DNA of 64,000 nucleotides from Cenococcum geophilum 1.58 (Eukaryota > Ascomycota > Dothideomycetes > Gloniales > Gloniaceae), in contig KV748183.1 of assembly GCA_001692895.1 (NCBI GenBank), positions 2,728,001-2,792,000 of the forward strand, given 5' to 3'. Positions 1 through 64,000 of this stretch are shown piece by piece. A model generated the notes under the pieces. It was not told where the DNA came from, did not search any database, and was given only the letters and a program-made list of their open reading frames with translations. Numbering within the stretch: position 1 is the first letter of the stretch; each line of letters opens with the position of its first letter. A program made the translations under genes and the position numbers.

Positions 1-2103
1 ATATAAGTAGAGGTAATAGTGTAGTAGATATCTTGCTTTATATAATTTGCTATTAGCGTATAAAGATAACAATCGCCTATAATACATATTATGCTAATCT
101 AGATTGTCCCCTCTAACTAAAGAGTGCTAAGTAGCAAACTAGGTTCTGTTATAATCTTGCCCTACTTTTTCTAAACTATAAGAATAAGGATCTTCTAGCT
201 GTAAGTGCTATATAGTACGGTCAATTTATATATCCCTTCCGCTAGTGTATTTTATCCTATTATTATTAATAAAAGCTAGCTAATAGAATTAATAGGAATA
301 AAGCTCCGTGATTATACCTGTTTGCGTATAGTCTACCTCTTATAGGACGTTACTAGCGGAAGGAATGACTAAGTAGCGTTTTCTAGATGCTAAGCCCCGC
401 TATATATGGCCCAGTCATTCTATTAATTATTTTCTTCTATATTTCTATTAAATTGAGTATATCTTAATAAGGGCGTAGCCGGAGCAAGTCGGCCGCCCTC
501 CCTGCTAGTGCTAGTATAGTAAAAAGAATCTTTTTTGTTATATAGCTTAAATTACTTATATAATTTAGTGAGGTGGCTATAGTAGGAGTTTTGCATCTAA
601 GCAGTAAAGAGGGCTTAAAAATATTTTTATTATACTATCTATCCTAACTACCTAATACGTATAAGTTTAAGTTTTTAGGTACGTCTTATGCCATACCTCT
701 ATACCCTTATTCTTCGCTTTTTCCAGAAAGTAATAGTATTCGCTTGCTTTGCCTAAAGCCACCTAAAGACGAAACTGCACCTATAAAATGCTAGCTCTTT
801 AACTACTCTTTAAATGGATCTAATAGAGGGCCTCCTTAGTATAAGGCTTTATCCTATATATAGGGCAATCTGGAGAATACCCTACCTATATTTATAGATA
901 AGCATTAGTTTAACGTTACGGAGAACCTTTACACGGCGCTCCGGCGTCTTCAAGATCGCTCTATTAAGTGGATATGGATAGATGCTATTTATATTAACTA
1001 ATAGGATTAATAAGAGCGGGGGCATTAGGTTAGGTTTATGGCGAAGATATATAGTAGAGTACACCGTGTAGTTGTCTGGCTTGGAGAGGCGGTAGATAGT
1101 AGCGATCAAGCGTTAGAAGAAATACGCGCACGGAAGAAGTGGTTAAATTCTTTAGGCAACGAAATGATTTAGCAAGTAGTGCTCGCGCTGCTTTAAAGAC
1201 CTTAGTTTCGCCGTATTTGGGTAAGAGAGTAGACTCTTAACAAAGTTAGGAGATTTTATTAACAGTAATTTAGGTACTTTAGGAAGTTGCCGCAGCTTAA
1301 TATATTCTAATTATATATAACCTAACGGAGATTAACGGGTACAACTTCTGCTTAGGCTTGGAATTATTATAGATTTTCTACTAAGCTCGTTTAGACTTAT
1401 ATAGCCTTATCTGTTTAGTAACTTACCTAATAAGGCAAGCTAGGTTCCGGCCTATAGTTAGAGTCTATTAATTAGATATAAGTTTTTTAGCTATACGTCC
1501 GCTAGGCGAGCTGTTAGATATATTCTATACCTATAAAGCTACCAAGCGTTATAATAAGGTGTATGCCTTGCTTAATATAAGCTCTAACGCTCTTAACGCA
1601 GCTAACTTATTACCTAACTATAAGGTTCTATAGAGAGAGGTCTTTTAACAGCTTATTAGGTTTCTTCTATATAAGCCGGTATCTATAGAGACTTAGAACG
1701 ATAAGGAGGTAGCAGTAATTAAAAGCTAGGGCTGTATTCTGGGCTAAGTGTCCTCTATAAAGCCTTGTTCTGGGTAGAGTGATATATAAAAAGTGTATAT
1801 CGTTTCGAAAAATACATCTAGGTATTTGAAATACATAGGGGAATAGAGCGCCCGTTTAATTCTCCACACCTTAATAAAACCTATCCGGTAGGGTGACCTG
1901 GTTTATCTCCTATAAGGGGCTATTAAACCCACTATTATTAGAATATGCAAGTACCACTTTACCATTATTATAATTGCAGTTACTCCTTTAGAATATATCT
2001 AAATAGGAAGTAAAAATATAAGATGGTTAGAAATCTTACAATCCGTAATAATTTTCCTACGAGATTTTCTACTTATCTGGGACTGGGTAAAGTTCCTAGA
2101 GAG
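1..2103. other. AT-rich RIP-damaged DNA, no gene identified
   Basis: No family could be recognised here on either strand. TpA is very frequent and CpA/TpG rare, as in the rest of the window. The open stretch on the minus strand at 882-1109 has no visible domain and is not called a gene. The part from about 1140 to 2100 could belong to the upstream portion of the TPR gene that follows, because such proteins usually carry an NB-ARC or NACHT domain before the repeats, but I saw no P-loop or other NTPase motif. Confidence 0.5.
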
Positions 2104-2620
2104 GCCTAAAAATCAAGAAGAATATAAAACCTTGTTAGAGGTAGACGACCTAGTATAGAAACAATTAAAAGCAGAGTTGGAATATTATTAGGCGGGGCCC
2201 GCCGGGTTAGAGAATATAGTACTAGTATTAAAAGACTTAGGAGAATTTAAAAAGGTAGAAGAAAGGTTTTAAGAAGCAATAAATAGTTATAAAAAAATGT
2301 TTGGAAAGGAGCATGTATATATACTAATTAGCATAGTTAATCTGGCGTTGACGTACAGGAATTAAGGGCGGTAGAAGGAGACCGAAGAGCTGTTTATGCA
2401 AGTAATAGAGACGAGAAAGAGGGTATTTAGGGCAGAGTATCTAAACACGCTAACTAGTATAAATAATCTAGTATATACCTAGAAGTCCTAGGGCCGCAGT
2501 AATAAAGCTATATCTCTCTTAGCTAAATACTATAAGCTACGAAAGCGGATCCTAGGATCCCGTCACCCCTTTACTTTATCCTCGCTTAGGGTTTTTAATA
2601 AGTGGAGAATTGTTAATTAG
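2104..2620 (+). pseudogene. TPR (kinesin light chain-like) end of a fungal NLR-type gene, RIP-inactivated
   Basis: About 170 codons in one frame give two to three tetratricopeptide repeats of the kinesin light chain type that end many fungal NB-ARC/NACHT-TPR (NLR-like) proteins. Diagnostic pieces are FGKEHVYILISIVNLALTYR, then a repeat with ETRKRV and TLTSINNL, then LAKYYKLRKRILGSRHPFTL; the spacing of about 42 residues is that of the family. Such proteins are thought to sense non-self and trigger cell death or incompatibility; that role is family knowledge. The frame is interrupted by TAA/TAG at positions where the family has Gln or Trp. The nucleotide-binding part that should precede the repeats was not recognised, so this is a fragment or the 5' part is too damaged to read. 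Confidence 0.75.
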
Positions 2621-2712
2621 AAGTCCGTGCGCCGATTATAGAAAAAAAATAAAAAGTTTGTCTATTAAAGGTGGCTCTAGGAGCCCTTATATATATATAA
2701 GGTAAGTAGGTC
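2605..2712 (+). repeat. dispersed repeat motif, copy 1
   Basis: A stretch beginning TTAATTAGAAGTCCGTGCG and ending in a TATATATATAAGGTA run follows the TPR fragment. Similar stretches occur near 22375 and 54668, with parts of the downstream half also near 37441. It may be the shared 3' end of related genes or a piece of a transposon. Confidence 0.4.
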
Positions 2713-3096
2713 ACTAGTACCCTAAGCTGGTCGTTTAGTCTCTATAGCCCGATTAATAAAAATAGAGCGAACTATATTAGAATCTTAAATTGATAATAGG
2801 TAGGGCAAACACTTCCCTTTTATAGAATATATAAGTAGATTTAATTAGCATAGCAGCGTAAAACGCGTAACCTACTGCTAATATTCTTACTAATAACTAT
2901 TTAGAGTAAGTGGGATATATTAGCATTTAAAATAGATCTAGAATGGTTATAAAAGCAGTTTCTGTACTATAAGTCGCTACTATAAGTAGGGAGGGCGGCC
3001 AACCCGTACTGGCCATACCCTTATAAAGGTCTACTAGGATATATTTAGCTAGCTTTTAGTAACGCCTATACCCTAGGGGTATATAGCTATAATAGA

Positions 3097-3114
3097 ATAT
3101 ATATATATATATAT
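3097..3114. repeat. (AT)n microsatellite
   Basis: Nine AT units in a row lie just upstream of the PD-(D/E)XK-like fossil. A short simple repeat without further meaning. Confidence 0.8.
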
Positions 3115-3360
3115 ACGTAAAGGACTTTTTAAGGTTGATAAATAGAGAATATAGAGTAAGTAGGCATCTAGTTGGCGTTAGAACTAATTGTCTTAGGTAT
3201 AGCGTTATAATAATAATGCTGCCGTTACTGCTCGGTGTTTAGCTTAGCGCGGTTGCTAAGTTAACTAAACTGTGCCGGAACTCCCAAACCCTAACTAGTT
3301 CTCGCGACTACTACCGCTTAACCTTATAATGTGGACCTTCCTATAGTATAACACACGGCT

Positions 3361-4065
3361 ATGTCTACATTGCAGCCTCCTCTAAAAGACTATTAGCAAA
3401 TTATACCCCCTTTAAGCTTTATAGGCGTACCTTTAACGCCTCCGCCAACTAACGAGAAAGCCTTTACGTAAGCTTCCCGAGTTATCGCGCTTCTTAAAGA
3501 TATCCAAGCTAGAAGACATATTAAAGAACACCTATAGACGGAATTTTAGCTTACGCGAGGAGAGTATAATAAGATAGAGCGTTAGCTTAGACGAGATGAG
3601 TCGCTATTTAAATACGTTAAAGACAAAATATAGTATATGGACTCCGGGAACGATAGAGGCGGCTAACTAATAATTAGAATTAGGTAGATATAACTATAAC
3701 GGAAGAAAGCATTAACTAATCGTCTATATGCCAACCGGCGTCTATAAGCTCTTTATTAATAGTATTAAGAACGCGATTTAAAGTTAGCTAAAAGTGATTC
3801 GCAGCGGATTAGATAGGGCAGCCCTTTTTACACAGAAAGTACGCCTAGCCTAATTAACTAAGATATATTTTCTATTTAACGATATTCCGCCTAGTATAAA
3901 GTCGAAATACGAGCCGGACGCTTTATTCTGGCATAATAATGCAATACCCTAGTATTATAATTAAAGTTGCATATTTGTAGAAGAGGAAGAGGCTAAGCTG
4001 GCTAGCTAAAGATTATCCCTAAGTCTCTTTAATTAGTGGTAGTGGTTATAGTAGCTTCTTAATAG
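3361..4065 (+). pseudogene. PD-(D/E)XK nuclease-like fungal repeat-family protein, RIP-inactivated, copy 1
   Basis: The frame opens with ATG and MSTLQPPLKDY, then IPPLSFIGVPLTPPPTNEKA, followed by LTRGEY and RRDESLFKYVKDKI. After a frame change near 3700 come MPTGVYKLFI, LKVIRSGLDRAALFTQKVRL and KSKYEPDALFWHNNA; after another near 3945 comes PSIIIKVAYL then KRKRL. I recognise this order from a family that is multi-copy in Eurotiomycete genomes and is about 300 residues long. The pattern of an acidic residue before FW and a hydrophobic strand followed by a Lys-rich turn resembles a PD-(D/E)XK fold; the nuclease role is inference. About two frameshifts plus many TAA/TAG. The C-terminal third is missing, cut where an opposite-strand copy begins. 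Confidence 0.6.
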
Positions 4066-4419
4066 CTGCCTGAGTAGCTATAACCTCTGCTAGTAGTAAA
4101 ATTAGAGCTTAAGGCTTTTCCTTTACTATACTAACCTCCTAATTATTAAATGTTCCTTTCTATAGAGGTCCGTATGGGTGCTAAAGACACTTATATATCT
4201 ATTCGCAATTATAAGCAATAATCCTCTAATAGAATTTAGGAAGCCTTTTAAGAAATAGCTCTCCTTTTCCCTTTCTCTATTATAGGCGCTTTAAGCCTTA
4301 CTTGCTGCTACGGATAGATTTGGCTACTCTTTCTTATATAGAGCTTCTTTATAGGTTAAAAATTGGCGATTAATGGGAAGATAAATCAAATTAAATACTA
4401 TATCTATGTCGACCTTGTA
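4066..4419. other. spacer between two head-to-head gene copies
   Basis: This segment separates the plus-strand and minus-strand copies of the PD-(D/E)XK-like gene. The minus strand shows a protein-like run with EREKESYFLKG, FSTHTDLYRKEHLIIRRL and several Lys/Arg-rich stretches, but I could not assign a family. Confidence 0.3.
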
Positions 4420-4720
4420 AAATTCTAGCCCATGTACTATACCTTGCCCTTAATATATTTGAATAGCGATTCGTCCCGCTTAAGCCAGCGTTTTAACCCA
4501 TCGTATTCCTCTTATATAAGCTGAAATTCTATTTACGGGTGTTGCTTAATGTGTTTTTCTACTTCAATATCTTTAAAAAGCGCGCTGTCTCTTAGGAGCT
4601 TGCGTAAAGGCTTTCTCATTAATTAACGGAGGCGTTAAAGGCATACCTACGAAGCTTAAAGGTGGTGCGATATAATAATGGTCCTTTAAAGAAGTCTGCG
4701 AGGTAGATATAGCCGTATAT
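4420..4720 (-). pseudogene. PD-(D/E)XK-like family, 5' fragment, inverted copy 2
   Basis: Reading the minus strand from 4720 downward gives SLKDHYYIAPPLSFVGMPL, then TPPLINEKAFTQAPKRQ, then, after a frame change, EKHIKQHP, EEYDGLKRWLKRDESLFKYI and KGKV. This matches the first 95 or so residues of copy 1 at 3361-3660 in inverted orientation, and the DNA just upstream (to about 4800) also resembles 3220-3360. It is therefore a truncated inverted duplicate and not a separate gene. Confidence 0.6.
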
Positions 4721-4799
4721 CATATTATAAGTTAGGCCGCATTGCGAAGTTTAATAGTAATAGTTGCTTGGTTAACGTTTAAGTTAACTTAGTAACTGT

Positions 4800-5399
4800 G
4801 CTACTTATCCGCCTTATATAACTTATAGGTTAGTGCTTAACTAATAGCGGTAAGCCTATAATAGTTCTTCGTTCTAACACTACAGCTACCTACTATAGTT
4901 GCTTAATGTTAAAGTACCCCTTATATTTTGCGGTATGGTGGGTTTTACGCGACCTAGGGACGGATATTAATACTAAATTCTTGCTAAGCCTCTATATAAA
5001 TATAAGGTGCGAACCGCGTATAACTAAGGCCTCGGCCAAAATATACGCCTAGACGTCGCCTAAAATGGATACCTTATATCTTGGCCGGATACCTTACATC
5101 GTCCCTATATTATGTATAATATAGTATATATCTCTAATACTTAGTAAAAGTTATAAAACTGGCTATTTTTATATATACTCTTTTAATAGCCAATATATTT
5201 TAATATTAAACATATTATATTAATATTAAACGTTTAATATTTAATATTTAATACCAATAACGCCACTGCATCTTTCGTTAACAGTATATTAAAAGTCTAT
5301 TTTTAGTCTTAACGGCTTGGTTATAGGCATGTAAGAGTATATATATTAGATAACGTAAGAGTCGCAATAGATTTATAATCACTCTCTCTCTTTTTAGCC
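4800..5399. other. AT-rich spacer
   Basis: No gene seen. Positions 5193-5262 carry several iterations of TAATATTAAA and TTTAATATT, a low-complexity AT block. The segment ends at the 5-bp target duplication of the LTR that starts at 5405. Confidence 0.5.
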
Positions 5400-5404
5400 T
5401 TATA

Positions 5405-5615
5405 TATAACGGCGCTATCGTATATTACCTACTAAATTCTGCTATATTCTGCTAACCTGCGATTAGCTCGCCTAGAGCTAGCGCCTTAGCGGCTTACCCT
5501 ATATATTTGTTTATATTGGTTCTAGCAACCCTCTTTCCCTTCTCCTTAGCTTAGTATCTTCGTAATATAGCATTCTATAAGCTTCGGTTTAGAAGTATTT
5601 ATATAAGCTATAATA
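5405..5615 (+). mobile_element. solo LTR, family with TATAACGGCGC start
   Basis: A 211-bp LTR that begins TATAACGGCGCTATCG and shares its 3' third (GCTTAGTATCTTCGTAATA onward) with the LTRs at 45589 and 49947. It is flanked by the 5-bp direct repeat TTATA at 5400-5404 and 5616-5620, the expected target duplication. Related copies lie at 21690 and, inverted, at 22015. No internal region is attached, so it is a solo LTR left by recombination of a fossil LTR element. Confidence 0.8.
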
Positions 5616-5690
5616 TTATAGCGATGGGAGCGGGATATGTTACGGGGCAATTACCTTTATAAGTTTAATATTTACTAACTTAATGCTAGT

Positions 5691-5927
5691 TGTTACAGTA
5701 CTAGTAGAAGGCGGCAGCTATAATAGACGTTATAGTAGACGTTATAGTAGACGTAGGGCTTATATAACTCCTACGTAACTAGGGATTGTATATAACTCCT
5801 TACGTTACTACTTATCCTTTCCTTTCCTTTTCTTTAGCTTTAGATTCTTGTTTATAGATAATCTAATTATATAGGCTTACGCGTCCCTTTTACCGTACTT
5901 ATACCTTGATTGACTAAGTCGCTAATA
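5691..5927 (+). mobile_element. solo LTR, family with TGTTACAGTAC start
   Basis: A 237-bp LTR starting TGTTACAGTACTAG, related over its second half to the LTRs at 14093 and 19605 (shared CTTTAGCTT, GACTAAGTCGCTAATA region). It is flanked by the direct repeat CTAGT at 5686-5690 and 5928-5932. A short internal tandem of GACGTTATAGTA lies at about 5725-5755. The sequence TGTTACGGGGC at 5636 may be the start of another LTR that this one landed in. Confidence 0.8.
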
Positions 5928-5932
5928 CTAGT

Positions 5933-8480
5933 CCTTTTTATATAAGGCTTTAATTGTATCTATATAAATAAGAGAGCACGCGAGTTGGTCTATATGCGGG
6001 GAAACTAGTAGCCATTATTTTAAGTGCCTACTTGGTGTATATCGAGCTTTAAAGTAAGCTAAGAACTCTCTTCCGTAATTTGACTACTATATCTTCCTAA
6101 AAATAATCTTAAACAGTAGTGGAGTTACTGGAGTGTTAGAATAAAGGAGGAAATAGAATATGTATAGTTTAGTGTTGCTCTTAGCTGTTCTACCTAAAAC
6201 AGCAAAGTTAGATCCTCACCAGATGGTTATATAAGCGTAATGTGCCTTAGTAAGAACGGATATATCTTTAAATACGCTGCGAGCTTTAAACTAATTTAGA
6301 TCTACTAATTCTTACACTTTGCTTACTATTATGTATTTAATCTCCTACCTTTTTCCTACTGCTATTCTGTTTAGGTAGGGGCTTATATACGCTTGGAATA
6401 AATAACTTACGGTAGTTTCTAACGGAGTTTTTATAGGAAGTAATGGATATCCTCGCGGATATGTCTTTCGTAGTGATTTGGGCTTCAATGATAATATAAT
6501 AACTTATCTTTTACCACCTTTAGCTTCAGAAAGGATAAGGGTAAATAGCTTAGATCTTCTATATGCTCTAATATAGAGAACCGCTAACTAAACTATAATA
6601 TTTCCGCGACTTAATGTATTACTAGGAGCTTATATAGCTATAAAGTACCTTAAAAATGGATATGTTATACTACCGTAAACCTAGCTGGGTAAGCTAAAAG
6701 CAGGTAAAACAGTTTATGTATTTAGTATATCTTAGCTAAGTAATAGTAAAGTATTAGTAGACGTCCTATAGTGGACATCTGACAGTATTAGCGGTAACTA
6801 GAGAGGAAAACTATTAACTATATAAAATTTCAATAATAATAGATGTTATTAAATTAATAATAGTAGCATATCTATAACACGTTAGAATTAATTTCCTAAC
6901 CCTATCCCTAGCTAACTGGGGTCTACCTATAAACAATGGTGCGAGACTAATCTATTAGTACCTATGGATCTATAGGCTGGTTCTATGTATACTATATACT
7001 AGGTTTAGTAGTGGCTAATAGAGCCTAGCGTACTAGGGTTACCTAGCGGTAAAGATGAGTATTATATAACATACTCCGACCTTAGTATTGTTGCTAGCGT
7101 ACTTTAGGATAGCCCTTTAAACCTACTTCCCTAGCAAGACCCTTAAAGTAATGCTGTTCCTAATTTCTAGTTCCGTATAGCATATACTACCAACCCCCTC
7201 TTAACTGGTACTATTGCCTCTTTTTTATCTTAGTCGGTAGTTTCTAAATAATTGTAAAGGTAATGTTATGATATATATCTCTTTACATTCTTTATTTTAC
7301 TTAGACCTTTAAAACGACACTAGAATTATAATATTCACTACTCTAAAGGGAGTGAATAAGGTAGAAAATAATATATACGCTCTAACTAATAGATTTTAAT
7401 AAAGCGTTTTCATCTATTTCTCTAGCATACTAAACTATTAATATATTTATTCTCCTGCATCTCTTGTTATTTTGTTAATTTATCTATTACGGATAAGTTT
7501 AGGTATTTATATAAGACGTCTATAGGACTAAGAATTAGTAATAGTAATAAATATCTAGTTAATTCTAAAGCAACGATATAATAATTGTGTGTAAACAGAA
7601 AGTTACTTAAAACTCTAATAACTATAAAAAGGGACTCTTTGCTAACTAAATAACATAGTTTAAGATTTTATAGCTTATGAAGAAAACAAACTTGCCTTAT
7701 TTTAACTTACTTTTGCTCCTCTTAGTGTGCTTAAAGAACATTTATAAATAGTAGTTGTACGGACCTTTTTAGGAAGAGTATTGGAGAGATATAGATGTAA
7801 ATTAATTAAGGGAGAAGTTAAAATGGGCGTGGGGATTATATAGACCCTGAAAATTAGCTAAGACCTCTTTATAGAGCGTTATTAATGTAGCATAGCTTAG
7901 AATATAAGTGGCTTTTTAGTAATAGATGGCTGCATTTTACCCTAATTAATTAGAGCTCTTTATCTAACAAACCTATATAAAACATCGCATAATTGGCCCA
8001 GACTGCTAGAGTTTATATTCTAAAGAAACACCGCTTTTAAGGCTTGGAATCCGGCGTAGTCCTATTAAATTATTTTAAGGCATAAGTATAAAGTAAGCTA
8101 GCGGAGAGGGGCTAGGGTTATTGGTGTTTCTAATAATAGGTATTACTTTTACGTATAAAGATTTACTACGCGGGGTATAAGCTTCTTACGACCTCTTAAC
8201 CTCCTGCGTGTATTAGCAGTACAGCTAGGCATACTTATATTCTTTTATATACTAGAGCAACAGAAGAGGTTAGTTAAATATTTGGAGATATGCTAACTAG
8301 AAAATAAATAGTGCTTATAGATAATATATTAGAGACACGTTTATAAAAGTACAGTTTAGTAAATTAAGCTTTAGGAAACTACTTAAAGTCCTCTAAGCAA
8401 CCGGTAATTATAATTTGTTAAAACTAGTAAGCGCTTTACAAACTGCTATTTCCTCCCGCCCCTCTAGCATTCCCTAGCAG
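5933..8480. other. RIP-damaged DNA, no gene identified
   Basis: Several plus-strand stretches look protein-like, for example around 6950-7250 (SGKDEYYITYSDLSIVASVL, then RIAYTTNPLLTG) and 7830-8390 (LRPLYRALLM, QIFGDMLTRK-like). None matched a family I know, and frames change several times. Absence of TGA is not informative here because RIP depletes it. I do not call a gene. Confidence 0.4.
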
Positions 8481-8499
8481 ATTATACTAAAACGAAATT

Positions 8500-9830
8500 A
8501 TATTTCCTTCTTAATGCTATAGAACCTTCGTAGGGTTACCTATGATTATAATAAGTTAATAGTGGTTATCGGAATGAGAATATTCTTACTAACTGTTTCT
8601 AAGCTAATAGGATGCACCTATTACTACTCCTATTTTCTTAATACTTTGTTATATCCGACGTTTAAGCTGCGCGATATTACCCTTAGAGCCAGAGATATGG
8701 GTTTTAGCACCGTTTTTAAATAAAACCTTAACGATAGTCTTGTGTCCCCTAAGCACTATATAGTATAATAGCAAATAATACGGTATTCTTAGGCTTACTA
8801 AACCACGTACACTTTATAGAATATCCCGGTCCATTTTAATTAGGTAATTAATCTTAGCCCCGTTTTAAATAAGAAGAAGGATAATTACTTTATAACCTAT
8901 CGCGTAAGCTCTACTTAGTAGAGATCCGCAGTTAGTTTATATATTAACTTTAGCACCTCTCTTAATAAGTAACTCTATAATGCTGTAATAACCTTTATAG
9001 TATACTATAGTTAGTACAGACGCTAAGGATTATAAGTTAATGTCCGCCCCTTTATTAAGAAGATATCTTACTAGGTTTTCGCGACCTCTCTAAACTATAT
9101 AAGCGAGTAAACGGCCTTATATAATAGGAGGTCCATTAATATACGCTCTATAGCGTATAAGAAGCCTTATAATATCCTTAAATAAAGAGAGGCAAGTGTC
9201 TGTAAATGGGGTTAAATAAAACATGGGGTTAAGGTATAGACCGTGGTAAAGTAGATCTTGTTAAAGGATATTTTCTTAGTATAGATACTGTATCTTAGTA
9301 ATTCGTGTATTATTAGTAATTAAACAGTTATGGCCTACTAGTAGCAACTCCACAGGCTTAGTATTGTTGCTATAGTCTAGAGTTATTACATTACTAAGAG
9401 AGTCGGTTACTTTAAGTGACGATATCTTTAGGGTAGTATTTAGACGAAGATTCCTCCAGAATAATTTAAGAGCAAAGGCGTAGTTAAACTGAAAGGTTCT
9501 TTTTACGTAGAGGACGTCGCGCGCCTTATAGTAAATTTGGCTGTAACTATATAAGATTTTAACGTATATTCCTGCTCTTGGCGTAATGGCTATTATTGAC
9601 CTATAACGGAACCCAAAAACCGACTTAATAACTAGTGTTTTTACTAATCCGCCTAAAAGAAGCTCATATATTCGAATGCGTAATTCGGTTAGCAATTTAA
9701 GAAATAACCTTCGCGGCGGTAGAGGGGTTTTTATAGATTTAGGTTTAAAAGGTTTTAAGCGTAAGGCTAATGTATTTTAAGTAGGCTTTTTTTTAAAGCT
9801 GTTTCCTAATACCAGATGGAAATGCTAACG
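8500..9830 (-). pseudogene. ankyrin-repeat protein with 2EXR/DUF7730-like N-terminal domain, RIP-inactivated
   Basis: One minus-strand frame of roughly 430 codons. The N-terminal part has FLKLLTELRIRIYELLLGG, then SQIYYKARDVLYVKRTFQFN, which is the pattern of fungal 2EXR/DUF7730-type domains (LPxELRxxIYxLL, followed by CxQIxxEAxxVLYxxxxF). This stretch is unusually free of stops for 140 codons (9276-9695). After it come four to five ankyrin repeats, for example YLLNKGADINL, YYSIIELLIKRGAKVNI, VIILLLI then NGAKINY, and TIVKVLFKNGAKTH, spaced about 33 residues. Ankyrin repeats bind partner proteins; the target is unknown. The start is uncertain: the frame stays protein-like upstream to about 9830. 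All interruptions I read are TAA or TAG. Confidence 0.7.
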
Positions 9831-10754
9831 TGTTTTTTAGAGAACTACCGGTTTTGTAGCATGTCATAGCATTAGTATTAAAATTAGTGGGTATTAAAGA
9901 GTTCTCGATAGGCTGGGCGAGTATATGCGAATGTATAGGTATAGTTAACTGAGGAAGGTTATATAAAAGGCTTTAGGAACTAGAGGGTGCTAGAATATAA
10001 ATAGAACGACGTAATTCTAAACCGGAAAACTATATATATAAGGATATAACGGACTATCTGTGTTAAGGATCCCCTATCTAGTAGTATCTATATTATTAAT
10101 GCACTCCACTTTAAGAAAAGACGGCTGCCTGCATAATTTTCCCCTTTTTTCTAAGTTGGGCTAGTATATGGAGTTGGGAAATCCTAAAACAGCCCCTTCT
10201 TTGTATACCCCTACCCTTATCTATAGTAGGTAAAGGACGTAAAGGCTTCTCGTCATAAGTTAGTTTTAATTGCGCTATATTATAGTTTGTATAAGGCGGC
10301 TAGGCTTTAGTTCTAACTAACTATACCTAATATATTAACGAAAATAGCACTTTAGGGCATTCCATATAATTGCTGCACGGCAGCCTTTATTTAAATTTAA
10401 TAGATAACACCTCTCTCCGTACTACACCCTACTTTATCCATCTATAGCCACTCTATAATATAGTAAAGAAGAAATGCAATACATATTATCGATTACTATT
10501 ACCTTAAAATTATATAGACTATTTGGAAATTTATAATCCCAATCGGAGAAAACCTCACAAGTGTAAGAAATACTTTAATGTTAGCTAGAGTATATACTAA
10601 AGCACATATAGAGCTATAGTAAGCAGCGCAACTACTACTAATACCTATACTATAAAAAGAATTTAGCCGGAAAGATTCGTTGCAAAGATAAAGCTATTTA
10701 TTAATTAATATATATAATACTAATATTATTATAGGCATTACCAGTTTTAGTATA
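9831..10754. other. spacer, no gene identified
   Basis: AT-rich with no recognisable domain on either strand and no clear repeat structure. It separates the minus-strand ankyrin gene from the plus-strand unknown gene, and would hold their promoters if both were once active. Confidence 0.4.
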
Positions 10755-11610
10755 ATGCGCTGAAAGGGAACGTAAAAGTAGCGTTAATAAAGAGGTTACC
10801 CCAGTTAATAGATGTTAATGAACAGTATTTTACAGTAGAAAGTATATTTGCTACTAATAAAGAGGAGTTAGATCTTAAAAGCAACGAATGCCTACATAAA
10901 GCTCTCCTATATAGGAGTCTATATGGCAAAAACTCTAGATATAGCTCTATAGGACCTTATACGTAATTATATTATTTATTTAGCCGTAAGAATAAATATA
11001 TAGATTTTTTATTGCATTCTAATATGCTTAGCAGCAAGGATATATAAATATATAAAAATTTTATTCTATTATAAATAGTCTTGGCAGTAATATTAGATAA
11101 ATTAATTATAACTACTTTATCCTAAATTTAAAATTACCTCGCTGAAAAATCTACTGGTAATGGTTGTCTTAGAACTAAAGGCATAACTATAGTTCTCTCT
11201 TTAACTTCAGAATTAGAATACTAAACCCTTGCTGCTAGTATTTTCCACTACCGTTTTTATTTCCCCCTAGGTATAGGTTGAACTGGAATTACCGTACTAA
11301 AAGCCTAAAACAGTCTTAGCCCTAACGTCTTATAGAAGGAGATTATATATTAATTACAAGTTACTATTCTGTTAGTGGCTAAGGCGTATTAGTTTTAGAT
11401 TTATATATATAAAACCGATCTTAGTACCGCGTTAAGAAATATATATTAGCGTTATAAGTTAGGCTTAACTCGTCAGCTTTCCTAAATATTATTAAGCATC
11501 TTTTGTGGAAAGAGGACTGTTATCGCCTTCGGCTATCTACAATGTTCTCTAATTCACTTTTAGACTCTAGAGAGTTTATATACAGTTTAGTTAGTAATTA
11601 GTAATAGGGA
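10755..11610 (+). pseudogene. unknown protein-coding fossil
   Basis: A single plus-strand frame of about 285 codons has the amino-acid texture of a folded protein: LKGNVKVALIKRLPQLIDVN, YFTVESIFATNKEELDLKS, CLHKALLYRSLYG, then further on TDLSTALRNIY and GKRTVIAFGYLQC. The first 75 codons contain no stop at all; later parts are interrupted by TAA/TAG and one TGA. I do not recognise the family, and neither a signal peptide nor clear membrane segments are visible. It lies upstream of the ferric reductase on the same strand. The true start is not visible; coordinates mark the readable part. Confidence 0.4.
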
Positions 11611-12084
11611 GAGGGTTGCTTTTCTACATTTTCTACTAGAGAGGGTTGTTGTTTTTATTTTGGAATTTGTGTAAGGTTTAATTTTGGCGGCCAAGAAACT
11701 ATTATATAAGCTATTACGGTTTTTCTAAGAAAGTATTAGGGTTGCTATATTTAAAAATAAAGTATAGGCATATAGGTTTCCTTAAACTTGGAATATATAG
11801 CTTTTATAACTTAATTATAGTTTTATATAAGTTAGGCGACAATTTAGGGACGTGTTTTAGGCTAATTTAGCATATTCTTTTATAGTTAGTGCCCTATATA
11901 ATTCGAAGGCATAACCTTTTTCTATCTATATAGAGATTTTAAGCTTCTATACACTTGCTGCTAGCAGTATCTTAGTAATAATTATTACTATTCGTATTAT
12001 TTTATCTTTTATTAACTTTTTATTTAAACCCTCTATATAGTTCTAGATATTTAAAAACTTTATCTACCTACGCCTTTATCTTTT
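11611..12084. other. spacer upstream of the ferric reductase
   Basis: T-rich plus strand. Hydrophobic stretches near 11990-12080 in several frames may be the eroded first membrane segments of the reductase, but the frame cannot be fixed. No other feature seen. Confidence 0.35.
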
Positions 12085-13730
12085 TATAAGCGTACCTTGC
12101 TATAAAGCTTTCTTATAGGCTATATATGTAGCTAGAACAGTCTTATCTAATATTATTGGCGTAAATACTCTTAAAGATGCTAGTATACGAGCTGCACGCC
12201 TTTCTCTCGCAAATTTTATACCATTATTCTTCTCAAATCATTTAGGATATGCTGTATATATTATTAGAGTACCGCTATAGTCTATGGTACGCTTTTATAG
12301 CTTAATTGCTATTGTTGCCGTTATAGAGAGCATATTCTATATAGTAACAATCCTAATAATAAAATTATTCTTGTTTAAGAACCTTAAAAATATATACGGT
12401 CTTATTATAAGTGTTAATAATTTATACTATAATCTGGCTAACGCTTTTCACTTTTAGGGAGCCGTAACTCTAACTCTACTTATACTTATCCTTCTAATAA
12501 GAAGGTATTTCTATAAAGTGTTTCTTAAAACGCATATATTCTTTACAGTTGCGACTATAATTTCTATTTACTAGCATACGACAACTATTGTAAGCAAAGT
12601 AGTGCTTATAGTGCTAAGCGCCACCTTTATATTAATAGGAGTCTTCTAAATCGGTTAAATCTTCTATTACAATATCCCTCCTCTCCGAGCTAAAGAGCCT
12701 CAGCGACTAAAGACAATTTTATTCTTAACTCTTAACGACTATTGTCCCGAGGCACCATAAATTGCAAAACCACAGTATATGACTAGAAGTCGAACTAAAT
12801 ATCGGTACTGCTTAGGCTTGGTAGTAACAGAAGAAAAGCATAGATTAGCTATAGATAGTATCCACTTATATATTAAGCTGCCTCGGCCATAGAAAATACG
12901 GGCGGGCTACTATATTTAACTTTACCTTCCGACTCTAGGGGCTTAGTTATTAACTTAAACCCACCCTTTTATGATTATATAGTGGGGGGATAATTCTAAT
13001 AATGTTTCTATTAATCTTTTGATTAAAAAATAAAAAGGCTTCACCTTACGACTATTAGAGCTTATAGATACACAGCTTAGAGAATTTCCAATCCTACTTA
13101 ATGGTCTATACGGCCATCCAGAGAACTTTAGGGTTTACTCCACTATTATTTTATTCGCGGCGGACATTAGAATTACTAATGTAATTCTATACACTAAAGA
13201 ACTTCTAGAAAACAGCCAAAAGAATGAAATATATATAAGAAAAATTGTTCTTATCTAGAGATATAGTACTAAAGGTAAGCTCTATATTAAGCGTAGTTAA
13301 TATAATCTAATATACTAGGATATCCTATGTTTATAAGAAGTATGTTACAAGACCTTCTTAAGCTAGAAAAGTTAATATATAACACTAAAGAGGGTAAAGA
13401 ACTACAGCTTAACAAGAAAGAATCTATAGAGCTTAATGAGAAAAAACATATAATGTTAACCGCATTAAATAAAATAACACTATACTAATAGTAATAGATC
13501 CTTAATATTATTGTAGATGATACTTTTTCTTTAGATAACTTTAAAGAAATATTTAGAGAGGAGTATTAACGTATTACTCGCTATAAAGGAGATCTCTTAA
13601 TTAAATATATGCTAAGAAGCTATATTCCAGATACTCCTGGACTTAAGGCTGTTATAGGTATATTATATAGATATACTGTAGTTAAACATTATATTAATAT
13701 AATAAATAGTTTTAGTAGATATAAAAACTC
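12085..13730 (+). pseudogene. ferric reductase (FRE/NOX-like), RIP-inactivated
   Basis: Plus-strand frame matching the fungal ferric-chelate reductase family: membrane heme-binding part with NTLKDASIRAARLSLANF and IPLFFSNHLGYAVYII, then hydrophobic helices (MVRFYSLIAIVAVIESIF; AVTLTLLILILLIRRYF; VVLIVLSATFILIGVF). The FAD-binding part shows IHLYIKLPRP and THPFMII, close to the usual HPFT/S motif. The NAD-binding part shows LLNGLYGHPENFRVYSTII then LFAADIRITNVILYTKELL, the place where the family has GPYG and a Gly-rich loop; some of those glycines are changed as expected from G-to-A mutation. The enzyme would move electrons from NADPH through FAD and heme to extracellular ferric iron. One frameshift near 13335, after which LNIIVDDTFSLDNFKEIFRE continues the C-terminal part. 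Ferric reductases are common Starship cargo. Confidence 0.75.
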
Positions 13731-14092
13731 AAGATAGAGTAAAAGACTAGGTTTATGAAAAAAATATAAGAGAGATTATTTTTAAGGATATAGGGTTTTA
13801 TATAAAGAAAAGATATAGTGATATATTATCGCTAGTATAGTATTAAAAAGGTATATAGATAGTAATAGTTACTTTAATTTATAATTACTAGTAAAGACTA
13901 CGAAATAATATTCTAACCTTTATATAGAAATGATTTTATATCTTAGCTATTGATATAATAATGCTAGCCAAGGAATCTCATTCTATCTGTATAATGGAGT
14001 GTTCCTATATATATGCGCGGCGCAGTCTATCTAAATATAAAGGTACCCCAACTCTTGCAACTTAGTTTCTTACCTAACATCTTATTACGGCA

Positions 14093-14265
14093 CCGTAACG
14101 GATCTAGTTAGGGGGCTCGCTTAAGCCTTGGCATATGTATATAGACGTGTCCTTTTCCACCTTCTGCTCCTTATCTTAATATCCGGGTCAATAGACTACC
14201 AATTGTACAGGCTTGCATACGTTCTAAACGGCGCTCGTGCCTCGATTGACTGAGTCGCTGTGACA
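14093..14265 (+). mobile_element. solo LTR with perfect target duplication
   Basis: A 173-bp LTR bounded by the perfect 5-bp direct repeat CATCT at 14088-14092 and 14266-14270. Its first half (start TATTACGGCACCG, then GGGGGCTCGCTTAAGCCTTGG) resembles the LTRs of the element at 45589-50109, while its last part (TGACTGAGTCGCTGTGACA) resembles the LTRs at 5691 and 19605. It looks like a mosaic of two families. It lies immediately upstream of a BTB gene. Confidence 0.85.
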
Positions 14266-14290
14266 CATCTACTCTAAATTTTATATATCT

Positions 14291-15343
14291 ATGGCTTTAA
14301 AGGCTTGTTGTATTATAAAGTGATCTAAGGCTAGAAATAACTGGATCCAAACCCTCTTATATAACGTTGTTAAAATTATCGTTTAACTAGGCCCTAAAAT
14401 GTTTATAGTGTACCGGAACCTCCTTTTTACTAAAGCGCCGTGGTTTAAGAAAGCTCTTTTTAGCCCTTTCGTTAAAGCTAAACGCGGATATATTACCTTT
14501 AAAGATACTAAAATCGAAGACGTGTATATAATAGGGACTTTTGTTTCGTGGCTTTATAAACAGCACCCCTTCTGTCTTAGTGGTTCCGATAAGTGGTAGT
14601 TAGCGCTTAGTAAGATGTGGGTCTTCGCTAATAAGATAAATGTGATCGATTTTGCGAATAACGTTATGACGGCTATATAGCAAAAACGAAGAGATTAGGG
14701 GATAACCATCTCCGTAATAACTTTAAACTAAATCTGGGACAACACTATACCAAATTCAATCTTTCGAAAATTTATAGTTTATGCTTTAGTTAAAATGTCT
14801 TTATCCTATATCTAAACCTATGGCGAAAATATAAATTTAGAGCTTCTTTAGGACATATTAATCCAACTTAGATAATCTCCTAACTATGGAAACATAAGCC
14901 GATTCGACTACTTCCTGCTAGAAATAGCAAATTAACTAATAATATATAATGGCGTTAAAATACATTATATCTCTAATACTTATATTATTTAACGCATTAT
15001 TGGTAAAACCTGGTTTCTACGCTTAGATGGGGATTTACCTAAGATAGAGCTTACTCTTAAAGATTGTTAGCGGTTAACTGAAACGCTTTTTAACGCCATC
15101 CGAAATTTAAGCGTTTGTAAAGGAATAGACTTAGATAATGATTTAATTTTTAAGCTTTAGTAATTTATCCCTAAAGGAGCTAATATTAATTGTCTTGTGT
15201 TCTCTAGAGACTGTAGTAAAACGGATATATAGATTAGAATGGGTAATAATAAAAAGCTAAAGGACATAGTCGCTATAGCGTACGCCTTTCCTACTATTAC
15301 GGCCTATGCTAAAGTGAAGGTGATTATTAGTTACTAGTAATAA
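14291..15343 (+). pseudogene. BTB/POZ-domain protein 1, RIP-inactivated
   Basis: A single frame of about 350 codons begins with ATG at 14291. Residues 25-130 form a BTB/POZ fold: VVKIIV, GPKM, VYRNLLFTKAPWFKKALFSP, KAKRGYITF, VYIIGTFVSWLYKQ, then the helix LALSKMWVFANKINVIDFAN and NTIPNSIFRKFIVYALV. This is the usual fungal form with a BTB domain followed by a helical extension. BTB domains dimerise and often recruit Cullin-3; no other domain is evident in the C-terminal half (WFLRLDGDLPKIELTLKDC, KGIDLDNDLIFKL). The 66 codons from 14399 are free of stops. Interruptions are TAA/TAG in place of Gln or Trp. Confidence 0.7.
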
Positions 15344-15789
15344 ATTTAATTCTAGCGTACTCTAAACTTATACCTATACCTATTTTAAACTTATATCTAA
15401 CCTAACTTATATATAAGTACCAAAAGGGGGTAGTAGCCGAGGTTAATAACGACGTGGTGTTAAATAAAGCAGATAATAAGAGGAAGGCGCTAAGGCGAGG
15501 ATGGAAACAACCTAATAGTGCTAATTTTGTGAATTTTTACATTATTACTATATAATACTAATCTTAAAAGCGTGCCTATATTTTTATATACTTTTAAATC
15601 TTCTATTTTAATTGCTATTTATATTTAGTTCGGCCAGGGGTGTAGGTGGCTTGTATTAGCGTAGCGGCACTATTAAAAATTATATAAAGGGTGGAAATTT
15701 TAGCGCGTAGGTCGAAATTTAGTTTGCTAAGCGTTTAAGTCTAGCGGGTATAAAGAGGCTTGTCTTCTCTAATATTTTAATACTAGTAT
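15344..15789. other. spacer with protein-like plus frame of unclear status
   Basis: The frame of the next gene can be read upstream to about 15361 without TGA (for example VVAEVNNDVVLNKADNKRKA), but this cannot be distinguished from chance in RIP-damaged DNA. No motif was recognised. Confidence 0.3.
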
Positions 15790-17980
15790 AGCTTCCTCTT
15801 TAAAAACCCTCTCTCTATATAACGTATACGCAAGCATTCGGCTCTACTTACTATAATAAGTCTGCCAATATCTCCCACATTTCATTTTACAGAAAAAAAC
15901 CGTAAATATCTAGATATATTGCCGACCTTAGTTAATCGGCTCCTAAACCTTTAAGGAAAACTATTTAAGGCCGACATACTACGCCATCTAAGCGACAGCC
16001 AGTCTGGGCCGAACTATTTAAATCACCTAAACTAAGGGGTGGAAATTTTGGAAAAGATTTTCCAGCATTAATTAGTAGTTTGTTACTATCCTTCTTAGGG
16101 CTTACTAACATCTCCATCTCTAACGATAAATATTACTGGCCCTCTAAATATTAAGATTATCCAGGACGAGAAGATTTCTGCTAGTGGGGATAAGCTTATA
16201 GCTATGCACGACGGCATAGATAAGATTGATGCGGATAATAAGAGTATAGGGGGTGAATCTAATTAAATTTTTTATAAGGAGCTCTAGAAGGAACTTAATA
16301 AGTTAAAATTTAAGGGACAAAACCTTAAGGACGAATTTTAGTAATAACTACTAGAGATTTTCCAACTTTTAGCTACAAGTGTTAGCCATATTTATTCGCT
16401 AGTTTATCTCTACGTTCTTATTTTCTATTTTACTAGTCTAGTTTAAGTATATATATTTTAAAATGTTTAACGTTATAACCTATACTAAGTGACATTAAGC
16501 ACTAAAAGGGAACACTTAATTAGGTATATTACGGACATTTCCTTTTAGGATAGCCTTAATTGTATACGCGAACGTTTTATAGGAAAAGTTTAGTAGAACG
16601 TCGGCATCGCCTAGTATGTATAAGGGGGTAATATAAACGGGTTAGACGCTAGTACGGTAAACAAAATAACCTAGTCCTAACTTACTATATTATTTTAAAC
16701 TCGCTTATTTCTTTACCCGTACTAATAGGGGGGCGTCTAAGGCATTAATGTTACCCCTTATAATTAATATGACTTGATTTTTCTTAATGAGCACGTAAGG
16801 AATAAATCTGCGCCCAACTTATACGGTAATATCTTTTCCCCTACAAATATTGCAAATATCGCTCTAAGAATTATAGATAGATAACCCTCTGCTTACCCGG
16901 CATATTTACTTTATAACCTCTTATAAGCTATAGGCGTGGAGCTTTATAAAAGTTTTATAAAAATCTCTACTAAATAAACGCTCTGCGAGAGCTCTAGGCA
17001 CATAGTAAATATTTAAAGAATAATTAAGGGCTCTATTATTAATACGCTAGAAATGATCTTAAATTCTATTATAGTTATAAAACCATTTACATATAAAGCT
17101 ATGTAAATTATCCCAACTATTAATCTCTTCTATGCCTTTTATAAGTTCTAGACTAAATGCTTCTTTTAATACTATAAGAATATCCCTATATTGAGCGCAA
17201 AGAAGCTTATAAGGTCCTTCTTTAAAGTAGGTATAATAATATACTTCTTAAGCGTAAGCTTTAATAAATAAAGAGGAAGATAAATTAAGAAAGGATACCC
17301 TTTTTACTAAATAACAGAGACCGCTTATTTTCGTGTTATTCTATTAGGAGAATTGTAGATTTTCCGGAAAAAGATATCCCCACTTAGCTTGCTATAAAGC
17401 TGAGGTTGAAAGTGTTGCCGGCCTATTAGAGAACTAAAGTATACTCTGATTAGAAGTCCTAGTCTTAGATTTATAGAAATAATGGGCGAATTTTTTATTT
17501 AGATAGAAATAGAAGAATGATTTAGTTATCTACTATTAATTAATGCAGAAGGCTATAAGCTATAGCTCTTTTTCTAACGCTTAGTTAATAGATTTATAGG
17601 TATTAAATTAACCATCTCTCTTAGTCCGATCTGGTTAAAACAGTGCGAAGCAACTAAATGCATAATAGACACTTAAGTGCGATAGCTTAATTGCAATACG
17701 TTGCGATATAAGTGGTAATTCTGGAACTAGAATACTAAGATATATTTTAATAATTATCTTAGTAGGTAATTTTTTAATAAGCGCAATTCGCCTTCTAAAT
17801 ATTAGCTTTTTAAAGTAGTATAGTGGATTTATATACATTTTGCTTAATTGAAGATACTAGATATTTTAAATTTTAACTAGAGAGAAGGGTTTTAATAGGA
17901 TGTTATATATTTAGGAGAGCCTTATATAATAAGAGGGCATTTAGTTAAATATTAGCCTTACTAGCTAAATATATTTATTT
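15790..17980 (+). pseudogene. large unknown protein, RIP-inactivated
   Basis: One plus-strand frame of up to about 730 codons reads like a coherent protein: PTFHFTEKNRKYLDILPTLV, FKADILRHLSDSQSGPNYLN, ISASGDKLIAMHDGIDKIDA, then GINVTPYN, YDLIFLNEHVRNKSAPNLYG and NIFSPTNIANIALRIID. TAA/TAG interruptions sit where Gln or Arg/Trp would fit; TGA first appears after 17390, so the gene may end near there, with the last 200 codons belonging to another unit (an SPIWLKQCEATKCI stretch faintly resembles the run-up to a HET domain). No family recognised, no clear signal peptide or membrane helix. The start is not resolved. Confidence 0.4.
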
Positions 17981-18060
17981 ATTTATTTATTACACTTAGC
18001 TATATTTAGTATATTTAATAATAGAACGCTCTAGTATATAAAAGACGCTAAAGAATTAAT

Positions 18061-19604
18061 TAATAGTATAAACTTCTATATACTAATATTACTGTTTTTA
18101 ATATATCTAATAATTTGATTTAATTTGATATAGAAGGGGACGCAATCCTTTTAATAAGCCATGGTTCGCATATCCTTGTCTCTTTAAAGATATTGCAGTA
18201 TGCTTCCCCGCTTTTTAAGGCTATCTTTTCTAGTAAGGATATTAAAAGTAAACTTAATACCAATTGTCCTCCTATTATCCCTGTCCTTGATCTTTATACT
18301 CCTTTTCTTTATTTTATATATAGTATCCTACACGGCCACGACAGCTTAATATGGCAACTATTATCTTTGGAACAACTGTTTAATATGGCCATGACAGCTA
18401 TATATAAGCTCCGTTGCTAAGACCATATTAACTAGTTAATTGAACTCTATTTAAAGAGCTTTCTTATAAAGCTAAAATCGTCTAAGAATATCATCGACCT
18501 TCTTGCCACGGCAATGGTTTGTAGGTTTGAGCGGATATTCTAAGAATTATTAATTATGCTAGTATACGAGGCTACTGCCCCCCTTAGCCAGTTATTCTCT
18601 CGCAATAGCGGCAAAGTCCTTAAAAAAACTCTACTAGGTAATAACCTCCCTTTTATACAAGCGATAAATAATAACATGTAGAAGAATCGATAGAATTAGA
18701 AAAACTTAAGCTTTAGCGTTAACTTATAGAAACCCTACCTTCTTTTCTAGCACCCGTAAGGTGCGTTAATATAAAATGCCCCCTCTTAGGACTTAAAGCT
18801 AGAGGTTTTATTAATAAATTAACAAGGCTTGGAATATGGCCCCTATTAATTTCTAAGCTTGGCTTAGGGGAGACACTATAAAGGCTAGGAGAGTTTTGTA
18901 AGGTGGAAGAATCTATTATAGTTAAAAAGTATAGAGGCTATATATATGGATGCGTCTTTTACTATAAGCCACGAAATTTTCTAAAGGATGTTAGACGTAT
19001 TTAAGAGCGTATATAAGCCTTATATGCTGGGCATCCTATTTAACGCAACGTTACTAACTTAGAGAGAATACCGACTAATATACGAATTAATAGGACAAAG
19101 TTTCTTCTCCAACTACGTAGAGGACTCTATACCTCTATTCGACTTAATAGCTATAGAATAGTAGCTATATTCTTCTAAAAGGTTATAGATGCCCTAGGGA
19201 GTTATGTTCTATAAAAACCGGAAATTGAATTAATTATAGTAGAGCTCCCCTAGATTATAGGCTTTGTATAGGGATTTTAGATATTAAAAGATAGCTCGGA
19301 GGACTTTTTTTTATTATTAAATAGAATTACAGAGACCGTAGCTAAAGAGGACGAATTTAAAGATCTTATACTTGTCGCTAATATTTGCCAAAGTCCTGAA
19401 GATATAAAGGCTAAGTAGTTTATATTCTATTAGATTAGAGGTCTAGAGTTCTAGTTTATGCAATAGTATAGACTATCTTAAGAAAATGTTATATACCGAG
19501 ATCTTACAGCTCCTTACGAGCTTTAGAAATTTCCTAATAGTCCTACTTATGTCCTAACGAAGGGATCTATTAGCATTAAGCTGAAAATTTTAGTTACTAG
19601 TAGG
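18061..19604 (+). pseudogene. BTB/POZ-domain protein 2, RIP-inactivated and cut by an LTR
   Basis: A frame from about 18061 gives FDIEGDAILLISHGSHILV, LKILQYASPLFKAIFSSKDI, PVLDLYTPFLYFIYSILHGH and LLSLEQLFNMAMTAIYKL, the classic BTB core (DGD, LxVxSxxLxxxSPVFxxMF, acidic segment, FxxLxxILHG, L..LAxLAxKYxC). A helical C-terminal region follows (TISHEIF, DVFKSVYKPYMLGILFNATL, YELIGQSFFSNYVEDSIPLF). A single frame change falls in a T run near 19290; afterwards EDEFKDLILVANICQSPEDI and NVIYRDLTAPYEL read in the new frame. A solo LTR with target repeat GTAGG begins at 19605 and appears to lie inside the gene, because protein-like sequence resumes after it. Confidence 0.7.
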
Positions 19605-19831
19605 TGTTACGGCACTGGCAGAACTTAGCAGAACTTTATAGTCCTCCATACTGGCAATTTGCCATATATTATGGTCACGTGACGTAAAGATCTTATAAAA
19701 TATCGAGCGGCGCTGCTCTTCTTTTCCTTTCCATTCTTTAGCTTAAGATTCTTGTTTATAGACAATCTAATCGTATAGGCTAGCGCGTCCTTCTTACCGT
19801 ACTCGTACCTCGATTAACTGAGTTACTAATA
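19605..19831 (+). mobile_element. solo LTR inserted in BTB gene 2
   Basis: A 227-bp LTR starting TGTTACGGCACTGGCAG, flanked by the direct repeat GTAGG at 19600-19604 and 19832-19836. It belongs with the LTR at 5691 (shared TTCTTGTTTATAGA and CGATTAACTGAG-type 3' portion) and, in its last part, with the one at 14093. It interrupts the C-terminal region of the upstream BTB gene, so it is younger than that gene copy. Confidence 0.85.
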
Positions 19832-19836
19832 GTAGG

Positions 19837-20150
19837 AGTTATGCAAGTTATAAAGATGGATTATTCTAAGCGTATATTTAAAATCTCTAGTTTATATATT
19901 TTTTTAAAATAATATAAATAAGCCTATATTATTTGTTTTAAAGTTATAAATAGTAATATTATAGTATATTTATATCTATTCACTTACTTATAGAGATAGA
20001 GATATATTCTGAATATATTGTATTAGGGGGTATAGGCCCGAGAAGAGGGTAATTATCTCAGCCTGCTGTATTGCATAGTAGGTTCCCTACTATCTTAAGC
20101 AGTGGTAGATGATTATACACTCATTGCCCCAAATAACGCGTACCGTTAGA
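19837..20150. other. AT-rich spacer
   Basis: Possibly the last codons of BTB gene 2 followed by AT-rich DNA. Nothing else seen. Confidence 0.3.
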
Positions 20151-20413
20151 ACCTAGTGGTATAAGGCCTACGCCTAATAACTAATATAGAAGTAGAAATA
20201 TATCTCGTCTTTTTGCGCCTATAGGGTATTGTTAAAAGACCGTTTAGGTAACCTAGAACTTAGGTAATATTAAAGGCTATTAATAAACCTAGTGGTATAA
20301 GGTCTGCGCCTAATAACCAATATAGGAGTAGGAATATATATCGTCTCTTTACGCCTATAAGGCATCGTTAAAAACCGTTCGGGTAGGTAATATTGAAGGC
20401 TATTAATAACAAC
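20151..20413. repeat. two-copy tandem repeat, unit about 136 bp
   Basis: The unit starting ACCTAGTGGTATAAGG at 20151 is repeated from 20287 with a few substitutions and small gaps; both copies contain CGCCTATA and end in GGCTATTAATAA. It has no visible coding role. Confidence 0.75.
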
Positions 20414-20853
20414 GTAGAAAGGAGAAGGAAGCTAAAAAGCGTTAATTTAAAACCTGTTTAAAAAACCCTATAGGAAAAATTATTAGGAAAGACTACTTAT
20501 TAATAGCTAAATCGCGAAACTGTTGTGAAACTGTTCGCGATTCTCCAAGGGCTGTAGAAAGACGCGAAACTTGTTCGCGATCCTCTAGGTAAAATATTTT
20601 ATCGCGACGACAACACAGCGCCGTACGGCATAGTATTATTAAGGCTATAAAACGAATAAATAACAAAATCTCTATTAAATAAGCCTTATTTTAAAGCGAA
20701 AAGCCAAAAGGCTAATTATGATAGATATTGATGTTACTATTTAGAGGAGGGAAGGCGTGACTTCGCTTTAAATAGACATTTTTATATAATATTTTTTATT
20801 TAATAATATATAATAGGCTTTTGTTCTAGGGTTTTAAAAAAATTAATATTACT
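20414..20853. other. spacer with CGCGAAAC motifs
   Basis: No gene seen. Between 20510 and 20600 the motif TCGCGA/CGCGAAACTGTT is repeated with inverted arrangement (ATCGCGAAACTGTTGTG and CTGTTCGCGAT), a small CpG-rich island of short inverted repeats. Confidence 0.35.
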
Positions 20854-21640
20854 ATGGCTTTACACCACTCTTCCTCTACTATTTATGCTCTTGGAAGTAT
20901 TCTTAGAGTAGCAGAAATAAGGCAACAAATCCTTAATTATACCTTAATGATTAATATTATAGATTGGTGCGGATTAGGTTAAAATATAAAAGATCTAGCT
21001 ATAAAGCATTTAAAAGATCTAGAGTATTTTCTTTCTATACTCTTTTCTAATCTAGAGCATATTATAAGGACCTTTTTCTCTAGTTCTGTCTCACTCCGTA
21101 GGCCATGCCTTAATAACTTTACTTAAATATAGTTTATAAATACCTCCAATATAAACATGTATATGTTTATCCCAGTATAGTTAATAACAATTTTAAGTTT
21201 TATAAGGATAATAGCTTTGTTACTTTAAAGCGAAGGCTATACTCGCCCACTTTGCGACCGGTCCTTAGATACTTAGGATCTCTTTTAAAATATTATTATA
21301 TCTATACCCTCTAGACTAATACTATTTAATGTACCGTATTTTTACACCAGAAAAGGGTTCCGTATTAATATACTTATTTATAATAACTCCTATATTACTA
21401 CTACTTGGGATAGTATTTTAGGAATTTGTATTTATAGTCTAGGATTTACTATTATTTTAAAAAAAGACTTAATAAAAGTAAATACTATCCGGTTATATAA
21501 ATTTTATAACTTCCCTATTTAGCTATTAAATTATATTAATATTTTTGGGCAAGATTTATGTCTTATAATTAACTGTAATCCTTGTATTACTAATGTAAGT
21601 TTTACTCTTCTTGCAAATATATACTTTTAACTAGCTAGTG
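20854..21640 (+). pseudogene. unknown protein-coding fossil
   Basis: Starting from ATG at 20854 one frame runs about 260 codons: MALHHSSSTIYALGSILRVA, EIRQQILNYTLMINIIDW, DLEYFLSILFSNLEHII, then LFNVPYFYTRKGFRINILIY, TTWDSILGICIYSLGFTIIL. Interruptions are TAA/TAG only as far as I read. The protein would be hydrophobic and rich in Ile/Leu; no domain was recognised. It ends just before the LTR copy at 21690. Confidence 0.4.
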
Positions 21641-21689
21641 CATTTTAAAGTCTAGGTTAAAATAGCTATTTTATATATTATTTCCTTAC

Positions 21690-21887
21690 TATAACGGCGC
21701 TATCGCACGTTACCTGCCAAATTCTGCTAAATTCTACTAACTTGCGATTGGCCCGCCTAAAGCTAGCGCCTTGGCGGCTTACCCTATATATTTGTTTATA
21801 TTAGTCCTAGCGACCCCTTTTCCTTCTCTTTAGCTTAGTATCTTTGTAAGATAGTATTTTATAAGCTTTAGTTTAGAAGCATTTATA
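21690..21887 (+). mobile_element. partial LTR, TATAACGGCGC family, truncated at its 3' end
   Basis: About 198 bp starting TATAACGGCGCTATCGC align with the LTR at 5405. The homology stops after GAAGCATTTATAA at about 21887, before the expected end. A copy of the same family lies inverted at 22015-22236, with a 127-bp unrelated spacer between them. Confidence 0.75.
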
Positions 21888-22014
21888 ATCTAGTTTAACC
21901 GGTTATATAACCTATTTAAAGTCTTAGTTTAAATTTTGGACCGGTTTTAGCCTTAGTTTTAAACCCTAACCTAATTACTTATATTACTAGGATATTGCTA
22001 ATCTGCTAGGACAA

Positions 22015-22236
22015 TGTTACGGCTTAAATAAATGCCTCTAAACCGAAGCTTAAACGAATACTGTATTACGAAGACACTAAGCTAAGGAGAAGGAAAAGGG
22101 GTCGCTAGGACCAATGTAAACAAATATATAGGTTAATTGCTAAGGCGCTAGTAGTAAGCGAGCCAATTGTAGGGTTGGTAGAATATAATAGTATTGCGGC
22201 AGAATTTGGCAGGTAACGCGCCCCAGCGCCGTTATA
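22015..22236 (-). mobile_element. solo LTR, TATAACGGCGC family, inverted
   Basis: A 222-bp LTR on the minus strand; on the plus strand it begins TGTTACGGCTTAAATAAATG and ends GCGCCGTTATA. It is flanked by the direct repeat GACAA at 22010-22014 and 22237-22241. It faces the partial copy at 21690. Confidence 0.8.
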
Positions 22237-22374
22237 GACAAGAAGTAACTGATAGGCCCTTTTTATTCCTATATTTAGGAGGATAGAGTAATCTGGTAAA
22301 AGCTATCTAGCTATTTCCTATTAGCGTTTTGGCGGCTAATTAGCAACTAATTAAAGGTATATTAATGTTAATCT

Positions 22375-22530
22375 GTTAATTAGTAGTCCGTATACCGATT
22401 AGTAAGTAAAGAATAAGGACTCTGTCTATTTAAACTATAAAAAAAAGAAGCTATTTATATATAAGGTAGGTCCAGGCAACTAAGTTAAAGTAGGTAATAG
22501 AAACGGATAGTAAGACCTAGGGTACTAGGC
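22375..22530 (+). repeat. dispersed repeat motif, copy 2
   Basis: GTTAATTAGTAGTCCGTA at 22375 followed by a TATATATAAGGTAGGT stretch and GGTAATAGAAACGG resembles the sequences at 2605 and 54668, and its second half resembles 37441-37480. No TPR coding was seen beside this copy. Confidence 0.4.
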
Positions 22531-22649
22531 ATTAAAGATAGTAGTAAGATGGTAGTAAGACGGTGGTAATAAAACCTAATCTGGATCGATATAATCGCCC
22601 AATTGGTCTAAAAAGACTGATCCTCTTAACGAAGCCAAATAAGACGTAT

Positions 22650-23290
22650 TTTATTAGTTGATAATTAACTACTTTATTCTAATTTAACTACTTATTATAT
22701 TCTTAATTATTTTTATATTTCTATATTAAAATGAATCCCTTCTTACTTATAGAAGTTTCGCCTTATTATAATTTATATCTAAAGGCAACTCTAAATATTT
22801 ATTCCGCATTTTAAATGCATTAAGTATTCGTTTTGCATTTCGTAGTCCTAACTTTGGGACCTAGGAGTCCTTCTATATAATCTTATACTCTTTGCCTTAT
22901 AAAGTAAATCTTTCTTTAATAATGTCCTTAATCTTCTACTCTTTATTATCCTAAAGCTTTAGTGAATATAACGCAATACTTTTCTGTTGGTATGCTATAT
23001 ATTTGCTACTAGGCTAGATAATAATAGGTATTGTATCCGAAAATAAGTAGTCTTCCTTTTATTAGCTATTATACTACTAGGTGTTAAAGTCCTACCTAAG
23101 CTACTATCGCTACTTAAGTTATAGTAATCTTTAATAATCTTATTAAGGAAATCCTTACTCTCGGAGATTCTTAAATCCAAACTAGCAGCATCTTTAAAGT
23201 GGAGACAAGTGTGAGAATGTCTTTAAGGAAGTTTATTTTCTTCTAGTATAATTTAAAGAGGTAGGAATTTTTAATTCATTCTTAGATAAG
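22650..23290 (-). pseudogene. unknown hydrophilic protein fossil
   Basis: The minus strand gives about 210 codons in one frame. The N-terminal part is Ser/Asp-rich (LHFKDAASLDLRISESKDFL, NLSSDSSLGRTLTPSS), followed by a basic part (KSRRLRTLLKKDLLYKAKSI, RRTPRSQS, YEMQNEYLMHLKCG). The mix suggests a partly disordered nuclear-type protein, but that is inference and no family was recognised. Interruptions are TAA/TAG. Confidence 0.4.
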
Positions 23291-23639
23291 GAGTTTTTGG
23301 AAAATGTATAGGTTTAGAAAAAACTAAGTTTAAAGTAGATAAAATAAAGAAAGCCTTTAGATTTTAATTAACAGATTCTAATAATAGATTTCTATTTTAA
23401 AATTACTTATAGTATATAGCAGTTTCGATAGCGGCTTAATTAGGAAGATTATAAGTAAGGTATATAAATTAAATTAAAAATAGAACTTAAAGTAAAACTT
23501 ATATAACCTAAAAATAAATATAATATTGCTCTTATTCTAGGCAATACTTCTGCTTAATAATTAAATATAAAATTAATTCTCTTTTTATTACTGCTCTTGG
23601 TGAGGAGCTGTAATATATCTACCGTCCTAATACTTAAAT

Positions 23640-24919
23640 ACCCTCACCCTTGTCCCACTATTACTACCTAGACTCCTAGCTTCCGCTGCGATTTAAATAA
23701 AACCTAGTCGCCATTTTAGAAGCATGCGCCTTTATAACTACTTATAGCTTAACTTAAATCTACAGTTGTTAAACATCTTCATTAATCAGCCGTCTAGTCA
23801 GTAAATTGTCCTCTCGCTTAACTCTACAAATCAATATACTATAGGAAAGCTCGTTAAGAATTACTGGGTACGCCTGATTATCCTTACCGCTGCAACTTAT
23901 AAGCTCTTACCGCTACTACTAACCCTAATTTAATTGTATTAATATCTAACTTTAGATTAAGTCGCTGCAGCCATTAAAGGCTTCTTTTAGCCTAAGATAC
24001 TTTGGGATTTTCTTACTAAGAACCTTAACGGCGCTATCAAACCTACACCTGTCCTCTAAGTCATTAGCCTTTTCTTTGGTCTCTTTAGAATCGCATTTAA
24101 ATAGCTACTAAAGTTTATTGCCGGTACCTTAATCTACCGATCTATTGAAGCACGCCTGATTATATTCCCTCTTAACGCTCTTACAGTAGTACTCTAATAC
24201 TAGTTAACTAACGCGGCACTATACTATATAATTGGCATAGGTGTATATTTTTGGGCATATAGTGAAGACGAGGTAGGCTCCACTTAACGCTAGTTACTGA
24301 GAACTACCGCCGATACTATATATAGGTTGTCTGTAAAGAACCATGGACATTACCGAAGTCGATTACTCCCTAGAGGTGTATCTATGGTCCTAGAAAGCCA
24401 ATAGTAAAAAGAGAGAGATAGAATACAGCTTTTAGAATAATATGACGAGTAGAACTTAAAATCTCTTACCAACTATAAATTAGGATATTATAATATTTAT
24501 ACTATTAAATTCGCCTTATCGATCTTTATAATTCTATAATATAAAATATCTTAATAGTTATCATTTATAAGATATCCAGAGTAATATATCCCTACGTAGT
24601 ATAGGAGTTAGTTATTAGGATCTAACTATAAGCGGCTATTAAAATCCATATTAAACTCGTCGATATTAGAATTAATGATCCTCGGAGCTGATTCCTTAAT
24701 TAGGCCTAGGTTATAGCTATGCACACCAAAGTAGTTAAAGGTCCCTATTAATAATCTAAATATTTACGCTAAATAATTTACCTTAGAAGCTTAGACCAAG
24801 AAATCGATTATACGGATATAAAAATATCCGCACCATCCACTAAGCTAATTTAGGACGGCAATTGTTTTCTTAGTCTGAGGGACTTTAGCAAGATTTGTAG
24901 AAAACCTAAACACCATTTA
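23640..24919 (-). pseudogene. unknown protein-coding fossil
   Basis: A minus-strand frame of about 425 codons: FSTNLAKVPQTKKTIAVLN, SGWCGYFYIRIIDFLV, LLIGTFNYFGVHSYNLGLIK, SAPRIINSNIDEFNMDFNSR, then TTVRALRGNIIRRASIDR and LKRPKKRLMT. Stops are TAA/TAG until about 23800, after which several TGA occur, so the 3' limit is uncertain. The opposite strand is also readable in part of this interval, so strand assignment is moderate only. No family was recognised. Confidence 0.35.
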
Positions 24920-25254
24920 TATAAGAAGACCTTATTAACTTTAACGAAATTAATCTACCCTCCCACAATACTTATTAATATAAAAATTACACCAAATTAT
25001 AGAGAAAAGCCTACTCTATAAGTTATAAGATCTTTAGCTCCTTATACACGCGCGATATTAAGAGGAGTTTATTACCGCAGAGGCTCTAATTCCACTATCC
25101 TACTAAGGCACGCTTACGCCTACGCTACTAGCCCTCTTTATAACTAGTGGGTATTCCATCTACTATATACCTATTTAATTTATTTACTTTATAGCCCTTT
25201 ATAGGTTATAGTATAGGCCCTAATAGAGTTATAAGCTCCGCGTCTGTATAGAGC

Positions 25255-26050
25255 TATAGAGCTTTGCGAGAGCTCTGTAGAATGAAGCTTAGGGGGAGAC
25301 CTATATAAAGCTCTATATGGAGCTCTACTAAGGCTCTACAGAGGCTCTACATAAAGCTCCGTACGAAGCTCTATAAAAGCTTTGCTTAAAGCTCTGCTCG
25401 AAGCTCTGCTTAAGGCTCTACTTAAAGCTCTACTTAAGGCTCTACTTAAAGCCCTATATAGAGCTCTAAAGCTTTATTAACACGCAGCACTAATATACTA
25501 GAAAGGTTCTATAATTGCCTGTATAAACGCCCGTATAAACGTCTCTGTAATTAATCGCCCGTATAAACGTCTGCACGTCTATACGTCTATACGCCTACAC
25601 GTAGCTCTATACGAAGCTTTGCATTAAGCTCTCCATAAAGCTCTACCTAAAGCTCTGCTTAAAGCTCTGCTTAAAGCTCCTTAAAGCCCTACTTAAAGCT
25701 CTACTTAAAGCTCTGCTTAAAGCTCTGCTTAAAGCTTAAAGCTCTACCTAAAGCTCTGCCTAAAGCCCTATATAGAGCCCCAAAGCTCTACTAACACACA
25801 GCACTAATATACTAGGAAGGTTCTACAATTGCCCATATAAACGCCCGTATAAACGCCTATATAATCGTCTCTATAAACGTCTCTATAATTGATCGCCCGT
25901 ATAAAGGTCTATACGCCTATATAAAGGTCTGCACGAAGGTCTGTACAAAGGTCTACACGAAGGTATACACGAAGGTCTGCACGAAGGTCTACTAAGGCTC
26001 TGCACGAGGCTCTACGCGAGACTCTGCCTAAAGCTTACCCCCTAGTAGTA
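25255..26050 (+). repeat. 12-bp repeat field (AGCTCTGCTTAA) with a 305-bp higher-order duplication
   Basis: Degenerate 12-bp units of the type AGCTCTGCTTAA fill 25310-25460 and 25620-25775. Each block is followed by GCTTTATTAACACGCAGCAC or a near copy and then by runs of CGTCTATAAACGCC, so a unit of about 305 bp (roughly 25471 and 25781 starts) is duplicated. From 25900 a 13-bp variant ACGAAGGTCTGC follows. If translated on the plus strand the 12-mer gives the tetrapeptide Ser-Ser-Ala/Thr-Gln (TAA read as former CAA), similar in style to the Gln-rich repeats at 33.9 kb; coding is not established. Confidence 0.65.
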
Positions 26051-26099
26051 GCAGAGGCTCTCCAGGCTAAGGGAGGATATTTTTAAGAAAGGACCTAAC

Positions 26100-26122
26100 T
26101 ATAACACCTACTAGGTGTTATA
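26100..26122. repeat. short perfect inverted repeat
   Basis: TATAACACCT and AGGTGTTATA form 10-bp arms around a 3-bp spacer. It directly follows the 12-bp repeat field. Possibly incidental. Confidence 0.5.
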
Positions 26123-26589
26123 ATAGCTTTAAGTAGTAGATATATATATATCTGTATAGTTTTATTAATATTAGTAGACTATTTAATAGGATATAATACA
26201 TTCTTAGATTTTTAATAACGCGTTTTTTAACTTTAACGAAATTAATGTTAGAACTGAGCAATAGTTGTATTATAAAATTTATACTATTTAGAAGCCCTAA
26301 GTCTTAAAAATAATGTATAAACTTTTAGTAATAATAAAGCGTTATGTAAATAAATAAATTAGATATCCGCAATCTCCGTTTTGTGGATTTTGTTTAGGAT
26401 TTTAACAAAACTCGCCAAACGCCCTTAGACGTGATTTTGCAATTTGGAAGACGGCATAGGTTATTTCGACGCTAGCTAAAAAATCACATCTAAGCTCGCT
26501 AAGGTAACTAAATAATAATTATAAATATTTTTATTTATTACGTGATACCGCAACTTATATAGATACTAATATATTCTTACCAGTCCTCT

Positions 26590-27800
26590 TTTATTACGGA
26601 GCAATTATCTATCTCTTATAATGGCATCCGCTTAAAGATAAATAGCCAATCTAAGCCGCCTTTACGATTTAGGAGAGACCCATTATTATAGGACCTATGA
26701 CTATTTTAAATGCAAACTAGAATTTCAGAATAAGTTACATATAGCAATTAATAGTAGATTTATATCTTATATCTTTAATAAATTGCTAAGACTAAGCTAT
26801 AGGACTTAAAACGACTTTTTGGCCAAAGCTTCTCCTTTTAATCTGTGACCTATTGCAATATAATCTCTTAGAAATGGCTTATAGAAGGTTAAAATTTACA
26901 GAGAGGAGGATTCTCCCTAATGACTGCAAAAACTGTTCACCTCTATAGATATTACACTCCTTTAACACGTTTAGAATTCCTATCTACCTCTACCTAAATT
27001 TCGTCTATAGTAGTGAGCAAATTTCCTATAAAAGGGTTTTAGTTATTACTATCTGACTTAACTAAGCTCTCTAAATCCATCCCTTAAATATTATCTTTTC
27101 TATCTATAAATGCACCGTTTATACTATTAAGAGAGAGTATTTTAGCATCTTTTGCTATATAATCGTAATCTAATACAAGGTTAGTTTATAGCTATTAAAG
27201 ATAAGAGAGGGTCTAATTGTCTATATCTATCCATTCTAGAGCTAAAGGATACTTAGGAAGAGCCAATCTAAGGCTAATAAGGGCTCTTAAAGTATTGTCC
27301 TCTTTCTCCCACTCCTATACCCTAGTTATTCGCTCTATTACTTGTCTTAATCTCTTTATAGCAACTTCTATTTCTTTAACAACTTTATTATTCTTATTTA
27401 ACTTTTTCTTAAGTATTTAAAATCTACGTTAAGTTTATAGCCGAAAATTTTAAAACCGTAACTCGGTCCCAGACTGCTTATTTTGTAGAGATGTAATAGT
27501 AATACAATCTTAAATAAGCTCTTCTTTAAGTGTTTAAGTATAGAGATATATCTGATAACGACACACCTTAGGCTTAATAATAGGTTTAGAGGGGCTTTTG
27601 GCGTAATCTATGTTAGCTATAACTTAAGTAAGGTAAACCGGGTTGATAAAGGAAAATTCTGCGAAATCCTCGCTTATTTAAGGTAAATGTGATTAATTTA
27701 TGGTATAGAGAGGGTTTAGTAAAGAAATTCGCTTATTTAAATAGAGGAATTACTATTGGTATAAATGTAGCTCAATCCTAGCCTTTTAAATTGCTTAGTG
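26590..27800 (-). pseudogene. coiled-coil protein of unknown function, RIP-inactivated
   Basis: The minus strand gives about 400 codons in one frame: an N-terminal part with ISEDFAEFSFINPVYLT and SPSKPIIKPKVCRYQIYLYT, a coiled-coil segment (LKKKLNKNNKVVKEIEVAIK then RLRQVIERITRV) and TLRALISLRLALPKYPLALE, followed by DYDYIAKDAKILSLNSINGA and IGNLLTTIDEI. The charged heptads support the strand choice. Interruptions are TAA/TAG, with one TGA near 26930. The plus strand from an ATG at 26620 also reads as about 110 protein-like codons (QIANLSRLYDLGETHYYRTY), so the minus-strand gene may end near 26910 and face a short plus-strand gene. No family recognised. Confidence 0.45.
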
Positions 27801-27880
27801 ACTCTACCTATACGCTAGTCTAGCTTGCATTTTAACCGCGGGATATAAATAGTATGGGATTGTAGGGGCTTATTCCCCTT

Positions 27881-27957
27881 ATTCCCCTAGGGGTTTATTC
27901 CCCTAGGGGCTTATTCCCCTAGGGGCTTATTCCCCTAAGGGCTTATTCCTTTAGGGG
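27881..27957. repeat. 16-bp tandem repeat with palindromic core
   Basis: About five copies of CCCCTAGGGGCTTATT in tandem, each with the palindrome CCCCTAGGGG. It lies 100 bp upstream of the PRM1 start. The unit is not a multiple of three, so it is not coding. Confidence 0.85.
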
Positions 27958-28055
27958 ATCTTCTGCTTATTTTATCCGTATTATTTGCCGCTAGTTAGCC
28001 TTTTCCTAATATTTATCCTTACAGACCGAGGCCTTTCGCACTACCTGCCGTTATT

Positions 28056-30305
28056 ATGGTTTCCTTAGAGAATTAATAGTAAACCTTCCCGGCTGTGCCT
28101 CTATCTCTCTCCGCTGACGATTATAAGATATAAGACTACTACGTAATACAAAATGTATTACGGCCTTTAATACACTAAGCTCTATACCTTACACTATACC
28201 TCGGCCTTTGAGCTAGACTTTTATAAGTATGGCTTAACCGCTAAACTATTCTCCTTTTCCTTATTCTTACCAAAACCCTTATTGCCGTCGCTAGTATTAA
28301 TAATAATCTTTCCTCGGCTAAACAATAAGCCCTTCGCGCCTGTATAGAAGTAGAAAATATTAGCAGTACCATAGCATTTATGCCTTATTATATGGTATAG
28401 GGCGTTAATGAGCTAACCGCTAGTAGTGTTAAAAAGGGAGCGAATAGGCTCCTATTAGTGGTAAACCTTAGTGTTACCGCCATTAAGAACATTGTTCTAT
28501 TTGTTATTAATATAATAACTTAGACTTATATATGTCTAATCACTCTCGCCATTAGTGGAAGTTTTTATGCCGCAGTCTAACTTAGGGATGAAATAGTTAA
28601 GATTCTAAACGGCACCATTCCTATAATTAGAGACGATATTATTAGTATTACTAGCACCTTTAAAAAGGATTTCAATAGCTTTATAAATAGTTTAAAGAGC
28701 ATCCCTTTTGCGAATATTAACCTACTAACGCTAAATCTTAATACGGATATCAAGAAGTTAAAGAATTTAGCAATGCCTACCGACGTCTCTACAGGCCTAT
28801 AGGATCTTAATAATTCTATTCCTACTTTTACCGACGTCCAAAACTTTACCGAAACCGTTATTAAATTTCTATTTAAAGAAGTGAAGAAGCTTATTAGCGA
28901 GACCTTAGGCAATTTTATATTTAATCGTTCCTCTCTACCTATCCCCTAAAAGGAGCTGCTTAGCTTCTACTTAGAAAACAACAGGATTAACGACTTCTTC
29001 GACGGTTTAGTAAAGTTGGAGATTATGGCCCGAAAGATCTTCATTGGCGTCGTTGTGGTTCTAGCCATCCTTGCATACATTCCTATAGCCTATAAAGGGA
29101 TCCGATAATAGCGAATAATATAACAATAAGCCTAGCTTATTGGTTAAAGTAGGTACGACTTAATAAACGCTATCTATATAGCTTCTTGACCGCATATAGC
29201 GATATTTAGTATTAAGATTGCAAACCACCTTAGATCTACACGTTAGCAGACTCTCGTTAGATGGGTAGTAGCCTACGCGATATCGACCCTAGCACTTTTT
29301 ATACTTTCCCTAGGGCTTACTAGACTTTCCGCCTGCTTATACCAATACATCCTCCTTAAGGTAATTAAAAAGGAGGTTTTAGTACTTATAAGCTAGGTCG
29401 CAGGCTTTACAGATAAGGTTGTTAGCTCCCTTAATAATGCTTCTAAGACCTAGGCTAATGGGGTAAATAATGCTATTAATACAATAAACGCCGATATTAA
29501 TAAGAATATTTTCGGGTGAGTTAATATTACTACTATAGCCGTAAATTTAACTTTAAATGAGTTTGTGGACTAGATAACGGGTGCGCTTAACACTACCTTT
29601 AAAGGTACTATTCTCTATAACCCTATTATAGGCGTTCTAAACTACCTTATTCTACTTAAGCTTTAAGGCTTTTAGAAAGCCTTAATATAAGTCTTAGATA
29701 ATATATATGTTAACTTCCCTATACTTATAAATAATACTTTCTTACTTAGTGCCGTAGCCAAAATTAGGAATAATTCTTCTTTAGCGAATCTCCTTACTGA
29801 CCCGGGTAGCAGCACCGCGGATAACATTTCTGTCTTAGTTTTTGAGCTTACGAATAAACTTCGGAATAGCATCTATACAGAAGCGATTATTGTAAGCTGC
29901 CTTGTTCTAATTTAGGTCTTTATTGCGCTTATTAGCGTAGTCCGTGTTTATATACTCCTTTTTAGGCGTAAAAAAACCCGTATAGAAAGCGGTTAGGTAT
30001 ATATCGTTAATCCTATTACTAAAACCTTTTAAGGCCACGACTTCTAGCCTAATACCGCAGCACTGCCGTATAAATATCCTGTTAACAAAGCCGCACTAAA
30101 TATAGTTTAACCCCGACCTTTCCTAACCTTTAAGCCAACTTCTAACGCCTATAGCTTGGAAGCTGAAAAGGTTGGCTAAGTTAGTGCGTATAACGTCGGC
30201 AATTTAGTAGCTTACCCTAGCTATCTACGGACGAGCAGCTATGGAGATCTTAGAGGAAACTCCCCTTTTAATAAAAAATCTGTAAATAATCCATTTTCTG
30301 ACTAA
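28056..30305 (+). pseudogene. prm1: plasma membrane fusion protein Prm1, full length but RIP-inactivated
   Basis: One frame of 749 codons from ATG at 28056 to TAA at 30303-30305, close to the 730-750 residues usual for Prm1, which helps the plasma membranes of mating cells (and fusing hyphae) merge. The start gives MVSLEN then TFPAVPLSLSADDY. Membrane segments fall near residues 63-85 (TILLFLILTKTLIAVA), 143-168 (IKNIVLFVINIITQTYI), 323-345 (RKIFIGVVVVLAILAYIPIA), 404-430 (VVAYAISTLALFILSLGLTR) and 608-630. Between them lie the large extracellular domains with VNELTASSVEKGANRLLLVV, VQNFTETVIKFLFKEVKK, VNNAINTINADINKN and several N-glycosylation sites. Dozens of in-frame TAA/TAG and one TGA (29187, former CGA) interrupt it; I found no frameshift and need no intron. 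prm1 is normally single-copy, so this is probably a duplicate hit by RIP. Confidence 0.9.
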
Positions 30306-30680
30306 TTCTCTAGCATTTATTTGCCAATCCTCCCTAACCTTTTCTCTTTTGCTATATTCTTACCTCCATCCCGTATAGATTTGATATTTCTTAGTTTATT
30401 ATTTGTATTTTGCTCTACATTTTGCGCGCAATATTGGATGATATCCCCTTAAACATTTAAAGTCCTTTAAAGCGTTCTTTACTAGATATTTTAACGATCT
30501 TTTATATCACGAGCGCGAGATATCTCCTTAAAATCGGTTTTTGCCAAGGTTGTTATACTGCCAGCTTCTTACTGGTTACTTATCCGTAAATAATATTAGC
30601 AGGGAGTTATGGGCTCCCTACGGATTATAAAGTGTTAGAGGCCGTAGAGTAGCCAAATTAAAAAAACCTCTTTTAGATAA
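30306..30680. other. spacer downstream of PRM1
   Basis: No gene seen. A pyrimidine-rich start (30306-30470) could be the old 3' region of PRM1. Confidence 0.35.
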
Positions 30681-30709
30681 CTTTATGGAAGGAAGTTCTA
30701 CAGAATGCC

Positions 30710-31225
30710 TAGCTAATAACTAGAAGCCAGGATCCCTATAACTGTAAAGTCTCTAACAAAATAAAATTATTTACTAAATAGATTAGTAGATATAAAGAAA
30801 AGACTTTATAATACTAAAAGGCATAATAATATTTCTTTAGAGGCCGCTAAATTTTGTCATAATAAGACGATTTAATTAGGTGAAGGTATTTTCAGAATAA
30901 TGAGAGACTCTAGTAATCTTTACTAGGAAACTAGTTCCCAATATCTATTACCAATTCTAGATAGTATAAAAGAATAAAATATAGAGTAAAAGCGAGATAT
31001 AACTTGTACTGGTAATTTAAGCTTAGCACTTCTTTAGCGCGTAAACCCTTCTTATAACGTGAATTTTCCTTTATCGTTGTGATATCATTGCTAATATTAT
31101 AACTCTATACCTAAATCTCTTAAAGATACTCTTAATACATCTTTACTTAACTTCTAAGATTAGTAATCCTCGGTTACTTTATAAATATAACACTTATTTT
31201 ATTAATGCCTTAATTTTAGAAAATA
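30710..31225 (+). pseudogene. coiled-coil gene duplicate, copy 1 (internally deleted)
   Basis: This segment aligns with 31497-32215 but lacks about 220 bp present there. Shared parts include AATAACTAGAAGCC at the start and AAAAGACTTTATAATAC in the middle, and the tails stay similar to ATTAATGCCTTAATT. The retained coding part matches the end of the coiled-coil protein in copy 2 (EKRLYNT, then SLEAAKF and a related FGEG segment). It is the shorter member of a direct duplication. Confidence 0.6.
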
Positions 31226-31496
31226 TTTGCAGGCGCCTATCCCCCCTAGATATATCCTATTAAATTTTATAGGGGTCTGTTCCTAGACTAGGGCCTGTAT
31301 ATATATAGGAGCTATTAGGTATATAATATAAGGGCGCGCGATTACTTACTATAAAGGAAGGTAAAATCGACTAGAGAGAGCAGTGTTGGGCTTAGCTTGC
31401 TAAACATATTAGTTAATAAAGGCCTTTTTTAATCTGGTTTTACTAACTTTAATTTTAGAGGAGGCTTTAAATATTAATATTTTACCCTAGAATGTC

Positions 31497-32215
31497 TAGT
31501 TGATAACTAGAAGCCGAGATCCCTATAACTAGGAAATCTCTTCTAATAAAAAATATTTATTTACCAAACAGATTAGTAAATACTTAACTAAAGCGCATTA
31601 AGACCTATATTATAGCGTCGGGTTAAGTTTCTAAGCCATCCCTAAAGGAAAGAAATTACTCTAGGAGATTGCGCCGGCAGGCTCTAATACTCTTTACGTT
31701 ACTATTGTAAAGCTTTAAGCTGAAAACGCTATTCTAAAGCATGATATTAAAAACGCTAAGAAAAGAGAAATACTATTATAGAAAGAAATAGTAATTGCGG
31801 AGAAAAGACTTTATAATACGGAAAGATATAATAGCATTCTTTCGGAGGTAGCTAAATTCTATTACGACAAGATAATTTAATTTGGCGAAGGCATTTCCAA
31901 GATAATAAGAAATGCTAGTAATCTACATTAGGAAACTACTTTTTAATATCCGTTGCCGGTTCTTAATAGTATAAAATAATAAAATAAAACGTATAAGTAT
32001 AATACAACTATTTAAGCTCAGGTGCGCAGTTTCTTGGCTTATAGGCCCTCTTTATAACGTAAATTATCCTTTAGTATTATAATACCGTTGCTAATAGTAT
32101 GACTCTATATCTATATACCTTACAGATACTCTTTATGTACCTATAATTGACTAATAAGAGTTAATAATCTAAGAGTTAATGCCTTAATTCTATAAAACTT
32201 TTAGTAATACTATGA
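31497..32215 (+). pseudogene. coiled-coil protein fossil, copy 2 (longer)
   Basis: A frame of about 140 codons starting in KQISKYLT at about 31570 gives DLYYSVGLSF, AIPKGKKLL, EIAPAGSNTLYVTIVKL, then a coiled coil AENAILKHDIKNAKKREILL, KEIVIAEKRLYNTERYNSIL, SEVAKFYYDKII and FGEGISKIIRNASNLH. This is the charged heptad pattern of a homo-oligomerising protein; the family is not known to me. TAA/TAG interrupt at former Gln codons. It is a direct duplicate of 30710-31225. Confidence 0.5.
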
Positions 32216-32229
32216 ATTTAAGCTAGTAG

Positions 32230-32742
32230 GTAAACGTACTAATTATATAATTCTTTGCGACTAGGCGCATCTTTAAAGTTAGGGTCTGGTATTTCTTGTT
32301 AAACTGCTTAAACTAAAGATACTAAACTTAACTTAGAGCAGATAGGTTGCTGGAAAATGCCTAGATAAATGTATATTGGATTTAGAAGCGACAAATTATC
32401 CGTTATATCCTATAGCTGCGGCATATCTAATAAGCCAAATATATTGAATTAGGACTAAGGAAGGTTAGGATTAGAAAGAAGCCCTATAAAGAATTGGTCG
32501 TCCTCAAGCGGTATAAAATGCGGCAGAGATGTATTTATATCCATTGTTGTAGGGAGCTAAGAGTTAATAATTGCTCCTGTAATTGACGTTATAGGAGAGC
32601 TGCAGGGGGTTTTTAGCATGGAAATTGTATCCTAAAGCAACATTTCCTGCCGTTTAGAGTCATTGGAAAGCTTAGGAAGTGCATTAGTTTTAAGAAAGGT
32701 CTCTAACTCTTTTATTCAGGCGGCGTCTTGAGGATCCATTTC
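32230..32742 (-). pseudogene. unknown acidic protein fossil
   Basis: An ATG on the minus strand at 32742 opens a frame of about 170 codons: MDPQDAA, IKELETFLKTNALPKLSNDS, KRQEMLL, DTISMLKTPCSSPITSITGA, PTTMDINTSLPHFIPLEDDQ, FFIGLLSNPNLP and FNIFGLLDMP. It reads as a soluble, partly disordered protein. It converges on the coiled-coil duplicate at 31497-32215; the two may form a conserved pair. No family recognised. Interruptions are TAA/TAG, with one TGA-free reading to about 32230. Confidence 0.45.
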
Positions 32743-32901
32743 GCAAGGAATTAAATCTTTAGCTTATAGAAGTGGGTTAAAAAGACGTAATTTATATAAA
32801 ATGAGAAGGCACTAATAAAACCTCCTACGTTGCAGAAAATGCTTTCTATATTACCCCTGTTTTAGGTATACTCCTAGTGCTATTAAAAATCTTATCCCAT
32901 A

Positions 32902-33052
32902 CTTTATATAAAGTACTTATACGCGTCTTTAAATACGTTTATTATAGAACCTAGGGGCTTATATTTTACTATTGCTTTATATAAAGCACTGTACTTATAC
33001 GCGTATTTAAACACGATAATGATAGGTTTAGAAACTTATATTTTATTATAAA
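32902..33052. repeat. two-copy direct repeat, unit about 78 bp
   Basis: CTTTATATAAAGTACTTATA at 32902 recurs as CTTTATATAAAGCACTGTAC from 32980, and both copies continue through ACGCGT/ACGCGTATTTAAA to TTATATTTTA. The two follow one another directly. Confidence 0.6.
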
Positions 33053-33149
33053 TATTCGCATCTTTTTAAATAAATCGTATTATTGCAATAGATGTTGCTA
33101 AAGTAAGCTATCGATTTATTTTCCAGTTGGTCACTAAATTGGAGATAGC

Positions 33150-33640
33150 CCCGCTGCTACCTAAGCAAGTATAAAACTATAAAGTGCTTAGAAGATTGTA
33201 TTGTATAGATTAGCCTAGAGGTTAACCAAATACATCAAAACCTATTAGAATTAAAAAGAGCTATTTTACAGCCCGGTAAGTGAATTTTATACACGTTTAG
33301 AAATATATTAATATATCTAGATTACATTTAGCTCCCGGATACTATAATAGAAGAAAAGGAGTTAATAGATGCTCCAAATTCGGCTAAAGAGGCTTAGGAG
33401 TCGTATCGTCGGGGGTGTCTACTATTGTCCCCTAAGGTAAACGAGTTTAGAACATAGAATTTAATATAATTTAAGTTTTAACAGTAGAGAATTATACGGG
33501 TATTTTCTAAATTTAGTTAACTAAGCCTACCTTCTCACTTTAGAAGCAAGACTGTTAAGGTACCTATACTCTAAATTTAATTTCTATAATCTATAAGAAC
33601 TATAAATATAGGTTTATTTTAGAGCAAATCAGCTAAACTA
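33150..33640 (+). other. protein-like stretch of unknown nature
   Basis: The plus strand shows LEVNQIHQNLLELKRAILQP, IEEKELIDAPNSAKEA and ESYRRGCLLLSPKVNEF with TAA/TAG between them. It may be an exon-sized relic, or an upstream part of the giant Gln/Pro-rich gene that begins at 33664, but no domain was recognised. Confidence 0.3.
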
Positions 33641-33879
33641 AAGACAATTATTATTTCCCTAATATGACTCCCCCAAGACTATATATACGCGGCGACGACA
33701 AAGAATCTCTTATTAGATCTCCTTAGTAAGGAGAAACGCCTAAAAGAGGATCTCTTCTAGCTTATCCAGCATGGACGCTAGGATTAAGAAGTGGAGGGTA
33801 CTATGACGGGGTTCTACGGAGCTTATTTAGACTTCCTAACCCTAACGCACTTAGGCGTAACTTTAGATAAGAACAGTTA

Positions 33880-34236
33880 AGTTCCGCCTTATAATAGCTA
33901 AGCCCTACCCTATAATAGCTAAGCTCTGCCTTATAATAGCTAAGCTCCGCCTTATAATAGCCAAGCTCCGCCCTATAACAGCTAAGCTCTAAATTATAAC
34001 AGCTAAGCTCTACCTTAAAATAGCTAAGCTCTAACTTATAACAGCTAGGCTCCGCCTTATAACAGCTAAGCTCCACTTTATAACAGCTAAGCTCTACCTT
34101 ATAATAGCTAGGCTCCGCCTTATAACAGCTAGGCTCTACTTTATAATAGCTAAGCTTTACCTTATAGCAGCTAAGCTCCGCCTTATAGCAGCTAGGCTCT
34201 ACCTTATAACAGCTAGACTCCGCCTTATATCTACCC
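33880..34236 (+). repeat. 24-bp tandem repeat (block A of the giant gene)
   Basis: About fifteen 24-bp units of the type AGCTAAGCTCTGCCTTATAA. In the plus frame of the giant gene each gives Leu-Ser-Ser-Ala/Thr-Leu-Gln-Gln plus Leu. Unit length is a multiple of three and phase is kept. Confidence 0.85.
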
Positions 34237-34574
34237 AACCTCTTTGCTAGTAGACCTGTAGGAGGTTCCACCTTATAAGGCGCATTAGCAGAACTACCTA
34301 TATTTAAAGCATTTAATCTAATTGTAACTAATTAACTAATATAAGTCAATTCGCAATCTAAAATCCCGCTAGACGCTACTGGAAGCTCTGAATTATAGTC
34401 TATATCTACAATAACTAGAGATTAGGGAAGGGGACGAAATCTTACTACCGTTAAAGATATTGACAATAAGATGGCAACTACTAATAGGCTAAGTAACTAA
34501 TTGATAAGCCAAAATCTAGGATATATCTTATCCCTAGTAGAGCAAAATGTTCCTAAAGAAATTGTTCCCGAAGT

Positions 34575-34905
34575 CAGCCTGCCTTTTTAGCAGCAGCTAC
34601 TTTAGCAGCAGCAGCCACTTTAGCAGCAGCAGCTTCCCCTAGGGCCACATTAACAGCCATATTAATAACCGCTTCAACAGCCGCTTTAATAGCCACTTTA
34701 ACAGCTACTTTAATAACCACTTTAACAGCCACTTCAGCAGCTACTTCAGCAGCCACTTTAGTAGCCACTTCAGCAGCAGCAGCTTCCTTAGGGGCCACTT
34801 TAACAGCCATATTAATAACCGCTTTAATAGCCACATTAATAACCGCTTTAACAGCTACTTTAGCAGCCACTTTAACAGCTTCCTTAACAGCTTCCTTAAA
34901 GGCCA
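34575..34905 (+). repeat. 12/15/18-bp Gln-Pro repeat (block B of the giant gene)
   Basis: Units such as CAGCCACTTTAA, with an interspersed CAGCAGCAG run, translate to Gln-Gln-Pro-Leu/Tyr/His in the giant frame. A longer unit of about 200 bp that includes TTCCCCTAGGGCCAC / TTCCTTAGGGGCCAC occurs twice. Confidence 0.8.
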
Positions 34906-35464
34906 CCTTAAGAAGAAGAACTATAGTACGTTATATGCTAATATGCACTTATAGATAACCTAGAACCTGTATTTAGGCCTAACCTCTATAGGCATAAATT
35001 TTATAGGGAGTGTTTTGTTCGCCTAAGCGTTACGGCACTTTTATAGGATAATAATATACCTTGTCTATTATATAGGCGTACTATGGATAAGGATCTTAAT
35101 GTCTGGCCTATATATAAAAGATAGCTACTAGACGCTATTATAAGTTACCTAACTTCTAATTTAATCTACTAAGAACTTCAGTTATACTTATAACTTCTTA
35201 TTTAAAAGAATAATATAAATATTCTAACCCCTATCTTATAAACGGTATTAGATAGGCTCCAATAATTAGGTTATCCATCTCTTCCTACTTAAGGTTTATA
35301 CGATCTATTTTAAAACCGCAAAAACTTAATCTATAACGACTCTTTTAAAGATACGCGTCACTAGGAAGGTAAAATATCTTAGTTAATATCTAGGCACCCT
35401 ATCCTAATTATATTAACATACTAGTACTAGAGGAGTCTAATAGTGATTAATTTAGTAATACCGG

Positions 35465-35800
35465 ATATGTCTCCGCCTTCTCAATAGCCTCCACTTCCTT
35501 AACAGCCTCTACCTCCTTAACAGCCTCCGCCTCCTCTACTTCCTTAATAGCCTCCACCTCCTTAATAGCCCTAACCCCATTAATAGCCTCCACCCCACTA
35601 ATAGCTTCCACCCTATTAGCAGCCTCCACCCTACTAATAGCCTCCACCCCACTAACAGCCTCCGCCTCTTTAGCAGCCTCTATTTCCTTAATAGCCTCCA
35701 CCCCCTTAACAGCCTCTGCCCCCCTAACAGCCTCTGCCCCCCCAATAGCCTCTACCTCCATCTTATGGCGCACCTTATTAAGGTATCCCTCCTTAATAGC
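35465..35800 (+). repeat. 18-bp Gln-Gln-Pro-Pro-Pro-Pro repeat (block C)
   Basis: About eighteen units of AATAGCCTCCACCTCCTT. In frame they read Gln-Gln-Pro-Pro/Leu-Pro-Pro/His. The array ends with two copies of a segment containing TATGGCGCACC. Confidence 0.85.
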
Positions 35801-36519
35801 CTCCATCTAATTATGGCGCACCCCTAGAATAGGTACCTCCTCCTCCTTTAGGGATAGGACCTCCCTAAGGCGCCGATCTAATGTGGAGAGTATGTAATAA
35901 TTGCTTTTTCGTATAGGACTAAAATATTTAGAGAGAGTTAATCTTAGTACAAACAAGAAGTGATAACGACTTATATTATTTATTCTTTAAGAATAACGGA
36001 CGATAATAAGGGACGCTGATTTTTAATGTTGTTCCTACGGACATAATATTAGGAGGACTTAACATCGCACTAAACTTTATTTTATGGGCCCGCGAAGCAC
36101 AGCGAATAATATATATAAATGTTGGAAACGCAGAAACCCTAAGAGAGATATAACGTAGTGGGGAAAATCCAGTAGTCCGAGGAGTTGGGTTCCTAAGAAG
36201 ACGCCCTAGTATTACATTTGGAAGGGCTACCTGGACGTAGGTCAAAGTAGGGAATAGAGAAGAGTATGAATTCTTTATATTTAGTGACTATGTAAATACA
36301 CTGCTCTGTTTAGATATAGTAGCTCGCTAATAAGTTATGAGTATATGTTATAATAGTGGACAGAGTATACTATCTGATTGGCCCCTAGATAGATAATAAG
36401 CCCATTTTAGGCAGAATATACGCTAGGTAAATACCTCCCCAGCCTAGGGCTTCCCTAGTCCCGCTAGGGGATACTTTAATCTAGCTAGGGGATACTTTAA
36501 CCCAGCTGGAGGCTATTAA

Positions 36520-36735
36520 AATCCTAGAGGCTATTAAAATCCTAGAGGTTATTAAAATCCAACCTATTAAAATCCAGTCTATTAAAACCCAGCCTATTAA
36601 AATCCAGTCTATTAAAACCCAGCCTATTAAAATCCAGTCTATTAAAACCCAGCCTATTAAAATCTAGTCTATTAAAACCCAGCCTATTAAAATCTAACCT
36701 ATTATAATCCAGCCTATTAGAATCCAGCTAGAGTA
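36520..36735 (+). repeat. 15-bp Tyr-Gln-Asn-Pro repeat (block D)
   Basis: About fourteen units of TATTAAAATCCAGTC and TATTAAAACCCAGCC alternate, giving the pentapeptides Tyr-Gln-Asn-Pro-Val and Tyr-Gln-Asn-Pro-Ala in the giant frame. The strict alternation implies a 30-bp duplication unit. Confidence 0.9.
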
Positions 36736-36768
36736 TATTAAAATCTAACTAGGGGCTACTTTAATTAA

Positions 36769-36840
36769 GCACCCGCACCTGCACCTACACCTACGCCTAC
36801 GCTTACGCCTATACCTACACCTACACCCCTACCTACACCC
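36769..36840 (+). repeat. 6-bp Pro-Thr repeat (block E)
   Basis: Hexamers of the type CACCTA and CGCCTA in tandem encode alternating Pro and Ala/Thr in the giant frame. Confidence 0.85.
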
Positions 36841-37164
36841 GTAGCACCACTAGCAGGTAATACAGTTATTTAAGGACTTCTTAATGCAATTACTATATAC
36901 AACTCTGGACAAGCCGATCTATTTTTAGTTCTCCTCTAGAACGCAATTACTGGAATAAGTGATAATATTAGAAATCCAGCTCTAGATAAACTGCTTTCTT
37001 TAATTTATACGCACCGGCCTACAGATTAGGCGCTAGGCAATCTTCTTACTTTACTTGCTATAGCACGTAGAACATAAAATCGTTTACCTATAGCCATATA
37101 TATGTAGATAGACAATAATACCGTATATAATAACGTGCGAAATATATGCTACTTAAACGAGCTC

Positions 37165-37700
37165 TAAATCTCCCTTTCTGCTACGTGATTGTAATATCCT
37201 TATCTAAGCAACTTATTAGCCCCATTTTGCCTGCTATATTAGTATTGGCCTTAGTATAAGCCACCAATAAGCTATTGAGAGCATTGAGAGCATTAGTTAG
37301 ATTAAGTTCTTTTAACTTAAGTGAAATTTTAATTAAGTATAATCCGAGATACGCCCAAATCTTTTCGTGACCTATATTGGGGTGTGTCGAACTAGATAAT
37401 AAAATAAGAACTCTATCTATTGAAGCTAGCTCTAGAAGCTCTCTATATATATAAGGTAGGTATAGGTAATAGAAACTAGTGGTAAGCAATACGGTGATAA
37501 GAGAATGGTGGAATAAACTAGTACAGTTAGAAAATTCTTATAGTTTATAGTAACGTAGATTACTAACTGGTGTCTCTTAAATCGATTCGACCAGTACGAA
37601 ATTTCTTTAGTAGGTTATTTAAATTTAGGTCGAGCAATAATAGGGTTAAAGGATAGCCTGGGAATAATAGAAGCAAACTCTAATTAGTATGGGAGAGTGC
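37165..37700 (-). repeat. direct duplication, copy 1, with a short open minus-strand frame
   Basis: The segment aligns with 37847-38265, which lacks about 130 bp from the middle. The minus strand at 37181-37489 is open for 102 codons (IYRELLELASIDRVLILLSS, EKIWAYLGLYLIKISLKLKE, LNLTNALNALNSLLVAYTKA) and part of it recurs in copy 2 and near 45535-45588. The helical, Leu-rich reading suggests a small real protein, but no family was recognised. Confidence 0.5.
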
Positions 37701-37846
37701 CAATATAAATGAGAGATATAATTTAATGGAGTAAAGATTTACTTTATTAGAACATAGTATGCACCGTATTATAGAATAGGCAAAGGATAGAAAGAATATT
37801 TTAGTATAGTAATAAGAATTCCTCTAGTTATATTAAAATAAGCCCT

Positions 37847-38265
37847 AAATTCCCCTTCCCCGCTACACTATTATAATTTCCTTATCTAAGCAATTTATCA
37901 ACCTCATTTTGCTTGTGATATTAATATCGGCCTTAGTAGAAGCCACGGATAAGCCATTAAGAATATCGAGAACATTAGCTAGATTAAGTTCTTTTAACCT
38001 AGGTAACATTTTAATTAGGTGTTTTCTAAGGTACTCCCAAATCTTTTTATTACCTATATTGGGGTAACTAAGCTAGAATAAACTAGTACTGTTAGCAATT
38101 CCTATAGCCTATAGTGGAGCGGATTACTAACTAATGTCTCTTAAATTGATATAATAAGTACGAGATTTAGCCTGGTGGATTATTTAAATTTAGATTAAGT
38201 AACAGCGGGGTTAAAGGGTGGCCTAAAAATAGTAGAAGTAAACTTAAATTAAGGTGTAAGAGGGC
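37847..38265 (-). repeat. direct duplication, copy 2
   Basis: Diverged copy of 37165-37700 with an internal deletion. Its minus strand repeats KKIWEYLRKHLIKMLPRLKE and LNLANVLDILNGLSVASTKA. Its downstream end touches the last codons of the JmjC gene. Confidence 0.55.
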
Positions 38266-40840
38266 ATAATAAAGTGCATGTCCTTTAGTAATAGTTTTCT
38301 TTAGCTTAGCTTTTAATTTCTTATAGTTGTTATATAGGTAAAGCTTTTCCAGGCGAGGGACAACCGTATTATAGACTATAGTAGTTACTTTTTTCCTAAT
38401 CTTACTCCGGGACTCGGCCCGTTAGTTTTTTACTACTTTAACTTCCTTAAAGAAGCTCTAAAAGTATTAATAAAGAGCGGACCTATGCTTATATAAGGAA
38501 TTCAAACTAATATTACGTTTGGAATTTTCTGCTATAAGATATAACTCCACGATACCGTCTATACTCTTTACTATATCTTTTATAGGTGTATAAGACTCTA
38601 TATAACGTATAGCATCTTTAAGATACCTAAGAATTGCTAGTTTCCTAATCTTATATATGAGTTAAATTATCCGAAGCACACATCCATCTGCTTAATCTTT
38701 TGGATAATTATCCTACATTTTTAAAATACATAGTATTTGATGCTCTTTATAGCCCACAGCCACTGTGGAGGCCCGAAGGCAGCACATCTAACGGTCACTA
38801 GTAGTTGAAATCGGTGAGACTATATATATATTTAGAGAAAAGCCCTCGTCTATTATATATTTTCTCTTTCTTCCTAGTACCTAAGATCTATGGCCTGCTT
38901 TAAGCATACTTTCCCTACCTCCTAAGAATGGCCCTAACGCTTACTTAACGCAGTATTCGGACTTTAGGGTCTAGTAGTAGGTATTTATAAAGTCTATAGA
39001 TATAACCGTTAATATTAGGGTATATGCATCCATAATAGTGTCGTTATCTAGAGTTAGTAGTTCTTTGGAACAATCTAGTAGTGGCATACTTAAGGATCTC
39101 GGTAAGGGGTATTTAGAACTACCGTCTAGGATAGAGTTTAATATCAGTGTATCTATAAGATGGAGGTCTATTATAGATTTAATGCCTAACCTACAAGTAG
39201 AAGAGGTATAGGATTGTTCTTTAAATAATGGAGAAAGCTTAGAGGACCCTTAGAGAGCGTCTATATTAGTAAATTATATACTAGGAACTCCGGCAGACAA
39301 GACTACTTTAGGAGGAGTTTTATAATCTTTTAGTTTAAACGCTTTCCTTAACTTACGCTTAAGAGTATCCGAGTCGGTTAATTTAGCTAAGTTAGGCATT
39401 TCTAAAAGCTGATCGTCGAATTCTATATCCGAGATTGTATTATTCTTACGTTTATTTATAGCTACTTAATTATGTCTGGGCCTTGTATCTGCTTTAAATA
39501 ATAGAGAAAATTCCCGGTTTGGATTGCTGGGTAAGATAGACAAATCTTATACGTTAATATATGTATCCTCCGTATATTTTTTCGAGCAAAATTGGTAACT
39601 AACAGAAGCTTACTAGTCGCCTTTTAGTGTTAAGTTAATAGCCTTGGCGCAATTAGGACCTAGGTTTAGCCTAAAGTAGTATATATCTTCTAGAACTCTA
39701 ATAACCTGCCCGGGTTCTTAATAGATAATAGTGAAATTAATACTCTATTTTAGCAATTATAATAGGGTAATAAGAGGAGCTAAATGGCGGATAAATTAAG
39801 TATAAGACTTAATGCTATAAAAGGTCTCTTTTAGCTTAGATTTAAGGAGACGGGAATAGTATAGGGGTATAATAATCTATACTTTTAGGGAGCTAGTATA
39901 GAGGAGATTAATAGAGCTAAGACCGGCATCTTTAATATGCATACTAAACGGCGATATTGTTCGGCTGATATACGCATAGGGGTAGTGTATGCCTTCTAGC
40001 TTCTGGGCTGTTTGCATTAAGCGGTTATTATATTAAAGAGGTATTAGAGGTAAGCTAATTAAGGCTTATGTCTCTAGGTCTTTTGCGTTAAATATATAGT
40101 AGTCTATATTAATAGGCAATCCTCCAATTAATTCGGTTAGCTAATCTCCTTAAGACTGCGCGGTCGGTAACGAAGGTAGATCTTTATATAGAGTAGGCGC
40201 CTTTATATCCGGTATAAGAGGATTTTTATAGGGCCTACCTTGGCCTACCTAATAGACTATAGAGTTTAGAGACTTTTTTAAGAGGTTGTTATGGTAAAGC
40301 TGGAATATAGTGCTTTCGAAATCCACTAATAGGAAACTTTTATGCGCTCTGCTAAAGTCGAATAGTTCTATAGGCACTTTAATCTAGATAAATCCGTCCT
40401 TGCAAACCTTATCTATAAGAATAAAGCGAAAGGTATAAGGAAGGTTTTGCAACTCTTTAACAGTAAGTTGGTTACAGTTGCTAGTGGAAAGTTTAATTAA
40501 GTCTGGATATTAAACCCTCTAAATACATAGATAGGTAGACGCTGAACCTAATATTCTTTTACCACATCTTTTACGCGGCTTAGGATTTCCCGTGTATTTA
40601 TTAAAATACGTAAAAAATATTCTCTAGGCCCTTCTAAACCTTGTCCTATTTAACCCCTATATTAATTAGAACATCCTTATTTTCGTAAATATAATAAAGG
40701 TTATCGGTACAGAATGCCTTTACCTATTCCTAAATTTAGTTAGATGTGGTTAAAGCTATATATCTTTAACGTACTAGGAGGTCTTTAGTAGCCCTTTTAA
40801 TTTTGCTAAACTCTCGGTTAATAATAGAGCTTCGCGCCAT
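38190..40840 (-). pseudogene. JmjC (jumonji)-domain protein, RIP-inactivated
   Basis: The minus strand from ATG at 40840 (MARSSIINREFSKIKRATKD) gives about 880 codons with one frame change near 40.5 kb. After it come STSNCNQLTVKEL, YTFRFILIDKVCKDGFI and LLVDFESTIFQLYHNNLLKK. The JmjC core starts near residue 295: ISRTISPFS, MHIKDAGLSSINLLYTSSLK, SIKSYT, FIRHLAPLITLL, then QVIRVLEDIYYFRLNLGPNC and AKAINL. This follows KDM4-type cores (FGMHVEDADLxSINYLH ... GxxH.G.N.G.N.AE..NF). The HxE/D iron motif now reads HIK and the distal His reads Tyr, both explainable by G-to-A and C-to-T changes. A long basic/disordered C-terminal part follows (FDDQLLEMPNLAKLTDSDTL, RKAFKLKDYKTPPKVVLSAG). The enzyme would demethylate histone lysines with Fe(II) and 2-oxoglutarate. 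Interruptions are mostly TAA/TAG. Confidence 0.75.
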
Positions 40841-41220
40841 ATCTAGTATTGTATATCTTTTTCGTTATTCCACTCCTAGCTAATTGTAGCGGTCTATTTA
40901 TTAGTATACTGCTAGCTTTAAATTTTATTTCTAGACTATAGAACATGTTACATTTAACGCGTCGCATACTTCTTAACCGCGCCGTATAGTAAGAACCTAT
41001 TATTAGGAAGAATAACCCACTATAAACGTTCGGTTATTAGAAAACCATAGTAGCATAGTAGGTTCGCTTATATGAACTTAAGCCTATAATAGGGTATATT
41101 ACGCGGCCAAATCTAGATTTTAATACGCTATATATAGCTGACGTTTAAGAACCCAATTAGTGTCTACTATAAAACGCTAGGTCGCTAGTCAACTATAAAT
41201 ATAGCAGTTAGCTTAATTTA
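40841..41220. promoter_or_regulatory. divergent intergenic region
   Basis: 380 bp between the start of the minus-strand JmjC gene and the ATG of the plus-strand unknown gene at 41221. It would have held both promoters. No specific site could be recognised through the RIP damage. Confidence 0.35.
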
Positions 41221-43195
41221 ATGACAAGTGAAGATAATATAATTGTCGCCGGCAGCTCCGTATTTTAGAACTCGGAGTATTCCCTAGTCGCGGTTAGTAT
41301 AACCTTAGCGTTTCTATACGCTAACTAACGCTTTAACCTCCTGGCAGGATTAAAATAGTTCACCCTACGCTATAACAGAACCTGCACTAACGGTTCTGGT
41401 AGTATTGAGATCGCTAAAATAGGATGTAGGTAGCTAGGTTTTAAATTAAGCGGTCTCTAGGGATCTATATAAATATTACCCTATTAACTAAACTTAAAAT
41501 AACCTATTTTTAAACTATATGGGCATTTCCCGTTAGCATTACTAAACTTAAAGTGTATCTTAAAGCCTATACCAAAGGATCTTCCGCAATTCTTACTTTA
41601 TAACTTTGTTATTGGTTCGGCTAAGGACCTAAGGTTTATATTAACAAGTTATTACTTAAGCTAGTGGGAATAATTAAAGAAGAGTTTCTGCTCCCCTAGC
41701 GAGAGGTATCCTACTCTAAGTGGGATAAAGCAGCAAAATGCTAGGAAGGTTAATGCACTTGAACGGACTATATGCGCTTATTGGGCCCAAAAATATATAG
41801 ACCATTTATAACCGATTAGTCCTACTAGTATCGCCTTAATTATAACTTATTACTTAATTACGAATAGTCCTATAAGTCCTAGATAGAAAGGTTTACCAAG
41901 AGTCTACCCGCTAAGTTTATAGATAACTAGTTAACCCTAGTAGAATATAATAAAGTATAAGATGCAATAACCAGAGCTAGCGATTGCTAAACGGTGGCAG
42001 ATACTTAAGTCCGATTTTAGTCTTAAGACCGTTATCTTTTACTATAACGTAAACCCTAAAATAGGTAAACTCCTAGGCTATTTAGATTGGCAGATAAGCT
42101 TTCTAAAAATAACTCTTAGCTACCTTATCCTCCTATTATACCTTAGCGTAGTTAGGCGGTTCTTAATATATAGATACTCTACAATATCCAACTCTAATAG
42201 ATCGCGGTTTAGCCAAGCTATACGTATTCTTAAACTTACGTCCTTTATTTAGATTTTATAGCTATCGCACCTTATTGGGTGGCACTGTCCAATAACCTAC
42301 AATATTAAGAGTGAAATAGATACTTTAGCATTATTAAAAGAGCAGGATATAAAGGGTTCCTTTGACCTTTTAACCAGTATGCTTATATTTCCTCCTAACC
42401 TTAAGCTATAATAACCAAGACGTAGAAATAGCCTACTTAAACTAGCCGAGACTTATAATATTCTCATTTTCTTATAATTTAGTGGTATTCCTAGGAGATA
42501 GTAGCATTGAGAAAAATATCCCCTTCGCAATGGCTTAGTTTAAGTTAAATCTTATATACACAAAATAGCCTTGCGAGAGCACTATCTGGAGATTTTACTT
42601 ATTGGGATGGAATAGTATAAGACTTAAAGGAATAGCTCTCTATTAATAATACTATCCTCTTTTAGCGAGTAAGAAATGAATATTAACCCGAACTTAGTAG
42701 AAGGCACTTTTTAATTTTTCTTAAATAAAATGCTCTAAACGGCAAGAATTCGGATATAGCCTAATACTTATATATTATATCACCTGGATTACGCAGCTCT
42801 AAAGCTAAAATCTACCAATCCCACTATGTTACACGATAGAATTGTAGTTCGTGCCCGATAATTTTACCTTTAAGCTAAATTAAGGCGTTAAACCCCGTAA
42901 CCCCTTGCCACCCTTAGGCGTATTACCCCTATTACCGCCCTTACCCCCTACTTATTACCCTAACCTATAAAACCACCACATTAGCTATTAAAGCGCTTAC
43001 CCTTTGGGTCCTTAAAAGTCGACCTAGTCGGCACTATAGAGAAAGGGTATAAATACTTACGCCAGCCTCTTCTTTACTACCCCTATTCGCGACTTACCTA
43101 TTCCCATTTTAACGCCGTAACTCTCTTAGCCTAAACTATAGACCTTTTTCCTTATTTTATTCTTTTAGCGTATATCTTCACTCCTCCATCTTATA
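41221..43195 (+). pseudogene. large unknown protein, RIP-inactivated
   Basis: From ATG at 41221 a single frame gives about 650 codons: MTSEDNIIVAGSSVF, NSEYSLVAVSITLAFLYAN, FTLRYNRTCTNGSGSIEIAK, FLLYNFVIGSAKDLRFILTS, ARKVNALERTICAYWAQKYI, KLLGYLDWQISFLKITLSYL, GSFDLLTSMLIFPPNLKL, LREHYLEILLIGM and TMLHDRIVVRAR. Pro-rich sequence follows (PITALTPYLLP) and a pyrimidine-rich end. The amino-acid texture is that of a folded, soluble protein, but I do not recognise a domain. Interruptions are TAA/TAG, with one TGA near 42510. It is divergent from the JmjC gene and lies just upstream of the DUF3435 fragment on the same strand. Confidence 0.45.
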
Positions 43196-43397
43196 CGCTC
43201 TAGTTGCTCTTAACCGCTCCTTAGCTACTTCGCTGCCCTCTATCGCCATTCTACTTATAATCGTCGTACTTCTCCCCCTATAGCCCTACGCCACTCCATT
43301 ACCTTTCTCCGCTTCCTTTTTATTACTTAAGCCCTTGCCCTCCTTTTAGCATATTACTACCCACAGTTAGGCCTATAAGATAATAATATAGGTTTAA
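43196..43397 (+). promoter_or_regulatory. pyrimidine-rich tract upstream of the DUF3435 fragment
   Basis: About 170 bp with long C/T runs (CTCTATCGCCATTCTAC, CTTCTCCCCCTATAGCCC, CCTTTCTCCGCTTCC). CT-rich tracts are common in front of highly expressed filamentous-fungal genes. It could also be the Pro-rich tail of the gene before it. Confidence 0.35.
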
Positions 43398-43990
43398 AGA
43401 CAGAAACCCTAATAAAAGAGGGTTAAGTACGTAGGGGATTATTATAAAAATCTTATTAAAAAGCTAGCACTATAAGGTCTAGTTAAAGCGGAGCCTATAA
43501 ATACTACTAAGGCCATTATAAGCGAAGTATAGAAGAAATAGAAGCTGTAAGTTAAGTGCTTATTATCCTATAAATCCTACTTATTAGTAATTAGATATTG
43601 CAGAGAGATTAACTAAAGCTTTATTAACTTTCTAAAATCTTTAACCACAGAACATTATATAGTGTTCTTTAGATGGGTTTTAGATTTCTTCCCTTACGTG
43701 TGGAAGAAATCTAGTCTCCACTAGTACTAGAGAGTGCTTAAGATACTGTTTAAAGAATATATAAATAGCTAGATAGAAGAAGACGTAATAAAGGGCGTAA
43801 ACAACGTATAGATTCCCTCTACGAAGACTAAAGGCGTTATTACTAACATAAGTGCTATAGTATATTAAAATCCTAAGAAAGGAGTACAATCTTAATATAT
43901 CTAGGGGTCTAAATAATAAATAAATGAATAAATTAACTACTTATTGCATCGTATTTATAAGAGAGCCGATTTATTGCGATATAAATAAAT
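43398..43990 (+). pseudogene. DUF3435 tyrosine recombinase (Starship captain family), N-terminal part, RIP-inactivated
   Basis: One frame of about 195 codons: KRVKYVGDYYKNLIKKLAL, then VKAEPINTTKAIISEV, FINFLKSLT, EHYIVFFRWVLDFFPYVWKK, SSLH, RVLKILFKEYI and EEDVIKGVNN. The order (T)xEHYxxFFRWVLDxYPxVxKxSxLHxYxRVLKMLYxE, followed by a VNN element, is that of the SAM-like N-terminal region of DUF3435 proteins. These are the tyrosine recombinases that move Starship elements. The catalytic half with R, H-x-x-R and Y was not recognised downstream (43990-45100), so the gene is truncated or unreadable there. Interruptions are TAA/TAG. A GCR1/Ndc10 (Crypton) origin is less likely because of the FFRWVLD block. 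Confidence 0.55.
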
Positions 43991-45583
43991 AATCGCGATA
44001 TTGTATATAGAGGCTATATCACCGGTCTTGGAATGGTGTTATAGCAATTTGCTGTAGTCGATATTGTTTTTAAGTCCCCTCCTCTTATTACTTGCTATCT
44101 ACTCTTGCGTATATATTTAAATAAGCGGCGTATAATTAATACTATATATACACCTTAGTATCCTTTTACTATACTATAAGGCTTTAAGTTTCCTATATAT
44201 ATTTATAAGGATTTTAAAATATTTAATTATTATTACTGCTTATAAATAAATATATCGTTAAGAACTAATGGATGAAATTATTATTAGGACCTCTGGATAT
44301 ATCTGTACGGGATAAACTAGTATTATCAGTTAACGACCTTCTTTAAGTATTACCCTTCACTTACTTAACTGGCTATAGTCTGTCCTACTTAAAGTAGTGT
44401 CTATGCGTCTGATATAATCCTAGATCTTAACCGCGGTTAGTAAGTAGTTATAATAGAATGTATAGAGTTAGGTGTTCTAATTGTAAATAGTAGAGGTTTA
44501 ACTTTAGAAATGCACGGAGTACTCGCGTAGCTTGCATTTCATTATAGAGAAACAGAGATCTTGCTTAAAGAAAATCTCCTACTAACGCTTAGCGCTTTTC
44601 CCACAAGTGACTATTTATTAAAAGAAAATCGGCAGTTAAAAATTATTATTAAGCTCTTTTAAGAGATATTTTCTTCAAGGTTATATTTTCTCCTTAATAC
44701 AATTAGGACCCCTTTAATTATAGACATAGTAACGGTAGTAACCCCCGCCGTGGCAGCTTTAAGTCTTATAGCTCTATTCTTGGTAACAAGAACGGCAGGT
44801 TTTACTCCTAGATGGTCCCCTTAGGCCTCTTAGTTAAAACCACTTTCCTTATAAGCTACTTTAATAATAACTTCAACTAAATTTCTCCCTCCTTCTGTTA
44901 TATAATCGCCTATCTGCTTATCCATAAACCGCTAAGTAACATTACTATCTGTAGCGGTAGCAATTCGCACTTTCTTCTCTTCTATAATAGCAGCCCTGGT
45001 GCTACTAAGAGTATCTTATACAGCTATACCTGTTAAATCTCTATTCCTTAATAGTATAAGGAGCTTAGCGATAACTAGACATTTTAGTTAGATACGCCTG
45101 CAAATTAACATTATATGTGGCTACGCACCATCATTTGGAATTATAACGCTTTAATCCCCCTCCTTAAGTAGTATCTAAAATACGTCTTGTTGATTAAGTA
45201 GTAGATTGGTGTTATATACTATAACCTAGTTTATAAGACCATTAATAGAGCACTAAAAGAAGACACGCAGTATTATCTTATGGTGTAATTCCTAAGTAAA
45301 ATCCTATTGGCCGCCTTTGTAGGAATAGGCGCATGACCGCTCTAAGCCGTAGTAGCGCTTAGATTCTAAGCTTTAAGCGCTGATTACAGTTAACTAGAAA
45401 GACTTATTCGTTTAGCTTTATAATCTCATATCTCTAGTAAGTCGCCATTGATATCGTAAATATTATCAGACTTTTAATCTATATCTATTGTATTAACTAA
45501 TAGTAATATACGGTTTAAGTGTCGGACGGACAAGTCACTAAGAAGAACTCTATCGATTAAAGCTAGCTCTAGAAGCTCTCTAT
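43991..45583. other. RIP-damaged DNA downstream of the DUF3435 fragment
   Basis: No gene could be identified. It may hold the eroded C-terminal half of the recombinase. Positions about 45535-45588 repeat part of the 37181-37489 minus-strand frame (RELLELALIDRVLL), so a third fragment of that duplication ends exactly where the LTR element begins. Confidence 0.4.
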
Positions 45584-45588
45584 ATATA

Positions 45589-45751
45589 TATTACGGTACC
45601 GTTACAGACCCTAGTCAGGGGCTCGCTTAGAGACTTGGCGCCTGTATATAGACGTGTCCTTTCCTTAACCTTCTCTGCTCCTTAGCTTAGTATCTTCGTA
45701 ATACAGCATTCTACAAGCTTCGGTTCAGAGGCATTTGTATAAGCCATAACA
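45589..45751 (+). repeat. 5' LTR of the 45.6-50.1 kb element
   Basis: 163 bp containing CCTAGTCAGGGGCTCGCTT and the 3' segment CTTAGTATCTTCGTAATACA that is shared with the LTR family at 5405, 21690 and 22015. Nearly identical to the 3' LTR. Confidence 0.9.
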
Positions 45752-46479
45752 TTATACTAAGCTCACCCACCTAGGGGGACTTCATTTGTTTAGAGCTCCC
45801 TCTTTACCTCGCCTAGGAAGGCCTGGATAATCTCCCACCCCTATTCCGCGTATTCTAAGAGGACACGCGTTAAACACCCCTAGCTGCGCGTTGTTAACGC
45901 GTTAAGTCGCTATTATTAAACCGGGAGCCGGTATTTAAGCAGCTAGAAGGTTTTTTATAGTTACGATCAATAGCTAAGGACACGATGGCTTGCAGCCTAC
46001 TACTACCCTATTAGATTAAGCGCGGCTCTCTAGAACCCTCTTAACCTTTTCGACTAATATGGAGTTATATAAGCTGTAGAGACGACCTCGGTTAAGACTT
46101 AGCCTAACGCTATAAGGAATGAAATTAGTAATTCTGTTACTAAGCCTAGAACTAATCCTATAGTATTGGCCAAGATAAGCCGAGATATAACCCGAGCCGT
46201 GCTATTAGGCGGTAAGTGTATATTATCCGCGAAGTCCTTTAGTATATATTAGGTTCGGGCTAATAGCTAAGACAAGCTAACTTATAACCCGCGCTATGTT
46301 ATTAGGCGGTAGGTGCATATTGTCCGCGAAGTCCTCTAGAACAAATTCTACCCGTTATCCTCTGGCTACTACGCTGCGATAACCACCCTAATTAATACTG
46401 AGCCGTATAAGGAGAGACGAAATTAACTAGGAAGGACTTACTAGCACTATACTATTACCCTAAACCTCTAAACCTGATT

Positions 46480-49400
46480 ACCGACTATACTAATATACCT
46501 ACAGTCTGATTGACTAATAATTGCGCTAATATGCCTGCGATCCGAAGGCGATCTAAATACAATTCGAATGCGGCCTAAATGTGATTTAAAAGCAAACCTA
46601 ATAACCTATTGCGCCAATATGCCTATAACACGACTCTCCGACTTGTCTATAAACGCCCTTATAGACACCCATCGAGTTCTCATTAATAACCACTATACGC
46701 GATTAACCCGAACCTTACTATCGACCTAGGTAGTCCCTTAATCTTACGGCCGAATATATCTACATCCTATATATAGGGGTACTAGGAACCTAGGGGAGAA
46801 TTTAAGTAATTTATGGCACTCTTAATCAGGAGAATAGATTAGGAGAATTATTCTAATTTATAGCACTCTCTAATAGCTCTGTAGATGAGCCTATTTATCT
46901 CTACGACCTTATACAAACTATTAACGCTTTTCTCTTAATAGCTATTTATACGACCTTTATAAATAAGACAGCTCGCCATTATAAAAGCATGTCCTGCTAT
47001 TTATTAACTACTCTTAAATATTAAAGCACACCCTTTCTTTAATACCTTTAAATATTAACAACGTCTCGAACTATAACTTTAACAACGACCGTATAAGTTC
47101 ATTGACAATCAACTGCCTCCCTAACCGATTTAATTGTCTTCTTCTCCACCTACGGTGATCCTTTTCAACTAACACTAAGCTACGCATACTAAGGAACGAC
47201 TATAGTTAATACTAAGTTATATAAGCTTTACCTTAAGCATTTATACACTCTAATAACGAGGTTAATACTAAGCTATATAAGCTTCGATAACGAAATCGAT
47301 TTGGACGAACTAGATAATAATCGCGCCGTTACGCCTGTGATCCGAATGCGATTTAAACACAATTTAAATGCAAACCGATTAACTAATCGTGCCGTTATGC
47401 CTGCAATTAATTGACCAATAATAGCGCCGATACGCCTGCTATCTACTATCGGACGCTAGCACCGTACTACTACCGAATAGACAAGAGCTCGTGCCGATAC
47501 GCATGCGAGCTATATTTCTTTTTTCTATGGCTTAGGGCGCGCCATATTAGAGGGGGTAGTAGAGCTTAGACAAGCTCTCGCGCCGATATAACCGCCTGCG
47601 ACCTAAATAGACAATAACTATACCGCTGCGCCTATAGTTGACCGAACGATCGTGCTGTTACACCAGCGATCTATTAACTAATAATAGCGCCAATATACCT
47701 GCTATCTTAACCTAATAACGACTGTGCTGCTACGCCTATAGTACGACTAAATAATAGCGCTAATACGCCTGCTATTATAACCAGACAATGATTATGCCGA
47801 TATCCCTGTAATTTATTAACTAACCAATCGTGCTAATATACTTGCAATCCACTAACAGACCGATTGTGCCGTTATGCCTATAATCCACTAACCGAATGAT
47901 CGTGCTGATGTGCCTATAATCTACCGACCGACTGATAGACGAGCTCCGAATACTTAACCTACTATCACGATCCGACGCTTGCACCGTACTGCTACCCAAT
48001 TAATAAGCTCTCGTGCCGATACGCCTGCGAGCCGAACCCCATTGCTAGTACTGTACTACTACCCGAATAGATAATAATTGTGCTGTTACGCCTGCAATCT
48101 AAATACAATTTGAATGCTACCCGAATGTAATTTAAATGCAAACCTAACTAAATAATTGTGCTGATATGCCTATAGTCTACCTAACTAACCGATAGACGAG
48201 CTCTATATTTGACCTACTATTACTATCTAACGCTAGCACCGTACTGCCACTCGACCTCTATTACTTTACCTATAGCTAACCAACACCTTACTGCCTTACT
48301 CGCAGCACTATGATTGACTCTAGCTGCTCTGCCTGCAGCTAATACTAATTTAACCTCCGCTGCTCCGCCTGCGGCGAACCATCTTCTGCTGCCTTGCTTG
48401 TAGTACTATAATAGACTATTGCTACTCTGCCTATAGTCTACAACCGACTTCTACTACCCTACCTACAGTAACAACTATATATAAGGGAGAGCTTTACCCC
48501 TTAGAATACGACCCCGCCGCTAGCACCGTACTGCTACCCGAATTAATAAGCTTCGCGCCGATACGCCTGTGGAACTACGACCTATTAATAGACGAGCTCT
48601 ATACTTAACCTACTATTACCACCTAACGCTGGCACCGTACTACTATAAGAATTAACACCTCGCTGCTCTACCTACAGCTAATTAATTAAACGATTACGCT
48701 GATACGCCTATAATCCAAATACGATTTAAATATAACCTAAACGTAATTTAAATATATACCCGACTAACTAATCGTGCCAATATACCTGCGATCTACTGGC
48801 CAACTAATAAATTAAGCTCCGAATGTTTGACCTACTATTACTACCTAACGCTAATACCGTACTACTACCTAACTAGATAATACCTTGCTGCTCTACCTAT
48901 AGCTAACTAACTAGACAATAATAGCGCTAATACGCCTGCTATTATAACCTAATAACGACTATGCTGCTACGCCTACAGTCTAACCGACAGACCGATCGTG
49001 CTATTACGCCTATAATCCGCCTGCGACCCAAATACGATTCGAATGCTACCCGAACGTAATTTAAATGCAAACCCGACCGAATAATAGCGCTAATATGCCT
49101 GCTATTATAATAGACCCTTGCTGCTCTACCTGCAGCCGACTAACCCTCGCTACTTTATCAGCAGCTAGCCAACCCTTGCTGCTCTACCTACAGCCAACCG
49201 ACTTTTGCTACTCCGCCTGCGGTAACACCTGTATATAAGGTAGAGCTTTGCTCCCTAAAATACGGCCTATTGCTAGCACCGTACTGCTATAATCCTAATA
49301 AGTTACCGCGCTAATACGCCTGCGAACCACCACCGATAAGACACCGTGCCGATATGCTTGCGGAACTATACCCTAACAACCTGTCGCGCTAATACGCCTG

Positions 49401-49540
49401 CGACCCGAACATAACTAGGTAGAGCTTTGCTCCCTAGAATACGACCCCGTTGCTGGCATTATACTGCTACCCAAACAACCTATTACTAGCACCGTACTGC
49501 TACCGAACGGATAAGAGCTCGTGCTGATATGCATGCGAGC
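46480..49540 (+). repeat. internal GC-richer degenerate repeat array of the LTR element
   Basis: Dozens of interleaved short motifs recur: GCACCGTACTGCTACC, CGTGCCGATACGCCTGCGA, GCGCTAATACGCCTGCTAT, CTTGCTGCTCTACCTGCAGC and GATTTAAATGCAAACC. They mix in changing order instead of forming a strict tandem, like a shuffled satellite. CpG is frequent, which sets the array apart from its AT-rich surroundings. Two longer duplications carry GAGCTCGTGCCGATACGCAT followed by a GGGCGCGC(C/T) stretch (near 47490-47570 and 49510-49670). I found no reading frame that explains it. Confidence 0.75.
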
Positions 49541-49717
49541 TACAACTCCCTAACCCTCCCACCCTTATTAAAACTTTTTTACCTACCTTTTTATAAGAGG
49601 GGGATTAGGGGGGGCTTTTTTTATAGCTTGGGGCGCGCTATAATAAAAGGGGGGATAGTAGAGCTAGGAGGTACCAGAGTTTTAGAGGAGGAACGACGAC
49701 TAACGGAGGGCTCCTAG

Positions 49718-49850
49718 CGATATACCTCTCGCAGCAGCAGGAGCTGCAGGACGGCTGCCTGCCCCACGTTAACTAGGTATAGTGATATACCTCCACAGTA
49801 GCAGGAGCTACAGGACTGCTGCAAGTCCTAGGTTAACCGGCATCGCGATT
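49718..49850 (+). repeat. two-copy tandem GATATACCTC / GCAGCAGGAGCTGCAGGAC
   Basis: A unit of about 70 bp is present twice (GCGATATACCTCTCGCAGCA and GTGATATACCTCCACAGTAG), each with an imperfect GCAGGAGCTGC palindrome. It sits near the 3' end of the LTR element. Confidence 0.65.
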
Positions 49851-49946
49851 AAGCGCCTAGATGCCAAATTTCTTTTTTTTCTCTTTTTTTTCTAATAAGG
49901 GGCTTATATAAAGCCTGAGGGCAGGCTTTCTTAAAGGAGGGGGTGA

Positions 49947-50109
49947 TGTTACGGTACCGTTACAGACCCTAGTCAGGGGCTCGCTTGGAGACTTGGCGCC
50001 TATATATAGACGTGTCCTTTCCTCAACCTTCTTTACTCTTTAGCTTAGTATCTTCATAATACAGCATTCTACAAGCTTCGGTTCAGAGGCATTTGTACGA
50101 GCCGTAACA
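49947..50109 (+). repeat. 3' LTR of the 45.6-50.1 kb element
   Basis: 163 bp beginning TGTTACGGTACCGTTACAG and ending GAGCCGTAACA, preceded by a polypurine tract and followed by the target repeat ATATA. Confidence 0.9.
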
Positions 50110-50339
50110 ATATATAGCGTTGGGGTAAAAGACTAACGACGACACTGATAACGATTTAGAACTATTACTTAATCGCTATTAGGTCGATATTGCCACTTAG
50201 TCGGTGGTAGGTAATAAATAGGTAATAGAAAATAGATAGTAAGATATACGATGGCAAGAAACAGGGTGTAAGTTATAAGGTAGTACTTAATAGTGACCTT
50301 AATGTTCGACATTAAGGAATAAGAACCCTCTTTATTAGT

Positions 50340-53300
50340 TTTATACCCTAGTCGGACTTATGTAAATGCAGAGGACATAGACTACGTATTGGATGTCTGG
50401 TTATACTATATCTAGCATTTATACTAAAATGAAGTTAGGCTAAAAGTCCTTAATTATAGCCTTTAATCTTATAGATGCGATTTATTAACTAAGGCGTAGA
50501 ATACGCTCCGCTCTTAATTTAATTATTAAGGCGAGTTTAAGAGAGCGCTCCTCTTTATTGTATTTACTACTAAACTACTATTTTAGGAAATAGTACTGAC
50601 TCCAAACTTGCCTACGTATGAGGTAATCTTCCGGTAACGGATGGCTGTTATTTCGACCTTAATTAGGGAACAGACCGCTTATAACAAGTAGGCTGTATCT
50701 CTTAGACTTTAATAACGTATTAAGGAAAGCAACAATTTCCAACTAGGGGGCGATGTCGCATAACGATGCGTTAACGTACAAGATTAAAATAGTGGTGGAA
50801 AGGAATGCAAACAAAACGTAAATATAAGGAAGAATAATTCCGTCCTTAATACGCTGAAGAATCAGAGCTAGAGTTAAAAATGTTAGATAATAAGCATAGG
50901 AGAATACGAAATTAGAGGATAGTTTAAGGAGCTAAGCCGATAGCTCTTTGTTAGAGGAGTGTTTTAGTTTTAGGGAAACTAGAGATAGTAAACGACTTAA
51001 ATTATTATCTAAGGGAGTTGATAATTGTTTAGTGTAAGAGCTATAGAGTGACTTTTTAGCGTATAACTGGAAGATATACCTAAGGATTAAGTTCTATAAG
51101 CCGTAATTAAAAAGTTCAGCAATATTAGTAACGGCAATATAGACACCTTACTCTTTCTATTTAGCGGTTATACGCCTAATATAGTTATCTAATTGTCTTA
51201 AAAACAATGCGAGAGCTTCTTTAAAGCCTTCCAATGGTAGCTTTCTAAAGAGAATACCGTAAGCTTTAATGAAACTTATATCTATAGGTAGAGAGTATAG
51301 ATATAACGTTTTAGAACGTCTAAGGATCGGATTTAGTAGTGTTAAGATAGATTCTTAGGCGCTTATAAATGGCTAGACGTAAGTTAAGGACTATAAATAG
51401 TAGTAAAGTTACTAGAGCGCATTAGGTCGCGCTAGTACGGCTAAGTAGTAGTATAAACGGCCTACAAAAGGGCTCTTATTAGCAGCTTTACTGTACTAGA
51501 AACGTACAACACCTGCCTAGGTTTCGCGGTCATATAGGTCCTTATCTTCAATAGCTATACGATATCGACTAAGATTATTAAAACATTCGATCTAAGTATT
51601 CTAAAATATAGGCACTGTCTTATAAAGAAGAGCCATTATCTAATAAGTAAGGTATATAAAAGCGAGTATATAATCCAAACTTTTGGGCAGCTGACGACGT
51701 AATAGCTTAAGGAAAGAGTGGATACCGTATTTCCACATTCTAGTAGGCATAAAGTACTTAGATGCTAGATAACGTAATGCAGGGGAAGTAGAAGGATGTT
51801 AAGAGGCTAAGAAGAAGTTGTAATGCTTATAAAGTAGGGTTTAGTATAGAGCAATCAATGCTTACCAGTAATCATTTGCTAATTTAGAATTAAAATCTCC
51901 TTCAGTTTTGGAAGCGGCAGAAGCCTACGCTCTATCCATATAAATGCATTTTCTTTCTACTATTATAAGACTAGTATATATAGACTTTACTTCTAATATA
52001 AGCTGCTCTTAAGAAATAGGGCGTGAGTTGGGTTAAAGTAGAAGGTTTAGATATTGAGGATTAAAACGGTTAATTCTAATAGTATCTAGTTATTAGCAGG
52101 TTGGCTATATATTAAATAGTAATAGTAAACCACTTGCCAAGCTATGCTTTGGATTTTTATAATAAGATAGCGACCTATAGGTCCTAGATTGTCGCCGATA
52201 GGCAGAGTGGTAGCAGTAGTTCGCTTAAACGGACCACCTATTACTGGCCGAGTCGTCCGTATACGGTTCGCTGGTAATCTTATACCCAACTTTAGCACGC
52301 TTTAGGCCGCCCTAGTGGATTAGAGTTCGCACAGTAAATTCTATAGGCTGCGCGCCAGAGCTAGCACGTTTCCTACTAGGTTAATACATTAAGGGGGTTC
52401 GGCCGTTCCCACTAGAACTATTCTTGTCTTTAAGTGTTAGCTAAGTTAGGCTAAGTATTAAACTACCTCCTGTAGTTATATCGGATAGTGTATAAGAGGC
52501 TTCTCGTGTCTAATTAGCTAAAGATTCCCTATAAAGATAAATTAGCTTCTATTTAGGGAAAAAATACTAAGGATTATAGAGCGGATAAAGGAAAAGGGGC
52601 TAAGCTAGGTTTCTGAAGACAGCCTAATACTTACGCTTTGCGAAGCGCCTCTTTTTATAAAAAATTTCGGAAAGGGATAGTTTCTCCCTAGGGATTTAAT
52701 ACCGCTTCCTGCACTTTTAATAAGTGCTTAAGATTAACATGGTTAAATAGCTAGTTATTTTACTAGAATATTCGCCCATTACGGGATGGGTAGGGAAGGT
52801 TGTTTACGGTAGTAGCCACGGCCGTTTTCGCTTAGGTTCTTAAATGCTTTATATAATAAGCCTTTAATAGATCGGCTATTGACGTAATAAATTTTTTAGG
52901 TTGGCGGTAGAGTTAAGGGAAGATATAAATTACTTATAGGAGCCTTTAAGTAAAGGGGGCGACGCTAGGATTGGCAGCCTTATAGTAACGGCTATAGTTC
53001 GCAGTTTTGCGTACCAATTGCCTTCTCTAACAATACGCCGGCCTCCTTATTGCCTTAAAAACGTGACCCGTAGTTAGCGTTATAAATTAGTAAGACGAAG
53101 ACCTATAAAAGCCGGAACCGATACACACTTAAGGCTAATACCGCTATTTAGGGGCACTTAGTCTTTAGAAGGTTACCTATAAACAAAGGCATTTCGTACT
53201 AAGGAGCTTCTAATATTTCGGCTCGTTAGGGGTACTTATAGTTTCTTATAGTTAGGGGCAAATAAGTTACTACTACTAGAATGGATAACGTCCTTATGTT

Positions 53301-54075
53301 TTAAGCGTCGAATCCTCTAGCACGTTATTAATAGAATTGGCGTATTTTCTCTGAAATTTTGTCTCTAGTACCTATAAATATATATCGCTTTAGATATGGA
53401 AAAGGGTCCTAGGGACCCTTTACTAATAGGGAATGGCAATGGATGGAACTCGTATAATATAATTTTTCTACTACCTAAACTGCATTTGGTTGGAGTAAAC
53501 AGTCGCTTTATATAAATAAATCGCTTACTGTTTTAAGCAGTGCCTCTTTTAAGTAAAACCAGTTTCTTATCTAATTCCGTAATTAAAGCTTCTACTTTAA
53601 ATAGGTTTATAAAACGCCTAGGATACATCCCCTATATAGTTTAGTTAAAGTCCGGCAGCCTATTAAAGTATTCTTTTATAACTATAAATATCCTATAGAT
53701 TACAAACTTACCTTTAGCCCACTTGGGAGCTCTTCCCTTAATAACCTCCTAGAAACTCTTCTTTTGTTTAAAAGGAAGGATAATTTATGCTAAAATAAGA
53801 TATTTAAATTCTTTAGCCTTAGTACCCTTAACCCTAAGACTATAAGGCCTGGTTAAAAACCTATAATAAAGTTCTCTAGAGCTAATCTTAAGGTTCTAAA
53901 GTATTTCTTCTATTGGGGCTAATAGGGCGAGTCTTTTATATTTTGGAGCTATAAACTAGGAGAATTTAACATCTCTAAGATCCGAGTACTATATTCCCGT
54001 TAATTTAAGTTTTAATTTCTCGGCATCTATAGGACGGCGGTCTACAGTTATAGGAGGATAGTTCGAATTAAACAT
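50340..54075 (-). pseudogene. Est1/SMG7-type DNA/RNA-binding domain protein, one frame of about 1245 codons, RIP-inactivated
   Basis: Minus-strand frame from ATG at 54075 to about 50340. The first 480 residues (FNSNYPPITVDRRPIDAEKL, EEILQNLK-like, EYFNRLPDFN, LFTPTKCSLGSRK, EFHPLPFPISKGSLGPF, RGGRRIV-type basic segment) have no family I recognise and are followed by a disordered stretch (NSSSGNGRTPLM, SRKRASSGA). The C-terminal half is the Est1 DNA/RNA-binding domain: LILEVKSIYTSLIIVERK, ASAASKTEGDFNSKLANDYW, MWKYGIHSFLKLLRRQLPKS, NKSPFVGRLYYYLAVLARPN, KAYGILFRKLPLEGFKEAL, GVYIAVTNIAELFNYGL, then FLNTLLKSKRYSLL and HPLPEDYLIRRQVWSQYYFL. The family includes Est1/Ebs1 and SMG5-7 (telomerase recruitment, mRNA decay). 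Codon phase agrees at 54075, 53451, 53283, 52779 and 51939. All stops I read are TAA/TAG. The N-terminal half could be a separate gene that happens to share the frame. Confidence 0.8.
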
Positions 54076-54667
54076 TGTTAAGCGCCGTTAAAAAACTAAT
54101 AGTAGTTAAGTGCTACTGGGAAATAGAGCGTTAGTAGGTATAAGGTTAAAAAATTATATAGTTTCTTGCCGTTACCGTTAGGATTACCATATATAACTAG
54201 CGTTACTGCTATTATAGGTTGTAGTTGAAATGTAAAGAGTCTAGGGGAGAAAATGTAAGGCTATTAATAGCCTTTTATACTGTAATAAAGATCAGACTTA
54301 ACTAAGGCCCAGCCTTTATTATATAATCTCGTAATATAATAAATGGCTTACTAGCAGTAGTATGCTTTGGCCTAGTTCTGGTATATATATATAGAGCTAT
54401 CCCAGGTGCTGCGGGCGACGGTAATTGGTAGAAGGGTAAGGGAGTAATCATATCTATCTAAAGTATTAAGGCTTTGGTGAGCTGCTCCTTATTTATAAGG
54501 ACGCACTCTAAAGGGCTATATAGCATAAAGGGTTAAAAGCTAGGACTACGGGACTGCCTATAGGGAGGTATATGTTATATAGCTACTTGCTACCTATTAC
54601 TTTTGGAATTGGATAAGCTTAGAGCCTAATGCTGCTGTTTTAACGTTATTTCTGGCCCCAAGACTTT
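54076..54667. other. spacer, partly repeated at 56.0-56.25 kb
   Basis: The upstream region of the Est1-type gene. The stretch around 54560-54620 (ATGTTATATAGCTACTTGCT, then ACTTTTGGAATTGGATA) resembles 56140-56200, so a small dispersed repeat is present. No gene recognised. Confidence 0.35.
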
Positions 54668-54770
54668 TTATTAATTAGAAGTCCGTACGCAGATATTAGG
54701 AAAGAAGAACTTGTGTGAAGATTTTAAAGAAAATAAGGCTATATATATATGTGGATAAGTTATAGACACC
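54668..54770 (+). repeat. dispersed repeat motif, copy 3
   Basis: TTATTAATTAGAAGTCCGTA followed by GGAAAGAAGAA and a TATATATATA run resembles the copies at 2605 and 22375. Confidence 0.4.
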
Positions 54771-55179
54771 TCTAATCTAACCCTAATACGGTAGTAATCG
54801 GCACTACTTCGACACTTCTTGTCTTAGTGAAATGCAGCTTAGGGCTTAACCTATAAGGATCTAAACCTATATAGCCAGTCTAAGAACTAGGCTCGCTTAT
54901 TCTCCTAATTTAGTTCCCTTATATACCCTTTCCACTCCCAAGTTTTAAAAACCAATACTAGGCAATATCTAACTATCTATTTTTCATTACCTATACCACA
55001 CTTTATACCTTAAATTTTATAAATTGTATAAACCCTAGGTTACTTTTTGAATATAGAGCAGTGCCTTTCCCCACTTTATACTACTATAGGACCTTTAAAA
55101 GGTAAAAAGTGAGGTATATAATATAAAGGTTAAATACACACCCTTACCCCTCCTAATATCATTCGCGGATATATAGACT

Positions 55180-56290
55180 GCATAGAATATACAGCCCTTA
55201 GTATCCTATTTAGTAAAGAGGATTAGGTTATATCAAAACAAAGTCCATAGCATTTGGGGCGAAATATACGCTGGTTACGGCTTAGAAAGGTGCATCTCCG
55301 AAACGCATATATGCGGTAGGTGGCAATAGTTAGTAGATGCTTATCTCTTAGAGGTATTAAGACCTAAATCGGCCTAAGGAGCTGCCATGGATTTATCCCT
55401 TATAACGTTAATTTGGGTCCTTAGGTTATAATAAGGGCTAGCTAATTAAATTAGATAAATTTAGCGCCCGTACTTAGAGTATGCGAATATTGCCACACAG
55501 CTTAAATGCGAGAGGAGGGCACCTATTGGCAATCCGATTCAAACTACGTGGCCCTGGTCTCTATAATATAGACTTACTATTTAACCGACCTTTATTGCGC
55601 GTAATATCCTTATTAATATATATATAGCTACGCTAGAATCTTATAAATAATCTTTTAAATTCTATTCTAACTTCTTGCTGCCTTACTAACTGATAGAGCT
55701 ATTAGGAAGGAACTATAGACAGTATCTCTAGAAAAGAGTCGACTATATTAAGGGGAAAACCTTTTAAAGGTAAGGAGCTAATATATTAATAAAAAATAAT
55801 ATTAGTATAATGGTGGTTGCGATGCCCTAGCGGATCCCAAACTATACGGACCCTATGACTTATTTATAGTATAATGGGAGTAGGCATATGGAACGCTGCC
55901 CTTATATCTACGGATAGATGTAGTAATATGGCGTATATTAATATTATAGGATATTTTATAATAGCTAATTACTTTTTGGAATATTAAGGCTATAGGACGC
56001 TAAATATACAGCCCTATTAGGCATAGATATCCTATAACTGGTGGGGAGTATAAAGGTTAGGAATTAAATAGGCGATAGGGGTATATAAGGTCGTGGGTAA
56101 GAAGGTATAGGATATCTATAAATATTAGCAGGAGTAGAAAGGTGTGGGATATATAGCTGCTTGCCTTTAATTGCTTTCGGGTTTAGGTATCAATTCTAAA
56201 GGTCTTTTAGTGGTCTATTTATGCATTAGTCGGTAAACTATAGCTAGGTATCGGAGGTCTGGGTTAGGCTTAGCATAACCTTAGGTTACG
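55180..56290 (+). other. protein-like plus-strand stretch of unknown nature
   Basis: A plus-strand frame of about 370 codons without TGA reads LYQNKVHSIWGEIYAGYGLE, RCISETHICGRWQ, ANIATQLKCERRAPIGNPI, FIARNILINIYIATLESYK and NISIMVVAMP. TAA/TAG are frequent. No family was recognised and the frame openness is not by itself convincing in this composition. Confidence 0.25.
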
Positions 56291-56759
56291 CACGACCCCT
56301 TAAGGTCCGCGACATATCGTCTAAATATCACCCCCCCCTTTTAGTAGTGGCCCCTACTTTTTAGACGCGTTTTTAAGGCCTAGGTTAGTACTAGGTTAGT
56401 ATAGAGGACCTTGTCGCGCGCCTTCGACCTTATTATCGCCTTAATAATCCATTTTTTAACCCTCTTTCTATTCTCGTGCCTGCGCTAGCTCCTAGTTTGT
56501 GCGGGGCTTCTAGTTTTATATAGAACGGCTTACTATAATTCTAATTCTATAATATAGAGCTCTCTTCTTCTCCTCCTCTATTAATATTTACGCGTTTAGT
56601 GGCTTTATTTACCTATACCCGCGCCGCGCTTACGCGTCTTCCCCCTAACCTTTTATAGAGATAGAGTTTTTTAAAAATCTTCTTACCCTACGGTTTACTT
56701 TACAGTTAAAGGAAGCCCCCCTAGCCTTTTCCTTCCTTTCTTCCTATAGCCTCCAGAAC

Positions 56760-58320
56760 GAATTTAAGGCCTAAATAGCACGGCTATATGATATTTATAA
56801 GGCCTAGCGCTTAAAGAATACTATAAGGACGTATAAGCTAAAGTAAAAAGAGTGGGAAGACTAGTGCGTAAGACTAAAAGGTAATATAGACGGCGCCTAG
56901 GTAATAGAAGATAAGCTTTACCTATTTTTAGAGTAGTAAGTCATTAACTAAAAATTATGGGCTGCTAGCTATTAAAAACGGAAGTTAAAATGGAAAGAGA
57001 TATAGAAAGATGGCGAGCGGATAAAGAAGAGGCAGAAGACGGTTAAGTAGGCAAAGCAGCTAGAGGGGAAGTTAGCCGTAGGGGCAGCCGTAGGGGTAGC
57101 TGTAGGGGTAGCCGTAGGTATAGGGGAGGAAGCTATAAAGGAGGAAGGGGAGATATGGGATAAGGAGGCCCTAAACGCCCTATTTAACGAGATAGTCTAA
57201 TACTTAGTTATAAATAGCTACGTCTCCGCTATTACCAAGCTTTATATATAGTAGTTAGAAGGTAAGACCTTATAGCTACTATGGGGGGCGAAGCTCTTAG
57301 CAGTACTAGATAGTGTCCGCCGCGATAAGGACCGGATTTAACGCGTTAACTTTATTAATTAAGGCCTATTTATAATTACTAGCGGCTATAACGTTAAAGG
57401 GCTTAAAAAGGCAATTACTTAGTGCTAGAAGACGGGCTCTAAGATACTAGGTTTAGTTAAGTCTTACCTTTAAACTACAGCTAAGCATTTATTAGGTTTG
57501 TATATACCCTACCTAGTTTATATAGCTGCCGTTTTCTAACCCGTTCCTTAGGCTATACTACTATTACCTATAGTAAAAGTAGATAAGACGTTTAGCTTAC
57601 TAACCTTATTTTTATTAAACTAGAGAACAAAGGGCCTAAACTAGACGAGTTAGCGCCGTATATAATTATATCAATAATATAAGGGAAGTAGAATTAGTAC
57701 GGTAAGGTTAAGTATATAGGCTATATATAGAACGCTAACCCTATCCTCTACCCCCTCTCTATAGTAGCCTTCTACTTTTTTAACTACTAGGGTAAAGACG
57801 GTGTTAAGAGCTTTCCATCCTTTTGGCAGCTAAAAGACTACTATAACCTATACGTCTTCCTTAGCAGTATTAAAGTACTATAATAGCCGCTAAGCTATTA
57901 TACGCAGTTTAAATAGAATAAAAAGATATTCTAGGGGGTAGGAATTTACTTAAAGGAGAAGACCTATAGCGCCTATAAGTAGAGCGTCCGGTATACCAAG
58001 CTTAGGCGGCGTTAAGAAGACCTAAATTAAACGGGTGGATGCTAGAATATGGGACGTAATGATGGGAGCCTACCTTAGCTACCTACTTTATGCGTTTATA
58101 CGGTTAATTACCGGTCTCCCAAAGGAAGGAAAGGGCTACTTTCTCCCCTACGCATAGGAGGTGCTAGAGGAGGCCTTTATTTAAAGATATGGCCTAAAGA
58201 CTAACTAGGCTAAAACGTATAGGGGCGCTAGCTGACTATGGGATAGTGGCTTAATAATAAGGTTATATGACGCTTAACCTTATAGGACTTAGGATTTCTA
58301 CGGCCCTCCTCTACGCCGCT
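56760..58320 (+). pseudogene. Crypton-like tyrosine recombinase with Ndc10_II domain, RIP-inactivated DNA transposon
   Basis: N-terminal part with ARLYDIYKA, WED, VIEDKLYLFLE, KLWAASY and the low-complexity GAAVGVAVGVAVGIGEE, then SAITKLY and LLGLYIPYLVYIAAVF. After a frame change near 57660: GKVKYIGYI, NANPILYPLSIVAFYFFNY, DGVKSFPSFWQLKDYYNLYV and IYLKEKTYSAYK. After another near 58010: MMGAYLSYLLYAFIRLITG, PKEGKGYFLPYA and EVLEEAFI. This is the Ndc10_II fold found in Crypton-type fungal elements and in the Ndc10 kinetochore protein. The HxxR box of the recombinase corresponds to TYSAYK (expected THSAR) and the Tyr nucleophile probably lies in AYLSYL. Two frameshifts plus many TAA/TAG. Cryptons have no terminal inverted repeats, so the ends cannot be placed; the GC-richer DNA from about 56300 to 58700 may be the whole element. 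Confidence 0.75.
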
Positions 58321-58424
58321 TAGGGTAATCCTATTAGAAATAGTGTCTTACAGCAAGTGCGTTCCCCGTTTATCCCCCACCTAAATTAAGACCCCCCTCT
58401 TTAGCGTGAGGGTAGCTTGGAGGT

Positions 58425-58615
58425 TTGGCCGCGCGGGTAGAAGCAACTAGCTAATATTAGTTACGGCTAGTTTTGCTAATATGGAAATACTGGCACCCTA
58501 AAAATTAAGCCGGAAGCTTTAAGCCTAATGTGAGGAGTACGGAGGTTGCCTGCGCGGGTAGAAGCTTCACTAGACTATATAGTTACGCTAGATAAGGCTA
58601 ATAATGTGGAAATAT
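58425..58615 (+). repeat. two-copy diverged direct repeat downstream of the Crypton gene
   Basis: GGAGGTTTGGCCGCGCGGGT and GGAGGTTGCCTGCGCGGGTA start two segments of about 80-90 bp that both continue with AGAAGC, an ACTAG, GTTACG and AATATGGAAATA-like sequence. It may be part of the Crypton 3' region. Confidence 0.55.
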
Positions 58616-58872
58616 GGGCCCGCTATAAGGCCCGTAGGGCTAAGCCCTAAGATATGAAGGCCGCGAATCTTTAAGAGAAAGGGGGTAATTACGCGCTGCA
58701 GACCGATCTTAGACGCCTTAGCGAAATGGAAAGATTATTAGCATTATTCGCACCTAATATAAGATTTAGTAAGGGAAGACGGGTATCTAGATAGGGAACT
58801 ACAGAGTCCATATATCCAGCCTTTAGGCGAGCCCGTGCGCTGTCTACTAATAGGCGTCTACTATATATGCGC

Positions 58873-59035
58873 CGCCTGCTCTACTGTCTATAATATCTAT
58901 ACCTACCCGCTTAGGCCCGCCGTCTCATAATATCCGCACTGTCCGCTTAGCCGTCTATAATATCCGCACCGTTCGCCTTAGCGTCTATAATATCGCACGT
59001 ACGCCTGCTTAGCCGTCTACTATATCCGTATCGCC
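58873..59035 (+). repeat. minisatellite, unit about 31 bp
   Basis: About five units with CGTCTATAATATCCGCACCG and CGCTTAGC. CpG-rich, no coding meaning evident. Confidence 0.75.
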
Positions 59036-59402
59036 CCTACTAGCGTAGGCATAAAGCTAATACTTAACTATCTCTCCTATTTATCTTAACCTGTAAGCGC
59101 CGCTAAGGAAATATAAAATGCTTTAAGGCGGGTAATTAGTCTTTTAGCTCTGGACTAAGGTGGACTTTAGGGCTAGCGGGTGGGCCGTTAATTAAAGCTC
59201 TTAATTGCTACTAGGGGGCACGCTGGCGGGTTAACGGCGAGGCTATATTCTATAGCCGTTGCCGTAGGATAATTAAGGATATAAGACGGCGCGTAGAAGA
59301 CGGTATGGTAAGAGACAAGAGATAGGCTATTAACCAGCTAGAATAGCTACGAGGTTGGCGTTCTTTAGATTGGCTTATAAGAATATCTAAATAGTTATTT
59401 TA

Positions 59403-59748
59403 CTATAGTGACTAAGACGCCTTAATATATAACTGCACTATAGTTAACTAAGACACCTCTATATATAATTGCACTGTAGTAACTAAGACGCCTTAATATA
59501 CGACTGTACTGTAGTAACTAAGACGTCTTAATGTAGGACTATACTAGTGACCGAGACGTCTTAATATAGGACTGCACTGTAGTGACCGAGACGCCTTAAT
59601 GTATGACTACACTATAGTAACCGAAACGTCTTATATAGGACTACACTGCATTGACCGAGACGCCTTAATGTAGGACTATACTATAGTGACCGAGACGTCT
59701 TAATATAGGACTATACTACAGTAACTAAGACGCCTTAATGTAGGAATA
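59403..59748 (+). repeat. minisatellite, ten units of about 34-35 bp
   Basis: Ten units of the type GTGACCGAGACGCCTTAATG followed by TAGGACTGCACTATA. The units differ by scattered C/T and G/A exchanges, in keeping with RIP on a tandem array. Confidence 0.9.
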
Positions 59749-59769
59749 GAGCCCGTTTAGGTGTTGTAA

Positions 59770-59966
59770 ATTCAGAGCAAATTATGTACCTTTTCGCCCA
59801 AAATCGCGTGCGAAAGTACTCGGGGGCGGTCGCTGCGCGACCTCGTGCGGGGTTCGGGCGCGTTATCAGTAGGGGTGGCCCTAACCTCGTATTAACCCGG
59901 GTCGTAACCGCGCCAAATCAGCCCCCCCAATATGTGATAGATATAGCTGTATACATATTTAACTAG
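59770..59966. other. GC-rich island with little RIP
   Basis: About 170 bp of distinctly GC- and CpG-rich DNA (for example TCGGGGGCGGTCGCTGCGCG, GGGGTTCGGGCGCGTTATC) that also retains CpA and TpG. An open frame of 60 codons on the plus strand (59784-59966) contains RPRAGFGRVISRGGPN but resembles no family and is probably a consequence of the composition. It borders the 34-bp minisatellite and may be the terminus or promoter region of an element. Confidence 0.6.
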
Positions 59967-60267
59967 ATGCTGCTATAACGAAGACTATTACAGGTGGCTA
60001 AATACGCTAATTATATTAATTTTTAAAGTAATAGGGCGCTATAAACGAATTAAAGGCGGGAAGAGAGTAAGCGGATTAGAAGTAAGCGTCGTGCGCATAT
60101 GTTAACGGCCCGTTACAGTACGGTGAGACGGCTAGGAGGCTTAGCGGCGTGTCTCGTGCGTAAAACTGCAATTACCCATAGCATTTTTACCGGAATTTAT
60201 GGCACTACTTCTTGTTTCTAAATAAGATAAGAGTCCCGTAATAAGATAGACTTAAAATAAGCTTTAG

Positions 60268-60790
60268 ATGGTCCTTCTTATGCTACCAAGCCTCCTAACC
60301 GCCTCTAATACGGCAGAAAAAAAATATTCCGTTATGACTTCTGCCCCTTTATCTTACCCCGCGATTAACGCTTTTACATATTACGTAACGGTAGATCCTA
60401 AAGTAGAAAAGCCGCCCTTTCCTGCAATATATTACCGGAATCACCGCTAAAGTATATTTAAATCTGTATTAAAGAAAGAGATTTTGATGTATTAGTAGTA
60501 GATTTGTGCAATATAACAGAACCGGACAATTTTAAGCAAACCGCATCGCTAGAAGCTACTAAAGTATTATAAGAACTAGGGGAGTAAGTAAAAGTAGTGC
60601 CAGACTGGTACAAACTGGGGGATAACCTATATAGATATTCTTTAAAGAATATACAGCCGACGCTTAATACTTTTTATATAAAACTGGTGCATTCCAAAAG
60701 CTCTTTATCTAAAAGAATTTACTTATTTATACTAGGGTGTACCTACAATTAGAAATATAGAAATGAGGGTCGTTTAAATCACCGGCGAAC
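60268..60790 (+). pseudogene. unknown protein fossil with mild RIP
   Basis: From ATG at 60268 a frame of 60 codons without stop (LLTASNTAEKKYSVMTSAPL, TYYVTVDPKVEKPPFPAIYY) continues, after a frame change near 60465, as IKERDFDVLVVDLCNITEPD, FKQTASLEATKVL, VVPDWYKLGDNLYRYSLKNI and FYIKLVHSKSSLSKRIYLFI. Stops are few and CpA/TpG are more frequent than elsewhere, so this gene was hit less or later. No family recognised. Confidence 0.45.
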
Positions 60791-61289
60791 ATCCCGTGCC
60801 AGTCTATAGCGATAGCACTATCTATATATATCCTCTCTATGGTGAGGCTCTAGTAATTTCTAGGAAAGCCGTAGCTGTTAGTAACTTTATTATTGCTAGC
60901 CGTGAAACCCTGGCCCTTGTTAAACCCCTACTAGATATTCTATATTATTATACTATATAAATAGAGATCTTAGTAAATGTGGTATGGACCCTATATTTAT
61001 AGGAAGGGTATTTTAGGTGTTAGGCTATAGAAGGGTATTAAAGTTAACTAGCGAACTTAAAGGGAACGGTAAAGAATCGAGGTTAATGGGGGTTATAACT
61101 AAAGCGCTGTGTGCGTTAGCTATAGGGTTTATTTATTAGTATATTCTTTTAAACTTCTAATATACAGACTACACTTACGGCCTAAGTAATAACCGCCGTC
61201 TACTTCCACCGATGGAGGCTTGTTTTTAAGAGTACTTAATAGCAAACTTATATTATTAGGTTTGTTTATCCTAAAATTAAGAAATTAGC

Positions 61290-62760
61290 CAACTAAGCAG
61301 ATTTCCTTATAATTGGCCTGCGGTTCTACGCTATTAGGAGGCGGCGTAGCTTAAAATTGTAGGCTGTTTTCTCTAGAAGGTAGAGTGGGGTAGTATGGCG
61401 ATTTTAGAGACTGTTTATTGTTGCTAGTGTTACTATTAGGGTGCTAAGAAGGATTCCTGTCTATAATAAAAGTGGGTCAGTTAAGGATATTTATTATCTT
61501 CTTAGACTTACTATAGCCTAAATCTTCTATAGTCTATTTATAATCTACCGGTTAATTATATACTAGAATTGTTAGCTGGTAAGTATATAAGAATTGAAAT
61601 ACGTACCTATTATAGTATTAGGCGGACTAATTTATTCCGCGCCTAGTATATTTTCCTATTAAATCTGTTCTAGTAGATGCATATATTTATTTTCTTTTGC
61701 TTAGCCCGCGAGACCCGTTAAGGCGCTATTAATACGTCTAAAGAGTGTAGTTATATGTGGGTTGCGGAATATATCAACCCTGGTATAAGCATTAGTATTT
61801 AGCTCTAAATTTAGGAGTCTAAGGGTAGTCGTAATATCGGAGTAACTGTAAGCAAGTTAGTCTTATAGTGGCTTAAGCAGTATATAACTTACTCCATATT
61901 AAGGTCCTGGCCTATTAGTAGAACTGGATTAAATACTACGAAATCATTAATGGCGCCAAGGTTATTTAATACCTTATCACGCAGCAATAACTTTACTACC
62001 CCATTTACTACCTCGTTTCGCCTACTACTGTCCTAGTTAGCGACTACACTTAGAGAGAAATTCGTTACTACTATGGGTTAATAATGCTTCTTTAAAGTTA
62101 AAGGGCTTAGTACTAACCTGTAAGAGCGAAGTATATAAGAGTTGCTTTTTAGCGCCGCATTAGAAGTAGTGTATTAACGATTAAATTAACCATTTAAGCC
62201 ATAACACGCTAACGATAAGGCTGGCCTATAGGTAAGTCTAATAAGTTTAAATTAAGCGGAGGAAATAAATAAGCACTTGGATTAGCTGAATTAACTAAAT
62301 ATACGCAAGCCGCTATGAAACGTATAAACTATACTAGCTTCTTAATTTCCTTCTTTATTTCCTTCTTCAACTAATACGCTTAGATAAAAAGTAAATCCCC
62401 GTATTCTCTCGCTGTTATCTTTCTCGGTATATCTTTAAGCATTGTTACTAGGTTTATATTCATGAATATCTCTTAAATTCCTTAGTGGACCTTTTCCACA
62501 AATATATTGATTTAAGCCTTGTTGCCTTCTAAGACATTTAGGCGCAACTATATCTCTAAAACCCTAGCAGCGCTTTCTTAGATCCTCTACGCCCGCTTCT
62601 ATAATACTAATAGAGAATAATTTTTTCTAAATATTTAGTTCGTTTTTTTTATAATAGCGTCCTAATTGCATTTATTGTTGCGAGTTTACTAATATATAAA
62701 CCAACTTTCGTTATTTAAACGTCTGCGCTTTCTTGGTTTCGAGGAAGGGTAGGCATTAGC
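61290..62760 (-). pseudogene. unknown protein-coding fossil
   Basis: Minus-strand reading: KKAQTFK, RKLVYILVNS, SISIIEAGVEDLRKRC, GFRDIVAPKCLRRQQGLNQY, NLRDIHEYKPSNNA, VVTNFSLSVVANQDSSRRNE, VVNGVVKLLLRDKVLNNLGA, INDFVVFNPVLLIGQDLN; after a frame change near 61910, LAYSYSDITTTLRLLNLELN, RVDIFRNPHITTLFRRINSA and a Gln-rich end. The first and second parts join naturally in order, so this is likely one gene of about 480 codons with one frameshift near 61910. No family recognised. Confidence 0.45.
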
Positions 62761-63303
62761 GTTAGTATAGGGTTTGGGTGCCCTAGCACCTGGGTTTAAT
62801 AGATAAGATTACTGGCGTTTACTTTGGGCACTAATGCTTAAGGAACCCTGTATAGAATATGGCTCCGGTTGCGAACTGTCCCTAAAATGTCGCTTATAGA
62901 AACTCTTAATGGGTTTAGGCTGCCCCTAAGGTAGCCCAACCGTTATATAATAACACGATTCTAAAAGCGGAGAACTCGTAAGATTGTAGCTGTGTGAAAA
63001 ATCCTAACTATAGTAAAAGTTCCTAAGTAAGTAACTGCGGGTAGCTTCGCAGACTTGCTCTCTTATAACGGTTAAGTCTGTATATTAGTAATAGATAGTA
63101 TAGTTATAATACAAACTTGGGAATTTCTACCTAGGGAAATGTGGTATTTCGAATGGCGCGGCCACTATTTTAATGGTAACGTAATGCTAGCTAAAGGTAA
63201 TTTATAGAGGATCCGACCGAATACCTTCGTTAAGAGGCAATATTATTACTACGCAACTTGGTTAATATGTATTAAGTTAGGTTTATCTACTTTAAGAGCC
63301 GTC

Positions 63304-63375
63304 CGTTTTAGGCTAAGCTTAGTTACTTTCCAAATTTTAAGAGATTTGGAAAGTGACTGAGTTTAGCCTAAAACG
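63304..63375. repeat. hairpin: 32-bp inverted repeat with 8-bp loop
   Basis: Arms 63304-63335 and 63344-63375 pair at 29 of 32 positions around TTTAAGAG. The outer ends read CGTTTTAGGCTAA and TTAGCCTAAAACG. The three mismatches are all transitions. It resembles a small MITE or a strong cruciform/terminator-like structure; no target duplication was evident. Confidence 0.85.
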
Positions 63376-63379
63376 AATA

Positions 63380-64000
63380 TTACGTCCTAGTCTTTGGAAC
63401 GCCACTTATATTCCCCTAGTAAGACGCCGCACGCCTTTAAGCCTTTGGCGATTAAGATCCCCTATAAGAGGGTTCCGGCTTATAAACGCAAAGCTTTATA
63501 ACTAGATACTTAGGATTAATTGTTTAATCCCTAAGATACCAAGTCTATTACAGTTTCACCTTTACGGCAGCTCTAAGAAAAGGAAAGAGATGCTTACTAT
63601 TATTGTAAAGCTAACTTAGGTTTCTAAGACGGTATATCTTTCGGATATATCTAAATTAAAAGGCGTAATAAGGAGAGGACTAGGATATATAAACTGGCTT
63701 CGCCTAATTTGAATAAATATATATATTTGCCTTCTACACACTCTATTCCCTCTTGGGCTTTTCCATACAGTATTTACTAACTATATTTATACTTTTATTG
63801 CCTTAAGGTCTTACCGATTATCCGCCTACTATAGTAACCCCAGCCTTTCTTGCCTCGCTCTTGCTATTTGTTAATCTGTGCTAGCTTAACTATATCCTTC
63901 CTTACTATTCTTTCCACTATTATTTATATAGTTACGATTATTACATACTTAGCTACGTAGATTATCCCTTAACCCGTTAACTTGGGCATATAGGTTATTA
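63380..64000 (+). other. protein-like stretch, unknown
   Basis: The plus strand around 63420-63760 reads FKPLAIKIPYKRVPAYKRKA, KERDAYYYCKANLGF and IKRRNKERTRIYKLASPN, a basic, hydrophilic segment that could be the C-terminal part of a gene running out of the window. No family recognised; the last 200 bp are pyrimidine-rich. Confidence 0.3.

What the first reader, a model, noticed from the sequence alone, without database searches (positions are those of the whole stretch)
33664..37188. A frame of about 1170 codons made of three unique domains separated by five different Gln/Pro repeat blocks
Repeat blocks with units of 24, 12-18, 18, 15 and 6 bp all keep the same plus-strand phase, and all translate to Gln- or Pro-rich peptides (LQQLSSAL, QQPL, QQPPPP, YQNPA/V, PT) once TAA/TAG are read as damaged CAA/CAG. 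Unique segments between them have the texture of folded domains, and there is no frameshift and no internal TGA that I could find. I know of no described family with this architecture. Such a protein could be a phase-separating or prion-like scaffold.
Basis: partly seen in the sequence, partly recalled or inferred. Interest (0 to 1): 0.78.

Follow-up and report, generated by a model that had tools for sequence, protein, structure and literature searches.

The report
Mutated fungal glutamine-proline repeat gene
This is most likely a dead fungal gene, riddled with stop codons by the fungus's own repeat-induced mutation system, that once encoded a large protein with several glutamine- and proline-rich repeat stretches; it is a curiosity rather than a new kind of system.

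Summary
The repeat blocks are real and share one codon phase. The 64 kb window is RIP-mutated, probably filamentous-ascomycete DNA (118 of 127 windows RIP-positive), so TGA-free frames are long everywhere and openness under TAR=Gln proves little. Still, the + frame 33664-37188 is probably a RIP-killed gene: motif spacings in blocks A-D are all multiples of three, unlike two control arrays, and a codon model from six Pfam-supported neighbours gives the non-repeat segments +11.9 bits in this frame, next frame -29.8, simulated maximum -8.5. Against it: segment U2 alone prefers another frame, the claimed register wins only 3 of 12 300-bp windows, and other coding tests are inconclusive.

Corrections: block A has a 21-bp unit, not 24; five non-repeat segments, not three; the start is unfixed; RIP blurs residues (TAG may be former CAG or TGG; TTA/CTA may hide Ser/Pro), so LQQLSSA and YQNP are not secure. 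No relative was found for the segments tried in Pfam, PDB, PHROGs, IMG/VR or GTDB; no fungal proteome was searchable. The prion-like/scaffold role is untested. Recognisable neighbours are ordinary gene domains, also RIP-mutated.

The parts
33664..37188 (+). RIP-damaged frame (TAA/TAG read as Gln), 1174 codons plus TGA stop; start codon uncertain
   Evidence: Translation by table 6; codon model sum over non-repeat segments; phase-locked repeats; other in-frame ATGs at 32839 and 33019
33664..33867 (+). N-terminal non-repeat segment (68 codons, 25% charged)
   Evidence: Composition; codon model a tie with another frame (-0.5 vs -0.6)
33868..34224 (+). Block A: 17 copies of a 21-bp unit, read as LQQLSSA heptads; Leu positions may be former Ser/Pro, Thr variants look like RIP-altered Ala
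   Evidence: TRF period 21; unit and codon tables
34225..34578 (+). Non-repeat segment U0 (118 codons)
   Evidence: Claimed frame best of six, +10.6 bits against +3.5
34579..34911 (+). Block B: QQPL-type repeat, 12-bp unit with 18- and 24-bp spacings, 49% Gln, 25 CAG survive
34912..35460 (+). Non-repeat segment U1 (183 codons)
   Evidence: Claimed frame best of six, +2.8 bits against -8.8; no Pfam or viral relative, PDB only E>0.9; AF2 pLDDT 36
35461..35877 (+). Block C: QQPPPP-type repeat, 18-bp unit, 44% Pro, 26% Gln, 7 CAG and 2 CAA survive
35878..36435 (+). Non-repeat segment U2 (186 codons); frame assignment least certain
   Evidence: Codon model ranks the claimed frame third (-8.1, against +1.1 and -4.5); the preferred antisense register has 2 acidic residues of 188, less than any of six known genes in their true frame (4.1-9.3%), the claimed one 17 of 189; AF2 pLDDT 41
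36436..36765 (+). Block D: 15-bp unit read as YQNPA/V; no CAA/CAG survives, so Gln is assumed
36766..36837 (+). Block E: short PT-type 6-bp repeat, weak
36838..37185 (+). C-terminal non-repeat segment U3 (116 codons)
   Evidence: Claimed frame best of six, +7.0 bits against -10.2; no relative, best Pfam DUF7869 E=0.027 below its cut-off
37160..38065 (.). Direct duplication (37160-37383 and 37841-38065, 80% identical) that overlaps the last ~9 codons of the frame
   Evidence: Self-BLAST

Best explanation
Shown: the window carries the composition of repeat-induced point mutation (loss of CpA and TpG, gain of TpA). Supported: 33664-37188 (+) is the remains of one protein-coding gene, inactivated when RIP turned most of its CAA/CAG codons into stops. 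Inferred: before that it encoded a protein of about 1170 residues or more, with several non-repeat (possibly folded) segments joined by Gln/Pro-rich repeat stretches that grew by in-frame tandem duplication. Such stretches most plausibly served as flexible, many-valent self-association linkers, a structural or condensate-type scaffold. With 135 in-frame stops it can make no full-length protein today. The block probably suffered RIP because a large segment had been duplicated or lay in a RIP-prone accessory stretch; the trigger is not shown.
For: RIP: TpA/ApT 1.56, (CpA+TpG)/(ApC+GpT) 0.57, CpG and CpT not depleted; 118 of 127 1-kb windows RIP-positive. Gene: motif phase and spacing in blocks A-D all multiples of 3, against non-multiples in the arrays at 25.3-26.0 kb and 59.4 kb; non-repeat segments +11.9 bits in the claimed frame, next frame -29.8, maximum over six frames in 1000 order-2 simulations -8.5; with each training gene left out the true frame ranks first in 6 of 6, although two of the six score below zero; an EM coding model seeded from JmjC+TPR calls +33463-37167 in this register. 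CAG and TAG alternate in the same repeat column in blocks A-C, as expected if Gln codons became stops. Neighbour domains.
Against: U2 alone ranks the claimed frame third and the N-terminus is a tie. In 300-bp windows across 33601-37200 the claimed register is best in 3 of 12, many of them repeat-filled. The EM model seeded from the finding's own segments drifted and called only 35434-36876 (+) plus antisense pieces. The codon-position test between repeat copies leans to position 3 by copies (11/21/39, nominal p 0.00015, copies not independent) but not by columns (6/9/12, p=0.15), and block A alone does not lean that way (9/4/5). The claimed frame has the most acidic residues, but that test picks the true frame in only 2 of 6 known genes. 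The null is simulated, not real non-coding DNA. No homologue was found for any segment tried. AF2 models are unusable. Function rests on composition alone.
Confidence: 0.52

Rival explanations
1. The coding strand is the minus strand: the arrays encode helical-looking repeats rich in Ala, Val, Glu and Lys (B and C, for example KVAVKVAI, EAIKEV), and the + frame is its antisense shadow.
For: Three arrays are open on the minus strand by the standard code: 33801-34271 (156 aa), 34574-34906 (110 aa), 35447-35806 (119 aa). The minus register of B and C scores best in 4 of 5 300-bp windows between 34501 and 36000. In that register 34577-36217 holds 27 TAR in 547 codons, fewer per codon than the + frame (135 in 1174). 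A TGA-free antisense run of 3596 codons covers the place.
Against: Array A is open in another register than B and C, and over the non-repeat segments every minus register scores lower (-29.8 to -63.2 against +11.9). Non-RIP differences between copies in B and C lean to what would be second codon positions of that register (not decisive).
Confidence: 0.15
2. The stretch is non-coding: RIP-mutated tandem repeats and spacer in which a TGA-poor frame arose by chance.
For: TGA is depleted everywhere, so long frames are common; no homologue was found; two segments score below zero in the codon model; the codon-position test is inconclusive by columns.
Against: Four different arrays share one phase with spacings in multiples of three, while two control arrays do not; the codon-model sum exceeds all 1000 simulations.
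Confidence: 0.15
3. There is coding sequence, but from two or more genes or exons that the read-through frame joins by accident; U2 or the C-terminus may belong elsewhere.
For: U2 prefers another register; the last codons lie in a downstream direct repeat; an opposite-strand coding call covers 37169-37570; the start is not fixed.
Against: The register is unbroken through four arrays and three segments in which it scores best (U0, U1, U3).
Confidence: 0.16
4. A living gene read with a variant code in which TAA and TAG mean glutamine.
For: The frame is open under table 6.
Against: The TpA excess with CpA/TpG loss is seen in every 2-kb stretch of the window. The neighbouring KDM4-like JmjC differs from 2w2i at two metal-site positions in the direction and dinucleotide context of RIP, which a code change would not explain (which residues bind metal is recalled). 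CAG and TAG alternate in the same repeat column.
Confidence: 0.02

Closest known systems
Large RIP-affected regions of Ascomycota (LRARs; PMC6714961 and PMC7882544, passages read)
   Same: RIP product and substrate indices pass the published cut-offs over more than 4 kb without a break (window 1-17500).
   Different: GC is 35.1%, against 16% (N. crassa) and 21-23% (F. circinatum) LRAR averages in the passages seen; recognisable gene domains and no transposon domain among the frames scanned, whereas 69.9% of predicted TEs and TE repeats of N. crassa lay in LRARs.
Disordered septal-pore proteins of filamentous ascomycetes (SPP/SPA proteins; PMC10023807, passages read)
   Same: Ordered regions plus long disordered stretches, in one case with proline-rich motifs, needed for septal accumulation.
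   Different: Their reported bias to Arg and His is not seen for Arg: all charged residues (DEKR) together are 0-5% of blocks A-E; His was not counted. No sequence link was tested.
Whi3 glutamine-rich region with a heptad repeat (PMC12470725, passages read)
   Same: Gln-rich disordered region with a heptad repeat that tunes condensates in a fungus.
   Different: No RNA-binding Pfam domain in the five segments.
Coiled-coil/prion-like Gln-rich proteins (PMC8386614, abstract and outline read)
   Same: Gln-rich low complexity overlapping a possible heptad pattern.
   Different: The a/d leucines here are uncertain after RIP; assembly was not tested.

Membership tests
RIP-affected region (LRAR) | TpA/ApT at least 1.1 and (CpA+TpG)/(ApC+GpT) at most 0.75 over seven or more consecutive 1-kb windows | tested here: met
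   118 of 127 windows positive; the first miss is 17501-18500. Windows inside the finding (34001-35000, 34501-35500, 35501-36500) miss the substrate cut-off, being rich in surviving CA.
RIP-killed protein-coding gene | Coding signal in one frame independent of openness | tested here: met
   +11.9 bits summed over five segments against a simulated maximum of -8.5; per segment the claimed frame is best in 4 of 5, one of them by 0.1 bit. Weaker tests do not all agree.
RIP-killed protein-coding gene | An intact paralogue or orthologue with the same block order | not testable with these tools
   No genome is held for the window; no fungal collection is on hand
Coiled-coil heptad protein | Hydrophobic residues at heptad positions a and d | tested here: inconclusive
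   a = TTA/CTA in 16 of 17 copies and d = CTA/TTA in 16 of 17 with one CCA; RIP can make TTA from TCA and CTA from CCA
SPA/SPP septal-pore disordered proteins | Disordered regions biased to Arg and His | tested here: not met
   For Arg: DEKR together 0-5% in blocks A-E. His was not counted separately.
Whi3-type RNA-binding condensate protein | RNA-binding domain beside the Gln-rich region | tested here: not met
   No Pfam family above its cut-off in any of the five segments (only DUF7869 E=0.027 and Ipi1_N E=0.16, both in U3)
Prion-like protein | Self-templating or condensate formation | not testable with these tools
   Needs an intact protein and an assay

The most novel reading that the evidence does not exclude
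The intact ancestor belongs to an undescribed filamentous-ascomycete protein family built of several folded segments alternating with four or five different Gln/Pro/Asn repeat stretches, a modular self-assembling scaffold; and a whole gene-dense block around it was silenced by RIP without transposons, recording a past large segmental duplication.
Probability: 0.15. Interest if true: 0.5.

Novelty: new member of a known kind. Interest (0 to 1): 0.27.

Why it matters
If an intact relative exists, it would be a further example of a fungal low-complexity scaffold. In itself the locus mainly suggests that RIP can silence a run of ordinary genes, and that reading TAA/TAG as Gln in RIP-mutated DNA can inflate apparent Gln-rich proteins: blocks A-C keep real CAG codons, block D keeps none.

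Tried and rejected
Openness under TAR=Gln as evidence: rejected, since TGA is depleted window-wide. EM gene finder without repeat masking: captured by C-rich arrays, discarded. EM with masking: the two seeds converge on different models, so I relied on the fixed model; a variant of that model with two more training stretches and an unmasked background, in 300-bp windows, was noisy. Codon-position test between repeat copies: the first version misclassified sites where the RIP-derived letter is the majority; the corrected version used motif-chosen copies and is biased (12/28/56); a fixed-step version had part of block B out of register; the final one is 11/21/39 by copies and 6/9/12 by columns, inconclusive. 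Acidic-residue content as a frame test: picks the true frame in only 2 of 6 known genes, so not counted as support. Homology: Pfam and PHROGs with all five segments, PDB with U1, U2, U3 (U1 had three hits at E 0.91-0.97, ignored), IMG/VR with U1, U2, U3, GTDB with U2 only: nothing. AF2 on U1 and U2 without an alignment gave pLDDT 36 and 41; no fold search was made on them. Rfam (gathering threshold) and tRNA scans of the window were empty. By-eye resemblances of neighbours to PRM1 (27.9-30.4 kb +) and EST1 (50.4-52.1 kb -) are recalled; the pieces scanned had no Pfam match.
Full report
Setting. The window has TpA/ApT 1.56 and (CpA+TpG)/(ApC+GpT) 0.57, with CpG and CpT not depleted, and 35.1% GC. 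By the RIPper cut-offs (PMC6714961, passages read), 118 of 127 1-kb windows are RIP-positive. This is the pattern of repeat-induced point mutation, a fungal process. Pfam matches above their cut-offs: DUF7492 (8.2e-60), DUF7727 (6.1e-33), HET (3.6e-24), TPR_12 (4e-16), Ank_2 (1.9e-13), JmjC (1.7e-9; best PDB relatives are KDM4-type), FAD_binding_8 (1.2e-5). Weaker: BTB (0.0012, below its cut-off), SRF-TF (7.7e-5, cut-off not shown), and Pentapeptide_4 (2.4e-6), DUF4130, Decapeptide, DUF7488 and LD_SV2, each in one of 47 frames, not placed. That HET and DUF7492 mark filamentous fungi is recalled. No transposase, reverse transcriptase or integrase family is listed; these covered many but not all frames, at thresholds from 0.001 to 1.

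What the frame shows. Frame + 33664-37188 read with TAR=Gln gives 1174 residues with 135 stops read through: 86 TAA and 49 TAG against 9 CAA and 46 CAG. Openness is weak evidence: TGA occurs 427 times against TAA 6341 on both strands, six TGA-free runs of at least 1486 codons exist in the window, and the longest (3596 codons) is antisense over this same place. The run begins at 32587 and has in-frame ATGs at 32839, 33019 and 33664.

Evidence that it was a gene. (1) In blocks A, B, C and D, 13, 22, 16 and 15 motif hits all sit at coordinate phase 1 mod 3, and all spacings are multiples of 3 (21/42; 12/18/24; 18/27/51; 15/18/21). Control arrays at 25.3-26.0 kb and 59.4 kb show spacings such as 11, 23, 46, 35 and 71, besides many of 12 in the first, and mixed phases. 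(2) A codon table from six Pfam-supported neighbours (TPR, DUF7492, Ank, FAD_binding_8, JmjC, BTB), not including the finding, scores the five non-repeat segments at +11.9 bits in the claimed frame; the other five frames score -29.8 to -92.1; the maximum over six frames in 1000 order-2 simulations is -8.5. Leaving each training gene out, the true frame ranks first in 6 of 6, two of them with scores below zero. (3) An EM model seeded from JmjC and TPR, repeats masked, calls +33463-37167 as one stretch.

Evidence against. U2 on its own ranks the claimed frame third (-8.1, against +1.1 and -4.5), and the N-terminal segment is a tie; the register preferred for U2 has only 2 acidic residues of 188, less than any of the six known genes in its true frame. 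In 300-bp windows from 33601 to 37200 the claimed register wins 3 of 12. The EM model seeded from the finding itself drifts. The codon-position test is inconclusive. The claimed frame has the most acidic residues (54 of 676), but this test finds the true frame in only 2 of 6 known genes. No relative was found anywhere searched.

The minus-strand rival. Arrays A, B and C are open on the minus strand by the standard code, and in B and C read as Ala/Val/Glu/Lys-rich repeats. The B/C register wins 4 of 5 windows between 34501 and 36000 and has fewer TAR per codon (27 of 547) than the + frame (135 of 1174). But array A is in another register than B and C, and the non-repeat segments score poorly on every minus register when summed.

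What can be said of the protein. Block A is a heptad (21 bp, 17 copies). Its second Gln codon is CAG in 10 of 17 copies; the first is TAR in 15 of 17 and never CAR. Thr at the seventh position follows a T in 6 of 7 copies, Ala follows a C in 7 of 8, as expected if TpG became TpA, so the unit was probably ...SSA. The Leu codons TTA and CTA are uncertain, because RIP also makes TTA from TCA and CTA from CCA; one copy has CCA. Block B keeps 25 CAG, C keeps 7, D and E none. Likewise TAG may be former TGG (Trp). So Gln/Pro-rich is secure for B and C, likely for A (Gln), assumed for D. AF2 models of U1 and U2 are of no use (pLDDT 36 and 41).

Likely working. If intact, many-valent Gln/Pro stretches between folded segments suit a self-associating scaffold; analogues are the septal-pore SPP/SPA proteins (PMC10023807, passages) and the Whi3 Gln-rich heptad region (PMC12470725, passages). 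Neither is met as a family: charged residues are 0-5% of the blocks, and no RNA-binding domain was found. This step is inference.

Novelty. Literature searches for Gln/Pro repeat proteins, septal-pore and heptad condensate proteins and RIP of gene blocks listed at most 12 papers each, with the starts of abstracts; among the rows shown none describes this architecture by title or abstract start. Five papers were opened. The library is open-access only and no fungal proteome was searched, so absence is not shown. I file it as a RIP-inactivated pseudogene of an orphan low-complexity protein: a new member of a known kind.

Noticed in passing
window 1-64000: The 64 kb is RIP-mutated at CpA/TpG yet keeps 35.1% GC and carries seven Pfam domains above cut-off and no transposon domain in the frames scanned; this suggests RIP of a duplicated gene-dense block or an accessory region.
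   Followed up: partly
window 38173-40593 (-), JmjC about 39634-39975: KDM4-like JmjC gene; against 2w2i two metal-site positions and a neighbouring histidine differ in the direction and context that RIP produces, so the enzyme is probably dead (the role of the residues is recalled).
   Followed up: partly
window 840-1223 and about 2300-2550 (+): HET domain followed in another frame by TPR repeats: possibly one RIP-damaged HET-TPR incompatibility gene.
   Followed up: no
window 37160-38251: Tandem direct duplication (80% and 75% identical pieces) downstream of the finding, whose minus-strand readings in both copies resemble each other.
   Followed up: no
window 25190-26025: Tandem array of 12-bp-based units with many spacings that are not multiples of three, used here as a control.
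   Followed up: no
window 21678-22248: A ~570-bp imperfect palindrome (71% identical to its own reverse complement) with related pieces at 5.4-5.6, 45.6-45.8 and 49.9-50.1 kb: possibly a RIP-mutated small inverted-repeat element.
   Followed up: no
window 33868-35877: In consecutive Gln codons of blocks A, B and C the first is a stop more often than the second (A: 15 of 15 Gln-type codons against 7 of 17; B: 15 of 22 against 7 of 22; C: 13 of 15 against 8 of 15), a possible local context preference of RIP.
   Followed up: no
window 27894-30422 (+) and 50368-52089 (-): By eye these readings recall PRM1 and EST1 of fungi; no Pfam match supports it for the pieces scanned.
   Followed up: partly
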